A stretch of 64,000 nt of DNA, from the NCBI RefSeq assembly GCF_032362555.1, contig NC_083513.1, forward strand, positions 11,904,001 to 11,968,000. Direction: 5' to 3'. A program made the translations under genes and the position numbers. Below the pieces are notes generated by a model. That model did not search any database. It had not been told where the DNA came from and saw only the letters and a list, made by a program, of their open reading frames with translations. Shown here piece by piece: positions 1-64,000 of this stretch (its first letter is position 1; every line of letters begins with the position of its first letter). This stretch comes from Amyelois transitella. Its lineage: Eukaryota > Arthropoda > Insecta > Lepidoptera > Pyralidae.

Positions 1-2742
1 TCGGATCCTAATCAACCGATACAACATTACAGGTTATTGCGGCTGACGTTTGGAACTGCTTGTGCGCCATATTTGGCGGTAAAGACCCTGCAACAGTTAG
101 CGAAGGATGAGAGATCAAATTACCCTAGAGCGTCTGAAATTACGCTTAATGACTACTATATGGACGATATGCTTACAGGTTGTCAAAGAGAGGAAGAAGC
201 AGTAGAGATATTCGAGGAAATGACGAAATTGATGGAAGCAGGTGGTTTTTCATTGCAGAAATGGTGTAGCAACAGTAAATCACTGATAAACCATATCAAG
301 GAAGAGATACGTGATAAAAGTCAAGGTTTCACTTTCAAAATTAATGAGACTGTCAAGGTTCTTGGTATACAATGGAACAAATCTACAGATAACTTTGAAT
401 ACGCACTAAACTTGCCAAACACAGATGAAGAATCAGTAACTAAAAGAAGGGTTTTGTCAGACGTGGCAAGGTTATATGATCCCATGGGATGGATAGCACC
501 CGTTGTTGTCAAAGCAAAGATATACATACAGAGTTTATGGAAGTCGGGACTTTCATGGGATGAACCATTACCATCAGATCTACTAGCAGAATGGAACGCC
601 TTTAAAAATGATCTCTGTAATATAAAAAGTATCGTAGTTCCAAGGTGGTTAAATACTAACAAGGATGGAGATGTAGAGCTACATTCATTTGCTGACGCAT
701 CACAAGCAGCTTATGCTGCGGTGGTATACATCAAAGCTGTCGACAAGGATGGAAACATTTTCGTGAATCTAATCACAGCTAAGACAAAAGTTGCCCCAGT
801 TGAAAAGCTCATCTCAATCCCGCGATTGGAATTATGTGCTGCGGTGTTGGCTGCCAAATTGATAACCGAAGTTGCAGAAATCATGTCAGTTCCCAAAACT
901 CGTCTGTTTTGCTGGTCAGATTCCACAGTGGTATTGGCATGGCTTCGAGGAGAGCCAAGTAGATGGAACACATTTGTTAGTAATCGGGTTTCAGAAATCC
1001 TGACCATGTTAGAAAGGGATCAATGGGGACACGTCAGCACTGATCAAAATCCAGCGGATTGTGCATCCAGAGGTACACGAATTTTAGATCTCGCAGATAG
1101 TAAGTTGTGGTGGCATGGTCCACATTGGTTAGAAGAACAAGCACAATACACAGTTGGATTAGCCAATGATGATTTTGATACTGAAGAAGAGTTGAAACCA
1201 ACTAAGTCATTTAACACAGTCATTAAACCTAATGAAGAGTTTGAGTGGAATCGGTTTTCGTCATTATCTAGAGCATTACGAGTTTTATCTTACTGTAGAA
1301 GAATTTTGAAGTTGAAGACGCCAAAAGATCAAAGGCAAAACATACCTACTTTTATCACGGTTGCTGAAATGAATGAAGTGCTGCAAATATGTATAAAGGA
1401 GACTCAAAAGGCTTACTTTTCTGACGAAATTAAGCAACTCACGAAAAATACCCAGGGAAATGTAGCAAAGAGAAGTCCGTTGTACACTCTTTGCCCTATT
1501 TTCGATGGAAATAGGGTCTTAAGAGTAGGCGGTCGAATTCATGAAGCATCTGTTGGTTACGACAAGCGTCATCCTATAATATTGCCTAGTGAGAGTCATC
1601 TCACTAAGTTAATAGTCCGTGACGCCCATATAAGAACGCTTCATGGGGGACCTCAGATTATGTTAAACTTTCTACGCTCAAAATACTGGATAATTCGTGC
1701 TAGAGATTTGGCTAAACAATGCTATCGTAGTTGTACAGTGTGTTTAAGATATTCTCGTCAAAATAATAATACCTTGATGGGCCAACTTCCTCCTATTAGA
1801 GTCAAACCAGCCAGAGCTTTTGAGGTATCTGGTGTTGATTTTACAGGCTATATTAACATACGCTTTTCACCAGGACGAGGCTCAAAAACTTACAAGGGCT
1901 ATATTTGCCTTTTCATTTGCATGGCATCGAAGGCGATTCATCTGGAAGCAGTATCCGATTTAACGGCACAAGGCTTTATAGCAGCATTTCGACGTTTCGT
2001 ATCGAGGAGAGGCCATTGCAAAGAACTTTACAGTGACAACGGCACTAATTTCATTGGTGCCGATAAAGAATTAAGATCCATGTTTAATAAGGCAATTTCA
2101 CAACTCCCAACAAATATTGCTCAACTCTTAGCAGAGGAAGGAACGAATTGGCACTTTATCCCTCCTCACGCCCCAAATTTTGGCGGCTTGTGGGAAGCCG
2201 GCGTGCGGTCCGCGAAGGCACACTTAAAAAGAATTTTAGGTAACTCCACAGCTACTTTTGAAGAGCTGTCAACTATACTCGCTCAAATTGAAGCGTGCTT
2301 GAATTCGCGCCCTCTGTCCTATTTAAGCGACAATGCCAGTGACCCCTTACCTCTTACGCCAGGACACATTTTAGTAGGTGAACCTTTAATTATGATACCA
2401 GATGAAGATTACACAAAGTCAAATATTTCGGGTTTACAAAGATGGAAACTTGGCCAGAAATTGGTCAATGATTTTTGGCGAAAGTGGTCTGATGAATATT
2501 TAGTATCTTTAAATCAACGGTACAAGTGGGTCAATAAAAGGTCTGAACCCGAAATAAATGATGTTGTGATAATTAAGGACCATAATTTACCCCCAGCAAA
2601 GTGGTTGCTAGGAAAAATCATAGAGAAGCATCCTGGTAAGGATAATGTTACGAGAGTCGTGACATTAAAGACTGTAAATGGTTGTTGTAAGCGACCTTAT
2701 AATAAGCTGTACGTCTTACCTAAATCAGATGATCTATCCTAA
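1..2742 (+). CDS. BEL/Pao retrotransposon Pol, 3' part (RT end, RNase H, integrase); 5' end outside window
   Basis: The reading frame is open from base 1, so the true start lies upstream; 913 codons precede the stop at 2740-2742. Domains in order, counted from the window edge: the end of the reverse transcriptase with its YMDD box (about codon 53), a Pao-type RNase H (ADASQAAYAAVVY about 230; SDSTVVLAW about 310), an integrase zinc-binding segment (about 525-585), and the integrase core with D (GVDFTG, about 612), D (YSDNGTNF, about 679) and E (GGLWEAG, about 731). A C-terminal DUF5641-like tail rich in Trp and Arg follows. The frame has no stops, so this half looks intact. It is followed by a polypurine tract and a probable 3' LTR. 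It is related to, but clearly diverged from, the complete element at 7888-14497. Confidence 0.93.
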   Translation, partial: SDPNQPIQHYRLLRLTFGTACAPYLAVKTLQQLAKDERSNYPRASEITLNDYYMDDMLTGCQREEEAVEIFEEMTKLMEAGGFSLQKWCSNSKSLINHIKEEIRDKSQGFTFKINETVKVLGIQWNKSTDNFEYALNLPNTDEESVTKRRVLSDVARLYDPMGWIAPVVVKAKIYIQSLWKSGLSWDEPLPSDLLAEWNAFKNDLCNIKSIVVPRWLNTNKDGDVELHSFADASQAAYAAVVYIKAVDKDGNIFVNLITAKTKVAPVEKLISIPRLELCAAVLAAKLITEVAEIMSVPKTRLFCWSDSTVVLAWLRGEPSRWNTFVSNRVSEILTMLERDQWGHVSTDQNPADCASRGTRILDLADSKLWWHGPHWLEEQAQYTVGLANDDFDTEEELKPTKSFNTVIKPNEEFEWNRFSSLSRALRVLSYCRRILKLKTPKDQRQNIPTFITVAEMNEVLQICIKETQKAYFSDEIKQLTKNTQGNVAKRSPLYTLCPIFDGNRVLRVGGRIHEASVGYDKRHPIILPSESHLTKLIVRDAHIRTLHGGPQIMLNFLRSKYWIIRARDLAKQCYRSCTVCLRYSRQNNNTLMGQLPPIRVKPARAFEVSGVDFTGYINIRFSPGRGSKTYKGYICLFICMASKAIHLEAVSDLTAQGFIAAFRRFVSRRGHCKELYSDNGTNFIGADKELRSMFNKAISQLPTNIAQLLAEEGTNWHFIPPHAPNFGGLWEAGVRSAKAHLKRILGNSTATFEELSTILAQIEACLNSRPLSYLSDNASDPLPLTPGHILVGEPLIMIPDEDYTKSNISGLQRWKLGQKLVNDFWRKWSDEYLVSLNQRYKWVNKRSEPEINDVVIIKDHNLPPAKWLLGKIIEKHPGKDNVTRVVTLKTVNGCCKRPYNKLYVLPKSDDLS

Positions 2743-3020
2743 ATATTGCTAAATGTATTGTTCAGAGCTAGTTAGATATGTAGTTTATTTTTATTTTTTG
2801 CACCGCACACTACTTTTAAGCCAAAGGTATCACGGTGGGCGGATTTTATGTCTTATTTTATTTTGGTTTGTTTCCAATTCATTTGTAAACTGACTGTTTG
2901 CCTGGATTACTTAAAGTTTGTGTAACTAAATAAAATAAAATTGTAGTATTATTGAAGTACTTGTAATGTAAGTAGTAAAGCTGTTGTGTTTTAAAGGACG
3001 AGGTCCTTTGGTGGGCGGAA
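2743..3020 (+). other. BEL/Pao element 1: 3' untranslated segment with two polypurine tracts
   Basis: Non-coding stretch between the Pol stop and the presumed 3' LTR. It holds two copies of GGTGGGCGGA, at 2834-2843 and 3010-3019. The second ends just before TGTCTAAATT and is the expected plus-strand primer. The upstream copy may be a second priming site or a decayed duplicate. Confidence 0.6.
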
Positions 3021-3270
3021 TGTCTAAATTGTTAAGAAATTTTAAGTCAATACAGTGATGTAGTTCCTTGGCCGCCTACTAGATGGCGTTGTATGCAAAA
3101 TACATCGCGCTATGGTTACGCTTGTGTAAAACACTTATATATCGTGACGATTCAAATAAATTATCTTTCCTACCACATCGAGTTTTACTTGAAGCATTCT
3201 ACCGACGCGACAATGATTGTTATCAAATCAACTTCGTAGCTGAACCAAAGTATTCATATGTTAACGCACA
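3021..3270 (+). repeat. Probable 3' LTR of BEL/Pao element 1 (right edge approximate)
   Basis: It starts with TG directly after the polypurine tract, contains a TATA-like ATATATCG and an AATAAA, and could end with ...GCACA at about 3270. That length (about 250 bp) is close to the 272-bp LTR of the second element. The 5' LTR is outside the window, so the right edge cannot be fixed by comparison. Confidence 0.5.
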
Positions 3271-6006
3271 CAACCCCGCCGTTATCTGATTTGCTCTCTC
3301 AAAGTCTCCCCTGAAGTAGAAAACGCTGGGCGTGGACAAGATGTCAACACAAGTATCACAGGGCTACCATAACACCGCGTGCGTTGCAGGAGGCGGTGCT
3401 GGCGTGGGTGCGGCGGCGGCTCGACGTCGACAACGACCTGCCGGCGTGACGCGGGCGCGGCCTCAGCCAGCGGCTGGAGTCACTCCTGCCGGCTACTGAA
3501 GTCCAAGCGTTGCACAACTTGAAACAAATAGATGACAAGTTATAAATCACTAGTTTTAGTTCTAAGCTTGCCCGTTAGCGTTCTAAAACTTATTGTTGAA
3601 ATTAGGCATAATATCTACTAATTGGGTTGTTTATTATTGTAGTCATTAATTTTAACGGGTTCTTTTAAATCTATCATTATTCTACGATGATAATAACTTA
3701 TATGACGTATATTTTCAATGAAGGAGTACCTCGTTCTATCTTTGTAATTACCAGCCATGACTTGTTTATCATAATTTAATATGTCAATCTTATTGAAAAC
3801 TTATAGCTTATTTTAGAAAACATGTACATAGAGTACCAGCAAAGAGTGATAAAATATTTTCATAAGATTAATTTTCGTCATTAATGAAATAATTCACACC
3901 TCTCGTATGTAAGTATAAGAAGTACCAAAAGACTGTATAATATTCCGGATATAGAATGGTATGAATTTATTATAATGTAATAATATTCTTAAGTTAGGCT
4001 ACGTGGTCATTCAGTCATTTCAGAACTGTTGGTTCTATCTACCCCGCAAGGGATGTAGGCGTGACTATATATATATATGTATGTTGGCTACGTGACTCAT
4101 TAATATGGTTTCAATATTATTTTTTTCATACAAATTTCAATAAAATTTACAGCAAAATTATGAATACAGTTAAGTTAACTTTGATTGTCGGTTATATTCA
4201 AAGTGTAATACTTTTCCTCGCACTGCGCGCCAGCAATAATACCTTGCTTGGTTAAAACGACGGAATCGAAACGAGCCAGGCCCGCTACGAGAAAGAGGAA
4301 TTACGTTACAAAATAGCCAACGAGCCATAGACTAGCAACCGCCTCCAGTCTCTTCCCTCGTGATAAACTAAAACATGTCAAATAAAAGTACCTAGTAATC
4401 CAGGCGCGCCGCGACGGTACAGGGATATTGATTGTAAGGAGGCAGTGTTTCCGATCATTCATTTGTATATACTGTGCAAGGATGTATAATGTTCAAAGTC
4501 GGTACATGCAACTAATGTATCTTTTTTATTTCATATCTTTTTTGTAATTCTGTCTTTATTTTTATATCCTATAAAATTCGTATACATTTCATTATCCATT
4601 ACTTACATTTACGAACTTTGTTATTATGATTCAAGAGGCGATGAAATTCGGTCGGCCATTCTATGAAATGGAAAATACTCGCATTTGTCTTTTTTTTTTT
4701 TTGAGTTATTAGAAAGCCTTAAACAAACATTATTTGTTAGATTAAAAGAAAACAGATACGTAATTATGTGGTATTTATTTCACTATACGAGCCTGCCGCC
4801 GAATATATAGTCTGCCTGTCTGTTTGTTGTGTGTTCGTGATAGAGTTACTACTTATATAGTTTTTGTAAATATAATTTTAAAGTAGTAGGAAAAAGCTCT
4901 AATAATATTACTCTAATTTTATCTTATTTATTTACTGTTTACATTTTATTCTACTAATGTCTTTTCCAACATAAAAACAATTTTGAGCCAAAGTAATTGA
5001 TATTTCAAATCTTTTTTTCATATTTAAAAATAATTGTAAATAGTATATTCTCTTTACGTAAAATGGTATCGAAGTCATCGTCCTCCTCGAGCATGGGGCG
5101 ACCAAATTTCATTTTTTATGATTGTAATTCAGATGCATTACTTATGATTTAGAACAATGTGTAGATTTGTACTTTACGTGTAAATAAAATATTGTTAATT
5201 TTTGATTGTCACGTTTTTATTTCGATTACCTCACCATATTCAAGGAATAAATGATTATGATTATGAAGGCAACCGAAAACCCCTTCAAAAATTGAATAAA
5301 CATATTTAGCAAATCATACATACATACAAATACATAATCATCATCTAAATCCCTTGCGGGGTAGCCAGAGCCGACAGTCTTAAACAGACTAATAGGCAAC
5401 GTTCAGCTGTTTGGCTTAATGAAAGAAATGAAATGCAAATAGTGACAGGTTGCTATCCTACGAGGAACACTGTACACGAAAGTTGCACTATTCGAAATGC
5501 GAAAGAGACAAAAGGTAAAGAACCCAAAACTGAACTGAATTTGAGTACTTCACCCCCTTACTACGTACGACTCACATTTACTTTGCGCAACTTATTTCCC
5601 AGTTCCTCACGGAGAAGATATATCACATGCAAGAGTTCAATGTTTAAGTAATTTTAGGAGACAGAATTACTTATAATATTGAAAGTATAAATGACAACTA
5701 AAGGAGCGTTCGACGCAAACTAAAACCAACGCCTCTTTTTTAGTCCGATGATAAAAAATATTATTATCAACTACAAATATTATATTTTGTTAACTATGTA
5801 AGTCATCGATATTGAAATTTAATAAAAGGAAAAGGCAAATAGCGCACCCAGCCAGAACACAGAGGACGAAAACACTATAGGCAATAAATCGGCAAAACTA
5901 ATGAAACATAGAAAAAAAGTTTACGACCATTCGATACTAGATGGCACTGTAACCAAAGTAACACGCGGTGTAGTTTTACGTTCAATAGAATCTAATGATA
6001 TGAAAT
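3271..6006. other. AT-rich intergenic DNA, no intact gene
   Basis: About 2.7 kb without a long ORF. Several AATAAA signals occur, for example near 5187. Short fragments resemble dispersed moth repeats: a block with CTACCCCGCAAGGGATGTAG at 4039-4058, and its opposite-strand counterpart with CCCTTGCGGGGTAG at 5351-5364, followed by the usual CAGCTGTTTGGCTTAATGA stretch. The second is truncated. A possible host exon is listed separately. Confidence 0.5.
3390..3449 (+). CDS. Possible last exon of an unidentified host gene
   Basis: After a TTGCAG acceptor-like site (AG at 3388-3389) there is an open stretch of 19 codons plus TGA, in which every sense codon ends in G or C (GAG GCG GTG CTG GCG TGG ...). 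That codon use is unlike the AT-rich surroundings and suggests a real coding end: EAVLAWVRRRLDVDNDLPA. The polypyrimidine tract is weak, another phase is also open through the same stretch, and the upstream exons are not visible (a BEL/Pao element lies there). The protein is not recognised. Confidence 0.3.
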   Translation, partial: EAVLAWVRRRLDVDNDLPA

Positions 6007-6822
6007 AACGGCGGGTTAGGTTAACGGCGGGTTAGGTTAACGGCGGGTTAGGTTAACGGCGGGTTAGGTTAACGGCGGGTTAGGTTAACGGCGGGTTAGG
6101 TTAACGGCGGGTTAGGTTAACGGCGGGTTAGGTTAACGGCGGGTTAGGTTAACGGCGGGTTAGGTTAACGGCGGGTTAGGTTAACGGCGGGTTAGGTTAA
6201 CGGCGGGTTAGGTTAACGGCGGGTTAGGTTAACGGCGGGTTAGGTTAACGGCGGGTTAGGTTAACGGCGGGTTAGGTTAACGGCGGGTTAGGTTAACGGC
6301 GGGTTAGGTTAACGGCGGGTTAGGTTAACGGCGGGTTAGGTTAACGGCGGGTTAGGTTAACGGCGGGTTAGGTTAACGGCGGGTTAGGTTAACGGCGGGT
6401 TAGGTTAACGGCGGGTTAGGTTAACGGCGGGTTAGGTTAACGGCGGGTTAGGTTAACGGCGGGTTAGGTTAACGGCGGGTTAGGTTAACGGCGGGTTAGG
6501 TTAACGGCGGGTTAGGTTAACGGCGGGTTAGGTTAACGGCGGGTTAGGTTAACGGCGGGTTAGGTTAACGGCGGGTTAGGTTAACGGCGGGTTAGGTTAA
6601 CGGCGGGTTAGGTTAACGGCGGGTTAGGTTAACGGCGGGTTAGGTTAACGGCGGGTTAGGTTAACGGCGGGTTAGGTTAACGGCGGGTTAGGTTAACGGC
6701 GGGTTAGGTTAACGGCGGGTTAGGTTAACGGCGGGTTAGGTTAACGGCGGGTTAGGTTAACGGCGGGTTAGGTTAACGGCGGGTTAGGTTAACGGCGGGT
6801 TAGGTTAACGGCGGGTTAGGTT
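6007..6822 (+). repeat. 51-copy minisatellite built on the telomere motif
   Basis: Tandem array of the 16-bp unit AACGGCGGGTTAGGTT. 816 bp equals exactly 51 units, and I see no variant unit. Each unit contains one GGTTAGG core joined to AACGGC, so it reads as telomeric sequence interrupted by a fixed linker. The array ends in one plain TTAGG and then the poly(T) of element A1, so A1 inserted at its distal edge. Confidence 0.97.
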
Positions 6823-6848
6823 AGGTTTTTTTTTTTTTTTTTTTAGTT

Positions 6849-6883
6849 TTCCCCCGGGTGTTACACCACACCCAGGGGGAGTT
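6849..6883 (-). other. A1 terminal 3' hairpin next to poly(A)
   Basis: In the sense strand the arms CCCCCTGGGTGT and ACACCCGGGGG nearly abut, with about 12 pairs including one G-U wobble. They lie between an AATAAA and the poly(A). The same hairpin, with different wobbles, is present in A2 and A3. Confidence 0.75.
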
Positions 6884-7687
6884 TATTGCCAGTATCCTCT
6901 ATCGTAAACAGAGCCATTGCTTAACAATTTTATTTACATTATGTATGAAAAACTATACTTAACTTAATACTACTCTTAGAGTCTGCTTCTTTTATGCTTG
7001 TTAGTTTTTTATATTATAACTTTTTATCGTGCAACTTTTTATTTTACCTAATATCTTTAATCTAATTTTAAAACTAGTTTATTCTTATTGCCTTTTTTAT
7101 GTTGTCATTATCTTATTTTAACTAATTCAACAACTTGTTTGTTGGATTGGTCAGAGCAGTATTACTTTGTAAGTTTCCTTGTCATTATTATGTTTTTTGA
7201 TTGTTTATTTCTTAATTTTTACATTGTCTATCTTATTACATACTTATAATACGAAGCATTACATACTTATAATACGAAGCATACGCTGACACTGGTCAAT
7301 TGTGAATCATAATTATTTACTTGTTTTATCTATGATACGCTTGATTTGCTACATAGTTAATAGTTTACTGTAGGGTACATCAAAAATGAATTGTCATTAT
7401 GTTTAAAATAAATTATACATTGTATTGTATACGAGTCATAATTAAAATAAATCTGTTTTGTTATTAAAACTTACATTAAATTACGTATTTAAATGTTTGT
7501 ATACATAGTAATTTTTTATTGCCTTACTCTTAACTATTTACCCATCCAGGTCAATTGTCATATACACAAACATGTCCCTTATATATCTATATCTATTTTC
7601 TTTTGTCATTTTGTTAAAATCTTGTTACACTTGTAAAATGATAAAACATAGTAGAAGCATATGAACATATAAACAAACCATGTGTGT

Positions 7688-7726
7688 CTTCGCTCCAACG
7701 GATAATTATTATCCGTTGGTGCGGAG
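7688..7726 (-). other. A1 internal 3' UTR palindrome, 19-nt arms
   Basis: Arms 7688-7706 and 7708-7726 flank a single central base; the core CCAACGGATAAT is perfectly palindromic. The element A2 palindrome (53998-54036) occupies the same relative place with a different core sequence. Confidence 0.8.
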
Positions 7727-7887
7727 CCACCCATGTGTTTGTTGCGCAAACATAACAATGGGTATCCACCAACGTGCCGTAGCATGCCTAAAATATTGCT
7801 CTAATTAATGACACATTTCATCAATATAACAATGTGGAATAGCCACGACACGCCGGTAAGATCCGCAAAATTTATGCTTACGCATAT

Positions 7888-8159
7888 TGTACAATCGGCT
7901 GATTGTAAAAAACACAAAGACGTTTCAAATATCGCCATGGTTTGGGGCTATTCAATAATTTGTTGTGATTTTCTTTGCATTAAAATAATATTGTATTACA
8001 TATAAAAAGGAAACAATTATTGTATTTGATGATGCATTTTTTATTGATATTACAGACTTATGTCAATGGTATAATGATGGTTGTCAAATATTTCTTTTTC
8101 TTTTTTTTTTAAATAAAAATTAGGCCAAAAACAAAATTAAGGTTTCATAAGATTGAACA
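7888..8159 (-). repeat. 3' LTR of the BEL/Pao element
   Basis: 272 bp. It matches 14226-14497 with no difference that I can see by eye, including a 10-T run. It is preceded in the sense strand by the polypurine tract GGTGGGCGGAA (8160-8170); a second GGTGGGCGG occurs further upstream at about 8248-8256. Confidence 0.93.
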
Positions 8160-8464
8160 TTCCGCCCACCATGGACAGAATGTCCATAACATTATGTATG
8201 TGCATATTAACACCATTATCTAATAACAAAAAATCAACAACAGAAACCGCCCACCATGAAGATAAAGGTGATAAATAAAGTGGACTGTATACATAACTTA
8301 AGTAAAAAGAAATTGATTTCATGGTGAGTAAAATTTAAATAATTAAATTCATATAATCTCCTTAAACTTGAATTCATGACACAAAAATTGCTTGACACTG
8401 ACTCGTCATAAATTTCAAAATTAAATCAGTATTTGAATAAACAAATAAAACAAAATGCTAACAT

Positions 8465-11400
8465 TTACTTTAAAACAGGCAAAACACAGAGTTTATTAAC
8501 AGGCCTTTTTATAATTGAGCCTTTACATTTTATATTTACCACACGTGTAATTCCATCCAATCCCGGAAACTTTTGTAAAATTAAACCTAATAACCATTTT
8601 CCGGGCGGCAAACCATCTTCTTTAACGAGAACAATATCTCCTACATTTGGTTCAGCTTTTTGATATGACCATCGATACCGGTTGTGAAATTGCGTCAGGT
8701 ATTCCTGCGACCATCTTTTCCAAAATCCTTGTACCATCCTCTGTGTTAACTGCCATCTCTTTAAACTACTGACATTAGAGTTTTCATAATTCACATCAGG
8801 CACAAGCACTAACGGTTCTCCTATCAAAAAGTGACCAGGTGTTAAAGGAGTCGGATCATGTGGATTAGTGCTCAATTGTGAAATTGGCCTTGAATTGAGA
8901 CACGCTTCAATTTGAGTGAGAACCGTGCTCAGTTCTTCATACGTTAGTGTAGCATCACCAATCACTCTTTTCAAGTGATGCTTGGTTGATTTTATGCCTG
9001 CCTCCCACAAACCACCGAAATTAGGCGCATGAGGAGGTATAAAGTGCCAACTCGTATTTTCTACGGCCAGAGATTCAGCTATTTCTTTTACAAAATAGGA
9101 TTTTTCATTATGAAATAAAGTTTTTAATTCTTTTGCAGCTCCTACGAAATTAGTCCCATTGTCACTATGCAAATGTGCACAATGACCACGTCTTGCTACA
9201 AAGCGTCGAAAAGCAGCTAAGAATGCACTAGTTGTCATGTCACTTACTGCTTCCAAATGTACAGCTCGTGTTGACATGCATACAAACAGACATATATAGC
9301 CTTTATAAGACTTAGTGCCTCTTCCTTTTGACACCCGCATGTTTATAGGACCAGCATAATCCACTCCAGTGTGATAGAATGGCCTAGAAAATTCTACTCT
9401 TGCATTAGGTAGCTGTCCCATTAGCTGATCTCTGGTGTTTACTGCATACCGTACACAAGTGACACATTTTCTGATATATAACTTCACATTCGTTTTAGCA
9501 TTCAGAATCCAATATCGTGACCTTAGATAATTAAGTGTGAGCTGAGGTCCGCCGTGCATTGTTTTTTCATGAGCATCTGCAATAATTAATGAAGAAAAAT
9601 GTGATTTATCAGGTAAGATAATAGGATGCTTTGCAGACATATCTATGTTTGCTCTCTCTAAACGTCCTCCAACTCTAAGTATTCCAGCATCATCGAGGAA
9701 CGGGTTCAACGAGGTAAGTTTACTCTTTCTATTTACATATCCTTTTTTATTTACATCACTTAATTCTTCATTAAAACTTTCTTTTTGTACTATTTTAATG
9801 CATGTATTTAAAGCCTCTCTTAGCTCTTCACTGGTAAGCCAATTTTCTTTAACGATTTTAACCTTTCTAAATCTTTTGCAATAACTAACAACTCTTATTA
9901 GCTTACGTAGTGATGAAAATTTGATAATTATTTCATTATTATTTTGCTCATTTATCTGTTGATTACATACTCCAACATGACAAACCTTCTTTTCTAAATC
10001 TGTTTCATATATTCGATTTGTTTCTTTTTTAATTTGCCTTTCTTTCAGCCAGTTTGGACCAGTAAACCAGATGGATGCATTCTTCAACTTTGAAGGTTTA
10101 ATACCTCGTGACGCGACATCTGCTGGATTATCCTCAGACCTAACGTGAGTCCATTGATTTCTGTCCATATTAGTTAAGATATGTGATACGCGATTTGCTA
10201 TAAATGTTTTCCATTTTCCAGGATGACAACTCAACCACGCCAAAACTACTGTAGAGTCCGTGTATGCATAAATATTTTCTTTGCTTATGTCCAAAACTCC
10301 TGACACTTCTTGCAATAGTTTAGAAAGTAGTACTGCTCCACACAGTTCTAGTCGCGGAATTCTTACCTGTTTTATAGGTGCCACTTTTGTTTTGGATGTT
10401 ATCAAATGAACCGCACTATTCCCATCTTTGTCTATTACACGAATGTAAACAACTGCAGCATAAGCATCATTGGAGGCATCACAAAACCCGTGAAGTTCCT
10501 GAATACAACTGTTACGATAAGTATTTATCCATCTAGGTATTGTGATATCACGAAGCAGTAGAAGATCATTGCGGTAAGTGGACCAATCCTTTAATAGCTT
10601 TTCAGGTAGCATATCATCCCAGCCGATCCCTGATATCCACAGCTTTTGTATGAATATTTTAGCAACTATAATAGCTGGTGCCAGCCATCCCAATGGATCG
10701 TATAACTTCGCGATTTCTGATATAACTTTTCGTTTTGTTACAGGTTTATCTGCGGGAAGAGGATTCACAGAATATTCAAAATTATCCGTACTCTGGTTCC
10801 AAGTTAATCCTAATATTTTTAGAACATTATCTATTTTCAAACTTACTTTCTCTTCCGCTTGTTTTTCATTTATTGCTTTTAATAAATCTTCACTATTGCT
10901 TGTCCATTTCTGGAGCTCAAATCCTCCTCTTTTTAATAATTCCTTTGATTCCAGATATAACTTCTTGCCGTCTTCAACTTTTTCACAGCCCGACAAGAAA
11001 TCATCCATATAGAAGTCCGTCAAGATTTTCTGTGATGCAACAGGAAAATCAGCTGCCTCATCTTTTGCATTTTGTTGCAGGGCCTTAACAGCTAAATATG
11101 GAGCTGATGCAGTACCAAACGTTACTCTTAAATTACGTAAATGCTTCAACTTGTCATTTGGATTGTCACGCCATACTATGCACTGAAAGTAGGTATCTTC
11201 ATCAGTCACCTTAATTTGCCTGTACATTTTGACAATGTCAGTACACAGACAAATTGGATGAACACGCCAACGCATAATAATATGACGTAAGTCAAGTTGC
11301 AATTTGGGACCTAGCATTAACTCACTGTTAAGGGAGACTCCATTTTTTCCAGGACAAGAAGCATCAAATACAACCCTAACTTTAGTTGTTGTTCTGTCCT

Positions 11401-13627
11401 CTTTCACTACGGCATGATGAGGTAAGTATACAAATGTTGATTTAATTTCATTTTCAGGAATTACCTCCATATGACCTAATTCTACATATTCATTTATTAC
11501 ATTTGCATACTGTATTTTTAATTCAGGATTTCTAATTAATCTTTTTTCCAGATATTCAAATCGTTTTGTAGCAATCGCCAATGTATCTCCATATTGACAT
11601 TGCGGATCTTCATTACGGAAGGGAAGTTTGACAATGTATCTACCTTCGGAATCCCTTGTTGTAGTACTCGCAAATATCTTTTCACACTTCTCTTCTTCCT
11701 CTGTCCATCTTTTTTCTTGACATAACTTGAGCTCTTCTTCCAGCTCCCAAAATTTCTGCAGCAGATTATTATCTTCTACGGCATGCATGCACTGGACAAA
11801 GGTATGAAAATTTTTATTACATTCTTCTACATCAACAGATACCCTACCAGATAATATCCACCCCAACTTTGTATTTTGGGCAATTGGCATTTCTGGACCA
11901 CTCCTAATAAATCCTTCTTCTATTATTTGACAATACACTTCCGCACCTAGAAGTATGTCTACTTTATTAGGAGAGTTGAATGTTGGATCTGCTAACCTGA
12001 TTTTGGGCAGGTTTGACCACCTCTGCACTGCAATTTCCTTGTCAGGCAGCAATGTGGTGATAGTTTTAATAACGTGAGCTCTAACTTGAATAACGAAGTC
12101 TGGGTTGATGAGGGATTGAATTTTAAAATATACGATATATTTTGACATCATCAATGGATCCTTATCACCACCCAACCCCGACACATAACTCTTGCATTGT
12201 TTCTTCGGCAGCCCAAGAAGCTGAGCTGCGGACTCCGTCAAAAACGAAGCTTGTGATCCTTGGTCAATAAGAGACCGAAGAGTTATGCGTGTGCCTGATT
12301 GCGATATAGCATCTACCAAAGCCGTTGCAAGCAAAACATGGCTTTGTATATTAATGTGACATGAAGTAATATTCTTACACGATTCGTCTTGTTTAACAAT
12401 AACTTCAGATGAATTATTTTCAGTTGGTACCGAACTAGGAACATTACTCGCTTGCGATAAAATAGTATTCAAATGAAGAAGCGAGTGATGTTTCTTATGA
12501 CAGATTCTGCACTTGGTTGGTACACGACACGAATACACCGCATGGTTTGAATTAAAACAATTGAAACATAGTTTCCGAGATTGTACGAAATTACAACGTG
12601 TTACTGGCTCCTCCTTAGAGAATTTCTTACAGTTAAACAACTTATGGCTTTCGGAGCAAAACGGACATTTATTCGATTCTGTAACATGTAATACCTTAGT
12701 TTTCGGAACATTTTTTGAAACCTTATTATCAAGAAATTCAAGTGACCTAAACCTTTGCTGTAGAAATTCTGTGAATTGATTATAACTTGGTAAATTATCC
12801 TGCAATTCACTTAACTTCGATTCCCACAATTTACGAGACTCAGTATCTAACTTCAAACACAATATGTAAATTACGATCATGTCCCATGAATCAGTTTGTA
12901 AACCTAGATTTTTGAGGGCATTCATACATTCGTTGCTGGTATCTAATAACTCTTTTAATGCACTTGCAGACTCAGTTGTAACATTTCTTTGGCTCATAAA
13001 TCGTTTTAGGACTGAGTTTGCAATGAAGCGTTTATTATTGTATCTGTTTTCTAACTGATCCCAGCAAACTACATAATTATCACTAGTAATGGGCACATGT
13101 CGCAATAATTGTTCAGCCTCACCAGACAAATAAGATTTTAAATAATGTAATTTTTGTACATTGTCTAAAGATCGATTAGTATGCACAAGAGACATAAACA
13201 AATCTCTAAAACTTGTCCACTCAGCATAGTTACCGTAAAATGTGGGAATTGTAATTTTTGGAAGTTTCACACTACTGTATGAATTTATTTTAGAATCGTT
13301 TTCGCAGACATTAGAAGTAGTTGGTATGACAGGTTTAATTTGACTTAATTTTTCTTTCAGTACCGCTTTGTAGTCAAAATACAATTCTTCTGTGACTTCA
13401 TAAACAGCACATTCATCATATTTGGCTTTTTCTAAATCCTCACTATCGTACTCAGCTATGAGTTTGGTGTGAGTATCCAAAAACATAGACCATTGTGACT
13501 CCAATGCTTCAAGTCTTGTTTCAATATAAGATTCAGTCAACCGCTCTTTAGGAGATTTTTTGAAATTACTAAAAGCTCTACCGATTGTTTTGTTAGTGTT
13601 AATCTGAACCTTAATTAGAGCATTCAT
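8465..13627 (-). CDS. BEL/Pao Gag-Pol polyprotein (1720 aa)
   Basis: One uninterrupted frame. Domains in order: a Gag segment with the Pao-type TFYGNYAEWTSFRDLF stretch (about 127), then Cys/His knuckles CPFCSESHKLFNC (about 320) and CFNCFNSNHAVYSC. An aspartic protease follows (LIDQGSQASF, about 452), then RT with YMDD (about 873) and RNase H (CDASNDAYAAVVY about 1050; TDSTVVLAW). Next come the integrase zinc-binding segment (about 1320-1370) and the D,D,E core (GVDYAGP about 1423, HSDNGTNF about 1487, GGLWEAG about 1540), and a DUF5641-like C-terminus. All catalytic residues I can check are present. Length is normal for Pao-type single-ORF elements. The protein should assemble particles, copy the RNA and integrate the cDNA. 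Confidence 0.95.
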   Translation of the reverse strand: MNALIKVQINTNKTIGRAFSNFKKSPKERLTESYIETRLEALESQWSMFLDTHTKLIAEYDSEDLEKAKYDECAVYEVTEELYFDYKAVLKEKLSQIKPVIPTTSNVCENDSKINSYSSVKLPKITIPTFYGNYAEWTSFRDLFMSLVHTNRSLDNVQKLHYLKSYLSGEAEQLLRHVPITSDNYVVCWDQLENRYNNKRFIANSVLKRFMSQRNVTTESASALKELLDTSNECMNALKNLGLQTDSWDMIVIYILCLKLDTESRKLWESKLSELQDNLPSYNQFTEFLQQRFRSLEFLDNKVSKNVPKTKVLHVTESNKCPFCSESHKLFNCKKFSKEEPVTRCNFVQSRKLCFNCFNSNHAVYSCRVPTKCRICHKKHHSLLHLNTILSQASNVPSSVPTENNSSEVIVKQDESCKNITSCHINIQSHVLLATALVDAISQSGTRITLRSLIDQGSQASFLTESAAQLLGLPKKQCKSYVSGLGGDKDPLMMSKYIVYFKIQSLINPDFVIQVRAHVIKTITTLLPDKEIAVQRWSNLPKIRLADPTFNSPNKVDILLGAEVYCQIIEEGFIRSGPEMPIAQNTKLGWILSGRVSVDVEECNKNFHTFVQCMHAVEDNNLLQKFWELEEELKLCQEKRWTEEEEKCEKIFASTTTRDSEGRYIVKLPFRNEDPQCQYGDTLAIATKRFEYLEKRLIRNPELKIQYANVINEYVELGHMEVIPENEIKSTFVYLPHHAVVKEDRTTTKVRVVFDASCPGKNGVSLNSELMLGPKLQLDLRHIIMRWRVHPICLCTDIVKMYRQIKVTDEDTYFQCIVWRDNPNDKLKHLRNLRVTFGTASAPYLAVKALQQNAKDEAADFPVASQKILTDFYMDDFLSGCEKVEDGKKLYLESKELLKRGGFELQKWTSNSEDLLKAINEKQAEEKVSLKIDNVLKILGLTWNQSTDNFEYSVNPLPADKPVTKRKVISEIAKLYDPLGWLAPAIIVAKIFIQKLWISGIGWDDMLPEKLLKDWSTYRNDLLLLRDITIPRWINTYRNSCIQELHGFCDASNDAYAAVVYIRVIDKDGNSAVHLITSKTKVAPIKQVRIPRLELCGAVLLSKLLQEVSGVLDISKENIYAYTDSTVVLAWLSCHPGKWKTFIANRVSHILTNMDRNQWTHVRSEDNPADVASRGIKPSKLKNASIWFTGPNWLKERQIKKETNRIYETDLEKKVCHVGVCNQQINEQNNNEIIIKFSSLRKLIRVVSYCKRFRKVKIVKENWLTSEELREALNTCIKIVQKESFNEELSDVNKKGYVNRKSKLTSLNPFLDDAGILRVGGRLERANIDMSAKHPIILPDKSHFSSLIIADAHEKTMHGGPQLTLNYLRSRYWILNAKTNVKLYIRKCVTCVRYAVNTRDQLMGQLPNARVEFSRPFYHTGVDYAGPINMRVSKGRGTKSYKGYICLFVCMSTRAVHLEAVSDMTTSAFLAAFRRFVARRGHCAHLHSDNGTNFVGAAKELKTLFHNEKSYFVKEIAESLAVENTSWHFIPPHAPNFGGLWEAGIKSTKHHLKRVIGDATLTYEELSTVLTQIEACLNSRPISQLSTNPHDPTPLTPGHFLIGEPLVLVPDVNYENSNVSSLKRWQLTQRMVQGFWKRWSQEYLTQFHNRYRWSYQKAEPNVGDIVLVKEDGLPPGKWLLGLILQKFPGLDGITRVVNIKCKGSIIKRPVNKLCVLPVLK

Positions 13628-14225
13628 GGTTTATGTTTAAGTTACAATAGTTTGAAATTGAAGCCAAATTTTTTTTTTTTTTTTTTAAAGTCGAAAAATT
13701 TTCTAAGTCCTAAATCAAAGATGAAAATTTTACAAGTGTTTAGAACCTTGTCACAATAAAACCGCTAGGAAATTGGGCATAGATTCCTCGACTGAACACT
13801 TTTCTTAAAACTATTCTAAGTCCATACAGTACTACACTAATTTCCAAATATTTTCTAAGTAAATTTCTTCTTGTCTTTAAAGTTCAATTTTGCTACCACT
13901 GAATCGAATGAAAAAGTACTCACAATTGTCCGGCACGTCACTTACACTCGCACATGCGTAGTAGGTGTATCCGCTTACTTTCTCGTTCACTGTTGACTTC
14001 TCATCCACTGCTGGGCGAGTATGCGCTTACTGTTTACAATGCTCTCTTCACAACGCAATCGATAATAAACTTCGATTGAATCACATGGACACCACTTAAG
14101 CATTTCCTGCTGAAACTTTGTGAAAGTCGCACAGTGTTCGCCCTTGACAGCAAACTACTGCCCGTGGGTGCAAACGAGAACCTCATATACACAGTACCAA
14201 CCAAGCATCCCGCTCAGAAGGAACA

Positions 14226-14497
14226 TGTACAATCGGCTGATTGTAAAAAACACAAAGACGTTTCAAATATCGCCATGGTTTGGGGCTATTCAATAATTTG
14301 TTGTGATTTTCTTTGCATTAAAATAATATTGTATTACATATAAAAAGGAAACAATTATTGTATTTGATGATGCATTTTTTATTGATATTACAGACTTATG
14401 TCAATGGTATAATGATGGTTGTCAAATATTTCTTTTTCTTTTTTTTTTAAATAAAAATTAGGCCAAAAACAAAATTAAGGTTTCATAAGATTGAACA
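14226..14497 (-). repeat. 5' LTR of the BEL/Pao element
   Basis: 272 bp, apparently identical to 7888-8159. Its sense start TGTTCAATC supplies the new C-terminus and stop codon of the A1 Gag ORF. Confidence 0.93.
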
Positions 14498-15902
14498 CAT
14501 ATGCTATCCTGGATCTGGCGAGAGCCTCCCACCTTTGCCTGACCTGACACGCGGAACTAAAAGCGTTGTGATTACTCACCTCGTTTCCGTCCGCGCGGCA
14601 GTTCAGGCACGATGGGATGGCTCCCGCCATCCAGGCCTGGCACACAGCCCTCTGGTGCTCGCCACCACAGTGGCAGCACCTCTCCACCTTCTCTTTGCAG
14701 TGGCGCCTGCCGTGGCCGTAGCCCAGGCACATCGAACACTGGACCAGCGGAGAGTAATCCTCCGCCTGGATCCGCTGCATGTCGATGCGCACTGAGCCGG
14801 CCTCGACCACTGCGCGCCACAGCTTGGGGGGGACACTAATTACGGTATGTTCTAGCAGCGGGTTTCTTGCCTTTTTTCTAAATTTCACTTCGATAGTTTT
14901 TTCCTCATCTTTGAAGTCCTTAAGTAATTTGCAATTTTGCCCCGTTAATTTTGATATAACTTGTTCGTTGGTGTTTTTTAACATGTTTTTGAGGATGAGT
15001 AGGGGGTTTTTATTCTCAACTTCTTTTACCCGCAAATTTTTTATTTTTTCTATTCTGGTTTTTAATTTCTGTCTACCCTCTTTTGATTCGCAACTTATTA
15101 TTAATTTCCTATCCCGCGTCTTTCTCACCCTTTCTATCCTCACCCAATCCCCGCCTTCTCCTGCCACTTCCCTTATCCGCTCCATGACCACGTCACCCGT
15201 TTCCATTCCTGTCTTGTCGTCGACAATAACGGAATGGAGGGTGACGGGCTTTTCCTGAGAAGTAGCCACGGCCTGTGCGTATGTCGGGGTATGTGAGGCT
15301 ATTGTGGATGTTCTTCCATCAGCTTGATTCTGGCGGTCCATTGTTTCCTTCATCTCCCGTATACTTCTTGCGTTTTCTTCTAGTTTATCCACCAGCGGTT
15401 TTAGGTACGTTTTAAGTTCTCCGAATTGGGTCTCATGCTGTGGGATAGGGGAGGTCTGGGTTCTTATACTCGGTCGTTGTCCCGGCGTCATGTTCTTTGG
15501 CTCCTGGCACGCAGCCAGGTCGCACACGAGGTCGTCTACCTGTCTGATCTTGCTTTTGACTGAGTCTTTAGTTATTCTTTTTAGTCTCAGTGCAGACTCG
15601 ACCTCTTCGTTAATTGCGTCCAGGAGATTTCTAATGCTAACACATAGATCAATTCTATCGTCGTCCGTCAGGATTTTACGTCTGTTTTCTTCCTTTAGGA
15701 GGGGAGTTTTTGGGAAGCACTGAATGAACCTGCTCCTCTTGTTAGGGGTCGCCCATTCCTCCTCTGAAGACAATCTGACGGGGGAGTCCGACGGGGAGTC
15801 ACCCTGGCTACTGAATTGGGTGGGTGATATTTGGAATGCATTTTGGTCTGTAGGTGTGTCTTTAAATGACACAGACTTTGGTGTGCGAATCATCATTGTC
15901 AA
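14475..15902 (-). CDS. A1 Gag (ORF1), last codon replaced by LTR sequence
   Basis: 475-codon frame. The N-terminal half is charged and helical-looking (about 60-200). The middle part, with VRIERVRKTRDRKLIISC and NPLLILKN, is shared with TRAS-type Gag. Three CCHC-type knuckles follow from about residue 390 (CSMCLGYGHGRRHC; CCHCGGEHQRAVC; CLNC...C), then RQRWEALARSRIAY. The BEL/Pao insertion falls in the last sense codon: the native end, by comparison with A2, is ...RIAYA and stop, while here it is ...RIAY plus VFNLMKP from the LTR. The protein is therefore essentially complete. Its expected role is RNA binding and delivery of the RNP to telomeres (known for TRAS/SART ORF1 proteins). No ORF2 follows. 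Confidence 0.9.
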   Translation of the reverse strand: MTMMIRTPKSVSFKDTPTDQNAFQISPTQFSSQGDSPSDSPVRLSSEEEWATPNKRSRFIQCFPKTPLLKEENRRKILTDDDRIDLCVSIRNLLDAINEEVESALRLKRITKDSVKSKIRQVDDLVCDLAACQEPKNMTPGQRPSIRTQTSPIPQHETQFGELKTYLKPLVDKLEENARSIREMKETMDRQNQADGRTSTIASHTPTYAQAVATSQEKPVTLHSVIVDDKTGMETGDVVMERIREVAGEGGDWVRIERVRKTRDRKLIISCESKEGRQKLKTRIEKIKNLRVKEVENKNPLLILKNMLKNTNEQVISKLTGQNCKLLKDFKDEEKTIEVKFRKKARNPLLEHTVISVPPKLWRAVVEAGSVRIDMQRIQAEDYSPLVQCSMCLGYGHGRRHCKEKVERCCHCGGEHQRAVCQAWMAGAIPSCLNCRADGNEVSNHNAFSSACQVRQRWEALARSRIAYVFNLMKP

Positions 15903-16394
15903 GGTTAAAATATAAATTTGTATAAGTTGTAAAGAAAAAGGACAGAAATAAATACAATACTGTATATTTAAGGGAACTAAAATATGGAAGGAGGCAAAAC
16001 GCCAGTCAATTTCTTAAAATCTTAACTATGGACTAGACACGAGGTAAATAGTGTACTTATACCTAAGAGTGGGTCTCCCAATATTGCACTGCACTTATTT
16101 TATGGGCCAGAGCGGCTTTGTCACAACGTCCAAGCACATCCACTTAGTCTTGTTGTTCCGTCTTGTGTGTAGTTAGTTTCAGGCACCGAGCCGTCCCCCA
16201 ATCTCGAAGTGAAGACAGACTCGTGGCCGAATCCAGCAAAATCCTCTCAATCCTCGTCCAACCGTAGACGTAGATGGAGTCCAGGTATTTTTTATTACGA
16301 TCTGAACACAAGGGAGCACTTATTTCCACTTTCACTAACTTTGTACACACTTAAAAAATTTTTTGCTTTTAATATTTTGCGGAGCGCATCGGAG

Positions 16395-16428
16395 CACGTC
16401 TGCACTCTACGACGGCTCGAAGCAGACT
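16395..16428 (-). promoter_or_regulatory. A1 5'-terminal module with Inr- and DPE-like motifs
   Basis: If the first element base (A, complement of 16428) is +1, the start reads CCAGTC across the junction, close to the insect initiator TCAGTY. AGACGT occupies +28 to +33, exactly matching the DPE consensus RGWYVT at its usual position. The first ~48 bases are nearly identical in A2 although the rest of the leader has diverged. Together these suggest an internal RNA polymerase II promoter, as known in jockey-like elements; function is inferred. Confidence 0.55.
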
Positions 16429-16555
16429 GGTTAGGTTAGGTTAGGTTAGGTTAGGTTAGGTTAGGTTAGGTTAGGTTAGGTTAGGTTAGGTTAGGTTAGG
16501 TTAGGTTAGGTTAGGTTAGGTTAGGTTAGGTTAGGTTAGGTTAGGTTAGGTTAGG
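16429..16555 (+). repeat. Telomeric (TTAGG)n stub, about 25 units
   Basis: Uninterrupted GGTTA repeats between the 5' end of A1 and the poly(T) of element D. With the A2/S1' stub it is one of the longer pure arrays in the window. Confidence 0.97.
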
Positions 16556-16655
16556 TTTTTTTTTTTTTTTTTTTTTTAAGATGCTAAGTGATTTGTTTGG
16601 TAATTAATTTTTATTAAATGGGTATGCTGTATTGTTGTATGATAAGTGTAGCGTT

Positions 16656-16689
16656 GGTGGGTCTCTGCTATTTGATACAGATACCCACC
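16656..16689 (-). other. Hairpin in the 3' UTR of D
   Basis: 12-nt arms 16656-16667 and 16678-16689 with one mismatch and a 10-nt loop, about 80 bp before the poly(A) junction. Confidence 0.6.
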
Positions 16690-16912
16690 GTCGCTATTTA
16701 TCTTGAGCGATGTTTTTATGTTGAGGTGCCATAGATCTGCTTTTTTTGATTTGCATTTGTGACTGTTATGATTAAATGTAATATTGAATTTTGCGAGTCG
16801 ATTTCGCATTTCGACAAGGCGCTAGAATTAGAATTACAGTTACAATTTTAAATTACAAGGCTCTTCCTTCTTCTTAAGGCGCATCTTTGCTTCAAGGGCG
16901 GCCAACGTGCTG

Positions 16913-18439
16913 CTAATAGCCATAGTCAGTGCTATCCTGAAGAGCTTTCATGGCATTGACTATGCGCGGGCATGCTTTGTTGTCGGTGGCTGAATGGCTA
17001 GTGTTGGCGCTACGAACTGACTTGCAGTTATAACAGCACGTCTTATTCGGATCGGCGCGAACGGGGCACGAGTTGATTTGGTGCTCAGTGGAGCCACAGT
17101 GGGCGCACGGGTGGGACTCAGCGGTGCACTTGTTATTAGTGTGCCCGAACTGTAGGCACTTATAACATTGCACGAAGCGGCTGAAGTCCGCCACGTGCAC
17201 CCGCTGGTGCTCCACGTTCGCGCGCTCCCCTTCGACCAGCCTGCGCCGGATCGCCGGGGCCACCTCCAACACCGCGTTGTAAAAGCGCTCATTTCTATTG
17301 TTCAAGAGGAAGCAAAGGCGGATTTCTTCGCTGGGGATTTGGTTCTGGTGGCTTATGATGTCCACCAGTTCCTCCCTCTGGACCTCTTTGCTAATCCCCT
17401 TCAAGATGATGAGAGGGCGACGGAGCTTCGACTCTTCAGCTGCAATGCCGGGGATGGTGTTCACTTTTCGGAGGATTTGGTCGCGCTGCTCATTGGTATC
17501 GAACTCTACTTTGAGCATGTTTTGACGCAAGGGCTTTACTTTCGAGGGAGCAAATGTTGTTCTCCGGAATGAGATGTTCTTTTTGAACTCGTCAAGTACG
17601 ACTGGCTGCTGTTTTTGTTTATCGCTAGTCTCCTTAGCTTTGATGATGATGGAGGGCAAGGTGCGCGAGGGAGGAGGAATGCTCTTAGGGGGGGAGGGCG
17701 TCGCCACGGCCGCGGCGAAGGATTTTGCAGGCGCTGGTGGAGAGGGCGCCGGCGTCGTCGGCGTCATGGCCTTAAGTTCCTCACGGATACTCTCCCGAAT
17801 AATAGAGAGCAGTGTGCTCTGGTCCGGGAGGATCTCCGGAGTCGGAGGAGTCGGCGCAATCGCGACCGTTGGCCCGGTCTCCTTGACCTTCACCAACGCC
17901 TGCGCAGATCTTTGTATCTCCTGCGCCGCCGCCGCAATGAGCCGCTTGTTGGTAGCAGTGACGCTCTTTCCTTCGTTAACAGCTTTGTTGATTGTGTACG
18001 TTAGTTTTGTAACTACCGCCATGAAGGTGTCGATACTCTTCACATCTTCAGAACGGGCAGGTAGTTCAATAATCATTGCGCTAGAAGATTTGCTGGACTT
18101 GGTTGCAGTTTTACGAGCGGGCACAACTTTGGCGGGAGCTTGTGAGGAGGCAGTAGCGTCGCTCACTTCGGGTGTTTCGGTGTCAGACATGTACCGAAGT
18201 TGGGGCATGTCTGATTCGGGAAAAAATTGGAGGTCTACACTAGGAGTTAAGAGATCCTCCTCATCCATCTCACTTATGGGCGCTATGTACGGTCGAGTGC
18301 GTTCGGGGGGGCTAGCCGTAGTTGGGGAGGCCCTGGAATTGCCTGCCACTGGTGAGGAAGACCGCGAAGGGCGGTTGGGGGGTGCAGGAGGAGGTCGAGT
18401 GGTCGCCTCCTTACGAGTCGGAGACCGGGTGAGCCCCAT
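16913..18439 (-). CDS. D Gag (ORF1, 508 aa)
   Basis: The N-terminal ~280 residues are rich in Pro, Ala, Ser and Thr and look disordered. A globular part at about 290-410 contains VKPLRQNMLKVEFDTNEQRD and RRPLIILKGI, like the RRM/PRE_C2HC region of non-LTR Gag proteins. Three knuckles follow from about residue 422: CYKCLQFGHTNNKC, CAHCGSTEHQINSC, and a longer CYNC...H...C. The ORF is intact and ends in DYGY. Expected function is binding the element's RNA. It resembles Gag of R1/jockey-like elements more than TRAS Gag. The start is the first ATG of the frame; the antisense strand also carries a long GC-rich open frame, which I treat as a shadow. Confidence 0.85.
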   Translation of the reverse strand: MGLTRSPTRKEATTRPPPAPPNRPSRSSSPVAGNSRASPTTASPPERTRPYIAPISEMDEEDLLTPSVDLQFFPESDMPQLRYMSDTETPEVSDATASSQAPAKVVPARKTATKSSKSSSAMIIELPARSEDVKSIDTFMAVVTKLTYTINKAVNEGKSVTATNKRLIAAAAQEIQRSAQALVKVKETGPTVAIAPTPPTPEILPDQSTLLSIIRESIREELKAMTPTTPAPSPPAPAKSFAAAVATPSPPKSIPPPSRTLPSIIIKAKETSDKQKQQPVVLDEFKKNISFRRTTFAPSKVKPLRQNMLKVEFDTNEQRDQILRKVNTIPGIAAEESKLRRPLIILKGISKEVQREELVDIISHQNQIPSEEIRLCFLLNNRNERFYNAVLEVAPAIRRRLVEGERANVEHQRVHVADFSRFVQCYKCLQFGHTNNKCTAESHPCAHCGSTEHQINSCPVRADPNKTCCYNCKSVRSANTSHSATDNKACPRIVNAMKALQDSTDYGY

Positions 18440-18957
18440 GGTCTCGTCAGTAAACTATTGAACTTTAATAAAATATGTCAATCAAAATCCAACTATATAA
18501 TTAAACTATTGCTTCTAAGAGGGTGTTATCTATTGAAATACTATTTTTGGGACCAGAAGAACACTATGAACTAATCGGAAGAAAGAAAAAATACGAGGGA
18601 AAAAAGTGGATTTTTGGTTTCGACTTACGTCGGCGAGCAGAATTTACCTAGCTGATGAAACTAGGGTGGGCGGGGGGGCGAATTTTTCGCGTATTTTGTC
18701 CGGGAATGGCTTAAAATGACGGGGTAGGCAGCCGGAACACTAATCAGAAGTAATTAGGGGTAGGTTCGGAAGAAAAATTTGGTCTATGGACAAAAATGAG
18801 TATTTGGATGGAAGAAAAACCGTTAAAGAAGAAAAATGACAAAATAGTATGAAAAATTCGGCGGGATGGAGAAAGCTGGTATGCAGAACTGATGGCGGCA
18901 ACAAGACGAAGAGATCAAGGTATCACAATCAGGGGTGGACACACTAAAGATGGGATC

Positions 18958-18991
18958 GGTTAGGTTAGGTTAGGTTAGGTTAGGTTAGGTT

Positions 18992-18994
<3 letters not shown>
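18958..18994 (+). repeat. Telomeric (TTAGG)n stub
   Basis: About 7 units between the 5' end of D and the poly(T) of element B. Confidence 0.95.
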
Positions 18995-19042
<48 letters not shown>

Positions 19043-19043
<1 letters not shown>

Positions 19044-19136
19044 ATGAGCAGGTGGTGAAATCCATCATGGACAGCCTGGGAAGGAGGACCCAGGTAGTGC
19101 CGGACTCTTACCGTGCTAAAACACCACCTGCTCATG
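19043..19136 (-). other. B 3' end: perfect 15-bp stem enclosing an inner hairpin
   Basis: CATGAGCAGGTGGTG at 19043-19057 and its exact complement at 19122-19136. Inside, CCTGGG (19075-19080) and CCCAGG (19089-19094) form a second hairpin. The outer arm ends about 5 bases from the poly(A). It is a likely RT recognition structure, by analogy with 3' UTR signals known for SART1. Confidence 0.8.
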
Positions 19137-19323
19137 GAAACTCCATCAGGAGGGACCCTGCGTGGGAGGACAGGGGTCTTTTCTATCTATTCTTCTTGAT
19201 TTTTTATTCCTAATTATTATTGTTGTGTTAAATATTATTTTTGTAAATTTTGTATTTAAAATTATTGTTCTTCATTTATTATTCTATTCTTTTATTTTTT
19301 TTTTTTTTTTAACTTTCAATTCT

Positions 19324-22300
19324 TTATTTCTTATTTCTTTTTATTGTTCTTAAGGCCAATTTTGTGCAGTAGTTTAAAAATTTTTCTCTTATTTTTTTGT
19401 CTCTTATGATTATTGCCAGATTTTCTTTTGTGACTTTTTCTTCGATCTCAATCTCCAGGTCATTCCTGTCTTTGTCATGTACAGCGCATTCGGTAAGGAC
19501 ATGGTCGATACTTTCCTCGTTTGCAGGGTCACAGGCACAGGTAGGGCTCTCCTTGCATTTGAACCTGTTCAAATATTGCGAGAACCCGCCGTGTCCCGTG
19601 AACACCTGCACAAGCACGGGGGTCAACGCAATCTTCCTTATTGTTTTGTACGCCTCTCCTGCGTCGGGAAAGAACAGCTTAGTGGTGGATGCCGTTTCCC
19701 CCTCCACGTAGCGCCGGTTCCATTCGTCAATGGTATCCATCCGGATCTGCCGCTTGACGAACGAGACCGGACATCTGTCGTAGTGGGGTCGAACCCTGCC
19801 GAGCGCAGCGCTCTTGGCCAGGTCGTCAGCCCTTTCGTTCCCCTCCAACCCGGCGTGAGCCTTAATCCAAAATAAGTTTATTATTTTGCCCAACATCATG
19901 GCCTCTTTTATGTTGGCTCTCGCAGTTAACGCCAGGTTGTGCAGGGAACTGCTGTCAGAGACAGTTTCGAGAGCCGACCTGGAGTCACAATATATATTGC
20001 AGCTAAGCGCTGAGCTCCGAAGGGCCCGCTCGGTCGCCACAGAAAGGGCCAACAGTTCGGCCTGATACACCGTGCACATGTTGTCGAGCTTCAGTTTCTT
20101 GGTACTGGTCTCCGCAGCGCCTTCCCATACGGTCAGCGCCGCGCCGACTTTCCCATCGTGCTTGCTCCCATCTGTGTAGATGTGGAGCTGCGCGTGCTGC
20201 TGCTCGTCAACCTGCGCACGGTCTTCCAGGCACGAAAATTTGAGTCCCAATCTTCCGGCCGGGTGAGGCGCTTCCAGAAAATCGACGGGCCTCTCTATCT
20301 CCCGGTCTCCTACCACTCGCCGAGATATACCCTTCTTCACTTCGTAAAGAAGGGCTGCCTCCCTGATCCTCATGTCCAGGGGAAGCAGTCCGGCGAGTAG
20401 CAGCGCCGCGTTCAGAGAGACGGTGCGATACGCTCTGACGATCTTCTGTGCGAAGCCTCGCTGCACCACGTTTAGTTGCTTCTGCACCCCCAGCTTGTGC
20501 GTGGCCGCTGCCCACACGCTAGATGCGTACATAATGACCGGCTCGACCACCGCCACGTATATGGTCCTTATCACCTCCGAGTTCAAGCCCCAGCCAATCC
20601 TGGCCGCCCTGGACAGCTGCTTATATAAGTTTAACGCCTTTCGGCATATGTTCGCCACATGGGCGTTAAACGTGAGCTTGCTGTCCAAGGTGAGGCCAAG
20701 GATTTTGATTTCCTGGGACATTTCAATGGATACCCCGCCCATGCTCAGAATTGGGGTGTCGTATTTAAGTTTATTGGTCAGCACCATTGCCTTTGTTTTC
20801 AATGGTGCAAACCTCAACTTATTTTCGACTCCCCACCTCCGAACATATTCGAGGGCTCCATTGGCACGTCCCTGGACTTCCTGGGCCGTGTCCCCGGAGA
20901 ATACGAGGACCACGTCGTCAGCGAACGCTTGACAGTAGTCGCCCCGGCCATCCAGCCCCACGAGCAGCGGGTCCAGAAGCAAATTCCAGAAGGTCGGGCC
21001 CCCTATTGACCCTTGGACACATCCCTTCGAGGTTTCGCTGACACTCTCCGCTCCGGCATATCTAACGCGAACCCTCCTATCCCCCAAATAACTATCAACC
21101 ATTCGGCGTAGATTAGGAGGGCACTGCGTCTCCGCCAGTCTGCACTTAATGGCCGGCCACCACGCGTTATCGAAGGCTCCCTCTATATCCAAGGATACCA
21201 TCAGGACGAGTTTTTTATCCTTAATCCTCTGCCTGATGTGATCCACCAGGACATAGAGGGAGTCCTCGGTACAGCGCTGCGGCATAAAGCCGTACTGACG
21301 GCGGCTCATGCCGGGGAGGACGTGCCAGCGAATCCTCGCCACCAGCATCTTCTCCAAAATCTTACCGAGCACCGGTAATAATCCGATGGGTCGGTAAGAC
21401 TTTGGATTCGCGTAGTCATCCTTTCCCGGCTTTCGCAGGACGGCGACCACCGCCTCCTTCCACGCAGCGGGGAAGTGCCCGAGTTTCAAGCACTTGTTGT
21501 ACAGCGCCAGGAAGATGTCGGGGCCCAGCGCGATGGCCGCACCACAGACATCGGCGGTAAAGCCGTCGGGTCCCGGCGCCTTTTTCGGGTTGAAGCTCGA
21601 CGCGGCGCTCTCCAGCTCCTCCATTGTGAATGGTGGGTCGCAAGTCTCACCCTGCTTCCCCTCATTCACAATTTTGGAGCTCTCTCTCGTGAGTTTATGC
21701 CCCGCGTCGTCTCCCCCCGGATCATCTTTTGGGAAAAAGGTTTTAGCCAGTAGACCCGACGACTCTTCCCCGCTAAGGACCCTCCCGTTTTGCACGAGAG
21801 GTGTGTCCTCCTCCCTGCTTGCGGTGCGGCCGATCACCCTGTAGATCCCCTCCCACATCGTCTCGCGGTCCTGCTTCTCGCAGAACCGCTTCCAACTGGC
21901 GGTTCGAGCCTGCTCCGACGCCAGGCGGTACTCTTCTTTGGCTTTCAGATACTGCTCGACCACCCATGCACGGCGGGTCGGCCCGGCGCTCGCCACCCTA
22001 TGCTTCTTAGTGGTCACGGCTTTCCGCATTTCGGCCAGCTCATCATTCCACCAAGGCATCTTCAGTCGCCCTCCGGTGGAGGCGAGTTTGGGGATTGACA
22101 TCTCGCACGCTCGCTCTATTGTGCAGTTCAATTTTGATAATTTTAAATCCAAATGTGTTGTATTGTTAATTTTGACAATTTCCGAATGGTTTATGTTGTT
22201 TTCCAACCATAATTGGGCCAATTTCTCACGAAATTGGTCCCAATTAGCTTTTTTTGTGTTATATTTGCGAGTCGTGCGCTTGATGTCCGTCCCCCTCGCC

Positions 22301-22902
22301 TTCACCAGATTTACCTCGAATAGAAGAGCGTTGTGGTCAGAGCTGGTTATGCCCGTGTCCACTCGCCAGCCGTCGACGTGGCCGAGCATACCCTCCGTAC
22401 ACACCGTGATGTCGACGCAGCTCTGAAAGCGTTTCCCAGCTCTGTACGTGTCGAAAGTAGGCTCGGACCCCCTGTTGAGAATGTGCAGGTCCATCTCTCC
22501 TAGCGCCGCCGCCAAGTCCTCCCCCCTGTGATCCGTTCGCACACTTCCCCACCACGGGTTCCATGCGTTGACGTCTCCCCCCATCACGACCATGTCCGTC
22601 CCAATCTCCGCCATGATCCGCTCCATCCACCGGATACACGGGTCGATGGGGCCGTCCCCGTCGAAGTACATCGACACCACCCCAATCTCCCACGCACTCG
22701 TCCTCAGCCTCGCAACAGCGAAGTTTGGGGTCGTGAGCGCCGGAAACGGGGTGATGTCGATGCCCCCGTCGAGCAGTACAATGGCGGCCTTGTTCACAGA
22801 CTGTGGGCCGGCCGCAGCACATTGTACCACCCGAGTTCCGGGTTCAACCTTCATTCTTCCCGTGTTCCCGGTGTAGGGCTCTTGGACCATGGCGAAGGCC
22901 AT
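19324..22902 (-). CDS. B ORF2: endonuclease, reverse transcriptase, RNase H, Cys motif
   Basis: 1192 codons from the first ATG. The endonuclease shows VQEPYTG, GGDVNAWNPWWGS and SSDHNALL. RT has KAPGPDGF, SLDIEGAFDNAW, the FADD box (about 660) and CVQGSIGGP. A full RNase H lies at about 905-1035 (YTDGSK, QAELLALS, YCDSRSALE, HAGLEGNERADD). A C-terminal Cys-His motif (CAC...H...C) starts at about 1115. The frame is open upstream of this ATG: without a start codon it reads back through QANLQRSKLATSELL, the conserved first endonuclease motif, into the last nine codons of ORF1, where a TAG closes it. The real protein must therefore begin upstream, by frameshift or non-AUG reinitiation. The SART elements here lack RNase H. 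Confidence 0.93.
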   Translation of the reverse strand: MAFAMVQEPYTGNTGRMKVEPGTRVVQCAAAGPQSVNKAAIVLLDGGIDITPFPALTTPNFAVARLRTSAWEIGVVSMYFDGDGPIDPCIRWMERIMAEIGTDMVVMGGDVNAWNPWWGSVRTDHRGEDLAAALGEMDLHILNRGSEPTFDTYRAGKRFQSCVDITVCTEGMLGHVDGWRVDTGITSSDHNALLFEVNLVKARGTDIKRTTRKYNTKKANWDQFREKLAQLWLENNINHSEIVKINNTTHLDLKLSKLNCTIERACEMSIPKLASTGGRLKMPWWNDELAEMRKAVTTKKHRVASAGPTRRAWVVEQYLKAKEEYRLASEQARTASWKRFCEKQDRETMWEGIYRVIGRTASREEDTPLVQNGRVLSGEESSGLLAKTFFPKDDPGGDDAGHKLTRESSKIVNEGKQGETCDPPFTMEELESAASSFNPKKAPGPDGFTADVCGAAIALGPDIFLALYNKCLKLGHFPAAWKEAVVAVLRKPGKDDYANPKSYRPIGLLPVLGKILEKMLVARIRWHVLPGMSRRQYGFMPQRCTEDSLYVLVDHIRQRIKDKKLVLMVSLDIEGAFDNAWWPAIKCRLAETQCPPNLRRMVDSYLGDRRVRVRYAGAESVSETSKGCVQGSIGGPTFWNLLLDPLLVGLDGRGDYCQAFADDVVLVFSGDTAQEVQGRANGALEYVRRWGVENKLRFAPLKTKAMVLTNKLKYDTPILSMGGVSIEMSQEIKILGLTLDSKLTFNAHVANICRKALNLYKQLSRAARIGWGLNSEVIRTIYVAVVEPVIMYASSVWAAATHKLGVQKQLNVVQRGFAQKIVRAYRTVSLNAALLLAGLLPLDMRIREAALLYEVKKGISRRVVGDREIERPVDFLEAPHPAGRLGLKFSCLEDRAQVDEQQHAQLHIYTDGSKHDGKVGAALTVWEGAAETSTKKLKLDNMCTVYQAELLALSVATERALRSSALSCNIYCDSRSALETVSDSSSLHNLALTARANIKEAMMLGKIINLFWIKAHAGLEGNERADDLAKSAALGRVRPHYDRCPVSFVKRQIRMDTIDEWNRRYVEGETASTTKLFFPDAGEAYKTIRKIALTPVLVQVFTGHGGFSQYLNRFKCKESPTCACDPANEESIDHVLTECAVHDKDRNDLEIEIEEKVTKENLAIIIRDKKIREKFLNYCTKLALRTIKRNKK

Positions 22903-23002
22903 CCTCTGCTTATCTGCCTCCAGCAGGAGTTCGCTAGTTGCTAGCTTACTCCGCTGGAGGTTTGCCTGGACACTTTTATATAGCTTCTGTACTGGGCTGC
23001 CC

Positions 23003-24445
23003 TTAGCAATAAGCCACAGTGGCTCTCGCTAATTCCTCCCACCTTTTTCTGACAGGGCAGGCCTCACTGAAAGCAACATGCTGCCCGCTAGTGACCTTGG
23101 CCAACCTACAGTTCCTGCAAGTCGGCGGGTCACCCGCAACCCTGGCGGGGCAGTCGGCTCCCAGATGCGGACCCCCGCAGTGACAGCACAGGTCGACAGG
23201 CTCCTTACAGAGTCGCCGACCATGTCCATACCCCAGGCAGCGCGTGCACTGGACCAGTGGAGACTGGTCTTCGGCTCGCACCGTCTGGAGGTCAATGCGA
23301 ATGCGGCCCGCATCCACGACCCGCCGCCACACCACGGGCGCCGCGCTGAGCACCACGTTGCTGCAGTGAGGGTTTCTCACCTTCCTACGGTAGCGCACCG
23401 TGAGCCGGTCCTCCCCCTCGCCGAGGCCCTGAAAAACACCCCGGTTCTGGTTCCGGAACGCCCCCAAAATATCCTCGTCCGAGTTTACGTTGAGAACGCC
23501 CCTCAGAACCAGAAGCGGGTCCTTGTTTCTCACCTCCTCGACAACGAGGTGAGTTCCGGCCGCCTGCAACCTTTCCTTGAGCCTTGCCCTGTCCTGCTCT
23601 GTTTCGCAGCCCAGTACCACCTTCCTGTCCCGTGCCTTCCTAACCTTTCCTATTGTAATCCAGCCTTCTTTTGCATTGACTGCCTTTCTTACTTTCTCCA
23701 ACACTTCATCCCCGGTCTCCTCCTCCACAGTCGACGCGACCACAACGGAGTGCAACGTAGGATGCTCCGGAACTCCGGGTCTTGTGTGGTTCCCTCCTGC
23801 TGCGGCTACAGTGGCATATGTTAATTTGTTATTTTGCAGGAGTATATTACTATTTTCTTTTATTATTAATATATTCTCTTCTTGCTTCTCCATATTCTCC
23901 TGAATTTTTTCTAAAAATTTTTCATTTTCCTTTTGCTTATTGATTAGTTCTGTAATTTCTTGTAATTTTATACCGTTTTCCTTTATTATTTGTTTATTTT
24001 CTATTAAGTGTTTTATTATTTCGTTTCCATTGTCACTGTAGACCTCTTTCTCAGTTTTATTATCCCCACCTTTGTCTTCTCTCCTTCCCTCTGCTAGGAC
24101 TTCCTCGTATTCCAGAATAATCTGGAATAAGTCCTCCAGGGCTGTTTTTACGTTAGCTTTTATGTCCGACCTTGTATTCCTGGTTTCGTTCAGCAGGCCT
24201 ATTGCCATGTCCTTAATCGCGTTTGCTCTTCCTAGTTTTGTTTTGGGCACGGTTTGCTGTACCGGTTTTGGTGTAATTACTGTTTTGGTTTGTGCCATAG
24301 GTTTGGTTTTTGGTTTCGGAGCTGGTTGTTTAGCGATACCTGAACTACTTGGTGGACTACCGCTTGCGATAATAGCCTCGAGGTTCTCAGCGCTTTTCCT
24401 CGCTGGAACCTTCGGCGCATTCGGGGGGGAGTATGGGCAATACAT
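23003..24445 (-). CDS. B Gag (ORF1, 480 aa)
   Basis: A Lys/Glu-rich coiled-coil-like stretch lies at about 115-215, followed by the TRAS Gag core (IGKVRKARDRKVVLGC; NKDPLLVLRG). Three knuckles begin at about 398: CTRCLGYGHGRRLC, CCHCGGPHLGADC, CRNC...H...C. The end RKRWEELARATVAYC matches RQRWEALARSRIAY of A1/A2, making B the closest RT-bearing relative of the Gag-only elements. It overlaps the ORF2 open frame by about nine codons. Expected role: RNA binding and targeting of the RNP to telomeres. Confidence 0.92.
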   Translation of the reverse strand: MYCPYSPPNAPKVPARKSAENLEAIIASGSPPSSSGIAKQPAPKPKTKPMAQTKTVITPKPVQQTVPKTKLGRANAIKDMAIGLLNETRNTRSDIKANVKTALEDLFQIILEYEEVLAEGRREDKGGDNKTEKEVYSDNGNEIIKHLIENKQIIKENGIKLQEITELINKQKENEKFLEKIQENMEKQEENILIIKENSNILLQNNKLTYATVAAAGGNHTRPGVPEHPTLHSVVVASTVEEETGDEVLEKVRKAVNAKEGWITIGKVRKARDRKVVLGCETEQDRARLKERLQAAGTHLVVEEVRNKDPLLVLRGVLNVNSDEDILGAFRNQNRGVFQGLGEGEDRLTVRYRRKVRNPHCSNVVLSAAPVVWRRVVDAGRIRIDLQTVRAEDQSPLVQCTRCLGYGHGRRLCKEPVDLCCHCGGPHLGADCPARVAGDPPTCRNCRLAKVTSGQHVAFSEACPVRKRWEELARATVAYC

Positions 24446-24645
24446 TGTAAAAGTGGGGAAGTCAATGTTAAAATTAAAATTAAGTTTGTATAAGTTTTAA
24501 ACAGTAATTAAATATAACAATAAATAAAATTAAAAATTTTTTGATAATTCAGATTAATTCTTATAAATAAATAAGTCACTTACAAGCTACTCAATTCTTT
24601 AGTACTGTAGGTACTTGTCGGTTTTCTCTTTTGTTTTAGTCTGTT

Positions 24646-24676
<31 letters not shown>

Positions 24677-26597
24677 GAAAAGGATTTTTCTTTTTCCCTT
24701 AAGTTATTTTTTAGTTCTTATTATTATTATTATTACTTTTCTTTTATTTTCTTTTACTTTTATATTTATAAGTGTGTAAATGCACCTATATGTCTATTCT
24801 TAATCTAAACAATCACAGTAATATTGTATAAGTTGTATAAAAATAATATCTTAATGTAAATACTTAAAACTAATTTTTTCTAAGTCAACCTTTATATATC
24901 TTAGTTATATTTATCCTTATATTAGGTTACTAAGTCTTTATACCACTTTAGTAGGGTGCCGTCTTGTTCCTATATATATATATGTATGTTTTAATACAAT
25001 AATGTCACTAATGTCACTATTAAACAAATTTAAATAATATTCATAAATTGACAACACAAAACTTTAATCGGCTTCCAGGCTCTGTCTACCCCGCAAGGAA
25101 GCAGCACCGTAAACAACTCCGAGAGAGAATAGAAGGTAAATATAAAAGTTGATGGATGCCAGTTAACGTCAATACTAGTTGCAGCCCTGTATATGGGGGC
25201 TGCAATGTGTAGGTGTGTAATAAATACTAAAATACTACAAGCTTTTATATTTCTAATGTAAACACTTAACTAATAGGTACTGCTGCAAGTTATAACAATT
25301 CAAATAGGTAAAAAAGCAGTCCTATGTTTTAACTAAATCGTCTAGTTTTGATGTCTATATACTTCTTGTAATTTTATAACTATTTTTGTAGTATATAAGA
25401 TTATATGTTGAACAATATTCCGCTCAATAAAAAGCAAAAAGTCAAAGTTTAATTTTAGCTTGTTAGACACTGTCTAACCCGCAACGAGCTCACGCAACAA
25501 CACAACAATCTCGACCTTGACATTCCAAGGCGAGCCGAGAGAACAATAGGCTCGTGACCTACTTTCCGAGCGGACGACGGCCGCACTCGACCTATTAAGT
25601 ATTTGTTTGATAGGCACCGGAATGTTGGAGTGAACAGATTGTTTTTATATATATTGTCCTAGCTTATATATTTTTTGATATAAATAGAATAACAATAAAT
25701 GCGTGTGAGTAACTATATATATGTATATGAATGATTTTATATATATTCAATGTCTATATAATCAATATGGATAGAATTTAACATTTACTAATAAGTTTAA
25801 AGGGGGGAAGCCAAGTAACTATTATTTTTCAATATATGTAAGGTTTTATGAGCTTAATTATTTATGTGTGTATTTATTTTTAGACTTAATTGTGTTCTCT
25901 TGGAATTACGTGTATTGTTATGTGTATTGTTGTGTGGTTTAGTTAAATTTTTTCTAAGATTCGCTGCAGTTTAATATGGGCCGTTCGCGTGTGTGTGGTC
26001 TTCCCAGTTGGGTCGATGCGCACCGCGATACGCACCGCGATATGTAATAGCCCGGCACTTCCCCACTCCGACCGCACAGCGCTCGCCACTGCCAACTTAT
26101 TGATGCGGTCTAGGCCTATTTTCTGCTTTGACAATTTTTTAAATATATCAGATATTATACACTCTACCGTTGTTATACTTTGCAATAACCTAGATTTTTT
26201 ACTGATCTTACTATATTTGATAATTTTAATATATATTTATACGTATTTAATTTAGTGCAGATCGGTTTCTTCCTTAGTTGCAACTTTGCCGACCGCAATA
26301 TCCGCTGTTTCTACACAATAAGGGAAGATTTGAGGGGTTGTTTATTCCCGTTAATTTAGGGGGGTGTTAATATAAAGATTGTTAATTTTGTTCAACGCTA
26401 ACGCTAATAGTTTCCAAAATAATAAGCTTTTCTGTTCTAATTTTTTAAATTCCTGAAATAGGGGTTTAAACGGGGTTTTGGGGGTTGGAAACAGATTGGT
26501 ACTTATTTTTATGTATGCCTTGATATGGTGTAATAGTTTAAATTTGGAAAAAGTCTCAATTAAAAAAGTCAATTTTTGAATTTTATTTACGTAACTT

Positions 26598-26622
26598 GCG
26601 GTTAGCTTTAGGAGCTAACCGC
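26598..26622. other. Perfect 10-bp hairpin with loop TTAGG
   Basis: GCGGTTAGCT (26598-26607), loop TTAGG, AGCTAACCGC (26613-26622). On the minus strand it lies between the stop of the 26732-26902 open stretch and an AATAAA at about 26583. Confidence 0.6.
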
Positions 26623-26731
26623 TTAATTATTTTATATTTTAAGATTTACTGCACCAATCTGTTTGGATTTTTTATATATGATAGGGGAGTAAGCAAGCCC
26701 TCAGGGACATATGTTTTTAACAATTAGTTTT

Positions 26732-26902
26732 TTATTCTAATCTACTATTTACTTCCGCGAAGTTGGAGTATGTCGATTTCCAGAAGAAAATTCGATACTG
26801 TCTGATGTTGGCTTGTCCCAGGAAGATGGTCAGGGCCTCGATGGACTTGTTTTCAGCCAAGGCGTCGGGTTTCGGTGGGTCGGTCACGTTGGTCCCCGGA
26901 GT
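26732..26902 (-). pseudogene. Orphan open stretch, possible C-terminal coding remnant
   Basis: 56 codons without ATG, ending in TAA; the composition is protein-like (KPDALAENKSIEALTIFLGQ). A TAA sits just upstream in the same frame. A hairpin and AATAAA follow, as at a gene end. Not recognised; it may be chance. Confidence 0.25.
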
Positions 26903-27393
26903 TTAGCGGCAATCTGGGAAAAACCGCTGATTGGCCAGCCGGATTTTCCGTCCTGGAGGCTTAGACAATGTAGTATCGCTTCTTAACGAAACGATGTCGA
27001 AGTTCTTTTTCGTCTTAGAGATAACGATAAACATTTCCTAGCCAATGTAACGCAATTGTCGCGATCGTTGTGTCGAACGGATCGTTCGATAAACAAACGA
27101 ATATTGGCTATGGTAACGAAAATTTAGCTGTCAGTTTCAAATTGGAACAAACAAAGCGGGATTATTCTAAAGTTTAAGTGAGTGTTTACTGTGAGTGTGG
27201 TGAGTCGTTTTTAATTGATATTATTAATTCTTGACGCTTTTTAATAATCTTATAGCAAAACTTTGATAGTGTTAAATTATTAGAGTGTTTTTACATAGTT
27301 TTTACGTAGATTTCTTCAAAATTAAATAGAATCATTGTGATTGTAACTGTTCAAAATAAATATAGTTATTTTTTTTATTTTTAGTGTTAAAGA

Positions 27394-28570
27394 ATGGATT
27401 CTAGGGTAAGGGCAAGTCCCGAACAACTCTCAACTCTACTGGAGTATATGGAAAGGTAGGTAAATCCAAGTTATTTTCCATTTCTTTTAAATTCAATCGT
27501 ACAAAACTTTGGTACCACTTCAATCGCTAATGTAAACAATGACGCGATAATAACAATGAAGCATTTGTGTATTGAACCGTTGCTTATGTTACAGTCATGG
27601 GGACCTGGCTAGGCCTGTTGCAGGGGCACAAGGTTGAGTACGGTCAGACCAATTATGGTCTGATCTTACTAATATACTCGTATTAAATTCCGTTGGTGGT
27701 GGTGTCAACAAAACAACAGACAAGTGGAAAAAAGTAAGTAATGACTAGCAATTCTATTCCAATAGCCGTATTTGAAGAGTCTTTGTGATTATAAGTTCTT
27801 TCTATGGAAATTACTCAGATATTTAGTTATATTTAATAATCTTTTCTACATATTACATGCCAAGCAATTTGGATGTGGATCTGGTATAGATAAAGTCACA
27901 AGTTACAATCTGCTTTGATGTGCAAATCAAGCACCTAGAATATCATATATTATTATCACATATGTGCAAGAAGAGGTAACAGGGATGTTAGGAATTTTTT
28001 GGTCCAGTGGAGTTACCAATTTTCAACTTATGTGGTTGTATGCATACTTATGACTGATAATTCCAAAAAGGTATGGGCCGATTTAAAATCCAAGACTAAG
28101 AAAAAAGGTCTGACCTTGCGGCAACATGCCAGAGGGACTGGAGGTGGACCGGCTAGCCAGAAATCCTTGTCGCATTTGGAGGAAAGGGTTCTGGCTATTA
28201 TCGGCCCAACAGCAGTGGAAGGACAAGACTCTATACAAGAGCTTGGATTTAGTGTATGTATTAACCTTATTTTCCAGTACCTCATGTAACAAAATTATTA
28301 GCTAAAAATCAATACTAACTAGGTAAATCTTGTTGAATAAATATTGTACTTGAATATTAGAAATTAAAAATTTTAGCCATTACACATATATAATTAGATA
28401 AAACAGTATACTATTTAATTAAGTATCTACATATTCAATAAATATCACCATAATAACTTTTTCAGAGACCTCAATCTTCTGCACCTGCACCCTCTCAATC
28501 ATCTGCAGTTGTTGCCCAAGAAGATGATCCAGTATATGTGGACTATGGTGGTGGTGTGGTTAAATATTAA
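27394..28570 (+). pseudogene. Harbinger Myb/SANT-like accessory protein, one in-frame stop
   Basis: Likely exons 27394-27455, 27595-27733, 28071-28253 and 28466-28570, each bounded by GT/AG. The reading is MDSRVRASPEQLSTLLEYME, then HGDLARPVAGAQG, a TGA at 27635-27637 where an Arg codon would fit, QLWSDLTNILVLNSVGGG, NKTTDKWKK, VWADLKSKTKKK, HLEERVLAIIGPTAVEG, and a Gln/Ser-rich end. The KVWADLKSKTKKK and TAVEG motifs are characteristic of MSANTD-like proteins that partner PIF/Harbinger transposases in DNA binding and nuclear import. Confidence 0.75.
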
Positions 28571-28727
28571 AATAAGTAGATAAGTATATTGATAAGTTAA
28601 AAGACTGGATACTTATTAAAATTGTTATATTATTATTATTATTTTCTTTTTCATTTGATAATAACTTAAAAAAATATACTTAAGCTTAAATAAAATGAAA
28701 CTATAAATTATATACAGACAGAATTAT

Positions 28728-30574
28728 CTATTCAGTAGAATGCTGCATTCTACTGACTAAATAATTTAACATAGCCCTTCCTCGAATTAACTCGTTTTGA
28801 TTAGTGTTGGTTGTAGAGGTGTTATGCTGTATACTTTGATCTTCACTACCATCAAGAGCCTCAGCTGGCATATCTGTTGGAGCAGGTAGTTTAGCATGTA
28901 TTGCAATATTATGCAATACACAACATGCGTTAATAATTCTGCTAGCCACGTAAGGCTGATAGTGAAGAACACGGTGTCAAAGCATACACCTCCAACGAGC
29001 CTTCAGTAATCCAAAACATCGTTCTATGCGAGATCTGGCTTGCACATGACGTCTGGTATATATTTCTTCTTGGGACCCTTGTTCAGCATCTAGTATAAGC
29101 GTCATCAACCAAGGTCGCTGTGGATATCCAGAATCCCCTGAAATTACATACTCAATAAATATTTTATCCTACTACTATTATCCTACTACTATTATAAAGG
29201 CGAAAGTTTGTATGGATGTTTGTTACTCTTTCACGCAAAAACTACTTAACCGATTACCATGAAATTTGGTATGTAGGTAGCTGAAGACCCAGAATAACAC
29301 ATAGGCTACTTTTTATCCCAGAATTCCCGCGGGATTGATAGGGTTTCCATGCGGACGAAGTCGCGGGCGGCCTCTAGTTCAAAATAAATTGAAGAACTAT
29401 AATGTATACTTGGGTGGCAAACAATGAATACTAATTTAATTTAGTTGATTTCCAATAGTTTTTAGAAGTAGATGTATTATTTAAATGAAATACTTTACAT
29501 ATGTTTATTCCATATAAGTTTTTTATCTATTATGGTTTGCAATGAAATATAAGAAAAAATGTCTTACATACCTAATAACCAAACATGTTCACCACTTTCA
29601 TGAAGCCCTCGCATGAAAGTCTCTACATGACTAGCGGACCATATGTGGGAGTCATGTGTAGCACCACCAAATTTTGAATTGACATTAACTATTTTTAAAT
29701 CGAAATCGCATATCTGGGGAAAAAATATACAAAACAATTTGTTTTGGGGATATAACAATTGATAAAAAGTTATATAATACTCAATCTGTGTGATTTGTCC
29801 CTATATATTTATTTACATGTGATACCTTTGCTGTCAAAATATACCTGTGTATATTCAGGCCATTTGAATTGAATTAACACTTTATTGCACAACATATAAA
29901 GAGTAGTATATTTAGGTGTTTTGATAATAAAAATTAAGTCTAGTTTCTTACCATTTGAACATTTAATGAATGATATCCTTTTCTATTAAAAAATGAATAT
30001 TCATCCTCCTCTGGTCTTACAATAGCTATATGGGTACAATTAATGCACCCAATAATTCCAGGCAAATTATGTCTTATATGGAATCTGGAAATGTTAACAA
30101 TTATAATTATAATTATAACAAATACTGGCTGTAGGCCTAGGTCAAATATTGTCCCACACCTACAATTGTCTGGTATGACCCTGTGGCTAAAAAGCTTAGA
30201 GTACACAGCACCTGAAAAACAGTAATGTCTCTGCATACTCGTGTGGTTTTCTTTATAGGATTAGACTATAGAAATTTCTATAAGTATTCTAAGTTTAGAG
30301 ATAAGTATACTTATTTCCCTATGAGGTTAATCCTTATGAAAGTTCTTACCTTCACTTCCAGGGAAATTTCATTGGATCCTTTCAATCCAGTATATCTTTT
30401 TAGTTCGTCGCATAATCGTCGAAAAGTTTTTTTATCAAGCCTGAAATGTTGTATAAACAACAATTCCGGCATATCTTCAATCGTTTCCATATGTCTTCTT
30501 GATGAAAATCGCCTTTGACGCCTCACCCAGGTATTCTCATTATGTGCAGCCCACAATAAACGTAAAGAATGCAT
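28728..30574 (-). pseudogene. HARBI1-like transposase, several disabling changes
   Basis: Pieces in order on the minus strand. Exon 1 is 30574 to about 30350 (MPELLFIQHFRLDKKTFRRL), with a donor at GTAAGAAC. Then LSFLATGSYQTIVGVGQYLT runs to a stop. GIIGCINCTHIAIVRPEEDE follows, where the first catalytic Asp of the usual IDCTH is Asn. FGGATHDSHIW keeps the second Asp. Last is DSGYPQRPWLMTLILDAEQG ... RSRIERCFGLLKARWR with the Glu, interrupted by TGA (28977-28979) before HRVLHYQPYVASRIINACCV. The gene is dead: at least two stops, a lost catalytic residue and a missing middle section. Confidence 0.85.
29160..29378 (+). mobile_element. Non-autonomous Helitron-like repeat inside the transposase gene
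   Basis: It runs from a CTACTACTATTATAAAGGCG start to a GCGGGCGGCCTCTAGT end, with CACGCAAAAACTACTTAACC and CACATAGGCTACTTTTTATC inside. This is the arrangement of the abundant moth repeat that ends in CTAG after a GC-rich hairpin. It lies between two transposase exons. Left boundary approximate. Confidence 0.6.
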
Positions 30575-30957
30575 TTTTATATAAATAAAACTGTATTAAC
30601 GCAACGTAGCCCTTGTACACAAATCACAGCTGACTGTAATTTTCGGCCATTTTGTAGCGATATCGACAGCCCCCAAGCTTTCGTTATTATGGCGAACACA
30701 TGTCGAATCGAACGATCGCTCCCGAAGAGAAAGCGAACGTCAAAAGTGCCGCTTGGCTACGCATTTGTATTGAAATAGGCGAATAAACAATTCGCTAATT
30801 GACGATTTCGTTTCGTTTTCGACATGAATGTAAACATTGTCTACCAATTTTGTTATCGATCTCGATCGATCACGTGATTTAGCGAAGGCTTATGTCATCC
30901 CATACATTTTTTTATTGCCGAACTTCGTCATCGTTTTCAAAATGTTACTTTGTCTAA

Positions 30958-31640
30958 GCCCCCTGGACGCCTAGCCCGCTTTCGGATTCCGGTGATTTTC
31001 GGCAGGCAGCACCCTGGACAGGTCCCTCACCTGTCGGCAATCGCAGTCCTTCACCGCAGTTCACCAATCCGCCGAAAAACGCCCGTTCACGTATGTTTCG
31101 GGAAGACTTCCGATTCTCTTCGCCTTTCCAAGTCCGTAGCCTGGTACCCCGTTCCAGCTGGACACTGGTGAATGTTCCACTGGTTCTTCACTTGTCAATT
31201 TTTTTCTTGTGTGTGGTTTCACCTTTTTTGATTCACAGCTGCCAAGTTATTGGTTGGGGAAAAGGCCGTAACGTAATGAGTGCGAACGAAAAGTCCCACT
31301 GTGTTGGTGTTCGTGGTCTTATGATTTTGGGACTTTGTCAGGACAAAGTCACGGTCACTATTGACACTTCCACAGTGTTAGTCCGAAAATTTTCCGATAC
31401 AAAACGTAACTTATTAGCGACGAAAGCCGCGGGGGCGTTTCGCGAGTATGTTTATTTTCCTATATCTCGTCCGTTTTTGGTCCAATTTCAAAAATTTTTT
31501 CACTTTTCACTTGATACTTTCACCGCGAAACTTATAATATATGTCACTTTTTTATTTTGCTGATAATTAATATTTTTACGATTTTTAAGCGCGGAGCGGT
31601 TCAATTTCGTGGCGCTCGGTACAGCGGACAGAGCGCAACT
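30958..31640 (-). mobile_element. F, right part: 5' end of a minus-strand telomeric element, non-coding
   Basis: It abuts (TTAGG)n at 31641. The sense start CCCAGTTGCG resembles an initiator, and the first ~50 bases are GC-rich as in A1/A2, but the sequence is different. There is no minus-strand ORF of note. Joined across the Harbinger insert to the poly(T) at 24649, the whole would be about 3.0 kb. Confidence 0.5.
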
Positions 31641-31700
31641 GGGTTAGGTTAGGTTAGGTTAGGTTAGGTTAGGTTAGGTTAGGTTAGGTTAGGTTAGGTT
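31641..31700 (+). repeat. Telomeric (TTAGG)n stub
   Basis: About 12 units between the 5' end of F (minus) and the 5' end of S1 (plus), a head-to-head junction. Confidence 0.96.
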
Positions 31701-32161
31701 GGGGTGCTAAGTGCGGGAAACCTCCTCGAGTGCCCTGTCTCTTGAAGGTCTTGCTTCTGTTGCTTGATTCCAATGAATCCGGTGACAGCGGTGGGCTGAC
31801 GAGGGACACGGGACGGTGCACCCCGGGTGACAGCAAATAACTCCCCGATTGACGGGGTCTTGTTTGTTGTTGGCCAATGTCCCGCAAAAGCGGGGTCCCT
31901 GTGGGGCCTTCGCGTGTGTTTTGGTGGGCGAGGTCTATTTTTTAGACCCTCGCGTGTCGGGCGCCGCTCCCTCTTGTCTGCTTTCAGACGAGAGTGGATG
32001 TGGCGCAACTCTTCGCGCGGCGTTCCGGTTTCGGCCGGCGTCGGGCAACTCGTTACCCCAACTGATGGGGCCGAGGGTGCTGTGCTGTCATGGCCAGCGC
32101 CGCGAGGAAGAAAACCTCAATAAAAAATAACCCCAATCCCACGGTCGGGCGTGCCTAGGGG

Positions 32162-34450
32162 ATGAATGGCGGGGGGGGAACCCCGTCCCGAGCGCCCAAC
32201 ATCACTTTCAGGGACCAAACCCTAGTAAAAAAGGACAAAAATGAAATGTCGCTTCTGAAGACTACACTACCCCAGGAGGGTACCGGCCGCTCCGCGGTCG
32301 GAGAATCCCTCCCCGCGTCCTCGGGCGCGGGCTGCCCCACCGTATCTGGGGGGGGCAAGAACCGACATAGGGACGTAAGTCCCTTAATTCTGACGCCGCA
32401 GCCAGAGGCTGGCTCACTTTCCGATGCGGAATGGGTGAGCGTAGAGAGTCTGTTCGAGGAGCAACCCCGGCAGCGGGCTCCAAAAAGGGGCCGTGAGGGG
32501 GATGATTGTGCCAGTGCAGAAATGCCGGCACCGAAAGCGCCCAAGGCGCCAACTATGAAGGCCGTGAAAGCGGCCAAAAAAGGTGGTCGGCCGAAGTCGA
32601 CTTTGTCCGCTGACGCCCGTCGGGAGTTAGTGGCGGCAAAGCGCGACGAGGCCGAAAAGATCGTGGCCGAGATGGCCAAAAAGGCGGAGACGCTGCAGGC
32701 GACATCGCCCGCAGACAAGGGCACCCTTGGGGACCAGGCCGCAACGAATATAAAAATTATTCGGGAAATTGCGGCCCATTCAGGGAACCTCAAGGGTACG
32801 TTTCAAAAGGGCCTGAAGGACGCTGCAGCGTCCCTAGAGAAGGTCATGTCGGCTCTGAGCTCCGGGTCGACAGGTGAGGAGACTGAGCGCCTGCGCGAAA
32901 TCTGCGAGCGCATGGAAAATAAGATCTCCTCACTTGAGAAGGAAATGGCGGAGCTCAGAGCCGCCGTAGAAAGGGAGCGTCGGGCGGAATTCCGGCAGGA
33001 GAAGACTGAGGTGCTGCAGCGCCTCATTCTCACCACAATGGGTCCTGTGCTGGACGCCCGTTTTGAGGGCCTCCAGGACCGTCTCCTGCCGGAGAAACGT
33101 ATGCGGCCCGCACTGGCGGCCGATAAACGCCGTACGCCGGCAAACCAGACGACGGATGAGAGGTTGGCTGCCTCGGTGGCCGACATGATCTCGGAGTCAG
33201 ACGCCGATGTGGAGGAGGTGCCGGTGCCGGCTCCGGCAAGCCGTACTGCCGTATGGCGGAAGGCGCCCCCCCTACCGACCCCTGAACCTAAGCCCAGAAA
33301 GGGCAAAGGCAAACGGGGTAGGAAGGGAAAGGGCAAGAAAGGGAACTCTGCCCCTACGGCGCCTGAGCCGGTACCGTTGGCGACTCCACCACTGTCGTCA
33401 CCGAGGTCGGCCAACTCTCCATCCTACGCAGCCGTAACGGCTGCGCCGGCGTCACGGCCACCCGCTCCGCCACCGGCTTCTGGGCCATCAGAAGTACCTT
33501 GGAAGAAGGTGCCGGAGAAGGGCTCCAGGAGGAAGGCCGCCGCTGCCGCTGCCCCACCCCGGGGTAACCAGGCTGCAGCCAAAAAAGAGAAGGGTCCACA
33601 ACCGCTCAAACTCCGCCCACCGCGGTCGGCTGCTGTTGTGATCAGGCTGCGGCCGGACGCGGAAAAGCGTGGAGCGACCTATGGTCAGGTCATGGATCTG
33701 GCCATGGGTAAAGTGGACCTCGGCGCCCTGGGTATACCCGGGGTCAAGTTTAGAAAGGCGGCAACCGGTGCCCGCATCTTAGGGATAGCGGGCACTGAAA
33801 AGGACGACAAGGCCAACCTCCTGGCGTCCAAATTGAAGGAGGTCCTGGATCCTCAGGTAGCAGAGGTATCCAGGCCTCTAAAGAGTGTGGATATGCGCGT
33901 GCTGGAGCTGTGCGACTCCGCCACACCAGCCTTGGTGTGTAGCGCAATCGCTCGTGCGGGTCAATGCCCCGAATCGGAAATCCGAGTCGGGGACATTCGG
34001 GAGGACCGCTCGGGCGTTCGCACGGCCTGGGTAAGGTGTCCCATCGCAGCGGCCAAACGGCTGACCGCCAACGGCACCAGACTCCTAGTCGGATGGGTTT
34101 CGGCGCAGGTAAAACTGCTGCCGGCTAGGCCCATGCAGTGCTTCCGCTGCCTAGAGACGGGTCATGTCTCGCAGCGGTGCACTGCCGAGTCCGACAGGAG
34201 CCTGCTGTGCTACAGGTGCGGCGAGCCGGGTCACAAGGCCGCGGCGTGCAACGCCGCCCCCAAGTGCATCTTGTGCGCGGGGGCAGGCAAGCCGACGGGG
34301 CACCGCGTGGGGAGCAAGGCGTGCTCCAGCACGCGCCAAAATAAAAAAAGGAGAGGTGGGAAGCGGGGTGCGTCCGCGGCTACGGCCCAGACGCAGCCTG
34401 CTCGTGCGGCTCAGAGCGCCGAGGCGATGGAAACGGGGGCCTCTGAATAA
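32162..34450 (+). CDS. S1 ORF1 (Gag, 762 aa)
   Basis: An Ala/Lys-rich N-terminal region and a coiled-coil-like stretch (about 210-300) are followed by a Pro/Lys-rich linker with KGKGKRGRKGKGKKG and a globular segment from about 480. Three knuckles begin at about 658: CFRCLETGHVSQRC, CYRCGEPGHKAAAC, CILCAGAGKPTGH...C. Two starts are possible: ATG 32162, or ATG 32240 (MSLLKTTLPQEG), which aligns with the start of S2 ORF1. The first is kept because it is in frame; the second may be the real one. The stop is separated from ORF2 by 2 nt (TAATTATG). Expected role: RNP formation and telomere targeting. Confidence 0.9.
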   Translation: MNGGGGTPSRAPNITFRDQTLVKKDKNEMSLLKTTLPQEGTGRSAVGESLPASSGAGCPTVSGGGKNRHRDVSPLILTPQPEAGSLSDAEWVSVESLFEEQPRQRAPKRGREGDDCASAEMPAPKAPKAPTMKAVKAAKKGGRPKSTLSADARRELVAAKRDEAEKIVAEMAKKAETLQATSPADKGTLGDQAATNIKIIREIAAHSGNLKGTFQKGLKDAAASLEKVMSALSSGSTGEETERLREICERMENKISSLEKEMAELRAAVERERRAEFRQEKTEVLQRLILTTMGPVLDARFEGLQDRLLPEKRMRPALAADKRRTPANQTTDERLAASVADMISESDADVEEVPVPAPASRTAVWRKAPPLPTPEPKPRKGKGKRGRKGKGKKGNSAPTAPEPVPLATPPLSSPRSANSPSYAAVTAAPASRPPAPPPASGPSEVPWKKVPEKGSRRKAAAAAAPPRGNQAAAKKEKGPQPLKLRPPRSAAVVIRLRPDAEKRGATYGQVMDLAMGKVDLGALGIPGVKFRKAATGARILGIAGTEKDDKANLLASKLKEVLDPQVAEVSRPLKSVDMRVLELCDSATPALVCSAIARAGQCPESEIRVGDIREDRSGVRTAWVRCPIAAAKRLTANGTRLLVGWVSAQVKLLPARPMQCFRCLETGHVSQRCTAESDRSLLCYRCGEPGHKAAACNAAPKCILCAGAGKPTGHRVGSKACSSTRQNKKRRGGKRGASAATAQTQPARAAQSAEAMETGASE

Positions 34451-34452
34451 TT

Positions 34453-37400
34453 ATGGCCCTCAAAGTTCTCCAGGCGAATATCAACCACTGCACTAGTGCA
34501 CAGGACCTGTTGTGTCAGAGCATGGCGCAGTGGTTGATAGACGTGGCGGTGGTCTCTGAGCCGTACTTTGTCCCGCCCCGGGAAAACTGGGTGCGGGACG
34601 AAGACAGTGCGGTGGCGATCGTGTCATCGGCGAGCTCTTCGCCTCCTACATGTGTCGTGCGAGGTCATGGAGTGGTCTCGGCTCGTCTGGGTGACTTGGT
34701 TGTGGTTGGAGTTTATTTCTCGCCCAACCGTCCGCTCAACGAGTTCGAGTCATTCCTGACCCAGGTCGAGGCGCTGGTCCTGAGGAGTCACCCTCTCCCC
34801 GTGCTGGTTGCTGGAGATCTCAATGCCAAATCAACGGCATGGGGATCCCCCGCAACAGATGCGCGGGGTGCACTCATCGAGGAGTGGCTCATCACTAACG
34901 GGCTAGCGGTAGTGAATCGGGGGACGGCACCCACGTGCGTGCGATGGAACGGTAGCTCGCGACCGGACGTTACGTTCGCGAGCCCAGACCTAGCGCGCCG
35001 TGTCGAGGGCTGGAGCGTGTTGGAGGACGTGGAGACGCTCTCTGATCACCGTTACATACGGTTTGATCTCTCCGCGTCCTCGGTCGCTCCGAGCGGCCCA
35101 AGCCGAACTCCGAACGAGGCTGGCCCGAGGTGGCAGCTGAAGCGCCTCGACAAGGAGTTTCTCCGCGAGGCGGCCATTGTAAAAGGTTGGTCCCGTGCGC
35201 CGGTGAATGTGGTGGTAGAGGACGAGACCGAGTGGTTCCGGGGCGCGTTAGCAGAAATCTGCGACGCCTCGATGCCCCGGGCCAGTACTCGTCCTCCCAG
35301 AAGGTGGGTGTACTGGTGGTCGCCCGAGCTCTCGCGTCTGCGAGAAGCCTGTTTCAGGGCTAGACGCCAGTACGCCCGATACCGGAGGAGAAGGCGCAGG
35401 GACGAGTCCGAAGAGGCCGCCTTGTGCGCGACACTAGTGGAGGCGAAGAGATCGCTGAGGACCGCGATAGCATCCGCCAAGGAGGCAGCACGCGAGGAGC
35501 TGCTGGGTACCTTGGACCGCGATCCTTGGGGGCGCCCATATCGGCTGGTCCGGAATAAGCTCCGGCCGTATGCGGCCCCCCTGACGCGGACCTTGGATCC
35601 GCAGTTCCTCGGTGAGGTGGTGGCCGCTCTGTTCCCGCAGGGAGCGGCCTTTCAGCCCCCCAGTATGGCACCGCCACTGGCGGAAAGAAGCGAGGGCGTG
35701 GAGGCGATCCCGGAGGTGACCCGGGATGAGTTTGCTGCAGCCGTTACACGGCTGCGTGCGAAGAACGTCGCCCCGGGTCCTGATGGAGTTCCGGGTCGTG
35801 CCCTCGTCCTCGCTCTGGACGTTCTGGGGGAACGGCTGAGGGGGCTGTTCACAGCCTGTTTCGAGCAGGGAAGGTTTCCCGCGGCGTGGAAAGTGGGCCG
35901 ACTAGTCCTACTGCAGAAGGAGGGACGTCCGGCGGATTCTCCGACCGGGTTCCGTCCCCTCGTCGTGCTCGATGAGGCCGGCAAATTGCTGGAAAGGGTC
36001 GTTGCTGACCGCCTCGTCGAGCACCTGGAGAGAGTCGGGCCGGACCTGGCGGATCGCCAATACGGGTTCCGCCGGAGGCGGTCGACGATTCACGCCGTGC
36101 TGAGGGTGAAGTCCTTGGCGCAGGATGCGGTTGCCCAGGGTGAGGTGGTCGTGGCGGTGTCTTTGGACATCGCCAACGCCTTTAACTCCCTCCCCTGGTC
36201 TTGCATTGTGGAGGCACTCCGATACCATGGGGTGCCGACCTACCTGCGTCGGGTCATCCAGGACTACCTCTCAGAGAGATGGATAATCTTCCCTGACCGA
36301 AACGGTTGGACGAAGAGTTCAATGACGCGCGGTGTTCCACAGGGTTCTGTCTTAGGACCGCTCCTGTGGAACATCGGTTACGATTGGGTGCTGCGGACGG
36401 TCACTCTGCCCTGGGTGGAGGTCGTCTGCTACGCGGACGACACACTCGTGACCGCCCGCGGCGCCACATATAGGGAGGCGTCATTGCTCGCCACTGCGGG
36501 AGTCGCTGAAGTGGTGCGCCGGATCCGTCGACTGGGTCTGGAGGTGGCTCTCCACAAATCCGAGGCGCTGTGCTTCCATGGCCCTCGGAGGAAGCCGCCT
36601 GCAGACGCCAGTCTGACGGTTGGAGGTGTTTCAATTGCCATCAAGCAATCGATGCGCTACCTGGGCATCGTTCTTGATGGCAGATGGAACTTCGGCGCCC
36701 ACTTCGCGGAATTAGCGCCGCGCGTGACGACGGCGGCCGGAGCGCTGACTCGGCTCATGCCGAATCTGGGAGGTCCAGAAGCGTCCTGCAGGCGCTTGTA
36801 CATGGGGGTCGTGCGATCGATAGCCCTTTACGGGGCCCCCGTATGGGCGGATGCGCTCTCTCGCCAAAACCTCGCTTCCCTGCGGAGGCCACAGAGGCTG
36901 ATGGCGACGAGAGCCGCAAGGGGATATCGCACGATCTCCTTTGAGGCAGCGTCTGTGCTGGCCGGTTCCATTCCCTGGGACCTAGAGGCGAAAACCCTCG
37001 CGTCGCTGTTCTTCTGGCGCGAGGAGGCCGTGGCCCAGGGTCACCGGTTGGCACCGAGGGAGATCGCAGGACGCCGCAATGAGCTGTGTCAGCGCTCCAT
37101 TGAAGAGTGGTCCCAAAGGCTGGAGCAGCCGACTGCTGGGCGTAGAACCGTCGAGGCGGTCCGTCCGGTGTTGGGACAGTGGTTGGCGAGGCAGCACGGT
37201 AGCCTGACTTACCGTCTGACCCAGATGCTCTCCGGACATGGTTGTTTCGGAGGGTATCTGTGTCTGATCGGTCGGGAGCCGTCTGCTATCTGCCACCACT
37301 GTGACGGATGTGCTGACGAGGACGCCCAGCACACCTTGGAGGTTTGCCCAGCCTGGGACCAAGACCGCGCGGAGCTTCGCGCGGTCGTGGGGGACGACCT

Positions 37401-37599
37401 TTCCCTGCCGGCTGTCGTGAGACAGATGGTCGACAGCGAGAGGTCGTGGACAGCAGTGCAGACCTTTGCGGAGAGCGTCATGCTCCGCAAAGAGGCGGCG
37501 GAAAGGGTGAGAGAGGACACGTCCGACCTCCCCATACGCCGCCGGCGCACTGGGCGCAGGAGGCGGGCATACGCCTTGCACCTGCTGCCCCCACAATAA
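34453..37599 (+). CDS. S1 ORF2: endonuclease and reverse transcriptase (1048 aa)
   Basis: Endonuclease at 1-215: VLQANINH, SEPYF, AGDLNAKSTAWGS (about 121) and SDHRY (about 197). RT: APGPDGVPG, RQYGFRRRRSTIHAV, SLDIANAFNSLPW, GVPQGSVLGPLLW and YADDT (about 660). A C-terminal Cys-His motif CHHCDGCADEDAQH...C starts at about 945. There is no RNase H. The frame is intact with all expected catalytic residues. It should nick the telomeric repeat and copy the RNA onto the nick. It starts 2 nt after ORF1. Confidence 0.95.
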   Translation: MALKVLQANINHCTSAQDLLCQSMAQWLIDVAVVSEPYFVPPRENWVRDEDSAVAIVSSASSSPPTCVVRGHGVVSARLGDLVVVGVYFSPNRPLNEFESFLTQVEALVLRSHPLPVLVAGDLNAKSTAWGSPATDARGALIEEWLITNGLAVVNRGTAPTCVRWNGSSRPDVTFASPDLARRVEGWSVLEDVETLSDHRYIRFDLSASSVAPSGPSRTPNEAGPRWQLKRLDKEFLREAAIVKGWSRAPVNVVVEDETEWFRGALAEICDASMPRASTRPPRRWVYWWSPELSRLREACFRARRQYARYRRRRRRDESEEAALCATLVEAKRSLRTAIASAKEAAREELLGTLDRDPWGRPYRLVRNKLRPYAAPLTRTLDPQFLGEVVAALFPQGAAFQPPSMAPPLAERSEGVEAIPEVTRDEFAAAVTRLRAKNVAPGPDGVPGRALVLALDVLGERLRGLFTACFEQGRFPAAWKVGRLVLLQKEGRPADSPTGFRPLVVLDEAGKLLERVVADRLVEHLERVGPDLADRQYGFRRRRSTIHAVLRVKSLAQDAVAQGEVVVAVSLDIANAFNSLPWSCIVEALRYHGVPTYLRRVIQDYLSERWIIFPDRNGWTKSSMTRGVPQGSVLGPLLWNIGYDWVLRTVTLPWVEVVCYADDTLVTARGATYREASLLATAGVAEVVRRIRRLGLEVALHKSEALCFHGPRRKPPADASLTVGGVSIAIKQSMRYLGIVLDGRWNFGAHFAELAPRVTTAAGALTRLMPNLGGPEASCRRLYMGVVRSIALYGAPVWADALSRQNLASLRRPQRLMATRAARGYRTISFEAASVLAGSIPWDLEAKTLASLFFWREEAVAQGHRLAPREIAGRRNELCQRSIEEWSQRLEQPTAGRRTVEAVRPVLGQWLARQHGSLTYRLTQMLSGHGCFGGYLCLIGREPSAICHHCDGCADEDAQHTLEVCPAWDQDRAELRAVVGDDLSLPAVVRQMVDSERSWTAVQTFAESVMLRKEAAERVREDTSDLPIRRRRTGRRRRAYALHLLPPQ

Positions 37600-37922
37600 G
37601 GGCCGGTCGGGCGGCGGAAACGGGATTCCGCTGCCTGGCGAAACGGCCCTGGGTCGAAGGCGCGCTTGTGCCAGGCGCGCCCTCCCCTAGCGGGTAGAAT
37701 TGAAGGCCGACGGGTCACCCCGCTGGCCGCTCCGTGGAGAGCGGCCGAGCCGAGGCCGCCGTGGAAGCGGCCGCCGCGTCAGGAGTATGAGCGAGGGCAG
37801 CTCACACTCCTGGCAACGAAGCGGTAGGCGATGGCACCGTGTGGTTTTAGTGGGTTCAAGCCCCACATAACCCGTCCGACTTCCCGTAGCCGGCCGGGTA
37901 GACGAAGGTCTTTCCACACGTT
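37600..37922 (+). other. S1 3' UTR with stem-loops
   Basis: GC-rich. Perfect 8-bp hairpin 37725-37732/37739-37746; 13-nt arms 37780-37792/37800-37812 with one mismatch; short hairpin 37850-37854/37862-37866, whose loop region reads GGTTCAAGCCCC, like a tRNA T-arm/B-box. It shares GGTTTTAGTG with the S2-S5 3' UTRs. Confidence 0.7.
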
Positions 37923-37944
37923 AAAAAAAAAAAAAAAAAAAAAA

Positions 37945-37983
37945 GGTTAGGTTAGGTTAGGTTAGGTTAGGTTAGGTTAGGTT
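37945..37983 (+). repeat. Telomeric (TTAGG)n stub
   Basis: About 8 units between S1 poly(A) and the S2 5' end. Confidence 0.96.
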
Positions 37984-38498
37984 GGGGTGCTACGGTCAGG
38001 AAACCTCCACGTTGGCTCAGTACCTTGAAAGCTTTGCTTCTGTTGCTTGATCTTTGATCCGGTGATAGCGGCGGGCTGACAAGTCACTGGGCTGGTGCAC
38101 CCTGGGCGATGGTTAATAACTCTCCGCTATTAGGGGTTTTGTTATCCATCGGCAAATGTCCTGACACATGGACGGGTTGAATAGCCTAACTGGCTTCTGG
38201 GCAGACGCTTTTGCGTCCAGGTCCGCCTACCAGTCGCTCCCTCTTGTCTGCCCTCAGACAGTGAGTGGATGTGACTCGCGCGGCGTCAGGTTTCGGCTCG
38301 GCGCCGGGCAACTCGTTACCCCAAATTGATGGGGCCGAGGACGTTTCGTCGCGAGGAAGAAAACCTCAATAAAAAATAACCCTAATCCCAAGGTCGGGCG
38401 TGCCGATGGGATGAATGGCGGGGGGGGAGTCCCGTCCCAAGCGCCCACTGAAGAGGTGGAGGAGATCAGGGACCTCACCCTGTTAAAAAAGGAAATCA

Positions 38499-40679
38499 AT
38501 GAAAATGGCGTCTAAGAAAACTACAATACCCCAGGAGGGTACCGACTCCCAAGGAGTCGGAGAATCCCTCCCCACGCCTTCGGGCGTGGGCTGCCCCACC
38601 GTATCTGGGGGGGGCACTTACCGCCAGAGGGACGCAAGTCCCTCCCAATTGTCGACACGGTCGACGAGCCGAGGGTCGCTAATCCTCGCGCCGACATCCG
38701 ACGAGGACTACGACAGCCTTCCGGAAGCCACAATGATGGAAGACCTCAAGGACGGCAGGGGCAGTGTTCCCCGCAAACGGAAGGCGCTGGAGGGGCCTAC
38801 ACTAAGATCGCGAGGCCCCAAAATCAACACAGCCACGAGGGGCCGTCACGCTGGTCGGCGCACACAAACTTCGCCACCAAAGAGGAGGGCCGAAAACATT
38901 GAGGAGGACACGCTCCCTGAAAAGGGTGCAAAATTTAGCGAGCCCAAAAGAGGGCGTGCGCCGGCAAAGGCGACCAGTGCGGGGCTGAGCCAGGCTAAGG
39001 CCAGGCTATCACAAATGGCGTCGGAATTCGCCGAATTCGAAGATGAGGCGGACAGAGCGGCGGGTTATTTAAAAGATCCCCAAGAGAACACCAGTGAGGC
39101 CTCAATAGTGGACGGTCAACTGGAGGTGGTGCGCAAGGCGGCTCGAACCGTACTTGAGGAGGCCAAGAAGTCGGGCAACCTCAAGGGGACAACTTGGGCG
39201 AAAATGAAGGCCGCCTGTGCCGAGATCCTCGCAGCGGCGGATAAAATCTCGGACCGAGGCGAAGAGGCAGAGGCCATCCGCAAAATGGCGGCCGACAACA
39301 AGAGAATGCGGGAGGAGTTGGCGCTGCTCAGGCAGGAGACCAAAGCCCTCCGTACCGCATTCTCGGAGAGGAAGGCCCCCAATGCGGAGACCCTAGACTC
39401 GACGGCCGATATTATGGCCCAAGTTGACCGCTCCATGCGGTCGTTCGGAGAGTCCCTCACCAGGGACCTTTTCCTCTCTCTGGGGGGAATGATGAATGAC
39501 CGCATAAAGGAGCTAGAAAAGAGGGCTATTGTTGCCCCTCAGGAGGTGCTGCGTCCACCACTTGCGGCTGACCGTCGCAATAAGGAGGCTGGAAAGGCCC
39601 ATGATGCCAAAAAAGTTAAGGCACCCATACAACCCGGAAATGTGGGGGCAGTTGCAGGTTCCACCCTGATGCCCCCGGCAAGACCTGGCCCGGCGCCCAA
39701 AGCGCCTAAAGCCACAACGGCAAAGGCCCAGCAAGCTCCCTCACAGGATGCTTCTGGCGCCCCACCCCAGGAGGAACCCTCCCCCTCCTCCTCTTGGACG
39801 GAGGTAGTGAAAAAAGGGAAAAATAAGGGGAAGGGGAAAAAATCCTCCCCCCCTGAGGTGGATGGTGCGGCTCCTCGCCCTACGGCCCCCGCACCGGTCA
39901 AGCGGCAGTATGCCCTTCCCAAATCGACGGCTGTGGTGGTGACTCTCAAGTCGGGTGCCACAGTCGACTACAAAACGGTGATGGGAAGGGTCACCACTAT
40001 AAAACTGGCGACCGTGGGTGTGGATCACGTGGCGGTGAGGAGTACGGCGACGGGCGCCAGAATCATCGAGATTCCCGGAAACGACAGCAGCGTTGTCGCT
40101 GACAACCTTGCTGACAAAATCCGGGACCTGGTGGGGGATGTGGCCGAGGTCACGAGGCCGTACAAAACGGCCCAAATTAAAATCTCCGGGTTTGATGAAT
40201 CAATCACCCCGGAGACCTTGCGGAATGAGGTGTCCCTGGCTGGCAAATGTCCACCGGAACATGTAAAGGTGGGGCAGATCCGAATGACACGGGACTTTAC
40301 CGGGGCTGTCATCGTGACCTGCCCAGTAGCCGTGGCCAACGCCCTCGTGGCAGACGGCCGTATATTGATCGGTTGGTCGTCTGCCAAAATCACTGGCCTG
40401 GAACCCCTGCCCATGCGCTGTTTCAGGTGCATGGGTTTGGGCCATACGAGGGCGCTGTGCCCATCACCGGTGGACAGGTCGGAACTTTGCCACAGATGCG
40501 GGAAAACGGGGCACCTCACACAGCAATGTGTTGAGAAGGAGCCCTGGTGCGCGGTGTGCCATCATGCCAAACTCCCGGCGAAGCACACAATGGGAGGGAA
40601 GGCGTGTAACCCCCCGCGCACCAGGGGACGACTGGAGCCCACCGGGCTAAAAAGAGTAGGCAACACAATGGAGCACTAA
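38499..40679 (+). CDS. S2 ORF1 (Gag, 726 aa)
   Basis: The N-terminus KTTIPQEGTDSQGVGESLP is S1-like; from about residue 125 (RRAENIEEDTLPEKGAK) it follows S4/S5. A coiled-coil-like region lies at about 220-300, a Pro/Ala linker with KKGKNKGKGKKS at about 430-470, and a globular part after 480. Three knuckles start at about 641: CFRCMGLGHTRALC, CHRCGKTGHLTQQC, CAVC...H...C. It ends in TAATG, shared with the ORF2 start. This stop-start overlap is the arrangement shown for Bombyx SART1 to give translational coupling. Confidence 0.93.
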   Translation: MKMASKKTTIPQEGTDSQGVGESLPTPSGVGCPTVSGGGTYRQRDASPSQLSTRSTSRGSLILAPTSDEDYDSLPEATMMEDLKDGRGSVPRKRKALEGPTLRSRGPKINTATRGRHAGRRTQTSPPKRRAENIEEDTLPEKGAKFSEPKRGRAPAKATSAGLSQAKARLSQMASEFAEFEDEADRAAGYLKDPQENTSEASIVDGQLEVVRKAARTVLEEAKKSGNLKGTTWAKMKAACAEILAAADKISDRGEEAEAIRKMAADNKRMREELALLRQETKALRTAFSERKAPNAETLDSTADIMAQVDRSMRSFGESLTRDLFLSLGGMMNDRIKELEKRAIVAPQEVLRPPLAADRRNKEAGKAHDAKKVKAPIQPGNVGAVAGSTLMPPARPGPAPKAPKATTAKAQQAPSQDASGAPPQEEPSPSSSWTEVVKKGKNKGKGKKSSPPEVDGAAPRPTAPAPVKRQYALPKSTAVVVTLKSGATVDYKTVMGRVTTIKLATVGVDHVAVRSTATGARIIEIPGNDSSVVADNLADKIRDLVGDVAEVTRPYKTAQIKISGFDESITPETLRNEVSLAGKCPPEHVKVGQIRMTRDFTGAVIVTCPVAVANALVADGRILIGWSSAKITGLEPLPMRCFRCMGLGHTRALCPSPVDRSELCHRCGKTGHLTQQCVEKEPWCAVCHHAKLPAKHTMGGKACNPPRTRGRLEPTGLKRVGNTMEH

Positions 40680-43600
40680 TGCCCAGACGTCAGCACCAAG
40701 CACTTGAGCTGCTGCAGTGCAACATCAACCACTCCGCCCGCGCGCAAGATCTCTTGCTGCAACACCTGGCGGAGTGGGGCATTAGTGCTGCCATTGTGTC
40801 TGAGCCGTACTTTGTTCCCCCACTCCCTACGTGGGTAAGGGACACGGAGGGAGAGGTCGCGGTGACCATACCCCGGTTGGGAGACCGGCCTCCTCTGGTC
40901 AAGCAGAGTGCAGGCCGGGGCTACGTTGCGGCTAGATGGGGCGACATGGTTCTTGTCGCTGTGTACTTCGCCCCATCTAGACCGCGACGGGAGTTTGAGT
41001 CCCTCCTCTTAGAGGTGGGGCGGATTATTGCGGGAGCGGCGCCCATGCCTGTAATAGTGGCGGGGGACTTTAATGCCAAGTCTTTGGTATGGGGTTCCCC
41101 CGTCACTGACCTGCGCGGCAGGATCCTCTCCGACTGGATGGTGGCATCGGGGCTGTGTGTCCTAAACCAGGGCACTGCCAACACCTGTGTACGGTGGAAT
41201 GGGGGCTCCATAGTGGACGTTTCGTTCGCTACCCCTTCCGCCGCTGCACGTGTCACAGGTTGGCGTGTCCTGGGGGATGTGGAGACCCTCTCCGACCATT
41301 TATATGTTCGGATGTCGGTCTCCAGACCGGCTTCGGTGCGGCCGTCCAGTCAAGATCGCAATCTCCCGAGGGACCGGTTCCGCAAGTGGAGCCTGGCCAG
41401 CCTCGACGCTGACTCAGCTGAAGAGGCGGCCATGATTGAGCGTTGGCGAACACAATCGCCAGACCGGTCCCTCGACGTGGAGGAGAGGGCCTGCCGCTTT
41501 CGGGCGTCGCTTGTCGCTGTCTGTGACGCCTCTATGAGGAGATCGGGTCCGCCGCCTAATAAAAAACGGGTGCACTGGTGGTCGGAGGAGATCGCCGTAC
41601 TCCGACGCACCAGCAATAGTGCCCGCCGGGCATACACCCGGTGTAGGCGGCGACGGACGACCGTGGAGGGTGAGGAGGAGCTCCTGCGCACGGCACTTAG
41701 AGAGGCTAAGGAGGCCCTGTCCAAGGCGATTGCCAAGGCCAAGGACGAATCCTACAAAGAGTTCTTGGCCGCCTTGGACCGGGACCCGTGGGGGCGGCCG
41801 TACAAACTTGTACGGAACAAAATGCAGTGTGCCGCCCCGATGGCCTCTCTTGAACCGGAGCTCCTCCGAAACGTGGTGGAGGGACTCTTCCCCGAGGTCC
41901 CAGAGTTTGCCCCTCCGAGAATGGCTGCCCCGGAGCGGGAGTCCTCCGATATGATGGAAGTGCCGCCGGTCACTGACGCAGAGATGGAGCGGGTCATAGA
42001 CCGACTCCATCGAAGCAAAAAGGCGCCGGGTCCTGATGGGGTCCCGGGCCGAGTCATACCGGTGGCGCTTATACACCTTGGGGATCGCCTGAGGGACTTA
42101 TTTGAAGATTGTCTCCAAACAGGGCGGTTCCCAGGGGTATGGAAGGAAGGCCGGCTCTGCCTTCTGAGGAAAGAGGGTCGGCCAGAGGACTCCCCCAGTG
42201 GATGGAGGCCCCTTGTAATGCTGGATGAATCCGGAAAGATGCTCGAACGAGTAATAGCATCCCGGATCATCCGGCATCTTGAAAACAGGGGGCCGGACAT
42301 CTCGGACCGCCAGTTCGGGTTCCGGACTGGGCGGTCTACCATCGACGCGATCGGGGCATTGAGGGATTTCTCGGAGAGGGCAACTGAGAGGGGGGGTGGG
42401 GCCGTGGCTGTGTCCCTTGACATCGCCAACGCCTTCGGCTCCATCCCCTTTGAGGTGATAAAGGAGGCACTTCGGTTCCACGGGGTGCCCCTTTATCTAC
42501 GGAGGATCGTGGAGCACTACCTTACGGCGAGGGTAGTGCTCTACGAGAATAAAGATGGCAGGATAACGTCGAGGGCAATGGTCTGCGGTGTTCCCCAGGG
42601 GTCGGTGCTTGGACCCCTGCTGTGGAACATCGGCTATGACTGGGCCATCCGCGGGGTCCTTTTGCCCCGGATGGCGGTCATCTGCTACGCGGATGACACG
42701 TTGGTCGCTGTCTGGGGCGAAGAATTGGAGGGGACCCTACGCAGAGCGGCAGTCGCGGCAGACCTGATGGTTTACCGCATCAGGCTGCTGGGACTGAGGG
42801 TGGCCCTCAACAAAACTGAGGCCATTGCCTTCGGCGGAAGAGGTTGGAGGCCTCCGGCTGGCGCGTCCATTCTTGTAGATGGAGAAAGAGTCCGGATGAT
42901 GCCGAACATCAAATATCTCGGCATCATACTGGACCCACGGTGGGACTTCGGGGAGCACTTTAGGCGAATGGCTCCCCGAATCGTTGGTGCAGCGTCAGCA
43001 CTCAGCCGACTGCTGCCCAACGTAGGAGGGCCGGGTGCCCCGTGCCGTCGCCTGTACGCGAATGTCACTCGCAGCATGGCACTGTACGGGGCACCGATAT
43101 GGGCGGATAGGCTCTCAGCTGCCAACAAGGCCCTGCTTCGGCGGCCACAAAGAGTGGTAGCCATCCGAATATGCAGGGCCTACATAACGGTGGCGTGGGC
43201 GGCAGCCTGCGCCTTAGCTGGCACCCCACCGTGGGAACTGGACGCGCTGGCCCACATGGAGGCCTACAAGGAGAGGGCAAGGTGGCGGGCTCTGCCTGCC
43301 GCCGAAAGAGAAGTGGACGGCAGAGGCAGGGAGACGTGGGACCTGGTCGTGGCTAGGTTACGGGAGCGATGGAGGAGTGACCTCGAAAACTCCGAATTCG
43401 GAGTTCGCACCATCGGGGCACTCCTTCCATCGCTGGACAAATGGCTGGATCGACGCCACGGCCAGGTGTCGTACAGGCTGGCACAGGTAATGACCGGGCA
43501 TGGTTGCTTCGGTCATTACCTGTACCGTATTGGGAAAGAGGGCAGCGAGGTCTGCCATGAGTGTGGAGAGCCGGACGACACGGCCCAACACACTCTGGCA

Positions 43601-43870
43601 GACTGCTCAAGGTGGTCGGCGCAGCGGCAAGAGCTGGTGGAGGTTTTGGGGGATGGCGACCTTTCGCTGCATAACGTCGTTGACAGGATGTTATGCAGCG
43701 AGAGGAACTGGGTGGCGGTTGCTTCCTTCTGTGAGACCGTCATCTCGCAGAAGGAGGCTGCTGAGAGGGCGCGGGAGGAAGATCCAAACGCGCCCTCACA
43801 TAGACGTGGACGGGGTGGCAGAAGGCGAGCTCGTTACCGTGCTCACCTACTCCCCCAACAGGACCACTAA
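40679..43870 (+). CDS. S2 ORF2: endonuclease and reverse transcriptase (1063 aa)
   Basis: Endonuclease (CNINHSARAQD, SEPYFVPP, AGDFNAKSLVWGS, SDHLY at about 205), RT (APGPDGVPG, SLDIANAFGSIPF, GVPQGSVLGPLLW, YADDT at about 670) and a C-terminal motif CHECGEPDDTAQH...C from about 959. No RNase H. The normal TAG stop of S3-S5 is CAG here, so the protein gains three residues (QDH) before TAA. The start ATG overlaps the ORF1 stop by one base. Confidence 0.95.
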   Translation: MPRRQHQALELLQCNINHSARAQDLLLQHLAEWGISAAIVSEPYFVPPLPTWVRDTEGEVAVTIPRLGDRPPLVKQSAGRGYVAARWGDMVLVAVYFAPSRPRREFESLLLEVGRIIAGAAPMPVIVAGDFNAKSLVWGSPVTDLRGRILSDWMVASGLCVLNQGTANTCVRWNGGSIVDVSFATPSAAARVTGWRVLGDVETLSDHLYVRMSVSRPASVRPSSQDRNLPRDRFRKWSLASLDADSAEEAAMIERWRTQSPDRSLDVEERACRFRASLVAVCDASMRRSGPPPNKKRVHWWSEEIAVLRRTSNSARRAYTRCRRRRTTVEGEEELLRTALREAKEALSKAIAKAKDESYKEFLAALDRDPWGRPYKLVRNKMQCAAPMASLEPELLRNVVEGLFPEVPEFAPPRMAAPERESSDMMEVPPVTDAEMERVIDRLHRSKKAPGPDGVPGRVIPVALIHLGDRLRDLFEDCLQTGRFPGVWKEGRLCLLRKEGRPEDSPSGWRPLVMLDESGKMLERVIASRIIRHLENRGPDISDRQFGFRTGRSTIDAIGALRDFSERATERGGGAVAVSLDIANAFGSIPFEVIKEALRFHGVPLYLRRIVEHYLTARVVLYENKDGRITSRAMVCGVPQGSVLGPLLWNIGYDWAIRGVLLPRMAVICYADDTLVAVWGEELEGTLRRAAVAADLMVYRIRLLGLRVALNKTEAIAFGGRGWRPPAGASILVDGERVRMMPNIKYLGIILDPRWDFGEHFRRMAPRIVGAASALSRLLPNVGGPGAPCRRLYANVTRSMALYGAPIWADRLSAANKALLRRPQRVVAIRICRAYITVAWAAACALAGTPPWELDALAHMEAYKERARWRALPAAEREVDGRGRETWDLVVARLRERWRSDLENSEFGVRTIGALLPSLDKWLDRRHGQVSYRLAQVMTGHGCFGHYLYRIGKEGSEVCHECGEPDDTAQHTLADCSRWSAQRQELVEVLGDGDLSLHNVVDRMLCSERNWVAVASFCETVISQKEAAERAREEDPNAPSHRRGRGGRRRARYRAHLLPQQDH

Positions 43871-44117
43871 TCCTGGGCAGTATGGGCGACTAGCAACTTA
43901 CTAGTCGCCCAATAAAGCAAGATCCTCGGTAAAGCCGCACCGAGGAGCCAGAGGGCATCATGGTAGAATGCATAGCCGATCCCATGATGCCTTCGAAATG
44001 GCAGGAAGGAAGCGCCGGAGGGGTTTTAGTGCGGTAGTCTGGCACACTCGGTGCCAGGAGTCCCACACTCTCCCGGGTGAAGACCCGGGGGGTCGTCCGT
44101 AAATGGATTTCCCCTTC

Positions 44118-44190
<73 letters not shown>

Positions 44191-44192
<2 letters not shown>

Positions 44193-44249
44193 TTAGGTTA
44201 GGTTAGGTTAGGTTAGGTTAGGTTAGGTTAGGTTAGGTTGGGTTAGGTT
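44191..44249 (+). repeat. Telomeric stub with one TTGGG variant
   Basis: About 12 units. One repeat near 44236-44242 reads GGTTGGG instead of GGTTAGG. Confidence 0.95.
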
Positions 44250-47031
44250 CCCAAGGGACCGGTTCCGCAAGTGGAGCCTGGCCAGCCTCGACGCTGACTC
44301 AGCTGAAGAGGCGGCCATGATAGAACGTTGGCGAACACCATCGCCAGACCGGTCCCTCGACGTGGAGGAGAGGGCCTGCCGCTTTCGGGCGTCGCTTGTC
44401 GCGGTCTGCGACGCCTCTATGAGGAGATCGGGCCCGCCGCCTAACAAAAAACGGGTACACTGGTGGTCGGAGGAGATCGCCGTACTCCGACGCACCAGCA
44501 ATAGTGCCCGCCGGGCATACACCCGGTGTAGGCGGCGACGGACGACCGTGGAGGGTGAGGAGGAGCTCCTGCGCACGGCACTCAGAGAGGCTAAGGAGGC
44601 CCTGTCCAAGGCGATTGCCAAGGCCAAGGACGAATCCTACAAAGAGTTCTTGGCCGCCTTGGACCGGGACCCTTGGGGGCGGCCGTACAAACTTGTACGG
44701 AACAAGATGCAGTGTGCCGCCCCGATGGCCTCTCTCGAACCGGAGCTCCTCCGAAACGTGGTGGAGGGACTCTTCCCCGAGGTCCCAGAGTTTGCCCCTC
44801 CGAGAATGGCTGCCCCGGAGCGGGAGTCCTCCGATATGACGGAAGTGCCGCCGGTCACTGACGCTGAGATGGAGCGGGTCATAGACCGACTCCATCGAAG
44901 CAAAAAGGCGCCGGGTCCTGATGGGGTCCCGGGCCGAGTCATACCGGTGGCGCTTATACACCTTGGGGATCGCCTGAGGGACTTATTTGAAGATTGCCTT
45001 CAAACAGGGCGGTTCCCAGGGGTATGGAAGGAAGGCCGGCTCTGCCTTCTGAGGAAAGAGGGTCGGCCAGAGGACTCCCCCAGCGGATGGAGGCCCCTTG
45101 TAATGCTGGATGAATCCGGAAAGATGCTCGAACGAGTAATAGCGTCCCGGATCATCCGGCATCTTGAAAACACGGGGCCGGACATCTCGGACCGCCAGTT
45201 CGGATTCCGGACTGGGCGGTCTACCATCGACGCGATCGGGGCACTGAGGGACTTCTCGGAGAGGGCAACTGAGAGGGGGGGTGGGGCCGTGGCTGTGTCC
45301 CTTGACATCGCCAACGCCTTCGGCTCCATCCCCTTTGAGGTGATAAAGGAGGCACTTCGGTTCCACGGGGTGCCCCTTTATCTACGGAGGATCGTGGAGC
45401 ACTACCTTACGGCGAGGGTAGTGCTCTACGAGAATAAAGATGGCAGGATAACGTCGAGGGCAATGGTCTGCGGTGTTCCCCAGGGGTCGGTGCTTGGACC
45501 CCTGCTGTGGAACATCGGCTATGACTGGGCCATCCGCGGGGTCCTTTTGCCCCGGATGGCGGTCATCTGCTACGCGGATGACACGTTGGTCGCTGTCTGG
45601 GGCGAAGAATTGGAGGGGACCCTACGCAGAGCGGCGGTCGCGGCAGACCTGATGGTTTACCGCATCAGGCTGCTGGGACTGAGGGTGGCCCTCAACAAAA
45701 CTGAGGCCATTGCCTTCGGCGGAAGAGGCTGGAGGCCTCCGGCTGGCGCGTCCTTATTGGTGAATGGAGAAAGAGTCCGGATGATGCCGAATATCAAATA
45801 TCTCGGCATCATACTGGACTCACGGTGGGACTTCGGGGAGCACTTTAGACGAATGGCTCCCCGAATAGTTGGTGCAGCGTCAGCACTCAGCCGACTGCTG
45901 CCCAACGTAGGAGGGCCCGGTGCCCCGTGCCGTCGCCTGTATGCGAATGTCACTCGCAGCATGGCACTGTACGGGGCACCGATATGGGCGGACAGGCTCT
46001 CCGCTGCCAACAAGGCCCTGCTTCGGCGGCCACAAAGAGTGGTAGCCATCCGAATATGCAGGGCCTACATAACGGTGGCGTGGGCGGCAGCCTGCGCCTT
46101 GGCTGGCACCCCACCGTGGGAACTGGACGCGCTGGCCCAAATGGAGGCCTATAAGGAGAGGGCAAGGTGGCGAGCCTTGCCTGCCGCCGCGCGAGAAGCG
46201 GACGGCAGAGGTAGGGAGACGCGGGACCTGGTCGTGGCTAGATTACGGGAGCGATGGAGGAGTGACCTCGAAAACTCCGAATTCGGAGTTCGCACCATCG
46301 GGGCACTCCTTCCATCGCTGGACAAATGGCTGGATCGACGCCACGGCCAGGTGTCATACAGGTTGGCACAGGTAATGACCGGGCATGGCTGCTTCGGTCA
46401 TTACCTGTACCGTATTGGGAAAGAGGGCAGCGAGGTCTGCCATGAGTGTGGAGAGCCGGACGACACGGCCCAACACACTCTGGCAGACTGCTCAAGGTGG
46501 TCGGCGCAGCGGCAAGAGCTGGCGGAAATTTTGGGGGATGGCGACCTCTCGCTGCATAACGTCGTTGACAGGATGTTATGCAGCGAGAGGAACTGGGTGG
46601 CGGTTGCTTCCTTCTGTGAGACCGTCATCTCGCAGAAGGAGGCAGCTGAGAGGGCGCGGGAGGAAGACCCAAACGCGCCCTCACATAGACGTGGACGGGG
46701 TGGTAGAAGGCGAGCGCGTTACCGCGCTCGCCTACTCCCCCAATAGGACGCCTAGTCCTGGAAAGAATGGGCGACTAGCAACTTACTAGTCGCCCAATAA
46801 AGCAAGATCCTCGGTAAAGCCGCACCGAGGAGCCAGAGGGCATCATGGTAGAATGCATAGCCGATCCCATGATGCCTTCGAAATGGCAGGAAGGAAGCGC
46901 CGGAGGGGTTTTAGTGCGGTAGTCTGGCACACTCGGTGCCAGGAGTCCCACACTCTCCCGGGTGAAGACCCGGGGGGTCGTCCGTAAATGGATTTCCCCT
47001 TCGTAACAAAAAAAAAAAAAAAAAAAAAAAA
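44250..47031 (+). mobile_element. S3: 5'-truncated SART-type element
   Basis: It begins directly after telomeric repeats in the middle of ORF2 (equivalent to S4 position 50399), and has a complete 3' end and poly(A) 47008-47031. It is nearly identical to S4. Typical of incomplete target-primed reverse transcription. Confidence 0.95.
44317..46746 (+). pseudogene. S3 truncated ORF2 (RT and C-terminal motif; endonuclease lost)
   Basis: Open frame of 809 codons from an internal ATG. The frame actually continues to the truncation point at 44250. The endonuclease domain is absent and there is no ORF1, so the copy cannot move by itself. The RT (SLDIANAFGSIPF, YADDT) and Cys-His motif are intact. 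Confidence 0.9.
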
Positions 47032-47050
47032 GGTTAGGTTAGGTTAGGTT
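47032..47050 (+). repeat. Telomeric stub, about 4 units
   Basis: The shortest telomeric spacer in the window, between S3 poly(A) and the S4 5' end. Confidence 0.93.
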
Positions 47051-47313
47051 GGTCGGACTTGTGCGATAATTTGCAATTCGGATAAAATAAATTCTCACAC
47101 AATTTTTGGCATACATTTGGTTCTTGATTTTCGCTTTTTGGATTGGATTTTGACGTTTTTTAGTTTTTGTTTGCTATTTATTTTTGACAGTGTATTTATT
47201 TTTTCGTTTATATCTTTTCTTTTCTTTTCTTTTCTTTTGTTTTTCTTTTTCCTTGTGAAGGGCTTCGCTTGTCCTCAGGGACTGCCGTTTACCGCGTAAT
47301 TTTTGGACTCTCC

Positions 47314-47711
47314 GTTCAAAAGTTACGGGGCTAAACGTGCTCTTCACTTTTAAATTTATTTTGCGTATCTGTGTTTTTAATTTTATTTGTAAAATTCATA
47401 TCTTTTTTCTTTTCCTTCCTTCTCATCTGCAATCTTGTGTGTCGTTTGGGTCTTCGTGAGCACTATATAGCTTTCCTTTGCACTGTAACCATTGGACCGT
47501 TGGTTCCAAAGTTATAGTGCAAAAACAGGATTGCTATTATTTTTCTCACAGGAGACGCTTGCGCCAAATAAGTTTTGCAGGTGTTCCTTTCGTTTTTACT
47601 CCCCAACCCTTTGGGTTAGGTGAGTTTTTGTGCTTGAGGGTGAAAGGGGGTGAGTTTCGCCCCCCTTTGCCTTATTTCGTGTGGTCGTGGGAACAATAGT
47701 TCCCAAGTTAT
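47314..47711 (+). promoter_or_regulatory. Three regularly spaced boxes in the S4 5' UTR
   Basis: GTTCAAAAGTTAC (47314-47326), GTTCCAAAGTTAT (47503-47515) and GTTCCCAAGTTAT (47699-47711), 189 and 196 nt apart. The first two are each preceded by GTAA..TTGGAC, which can pair with them. They look like decayed tandem modules. The same set is in S5. Confidence 0.5.
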
Positions 47712-47729
47712 TGGGTCAAAAACCCCAAC

Positions 47730-49712
47730 ATGTCGGGCCGAAATTCGGCCAGATGCAGCCGAGGGCGGTCGGTAACCCCCCGAGGCGCCAAGGAGGGCTC
47801 TAAGTCGGCGTACAGCAGCCTGGGAGGGTCACTGTATGCCACGGACTGCTCCGACTCGGAGGGGGAACTACTTCCTGAAGTAACGATGGTGGCAGGCTCT
47901 ACTTCTCTGAAGAGAAAGGCCGAAAATGCCGAGGTGGATATGCTTCCCGAAAAGGGTACTAAAACTGGCATATCAAAGAGAGGGCGTGCGCCTGCAAAGG
48001 CGACCAGTGCAGGACTGAGCCAGGCAAAGGCTAAACTGTCACTGATGGCGTCGGAATTTGCCGACTTCGAGGATGAGGCTGACAAAGCGGCGGGTTACTT
48101 GAGGGATACTCCCCAAGTAATCACCGATGAGGCCTCAATAGTGGACGGTCAGCTGGAGGTGGTGCGCAAGGCGGCCCGGACAGTACTAGAGGAGGCCAAG
48201 AAGTCCGGGAACCTAAAGGGGACGACCTGGGCCAAAATGAAGTCCGCCTGCGCCGAGATCCTCGAAGCGGCGGACAAAATCGCGGACCGAGGCGAGGAGT
48301 CTGAGGTCATCCGCAAAATGGCGGCGGACAACAAGAGGATGCGGGAGGAGCTAGCTCTGCTAAGGCAAGAGACCAAAGCCCTCAGAACCGCATTCTCTGA
48401 GAGGAAGGCCCCCAATACGGAACCCTTGGCCTCAACGGCTGACATTATGGCCCAGGTTGACCGCTCCATGCGGTCGTTCGGAGAGTCCCTCACTAGGGAC
48501 CTATTCCTCTCTCTGGGAGGAATGATGAACGACCGCATAAAGGAGCTCGAAAAGAGGGCTATTATTGCCCCTCAGGAGGTGCTGCGCCCACCGCTCGCGG
48601 CTGACCGCCGCAACAAGGAGGCTGAAAAGGCCAAGAGTGCCGAAAAAGCTGAGGCCCCTATACCAACGGAAAAAGTGGGGGCAACAACAGGTTCCACCCT
48701 GATGCCCCCGGCAAGACCTGGCCCGGCGCCAAAAGCGCCTAAAGCCACAGCGGCAAAGGCCCAACAAGCTCCCTCACAAAATGCTTCTGGCGCCCCACCC
48801 CAGGAGGAACCCACCCCCTCCTCCTCTTGGACGGAGGTGGTTAAAAAGGGGAAAAATAAGGGGAAGGGGAAAAAATCCTCCCCTCCTGAGGTGAATAGTG
48901 CGGCTCCTCGCCCCACGGCCCCTGCACCGGTCAAGCGGCAGTATGCCCTTCCCAAATCGACGGCTGTGGTAGTGACACTCAAGTCGGGTGCCACAGTGGA
49001 TTACAAAACGGTGATGGGAAGGGTCACCACGATAAAGCTGGCGACCGTGGGTGTGGATCACGTGGCGGTGAGGAGTACGGCGACGGGCGCCAGAATTATT
49101 GAGATTCCCGGAAATGACAGCAGCGTTGTCGCTGACAACCTTGCTGACAAAATCCGGGAACTGGTGGGGGATGTGGCCGAGGTCACGAGGCCGTACAAAA
49201 CGGCCCAAATCAAAATCTCCGGGTTTGACGAATCAGTCACCCCGGAGACCTTGCGGAATGAGGTGTCCCTGGCCGGCAAATGTCCACCGGAACACGTAAA
49301 GGTGGGGCAGATCCGTATGACACCGGACTTCACCGGGGCTGTCATCGTGACCTGCCCTGTAGCTGTGGCCAACGCCCTCGTGGCAGACGGCCGTATATTG
49401 ATCGGTTGGTCGTCTGCCAAAATCACTGGCCTGGAACCCCTGCCCATGCGCTGTTTCAGATGCATGGGTTTGGGCCATACGAGGGCGTTGTGCCCATCAC
49501 CGGTGGACAGGTCGGAACTCTGCCACAGGTGCGGGAAAACGGGGCACCTCACACAGCAATGTGTGGAGAAGGAGCCCTGGTGCGCGGTGTGCCATCACGC
49601 CAAACTCCCGGCGAAGCACACAATGGGAGGGAAGGCGTGTAACCCCCCGCGCACCAAGGGACGACTGGAGCCCACCGGGCTGAAAAGCGTAGGCAACACA
49701 ATGGAGCACTAA
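47730..49712 (+). CDS. S4 ORF1 (Gag, 660 aa)
   Basis: Shorter than S2 ORF1 because the N-terminus differs (MSGRNSARCSRGRSVTPRGA). From RAPAKATSAGLSQAKAKLS the protein is nearly the same as S2 and S5. A coiled-coil-like region at about 160-235, a Lys-rich linker, and three knuckles from about 575 (CFRCMGLGHTRALC, CHRCGKTGHLTQQC, CAVC...H...C). It ends TAATG into ORF2. Confidence 0.94.
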   Translation: MSGRNSARCSRGRSVTPRGAKEGSKSAYSSLGGSLYATDCSDSEGELLPEVTMVAGSTSLKRKAENAEVDMLPEKGTKTGISKRGRAPAKATSAGLSQAKAKLSLMASEFADFEDEADKAAGYLRDTPQVITDEASIVDGQLEVVRKAARTVLEEAKKSGNLKGTTWAKMKSACAEILEAADKIADRGEESEVIRKMAADNKRMREELALLRQETKALRTAFSERKAPNTEPLASTADIMAQVDRSMRSFGESLTRDLFLSLGGMMNDRIKELEKRAIIAPQEVLRPPLAADRRNKEAEKAKSAEKAEAPIPTEKVGATTGSTLMPPARPGPAPKAPKATAAKAQQAPSQNASGAPPQEEPTPSSSWTEVVKKGKNKGKGKKSSPPEVNSAAPRPTAPAPVKRQYALPKSTAVVVTLKSGATVDYKTVMGRVTTIKLATVGVDHVAVRSTATGARIIEIPGNDSSVVADNLADKIRELVGDVAEVTRPYKTAQIKISGFDESVTPETLRNEVSLAGKCPPEHVKVGQIRMTPDFTGAVIVTCPVAVANALVADGRILIGWSSAKITGLEPLPMRCFRCMGLGHTRALCPSPVDRSELCHRCGKTGHLTQQCVEKEPWCAVCHHAKLPAKHTMGGKACNPPRTKGRLEPTGLKSVGNTMEH

Positions 49713-52700
49713 TGCCCAGACACCAACACCAAGCACTTGAGCTGCTGCAGTGCAACGTCAACCACTCCGCCCGCGCGCAAGACCTCTTGCTGCAACACCT
49801 GGCGGAGTGGGGCATTAGTGCTGCCATTGTGAGTGAGCCGTATTTTGTTCCCCCGCTTCCTACATGGGTGGGGGACACGGAGGGAGAGGTCGGTATGACC
49901 ATCCCCCGGATGGGAGACCGGCCTCCTCTGGTAAAACAGAGCGCAGGCCGGGGCTACGTCGCGGCTAGATGGGGCGACATAATTCTTGTCGCCGTGTACT
50001 TCGCCCCATCTAGACCGCGGCGGGAATTCGAGTGTCTCCTTTTAGAGGTGGGGCGGATCGTTGCGGGAGCGGCGCCCACGCCTGTGGTGGTGGCGGGGGA
50101 CTTCAATGCCAAGTCTCCGGTATGGGGTTCCCCTGTCACTGACCTGCGCGGCAGGATCCTCTCTGACTGGGTGGTGGCATCGGGGCTGTGCGTCCTAAAC
50201 CAGGGCACTGCTGACACTTGTGTACGGTGGAATGGGGGCTCTATAGTGGACGTTTCGTTCGCTACCCCTTCCGCCGCTGCACGTGTCACAGGTTGGCGTG
50301 TCCTGGGGGATGTGGAGACCCTCTCCGACCATTTATATGTTCGGATGTCGGTCTCCAGACCGGCTTCGGTGCGGCCGCCCAGTCAAGGTCGCAATCTCCC
50401 AAGGGACCGGTTCCGCAAGTGGAGCCTGGCCAGCCTCGACGCTGACTCAGCTGAAGAGGCGGCCATGATAGAACGTTGGCGAACACCATCGCCAGACCGG
50501 TCCCTGGACGTGGAGGAGAGGGCCTGCCGCTTTCGGGCGTCGCTTGTCGCAGTCTGCGACGCCTCCATGAGGAGATCGGGTCCGCCGCCTAATAAAAAAC
50601 GGGTACACTGGTGGTCGGAGGAGATCGCCGTACTCCGACGCACCAGCAATAGTGCCCGCCGGGCATACACCCGGTGTAGGCGGCGACGGACGACCGTGGA
50701 GGGTGAGGAGGAGCTCCTGCGCACGGCACTCAGAGAGGCTAAGGAGGCCCTGTCCAAGGCGATTGCCAAGGCCAAGGACGAATCCTACAAAGAGTTCTTG
50801 GCCGCCTTGGACCGGGACCCTTGGGGGCGGCCGTATAAACTTGTACGGAACAAGATGCAGTGTGCCGCCCCGATGGCCTCTCTCGAACCGGAGCTCCTCC
50901 GAAACGTGGTGGAGGGACTCTTCCCCGAGGTCCCTGAGTTTGCCCCTCCGAGAATGGCTGCCCCGGAGCGGGAGTCCTCCGATATGACGGAAGTGCCGCC
51001 GGTCACTGACGCTGAGATGGAGCGAGTCATAGACCGACTCCATCGAAGCAAAAAGGCGCCGGGTCCTGATGGGGTCCCGGGCCGAGTCATACCGGTGGCG
51101 CTCATACACCTTGGGGATCGCCTGAGGGACTTATTTGAAGATTGCCTCCAAACAGGGCGGTTCCCAGGGGTATGGAAGGAAGGCCGGCTCTGCCTTCTGA
51201 GGAAAGAGGGTCGGCCAGAGGACTCCCCCAGCGGATGGAGGCCCCTTGTAATGCTGGATGAATCCGGAAAGATGCTCGAACGAGTAATAGCGTCCCGGAT
51301 CATCCAGCATCTTGAAAACAGGGGGCCGGACATCTCGGACCGCCAGTTCGGGTTTCGGACTGGGCGGTCTACCATCGACGCGATCGGGGCATTGAGGGAT
51401 TTCTCGGAGAGGGCAACTGAGAGGGGGGGTGGGGCCGTGGCTGTGTCCCTTGACATCGCCAACGCCTTCGGCTCCATCCCCTTTGAGGTGATAAAGGAGG
51501 CACTTCGGTTCCACGGGGTGCCCCTTTATCTACGGAGGATCGTGGAGCACTACCTTACGGCGAGGGTAGTGCTCTACAAGAACAAAGATGGCAGGATAAC
51601 GTCGAGGGCAATGGTCTGCGGTGTTCCCCAGGGGTCGGTGCTTGGACCCCTGCTGTGGAACATCGGCTATGACTGGGCCATCCGCGGGGTCCTTTTGCCC
51701 CGGATGGCGGTCATCTGCTACGCGGATGACACGTTGGTCGCTGTCTGGGGCGAAGAATTGGAGGGGACCCTACGCAGAGCGGCGGTCGCGGCAGACCTGA
51801 TGGTTTACCGCATCAGGCTGCTGGGACTGAGGGTGGCCCTCAACAAAACTGAGGCCATTGCCTTCGGCGGAAGAGGCTGGAGGCCTCCGGCTGGCGCGTC
51901 CTTATTGGTGAATGGAGAAAGAGTCCGGATGATGCCGAATATCAAATATCTCGGCATCATACTGGACTCACGGTGGGACTTCGGGGAGCACTTTAGACGA
52001 ATGGCTCCCCGAATAGTTGGTGCAGCGTCAGCACTCAGCCGACTGCTGCCCAACGTAGGAGGGCCCGGTGCCCCGTGCCGTCGCCTGTATGCGAATGTCA
52101 CTCGCAGCATGGCACTGTACGGGGCACCGATATGGGCGGACAGGCTCTCCGCTGCCAACAAGGCCCTGCTTCGGCGACCACAAAGAGTGGTAGCCATCCG
52201 AATATGCAGGGCCTACATAACGGTGGCGTGGGCGGCAGCCTGCGCCTTGGCTGGCACCCCACCGTGGGAACTGGACGCGCTGGCCCAAATGGAGGCCTAT
52301 AAGGAGAGGGCAAGGTGGCGAGCCTTGCCTGCCGCCGCGCGAGAAGCGGACGGCAGAGGTAGGGAGACGCGGGACCTGGTCGTGGCTAGATTGCGGGAGC
52401 GATGGAGGAGTGACCTCGAAAACTCCGAATTCGGAGTTCGCACCATCGGGGCACTCCTTCCATCGCTGGACAAATGGCTGGATCGACGCCACGGCCAGGT
52501 GTCGTACAGGTTGGCACAGGTAATGACCGGGCATGGCTGCTTCGGTCATTACCTGTACCGTATTGGGAAAGAGGGCAGCGAGGTCTGCCATGAGTGTGGA
52601 GAGCCGGACGACACGGCCCAACACACTCTGGCGGACTGCTCAAGGTGGTCGGCGCAGCGGCAAGAGCTGGCGGAAATTTTGGGGGATGGCGACCTCTCGC

Positions 52701-52894
52701 TGCATAACGTCGTTGACAGGATGTTATGCAGCGAGAGGAACTGGGTGGCGGTTGCTTCCTTCTGTGAGACCGTCATCTCGCAGAAGGAGGCTGCTGAGAG
52801 GGCGCGGGAGGAAGACCCAAACGCGCCCTCACATAGACGTGGACGGGGTGGTAGAAGGCGAGCGCGTTACCGCGCTCGCCTACTCCCCCAATAG
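49712..52894 (+). CDS. S4 ORF2: endonuclease and reverse transcriptase (1060 aa)
   Basis: Intact, same domains as S2 ORF2: SEPYFVPP, AGDFNAKSPVWGS, SDHLY; SLDIANAFGSIPF, YADDT (about 670); CHECGEPDDTAQH...C. It shares with S3 the variant QMEAYKERARWRALPAAARE, while S2 and S5 share HMEAYKERARWRALPAAERE, so S3/S4 and S2/S5 form two subgroups at the 3' end. Confidence 0.95.
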   Translation: MPRHQHQALELLQCNVNHSARAQDLLLQHLAEWGISAAIVSEPYFVPPLPTWVGDTEGEVGMTIPRMGDRPPLVKQSAGRGYVAARWGDIILVAVYFAPSRPRREFECLLLEVGRIVAGAAPTPVVVAGDFNAKSPVWGSPVTDLRGRILSDWVVASGLCVLNQGTADTCVRWNGGSIVDVSFATPSAAARVTGWRVLGDVETLSDHLYVRMSVSRPASVRPPSQGRNLPRDRFRKWSLASLDADSAEEAAMIERWRTPSPDRSLDVEERACRFRASLVAVCDASMRRSGPPPNKKRVHWWSEEIAVLRRTSNSARRAYTRCRRRRTTVEGEEELLRTALREAKEALSKAIAKAKDESYKEFLAALDRDPWGRPYKLVRNKMQCAAPMASLEPELLRNVVEGLFPEVPEFAPPRMAAPERESSDMTEVPPVTDAEMERVIDRLHRSKKAPGPDGVPGRVIPVALIHLGDRLRDLFEDCLQTGRFPGVWKEGRLCLLRKEGRPEDSPSGWRPLVMLDESGKMLERVIASRIIQHLENRGPDISDRQFGFRTGRSTIDAIGALRDFSERATERGGGAVAVSLDIANAFGSIPFEVIKEALRFHGVPLYLRRIVEHYLTARVVLYKNKDGRITSRAMVCGVPQGSVLGPLLWNIGYDWAIRGVLLPRMAVICYADDTLVAVWGEELEGTLRRAAVAADLMVYRIRLLGLRVALNKTEAIAFGGRGWRPPAGASLLVNGERVRMMPNIKYLGIILDSRWDFGEHFRRMAPRIVGAASALSRLLPNVGGPGAPCRRLYANVTRSMALYGAPIWADRLSAANKALLRRPQRVVAIRICRAYITVAWAAACALAGTPPWELDALAQMEAYKERARWRALPAAAREADGRGRETRDLVVARLRERWRSDLENSEFGVRTIGALLPSLDKWLDRRHGQVSYRLAQVMTGHGCFGHYLYRIGKEGSEVCHECGEPDDTAQHTLADCSRWSAQRQELAEILGDGDLSLHNVVDRMLCSERNWVAVASFCETVISQKEAAERAREEDPNAPSHRRGRGGRRRARYRARLLPQ

Positions 52895-52916
52895 GACGCC
52901 TAGTCCTGGAAAGAAT

Positions 52917-53122
52917 GGGCGACTAGCAACTTACTAGTCGCCCAATAAAGCAAGATCCTCGGTAAAGCCGCACCGAGGAGCCAGAGGGCATCATGGTAGA
53001 ATGCATAGCCGATCCCATGATGCCTTCGAAATGGCAGGAAGGAAGCGCCGGAGGGGTTTTAGTGCGGTAGTCTGGCACACTCGGTGCCAGGAGTCCCACA
53101 CTCTCCCGGGTGAAGACCCGGG
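52917..53122 (+). other. S4 3' UTR: five consecutive perfect stem-loops
   Basis: Stems: 52917-52926/52934-52943 (10 bp), 52957-52963/52972-52978 (7 bp), 52987-52996/53015-53024 (10 bp), 53072-53078/53084-53090 (7 bp), 53105-53110/53117-53122 (6 bp). The same array is in S2, S3 and S5; in S5 the second stem has a wobble. It is probably the template signal read by the element's RT. Confidence 0.8.
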
Positions 53123-53154
53123 GGGTCGTCCGTAAATGGATTTCCCCTTCGTAA

Positions 53155-53186
<32 letters not shown>

Positions 53187-53188
<2 letters not shown>

Positions 53189-53210
53189 TTAGGTTAGGTT
53201 AGGTTAGGTT

Positions 53211-53213
<3 letters not shown>
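53187..53213 (+). repeat. Telomeric stub between two facing 3' ends
   Basis: 27 bp flanked by A31 (S4 tail) and T34 (A2 tail). Confidence 0.96.
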
Positions 53214-53249
<36 letters not shown>

Positions 53250-53997
53250 TTTTCCCCTGAGTGTTACTCCACACCCAGGGGGAGTTTATTGCAATATCTC
53301 TTTGTTGTATGACAAAGACATTTTCAGACATGATTATATACATTCTGTATGATAAAAACTATGACTTAACCTATTACCTCACCTAGTCTGCTTTATATTT
53401 ATACAATTGATGGGTTCTAAGTCTTATACATAACATAACGTAGTTTTATATACTATTTATTTCTAACATTTGGTTACCAGACAATTTATTTCTATCTTTG
53501 GTCATTTTTGTAATTAACTAACTCACTAAATTTTATGTCGCGTCTTTGCTCTTTTCTTAATATATTTAGATACTGCTTAAAATTTTATAAATCACATATT
53601 GATATTCCTTTATAATTTTTCTTCATTTGTTTATTTTGCATGATTTGCTAATTTTAAGTGTACAATTTAATACCTGCTAGATACCTTGTTAAAGGTATTT
53701 CTTTTATTTATGTACCGTCATTTTATTAAAATCATATTGTTGTCAAGACTTAATTATCTTTGCATTTTAGTACGTTGTTGATGGTATTTCTTTTATTTAA
53801 ATACCGTCATTTTGTTAAAATCCAATTTATGTCAATACTTATTACTATTTTGTATATTACCTTACTTCTAAATAAAACGAATACGAGTCAATTTTTAAAA
53901 TGTATACCTATTTCTACTTAACCACTATAACAGCCTCGTAAAGTCCTTATATTATGTAAACGGATAAAATTATTGCATAAAATTGCACTTCGAGTGT

Positions 53998-54036
53998 CTT
54001 TGCGTCAGCGAATAATGATTATTTGCTGATGCAGAG
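53998..54036 (-). other. A2 internal 3' UTR palindrome, 19-nt arms
   Basis: Arms 53998-54016 and 54018-54036 with 16 Watson-Crick pairs of 19; the three exceptions read G-U on the + strand and A-C on the sense strand. Same place as the A1 palindrome, with a different core sequence. Confidence 0.75.
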
Positions 54037-54185
54037 ACCTATGCACCATTGTTTGCGTAGGGTCACGTCCCACGGCCTACGCGCTCATGTCGCAGCATGC
54101 CCATCTTAATTGCTCTATTAATTTGCACATTATTAATCTAGCAATTGGTGTGCCGCGGCACGCCCGGCAAACCTGAGACCCTGAC

Positions 54186-55583
54186 TCACGCGTATGCAAT
54201 TCTGGACCTGGCGAGAGCCTCCCACCTTTGCCTGACCTGACAGGCGGAGCTGAAGGCGTTGTGATTGTCACTTACCGCTCTTCGGTCTGCCCGGCAGTTC
54301 AGGCACGATGGGACGGCTCCCGCCATCCAGCCTTGACACTCCGACCTCCGATGCTCCCCGCCGCAGTGACTGCACCTCTCGGTTGTCTCCCTGCAATGCC
54401 TCCTGCCGTGGCCGTAGCCCAGGCACATCGAGCACTGGACCAGCGGAGAATAGTCCTCCGCCTGGACCCGCTGCATGTCGATGCGCGCTGAGCCGGCCAC
54501 GACCAAGGTCTTCCACATTTTGGGAGGCACGCTCAGGACAATGTGCTCCAACAGCGGGTTTCGAGCCTTCTTCCTGAACTTAAATTCGATGGCCATGTCT
54601 TCCTCCTTAAGGTTCTCAAATATCTTGCTATTTTGTTGCACTAATTTATCGATTATTTCCTCGTTTTTGTTTTTCATGATAACATTTTTCAAGACAATAA
54701 GGGGGTTCTTGTTATGCACGTCTCTTGCCTGCAACTTCTCTAGGCCATTTATCCTGTTCTTGAGCTTCTCCCTTCCTTCCTTTGTCCTACAGCTTATAAT
54801 GAGCTTCCTGTCCCTTGTTTTCCGTATCTTCTCTATCCTAACCCAGTCCCCGCCCTCTCCCGCCACTTCTCTAATTTGGTCCAGCACCTCGTCACCTGTT
54901 TCCACTCCTGCCTTGTCGTTGACAATAACGGAGTGGTAGGTGACGGATGGTTCCTTCACATTGGCGACGACCTGCGAATACGTTCGGGGCTGCGTACCTG
55001 TGTCTGCTCCTGACTCGGTCCGACTGTTGAAAGCCTCCTTGAGATCCCGTAAGGTCTTTGAGTTCTCTTCCATCCGGTCGGTCAACATCTTCAGATGGTT
55101 CTTGATGTCCCCGATTTTCACTTCTTCCTCAGGAGCAGGGGAAGTCTGCGTTCTCACGCATGGATTTTGACCTGGTGTGAAGTTTTTCAATTCCTGATAA
55201 ATGGCCAGATCACACACCAGGTCGTCCACCACTTTTAACTTTTGGATAACTGAGTCTTTGGTCGTTCGCTTTAATCGAAGCGCCGTTTCGACCTCGTTAA
55301 TGGCAGCTTCCAGGAGGCTTCTGATGTTGCCGCCCAACTTATCCCGATCGTCATCTGTCAAAATCTTCCTCCTGTTTTCCTCTCTTAGGAGCGGGGTTTT
55401 TGGGAAATGTTGTATAAATTTACTCCTGGTTATGGGAGTAGCCCATTCCGCTGCAGGTACACTGGGAGGGGAGTCTGTGAGGGAGGAGTCACTCGGCAGT
55501 TGAGTGGGAGAAAGAATGTTGTCATCGTGGTAGGAAAGTGTCTTTTTAAAAGACACGGTCTTTGGTATTGGGTTAAGAGTCAT
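54186..55583 (-). CDS. A2 Gag (ORF1, 465 aa)
   Basis: Intact ORF with native end ARSRIAYA. N-terminal PKTVSFKKT, also seen in A1 (PKSVSFKDT); a helical region at about 60-190; a TRAS core (VRIEKIRKTRDRKLIISC, NPLIVLKNV); knuckles from about 382 (CSMCLGYGHGRRHC, CSHCGGEHRRSEC, CLNC...H...C). It differs from A1 Gag at many positions, particularly in the N-terminal half, yet neither has a frameshift or premature stop, which suggests selection on the protein. No second ORF. Confidence 0.93.
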   Translation of the reverse strand: MTLNPIPKTVSFKKTLSYHDDNILSPTQLPSDSSLTDSPPSVPAAEWATPITRSKFIQHFPKTPLLREENRRKILTDDDRDKLGGNIRSLLEAAINEVETALRLKRTTKDSVIQKLKVVDDLVCDLAIYQELKNFTPGQNPCVRTQTSPAPEEEVKIGDIKNHLKMLTDRMEENSKTLRDLKEAFNSRTESGADTGTQPRTYSQVVANVKEPSVTYHSVIVNDKAGVETGDEVLDQIREVAGEGGDWVRIEKIRKTRDRKLIISCRTKEGREKLKNRINGLEKLQARDVHNKNPLIVLKNVIMKNKNEEIIDKLVQQNSKIFENLKEEDMAIEFKFRKKARNPLLEHIVLSVPPKMWKTLVVAGSARIDMQRVQAEDYSPLVQCSMCLGYGHGRRHCRETTERCSHCGGEHRRSECQGWMAGAVPSCLNCRADRRAVSDNHNAFSSACQVRQRWEALARSRIAYA

Positions 55584-55934
55584 GATTTTTTAAAAAGTAA
55601 ATTTGTATAAGTTGTAAAAGAGATTATGTATATCATAAAAATATGATAAAAGAAAAAACTAAGGTCACGATTTTAAAATAATAAAAAGAAAATTATTTAC
55701 AGTTTCTTATTCTAGGATTGCACGTGTTCTTATGCCTTTACGCAAGGCCTGCAGATCTGGATCTAGATAAATCCAGGAAAATCTTCACAATCCTGTCCAG
55801 CTTGGAGTAGTCCTTGGAAACCAGGTATTTATACCGTGACACTGAGCACTTATGATCACTAATTTTCAACTTAATTTACACAATTTTTTATTTTTCGCAA
55901 TTTTTCACTATTTTTATTCACGGAGCGCGTCGGA

Positions 55935-55968
55935 GCACGTCTGCACTCCACGACGGCTCGAAGCAGAC
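55935..55968 (-). promoter_or_regulatory. A2 5'-terminal module
   Basis: Nearly identical to the A1 5' end: GTCTGC...GCAGACGTG. It carries the same DPE-like AGACGT. It starts one base later than A1, so the initiator A is missing at the junction. Confidence 0.5.
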
Positions 55969-56067
55969 GGTTAGGTTAGGTTAGGTTAGGTTAGGTTAGG
56001 TTAGGTTAGGTTAGGTTAGGTTAGGTTAGGTTAGGTTAGGTTAGGTTAGGTTAGGTTAGGTTAGGTT
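55969..56067 (+). repeat. Telomeric (TTAGG)n stub, about 20 units
   Basis: Between the A2 5' end and the truncated S1 copy. Confidence 0.97.
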
Positions 56068-57438
56068 CTTCCATGGCCCTCGGAGGAAGCCGCCTGCAGA
56101 CGCCAGTCTGACGGTTGGAGGTGTTTCAATTGCCATCAAGCAATCGATGCGCTACCTGGGCATCGTTCTTGATGGCAGATGGAACTTCGGCGCCCACTTC
56201 GCGGAATTAGCGCCGCGCGTGACGACGGCGGCCGGAGCGCTGACTCGGCTCATGCCGAATCTGGGAGGTCCAGAAGCGTCCTGCAGGCGCTTGTACATGG
56301 GGGTCGTGCGATCAATAGCCCTTTACGGGGCCCCCGTATGGGCGGATGCGCTCTCTCGCCAAAACCTCGCCTCCCTGCGGAGGCCACAGAGGCTGATGGC
56401 GACGAGAGCCGCAAGGGGATATCGCACGATCTCCTTTGAGGCAGCGTCTGTGCTGGCCGGTTCCATTCCCTGGGACCTAGAGGCGAAAACCCTCGCGTCG
56501 CTGTTCTTCTGGCGCGAGGAGGCCGTGGCCCAGGGTCACCGGTTAGCACCGAGGGAGATCGCAGGACGCCGCAATGAGCTGTGTCAGCGCTCCATTGAAG
56601 AGTGGTCCCAAAGGCTGGAGCAGCCGACTGCTGGGCGTAGAACCGTCGAGGCGGTCCGTCCGGTGTTGGGACAGTGGTTGGCGAGGCAGCACGGTAGCCT
56701 GACTTACCGTCTGACCCAGATGCTCTCCGGACATGGTTGTTTCGGAGGGTATCTGTGTCTGATCGGTCGGGAGCCGTCTGCTGTCTGCCACCACTGTGAC
56801 GGATGTGCTGACGAGGACGCCCAGCACACCTTGGAGGTTTGCCCAGCCTGGGACCAAGACCGTGCGGAGCTTCGCGCGGTCGTGGGGGACGACCTTTCTC
56901 TGCCGGCTGTCGTGAGACAGATGGTCGACAGCGAGAGGTCGTGGACAGCAGTGCAGACCTTTGCGGAGAGCGTCATGCTCCGCAAAGAGGCGGCGGAAAG
57001 GGTGAGAGAGGACACGTCCGACCTCCCCATACGCCGCCGGCGCACTGGGCGCAGGAGGCGGGCATACGCCCTGCACCTGCTGCCCCCACAATAAGGGCCG
57101 GTCGGGCGGCGGAAACGGGATTCCGCTGCCTGGCGAAACGGCCCTGGGTCGAAGGCGCGCTTGTGCCAGGCGCGCCCTCCTCTAGCGGGTAGAATTGAAG
57201 GCCGACGGGTCACCCCGCTGGCCGCTCAGTGGAGAGCGGCCGAGCCGAGGCCGCCGTGGAAGCGGCCGCCGCGTCAGGAGTATGAGCGAGGGCAGCTCAC
57301 ACTCCTGGCAACGAAGCGGTAGGCGATGGCACCGTGTGGTTTTAGTGGGTTCAAGCCCCACATAACCCGACCGACTTCCCGTAGCCGGCCGGGTAGACGA
57401 AGGTCTTTCCACACGTTAAAAAAAAAAAAAAAAAAAAA
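56068..57438 (+). mobile_element. S1': 5'-truncated copy of S1
   Basis: Starts at the equivalent of S1 position about 36569 and runs to the poly(A) (57418-57438). Only a few differences from S1. It shows that the S1 family has moved recently at this end. Confidence 0.95.
56147..57094 (+). pseudogene. S1' C-terminal 315 residues of ORF2
   Basis: Internal ATG; the open frame continues back to 56068. It holds only the thumb/C-terminal part and the Cys-His motif CHHCDGCADEDAQH...C. The RT active site is missing, so it is non-functional alone. The 3' UTR that follows (57095-57417) is S1-like. Confidence 0.92.
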
Positions 57439-57497
57439 GGTTAGGTTAGGTTAGGTTAGGTTAGGTTAGGTTAGGTTAGGTTAGGTTAGGTTAGGTT
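57439..57497 (+). repeat. Telomeric (TTAGG)n stub
   Basis: About 12 units between the S1' tail and S5. Confidence 0.96.
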
Positions 57498-58189
57498 GAG
57501 GTTTATCTTTGGTCGGACTTGTGCGATAATTTGCAATTCGGATAAAATAAATTCTCACACAATTTTTGGCATACATATGGTTCTTGATTTTCGCTTTTTG
57601 GATTGGATTTTGACGTTTTTTAGTTTTTGTTTGCTATTTATTTCTGACAGTGTATTTACTTTTTCGTTTATATCTTTTCTTTTCTTTTCTTTTCTTTTGT
57701 TTTTCTTTTTTCTTGTGAAGGGCTTCGCTTGTCCTCAGGGACTGCCGTTTACCGCGTAATTTTTGGACTCTCCGTTCAAAAGTTACGGGGCTAAACGTGC
57801 TCTTCACTTTTAAATTTATTTTGTGTATCTGTGTTTTTAATTTTATTTGTAAAATTCATATCTTTTTTCTTTTCTTTCTTTCTCATCTGCAATCTTGTGT
57901 GTCGTTTGGGTCTTCGTGAGCACTATATAGCTTTCCTTTGCACTGTAACCATTGGACCGTTGGTTCCAAAGTTATAGTGCAAAAACAGGATTGCTATTAT
58001 TTTTCTCACAGGAGACGCTTGCGCCAAATAAGTTTTGCAGGTGTTCCTTTTGTTTCTACTCCCCAACCCTTTGGGTTAGGTGAGTTTTTGTGCTTGAGGG
58101 TGAAAGGGGGTGAGTTTCGCCCCCCTTTGCCTTATTTCGTGTGGTTGTGGGAACAATAGTTTCCAAGTTATTGGGTCAAAAATCCCAAC

Positions 58190-60172
58190 ATGTCGGGCCG
58201 AAATTCGGCCAGATGCAGCCGAGGGCGGTCGGTAACCCCCCGAGGCGCCAAGGAGGGCTCTAAGTCGGCGTACAGCAGCCTGGGAGGGTCACTGTATGCC
58301 ACGGACTGCTCCGACTCGGAGGGGGAACTACTTCCTGAGGTGACGATGGTGGCGGGCCCTACTTCTCTGAAGAGAAGGGCCGAAAATGCTGAGGTGGACA
58401 TGCTCCCCGAAAAGGGTGCTAAAACTAGCATGTCAAAAAGAGGGCGTGCGCCTGCAAAGGCGACCAGTGCGGGACTAAGCCAGGCAAAGGCTAAACTGTC
58501 ACTGATGGCGTCGGAATTTGCCGACTTCGAGGACGAGGCTGACAAAGCGGCGGGTTACTTGAGGGATACTCCCCAAGTTAACATCGATGAGGCCTCAATA
58601 GTGGACGGTCAGCTGGAGGTGGTGCGCAAGGCGGCTCGGACCGTATTAGAGGAGGCCAAGAAGTCCGGCAACCTAAAGGGGACGACCTGGGCCAAAATGA
58701 AGTCCGCCTGCGCCGAAATCCTCGAAGCGGCGGACAAAATCGCGGACCGAGGCGAGGAGTCCGAGGTCATCCGCAAAATGGCGGCGGACAACAAGAGGAT
58801 GCGGGAGGAACTAGCTCTGCTTAGGCAAGAAACCAAAGCCCTCCGAACCGCATTCTCCGAGAGGAAGGCCCCCAATACGGAGCCATTGGCCTCGACGGCC
58901 GACATTATGGCCCAGGTTGACCGCTCCATGCGGTCGTTCGGAGAGTCCCTCACCAGGGACCTTTTCCTCTCTCTGGGGGGAATGATGAACGACCGCATAA
59001 AGGAGCTAGAGAAGAGGGCCATTGTTGCCCCTGAGGAGGTGCTGCGTCCACCGCTTGCGGCTGACCGTCGCAACAAGGAGGCAGGGAAGGCACAAGATGC
59101 CAAAAAAGCCGAGGCACCGATACAGCCCGGAAATGTGGGGGCAGCTGCAGGCTCCACCCTGATGCCCCCGGCAAGACCTGGCCCGGCGCCCAAAGCGCCA
59201 AAAGCCACAGCGGCAAAGGCCCAGCAACCTCCCTCACAGGATGCTTCTGGCGCCCCACCCCAGGAAGAACCCACCCCCTCCTCCTCTTGGACGGAGGTGG
59301 TTAAAAAGGGGAAAAATAAGGGGAAGGGGAAAAAATCCTCCCCTCCTGAGGTGGATAGTGCGGCTCCTCGCCCCACGGCCCCCGCACCGGTCAAGCGGCA
59401 GTATGCCCTTCCCAAATCAACGGCTGTGGTGGTAACTCTCAAGTCGGGTGCCACAGTCGACTACAAAACTGTGATGGGAAGGGTCACCACGATAAAACTG
59501 GCGACAGTGGGTGTTGAACACGTGGCGGTGAGGAGTACGGCGACGGGCGCCAGAATTATCGAGATTCCCGGAAACGACAGCAGCGTTGTCGCTGACAACC
59601 TTGCTGACAAAATCCGGGAACTGGTGGGGGATGTGGCTGAGGTCACGAGGCCGTACAAAACGGCCCAAATCAAAATCTCCGGGTTTGACGAATCAGTCAC
59701 CCCGGAGACCTTGCGGAATGAGGTGTCCCTGGCCGGCAAATGTCCACCGGATCACGTAAAGGTGGGGCAGATCCGCATGACACCGGACTTCACCGGGGCT
59801 GTCATCGTGACCTGCCCTGTAGCTGTGGCCAACGCCCTCGTGGCAGACGGCCGTATATTAATTGGTTGGTCGTCTGCCAAAATCACTGGCCTGGAACCCC
59901 TGCCCATGCGCTGTTTCAGGTGCATGGGTTTGGGCCATACGAGGGCGTTGTGCCCATCACCGGTGGACAGGTCGGAACTCTGCCATAGATGCGGGAAAAC
60001 GGGGCACCTCACACAGCAATGTGTGGAGAAGGAGCCCTGGTGCGCGGTGTGCCATCATGCCAAACTCCCGGCGAAGCACACAATGGGAGGGAAGGCGTGT
60101 AACCCCCCGCGCACCAAGGGACGACTGGAGCCCACTGGGCTGAAAAGCGTAGGCAACACAATGGAGCACTAA
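58190..60172 (+). CDS. S5 ORF1 (Gag, 660 aa)
   Basis: Same length and start as S4 ORF1 with scattered substitutions. Three knuckles from about 575. It overlaps ORF2 by one base (TAATG). The upstream 5' UTR (57498-58189) carries the same three GTTCMMAAGTTAY-type boxes, the last as GTTTCCAAGTTAT. Confidence 0.94.
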   Translation: MSGRNSARCSRGRSVTPRGAKEGSKSAYSSLGGSLYATDCSDSEGELLPEVTMVAGPTSLKRRAENAEVDMLPEKGAKTSMSKRGRAPAKATSAGLSQAKAKLSLMASEFADFEDEADKAAGYLRDTPQVNIDEASIVDGQLEVVRKAARTVLEEAKKSGNLKGTTWAKMKSACAEILEAADKIADRGEESEVIRKMAADNKRMREELALLRQETKALRTAFSERKAPNTEPLASTADIMAQVDRSMRSFGESLTRDLFLSLGGMMNDRIKELEKRAIVAPEEVLRPPLAADRRNKEAGKAQDAKKAEAPIQPGNVGAAAGSTLMPPARPGPAPKAPKATAAKAQQPPSQDASGAPPQEEPTPSSSWTEVVKKGKNKGKGKKSSPPEVDSAAPRPTAPAPVKRQYALPKSTAVVVTLKSGATVDYKTVMGRVTTIKLATVGVEHVAVRSTATGARIIEIPGNDSSVVADNLADKIRELVGDVAEVTRPYKTAQIKISGFDESVTPETLRNEVSLAGKCPPDHVKVGQIRMTPDFTGAVIVTCPVAVANALVADGRILIGWSSAKITGLEPLPMRCFRCMGLGHTRALCPSPVDRSELCHRCGKTGHLTQQCVEKEPWCAVCHHAKLPAKHTMGGKACNPPRTKGRLEPTGLKSVGNTMEH

Positions 60173-63100
60173 TGCCCAGACACCAACACCAAGCACTTGA
60201 GCTGCTGCAGTGCAACGTCAACCACTCCGCCCGCGCGCAAGACCTCTTGATGCAACACCTGGCGGAGTGGGGCATTAGTGCTGCCATTGTGTCTGAGCCG
60301 TACCTTGTTCCCCCACTCCCTACGTGGGTAAGGGACACGGAGGGAGAGGTCGCGGTGACCATACCCCGGTTGGGAGACCGGCCTCCTCTGGTCAAGCAGA
60401 GTGCAGGCCGGGGCTACGTTGCGGCCAGATGGGGCGACATGGTTCTTGTCGCTGTGTACTTCGCCCCATCTAGACCGCGACGGGAGTTTGAGTCCCTCCT
60501 CTTGGAGGTGGGGCGGATTATTGCGGGAGCGGCGCCCATGCCTGTAATAGTGGCGGGGGACTTTAATGCCAAGTCTTTGGTATGGGGTTCCCCCGTCACT
60601 GACCTGCGCGGCAGGATCCTCTCCGACTGGATGGTGGCATCGGGTCTGTGTGTCCTAAACCAGGGCACTGCCAACACTTGTGTACGGTGGAATGGGGGCT
60701 CTATAGTGGACGTTTCGTTTGCTACCCCTTCCGCCGCTGCACGTGTCACAGGTTGGCGTGTCCTGGGGGATGTGGAGACCCTCTCCGACCATTTATATGT
60801 TCGGATGTCGGTCTCCAGACCGGCTTCGGTGCGGCCGCCCAGTCAAGGTCGCAATCTCCCAAGGGACCGGTTCCGCAAGTGGAACCTGGCCAGCCTCGAC
60901 GCTGACTCAGCTGAAGAGGCGGCCATGATAGAACGTTGGCGAACACCATCGCCAGACCGGTCCCTCGACGTGGAGGAGAGGGCCTGCCGCTTTCGGGCGT
61001 CGCTTGTCGCAGTCTGCGACGCCTCCATGAGGAGATCGGGTCCGCCGCCTAATAAAAAACGGGTACACTGGTGGTCGGAGGAGATCGCCGTACTCCGACG
61101 CACCAGCAATAGTGCCCGCCGGGCATACACCCGGTGTAGGCGGCGACGGACGACCGTGGAGGGTGAGGAGGAGCTCCTGCGCACGGCACTCAGAGAGGCT
61201 AAGGAGGCCCTGTCCAAGGCGATTGCCAAGGCCAAGGACGAATCCTACAAAGAGTTCTTGGCCGCCTTGGACCGGGACCCTTGGGGGCGGCCGTATAAAC
61301 TTGTACGGAACAAGATGCAGTGTGCCGCCCCGATGGCCTCTCTCGAACCGGAGCTCCTCCGAAACGTGGTGGAGGGACTCTTCCCCGAGGTCCCAGTGTT
61401 TGCCCCTCCGAGAATGGCTGCCCCGGAGCGGGAGTCCTCCGATATGACGGAAGTGCCGCCGGTCACTGACGCTGAGATGGAGCGGGTCATAGACCGACTC
61501 CATCGAAGCAAAAAGGCGCCGGGTCCTGATGGGGTCCCGGGCCGAGTCATACCGGTGGCGCTTATACACCTTGGGGATCGCCTGAGGGACTTATTTGAAG
61601 ATTGCCTCCAAACAGGGCGGTTCCCAGGGGTATGGAAGGAAGGCCGGCTCTGCCTTCTGAGGAAAGAGGGTCGGCCAGAGGACTCCCCCAGCGGATGGAG
61701 GCCCCTTGTAATGCTGGATGAATCCGGAAAGATGCTCGAACGAGTAATAGCGTCCCGGATCATCCGGCATCTTGAAAACACGGGGCCGGACATCTCGGAC
61801 CGCCAGTTCGGGTTCCGGACTGGGCGGTCTACCATCGACGCGATCGGGGCACTGAGGGACTTCTCGGAGAGGGCAACTGAGAGGGGGGGTGGGGCCGTGG
61901 CTGTGTCCCTTGACATCGCCAACGCCTTCGGCTCCATCCCCTTTGAGGTGATAAAGGAGGCACTTCGGTTCCACGGGGTGCCCCTTTATCTACGGAGGAT
62001 CGTGGAGCACTACCTCACGGCGAGGGTAGTGCTCTACGAGAATAAGGATGGCATAATAACGTCGAGGGCAATGGTCTGCGGTGTTCCCCAGGGGTCGGTG
62101 CTAGGACCCCTGCTGTGGAACATCGGCTATGACTGGGCCATCCGCGGGGTCCTCTTGCCCCGGATGGCGGTCATCTGTTATGCGGATGACACGATGGTCG
62201 CTGTCTGGGGCGAAGAATTGGAGGGGACCCTACGCAGAGCGGCAGTCGCGGCAGACCTGATGGTTTACCGCATCAGGCTGCTGGGACTGAGGGTGGCCCT
62301 CAACAAAACTGAGGCCATTGCCTTCGGCGGAAGAGGTTGGAGGCCTCCGGCTGGCGCGTCCATTCCAGTAGATGGAGAAAGAGTCCGGATGATGCCGAAC
62401 ATCAAATATCTCGGCATCATACTGGACCCACGGTGGGACTTCGGGGAGCACTTTAGGCGAATGGCTCCCCGAATCGTTGGTGCAGCGTCAGCACTCAGCC
62501 GACTGCTGCCCAACGTAGGAGGGCCGGGTGCCCCGTGCCGTCGCCTGTACGCGAATGTCACTCGTAGCATGGCACTGTACGGGGCACCGATATGGGCGGA
62601 TAGGCTCTCCGCTGCCAACAAGGCCCTGCTTCGGCGGCCACAAAGAGTGGTAGCCATCCGAATATGCAGGGCCTACATAACGGTGGCGTGGGCGGCAGCC
62701 TGCGCCTTAGCTGGCACCCCACCGTGGGAACTGGACGCGCTGGCCCATATGGAGGCCTACAAGGAGAGGGCAAGGTGGCGGGCTCTGCCTGCCGCCGAAA
62801 GAGAAGTGGACGGCAGAGGCAGGGAGACGTGGGACCTGGTCGTGGCTAGGTTACGGGAGCGATGGAGGAGTGACCTCGAAAACTCCGAATTCGGAGTTCG
62901 CACCATCGGGGCACTCCTTCCATCGCTGGACAAATGGCTGGATCGACGCCACGGCCAGGTGTCATACAGGTTGGCACAGGTAATGACCGGGCATGGCTGC
63001 TTCGGTCATTACCTGTACCGTATTGGGAAAGAGGGCAGCGAGGTCTGCCATGAGTGTGGAGAGCCGGACGACACGGCCCAACACACTCTGGCAGACTGCT

Positions 63101-63354
63101 CAAGGTGGTCGGCGCAGCGGCAAGAGCTGGTAGAGGTTTTGGGGGATGGCGACCTCTCGCTGCATAACGTCGTTGACAGGATGTTATGCAGCGAGAGGAA
63201 CTGGGTGGCGGTTGCTTCCTTCTGTGAGACCGTCATCTCGCAGAAGGAGGCTGCTGAGAGGGCGCGGGAGGAAGATCCAAACGCGCCCTCACATAGACGT
63301 GGACGGGGTGGTAGAAGGCGAGCGCGTTACCGCGCTCGCCTACTCCCCCAATAG
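60172..63354 (+). CDS. S5 ORF2: endonuclease and reverse transcriptase (1060 aa)
   Basis: Intact. Endonuclease SEPYLVPP (Leu for the Phe of S2/S4), AGDFNAKSLVWGS, SDHLY; RT SLDIANAFGSIPF, YADDT (about 670, followed by Met where the others have Leu); C-terminal CHECGEPDDTAQH...C. Ends at TAG like S3 and S4. The 3' UTR has the five-stem array. Confidence 0.95.
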   Translation: MPRHQHQALELLQCNVNHSARAQDLLMQHLAEWGISAAIVSEPYLVPPLPTWVRDTEGEVAVTIPRLGDRPPLVKQSAGRGYVAARWGDMVLVAVYFAPSRPRREFESLLLEVGRIIAGAAPMPVIVAGDFNAKSLVWGSPVTDLRGRILSDWMVASGLCVLNQGTANTCVRWNGGSIVDVSFATPSAAARVTGWRVLGDVETLSDHLYVRMSVSRPASVRPPSQGRNLPRDRFRKWNLASLDADSAEEAAMIERWRTPSPDRSLDVEERACRFRASLVAVCDASMRRSGPPPNKKRVHWWSEEIAVLRRTSNSARRAYTRCRRRRTTVEGEEELLRTALREAKEALSKAIAKAKDESYKEFLAALDRDPWGRPYKLVRNKMQCAAPMASLEPELLRNVVEGLFPEVPVFAPPRMAAPERESSDMTEVPPVTDAEMERVIDRLHRSKKAPGPDGVPGRVIPVALIHLGDRLRDLFEDCLQTGRFPGVWKEGRLCLLRKEGRPEDSPSGWRPLVMLDESGKMLERVIASRIIRHLENTGPDISDRQFGFRTGRSTIDAIGALRDFSERATERGGGAVAVSLDIANAFGSIPFEVIKEALRFHGVPLYLRRIVEHYLTARVVLYENKDGIITSRAMVCGVPQGSVLGPLLWNIGYDWAIRGVLLPRMAVICYADDTMVAVWGEELEGTLRRAAVAADLMVYRIRLLGLRVALNKTEAIAFGGRGWRPPAGASIPVDGERVRMMPNIKYLGIILDPRWDFGEHFRRMAPRIVGAASALSRLLPNVGGPGAPCRRLYANVTRSMALYGAPIWADRLSAANKALLRRPQRVVAIRICRAYITVAWAAACALAGTPPWELDALAHMEAYKERARWRALPAAEREVDGRGRETWDLVVARLRERWRSDLENSEFGVRTIGALLPSLDKWLDRRHGQVSYRLAQVMTGHGCFGHYLYRIGKEGSEVCHECGEPDDTAQHTLADCSRWSAQRQELVEVLGDGDLSLHNVVDRMLCSERNWVAVASFCETVISQKEAAERAREEDPNAPSHRRGRGGRRRARYRARLLPQ

Positions 63355-63614
63355 GACGCCTAGTCCTGGAAAGAATGGGCGACTAGCAACTTACTAGTCG
63401 CCCAATAAAGCAAGATCCTTGGTAAAGCCGCACCGAGGAGCCAGAGGGCATCATGGTAGAATGCATAGCCGATCCCATGATGCCTTCGAAATGGCAGGAA
63501 GGAAGCGCCGGAGGGGTTTTAGTGCGGTAGTCTGGCACAATCGGTGCCAGGAGTCCCACACTCTCCCGGGTGAAGACCCGGGGGGTCGTCCGTAAATGGA
63601 TTTCCCCTTCGTAA

Positions 63615-63664
<50 letters not shown>

Positions 63665-63666
<2 letters not shown>

Positions 63667-63701
63667 TTAGGTTAGGTTAGGTTAGGTTAGGTTAGGTTAG
63701 G
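63665..63701 (+). repeat. Telomeric stub between two facing 3' ends
   Basis: 37 bp flanked by A49 (S5) and T21 (A3). Confidence 0.96.
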
Positions 63702-64000
63702 TTTTTTTTTTTTTTTTTTTTTAAGTTTTCCCCCAGGTGTTACTCCACACCCAGGGGGAGTTTATTGCCAATCTCTCTCTGTGTGGGTTACAGAGACATT
63801 TTTATACATTTTTATTTGCATTGTATATGATAAACTATTACATTACATTACACTGTCATAGTCTGCTTCTTTTACAATATCTGTTAGAGTTTGTTATTAT
63901 TATTTTCAGTATAATGTTTTTAACACAATTCTATTTTTAACATTATTATTACTATTAAATTAGTAGCTATTATATTATACAACATTTTTATGGCTTTTTA
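63702..64000 (-). mobile_element. A3: 3' end of a further A-type element, cut by the window end
   Basis: Poly(T) 63702-63722, then the A-type terminal hairpin, AATAAA and the AGTCTGCTTCTTTTA stretch also found in A1. Its coding part, if present, lies outside. Confidence 0.85.

Follow-up and report, generated by a model that had tools for sequence, protein, structure and literature searches.

Gag-only LINEs are already known, and the missing reverse transcriptase (RT) of HeT-A is usually discussed alongside the loss of telomerase in Drosophila. HeT-A is described as a telomeric element that contains only Gag and a long 3' UTR, lacks pol and is thought to use the RT of TART or TAHRE (PMC5537684). 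Here, we describe element A, of which three copies (A1, A2 and A3) were detected in a subtelomere of the moth Amyelois transitella, and which displays the same features, i.e. Gag only, no pol, a long 3' UTR and a telomeric location. However, HeT-A forms head-to-tail arrays devoid of telomerase repeats, whereas A is TRAS-derived and lies inside (TTAGG)n at the TRAS site, and the likeness is drawn from the published description of HeT-A. The suggestion of the first-pass annotation that A may be a lepidopteran counterpart of HeT-A is thus sound for its way of working (Gag only, 3' UTR, telomeric), but not for its membership (TRAS lineage, telomerase-type repeats).

Three other described systems are close to A. 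With the TRAS elements of Lepidoptera, as described in PMC12036569 and PMC4700185, A shares Gag type, leader, orientation, register and poly(A), but it lacks ORF2 (AP endonuclease and RT), displays a structured 3' UTR directly after Gag, and its Gag does not end in Cys. HAL1, the half-L1 of mammals, is likewise an ORF1-only LINE derivative, and PMC5753468 reports that it arose several times, as did the Gag-only A and C described here; unlike A, HAL1 is L1-derived and neither telomeric nor site-specific. Finally, R2 and R2/R1 SIDEs are site-specific, internally deleted elements moved by an RT recognizing their 3' end (PMC3414825), as A would be, but SIDEs join 5' and 3' ends, whereas A keeps a constrained Gag gene. 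In the literature searched, which mostly excluded subscription journals, no Gag-only, TRAS-derived clade under selection inside telomerase-type repeats was found.

Anatomy of element A

The window, i.e. the whole stretch of 64,000 nucleotides that was analysed, lies at 11.904-11.968 Mb of a 12.01-Mb contig (genome of 327 Mb in 33 contigs) and is a subtelomere with (TTAGG)n blocks. SART-like elements of the window are on the plus strand with 3' ends An|AGGTT, and minus-strand elements have 3' ends An|CCTAACC, which is the type of orientation described for lepidopteran TRAS (PMC12036569). The 5' junction register is alike in all four elements concerned (A1, A2, C and B), as is the 3' register in all five (A1, A2, A3, C and B), the latter being less stringent, since as many as two bases of the telomere repeat can be masked by poly(A). 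In its CCTAA orientation, its single register in the telomere repeat and its poly(A), A agrees with TRAS. A2 and many genome copies have (TTAGG)n on both sides, and (GGTTA)n starts directly after the A2 5' end at 55968.

Table 1. Coordinates of element A and of its neighbours in the window (protein features in residues of A2 Gag).
Feature	Position	Strand	Remarks
A2, complete Gag-only TRAS-type element	53214..55968	-	
A2 T-run (poly(A))	53214-53247	-	
A2 3' UTR	53248..54185	-	938 nt, ~30% GC, without ORF2 remnant
A2 terminal hairpin	53254..53282	-	directly before poly(A)
A2 AATAAA	53285-53290	-	
A2 post-stop structured region	53980..54185	-	fold z -4.0
A2 second hairpin	about 54002-54032	-	in post-stop region
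A2 Gag	54186..55583	-	465 aa, sole ORF of A2
A2 Gag helical region	residues 77-193		predicted
A2 Gag RRM-like domains (two)	residues about 214-302 and 292-379		predicted
A2 Gag CCHC knuckles (three)	residues 384-397, 404-416, 427-448		
A2 5' UTR	55584..55968	-	385 nt, first 60 nt near-identical to A1
A2 leader	55598-55618	-	TTTACAACTTATACAAATTTA
A1 3' piece	6828..7887	-	poly(A), 3' UTR up to 7877, end of Gag
A1 terminal hairpin	6851-6879	-	
A1 post-stop structured region	7665..7877	-	fold z -6.9
A1 second hairpin	7692-7722	-	in post-stop region
A1 5' piece	14503..16428	-	nearly all of Gag ORF and 5' UTR
A1 leader	15913-15933	-	
A3, third A-type 3' end	63704..64000	-	poly(A), terminal hairpin 63730-63758; remainder beyond window
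BEL/Pao element	7888..14497	-	inserted at end of A1 Gag; 272-bp LTRs 100% identical
Element C, Gag-only, at TRAS site	16558..18957	-	Gag 508 aa at 16913-18439
Element B (3' part), TRAS-type	18997..24648	-	5' end may reach 31641
B Gag	23003-24445	-	480 aa
B ORF2	19324-22902	-	1192 aa, EN/RT/RNase H

The two pieces of A1 were analysed separately, with the BEL element lying between them. This BEL/Pao element, flanked by a CATAT target duplication, has an uninterrupted 1720-aa ORF as well as identical LTRs, so its insertion is evidently very recent. When the similarity of A1 and A2 was scored by segment against 300 dinucleotide shuffles, it was highest at the two extremities (z 30.4 for the first 60 nt and 41.3 for the last 170 nt), lower in the remainder of the 5' UTR (z 10.9) and in the first 230 nt past the Gag stop (z 11.2), and absent from the unconserved middle of the 3' UTR (z 0.5); the last 170 nt of A3 also resemble those of A2 (z 43.4). 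A tblastn search with three ORF2 proteins detected no ORF2 remnant in the 3' UTR of A1 or A2 (best E 5.3). Segment scores and tblastn thus confirm that A1 and A2 follow, as had been proposed, one and the same plan (5' end, leader, Gag ORF, 3' UTR, hairpins and poly(A)) without endonuclease or RT. A hidden ORF in the A2 3' UTR was rejected, the longest one lying wholly inside being of 53 aa and antisense, and so was the possibility of a truncated element, both ends being intact and common to copies. The A2 3' UTR also contains, at 53682-53859, a tandem pair of approximately 90 nt (81% identical), each unit with TTTTAA(C/T)AAAATGAC, a motif which occurs once in the otherwise unconserved middle of the A1 UTR (7605-7619).

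A2 Gag is 65% identical to A1 Gag and of TRAS type, with 41% identity to B Gag over 314 aa (E 9.7e-75). It has no Pfam domain, and a sequence search of the PDB yielded no relative (best E 0.81). Its AlphaFold2 model (mean pLDDT 77.3) displays a helical region, two RRM-like domains and the knuckles; the best Foldseek match is a tandem RRM (4ed5_B, E 2.4e-4), in a comparison that yields common RRM-type folds only. The three CCHC knuckles are kept, their Cys and His being invariant in a 50-sequence alignment. A2 Gag was matched by 106 proteins out of 7989 scored candidates; identity in the top five is 41-48%, over 57-81% of the A2 protein, and all matches carrying species names are lepidopteran. 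The last residue is Cys in 100 of these 106 relatives (the other six may be truncated), against none of the 22 open A-type Gags, which end in Ala (13), Val (7), Leu (1) or Ser (1). The viral contig and plasmid collections contained no relative of A2 Gag, and the genome contig and viral contig collections no match to the A tail; as few or no insect records are expected there, these negatives carry little weight.

The post-stop region folds better than shuffles in both A1 and A2 (table 1). To this were added 17 of the 22 other post-stop stretches, giving a structure alignment of 19 copies (18 distinct); those omitted were three near-duplicates and a few further copies. RNAalifold returned a consensus of 33 pairs, derived from the same alignment as was tested, and these pairs are formed in 96.5% of cells, as against 33-49% after a shift of the 3' side by one, two or three columns. 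Changes on both sides affect 15 cells (shuffled mean 4.5; 0 of 500 shuffles as high) and five pairs, the latter number being equalled in 15 of 500 shuffles; in the second hairpin, four pairs show compensatory changes. On the other hand, the number of pair types is not above shuffles (500 of 500 as high), and in the two-sequence test, 27 of 73 pairs of the A1 structure were broken when threaded on A2. The aligned copies indicate that the predicted post-stop RNA structure is conserved, with compensatory changes, across A. At the other end of the UTR, AATAAA and a C/G-rich terminal hairpin are common to A1, A2 and A3. At gathering thresholds, Rfam gave no match in the whole window.

Genome copies and constraint on Gag

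A2 DNA has at least 74 matches in the source genome (40 of 274 candidates scored), mostly near contig ends, of which nine, A2 included, are collinear over essentially all 2755 bp. Copies were counted in 20 genome regions around the best A2 matches, 18 of them within about 85 kb of a contig end and two (C5 and C13) internal; this census is a sample, not every copy, and since it stems from top-scoring matches, a rarer RT-bearing A copy could be missed. It comprises 25 places with an A-type Gag, whose identity to that of A2 is 58-95%; Gags cut by region edges (L014 9268-9801, L018 7735-8181) and copies in L032 and L033 were not added. In 22 places, Gag is open to the stop, 19 of these Gags being complete and three cut short by 5' truncation or a region edge, and it is broken in the other three (L012, L024 and L028). 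The frameshifted Gag of L028 adjoins N and was left out of the tail census; among the remaining 24 places, the A tail is reached after Gag in 22, and the other two run into N.

In 21 of these 22 tail-bearing copies, the stretch from the Gag stop to the tail measures 553-893 nt, matches no RT and contains no sense frame above 70 codons. The last one (L013) has an insertion of about 1.24 kb nested mid-3' UTR, with a 7-nt overlap at its ends; an RT-like fragment found in this copy sits within the nested insertion and was rejected as ORF2 of A. Accordingly, ORF2 was detected in neither A1 nor A2 nor any of the 22 readable genome copies; an ORF2 in most copies with this 3' UTR, which would have told against a Gag-only lineage, was not observed in this sample. 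Six more Gag matches, located outside the census regions, are accompanied on their contig by a tail match, the interval being 359-570 bp. Identical Gag proteins were retrieved from different contigs (L020 and L021; the second copy of L014 and L017), which suggests that copying was recent or that subtelomeres exchanged sequence.

A tree built by a quick method, in which 18 related Gags and that of B were placed alongside 23 of A type, unites the latter in one clade (SH-aLRT 100), on a stem of 1.87 changes per column. This clade holds several supported subfamilies, found on many chromosomes and reaching dS 1.5-2.0 from A2. For dN/dS, 21 full-length Gags were compared (210 pairs; L028, L012, L024 and the short pieces L018, L022 second and L025 left out), of which the 116 pairs with dS between 0.1 and 1 were used. 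Their median dN/dS is 0.124 (range 0.084-0.212; pairs not independent), far from the value near 1 that would have marked Gag as unconstrained, and values for the 18 pairs with dS of 0.1 or less lie between 0 and 0.57. The A1-A2 pair, which is near saturation, gives 0.118 (NG86; bootstrap 0.000-0.186) or 0.223 (LWL85). The intact SART ORFs of the window, taken as a comparison, give 0.10-0.27. In neutral simulations, the Gag frame was kept stop-free in 0 of 300 runs at each of five divergences. A relic status of A Gag was consequently rejected on simulations, knuckle conservation and low dN/dS. As the Gag-only plan is common to the whole clade, it has been kept over time, which supports the earlier view that it did not arise by one recent deletion, and constraint acted on Gag in the Gag-only state.

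Presumed source of the copying enzyme

Element A is very probably an old, diversified and non-autonomous Gag-only clade issued from TRAS and copied via the ORF2 of another element. Its TRAS origin follows from the leader and TRAS-type features shared with B: the leader, directly before Gag, is identical in A1 and A2 over 21 nt, and B matches it at 19 of 21. Since A keeps only Gag and a structured tail, and is nevertheless spread and selected, we infer that it must borrow the copying enzyme of another element. Transcription of A would proceed from its own 5' region, and the Gag made from the resulting RNA, equipped with two RRM-like domains and three CCHC knuckles, would coat that RNA; a TRAS-type ORF2 protein supplied in trans would then recognize the conserved A 3' end and nick the telomere repeat at the TRAS site, and the RNA would be copied in by target-primed reverse transcription.

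The first-pass annotation saw a candidate helper in B, whose endonuclease is closest in the PDB to TRAS1 ORF2p (1wdu, E 1.2e-58); no other element with an RT was found on the minus strand of the window. In favour of B, its insertion register is that of A, its leader near-identical, its Gag similarity to A2 extends over 314 aa, its ORF2 has intact EN, RT and RNase H, and B-type copies occur near A copies (L011). However, the 3' tails are unlike. None of eight tests of the A tail against those of B, C and two SART exceeded the shuffle maximum, nor did any of 15 tests of A tails against B, the B copy of L011 and RT-bearing TRAS of L017, L020 and L021. A2 versus B gave z -0.6 and -0.1 in two runs, A1 versus B equals the shuffle maximum without passing it (24 and 24; 22 and 22), and A3 versus the L011 tail comes close to it (31 against 33); distant A-type tails, used as positive controls, gave z 36-51. 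With the RT-bearing tails of L029-L031, to which blastn did not align the A tail at E 0.5, the comparison amounts to eight RT-bearing tails (B and seven others), among which no element with an A tail was found. This matters because SART1Bm proteins move foreign RNA in trans only if the SART1 3' UTR is present (PMC7265360), and silkworm telomeric elements likewise require their own 3' UTR (PMC4700185). The designation of B as helper, which is compatible with the main explanation, is thus not borne out, and we consider it unlikely.

Other readings concern the status of A itself. A could be a minor, deleted form of an abundant full-length element whose ends it shares, which would account for the absent helper, only best matches having been examined; yet the 20 regions contain no such full-length element, Gag and tail lie 359-570 bp apart in the six further pairs, and the subfamilies are as distant as dS 1.5-2.0 from A2, so that this reading appears very improbable. 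It is barely conceivable that the A copies descend from several full-length TRAS families, each deprived of ORF2 by its own deletion, Gag conservation then reflecting autonomous ancestors. Internal deletion is known in site-specific LINEs such as R2 SIDEs (PMC3414825), and C is a TRAS family of this very locus that lost ORF2 separately; against this, the same Gag-stop-to-UTR junction and post-stop structure are found in all 22 readable copies, across several subfamilies, and Cys ends no A-type Gag. The binding of TRAS ORF1p to ORF2p, reported in PMC4700185, would allow A Gag to be kept mainly to restrain TRAS elements rather than for copying A, but the conserved tail, poly(A), 5' end and register and the many copies show repeated copying of A itself, and we give this last reading very little credit as well.

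Element C and neighbouring sequences

C Gag is 27-29% identical to A Gags over 192-198 aa and has 22 related proteins, including some from Bicyclus and Plodia; all 21 compared reach its last residues. Gag-only copies of C exist elsewhere in L012 (Gag 100% identical, tail 136 nt later), L026 (91%) and L013 (5'-truncated). C-type Gags with an ORF2 directly behind were also retrieved (L017/L030, 64%; L023/L031, 72%), their ORF2 frames being open over at least 929 codons in the pieces examined, and their tails match that of C (81% over 59 nt and 77% over 98 nt); L017 contains a further RT-bearing element whose tail also matches (85% over 104 nt). Since the RT-bearing relatives with C-type Gags share both Gag type and tail with C, the latter may be regarded as a Gag-only derivative of its own, younger than A, for which a plausible helper exists. 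A C-related 5'-end sequence is repeated about every 517 bp in L011 (277-2908, six copies) and L022 (750-2894, five copies), so that some C-related elements have tandemly repeated 5' regions.

The initial finding is thus real and stronger than first described, as it comprises an old Gag-only clade and a second Gag-only derivative beside full-length TRAS elements. It probably reflects an apparently separate HeT-A-like division of labour at telomerase-repeat telomeres, in which ORF2 was lost at least twice in TRAS, C representing a younger stage and A an older, self-diversifying one with its own tail. If so, such a division of labour would not require the loss of telomerase; a Gag-only clade with several subfamilies, under selection in a genome with TTAGG repeats, separates the missing RT from telomerase loss. 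A and C, side by side, would then be a second case besides HeT-A, and allow two questions to be put to the test: why Gag persists in the absence of RT, and to what extent TRAS ORF2 relies on the tail.

The window displays several other features. A 16-bp telomere-like variant unit, TAACGGCGGGTTAGGT, occurs in 51 perfect copies at 6006-6823 and adjoins the A1 3' end. About 7 kb without long ORFs (24649-31641) separate B Gag from the next telomere array; this region, 5' of B Gag, starts with a T-run at 24649, has a second leader-like motif at 24817-24843 and includes a segment of about 4 kb with inverted GGCTTAGACAA ends (26958-30960), which presumably resembles a Harbinger-type DNA transposon. 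A second BEL/Pao-type pol fragment (37-2742, plus strand) lies at the left window edge. Two SART copies on the plus strand (44250-47030 and 56068-57437) are 5'-truncated, and the second is 99% identical to 36570-37983.
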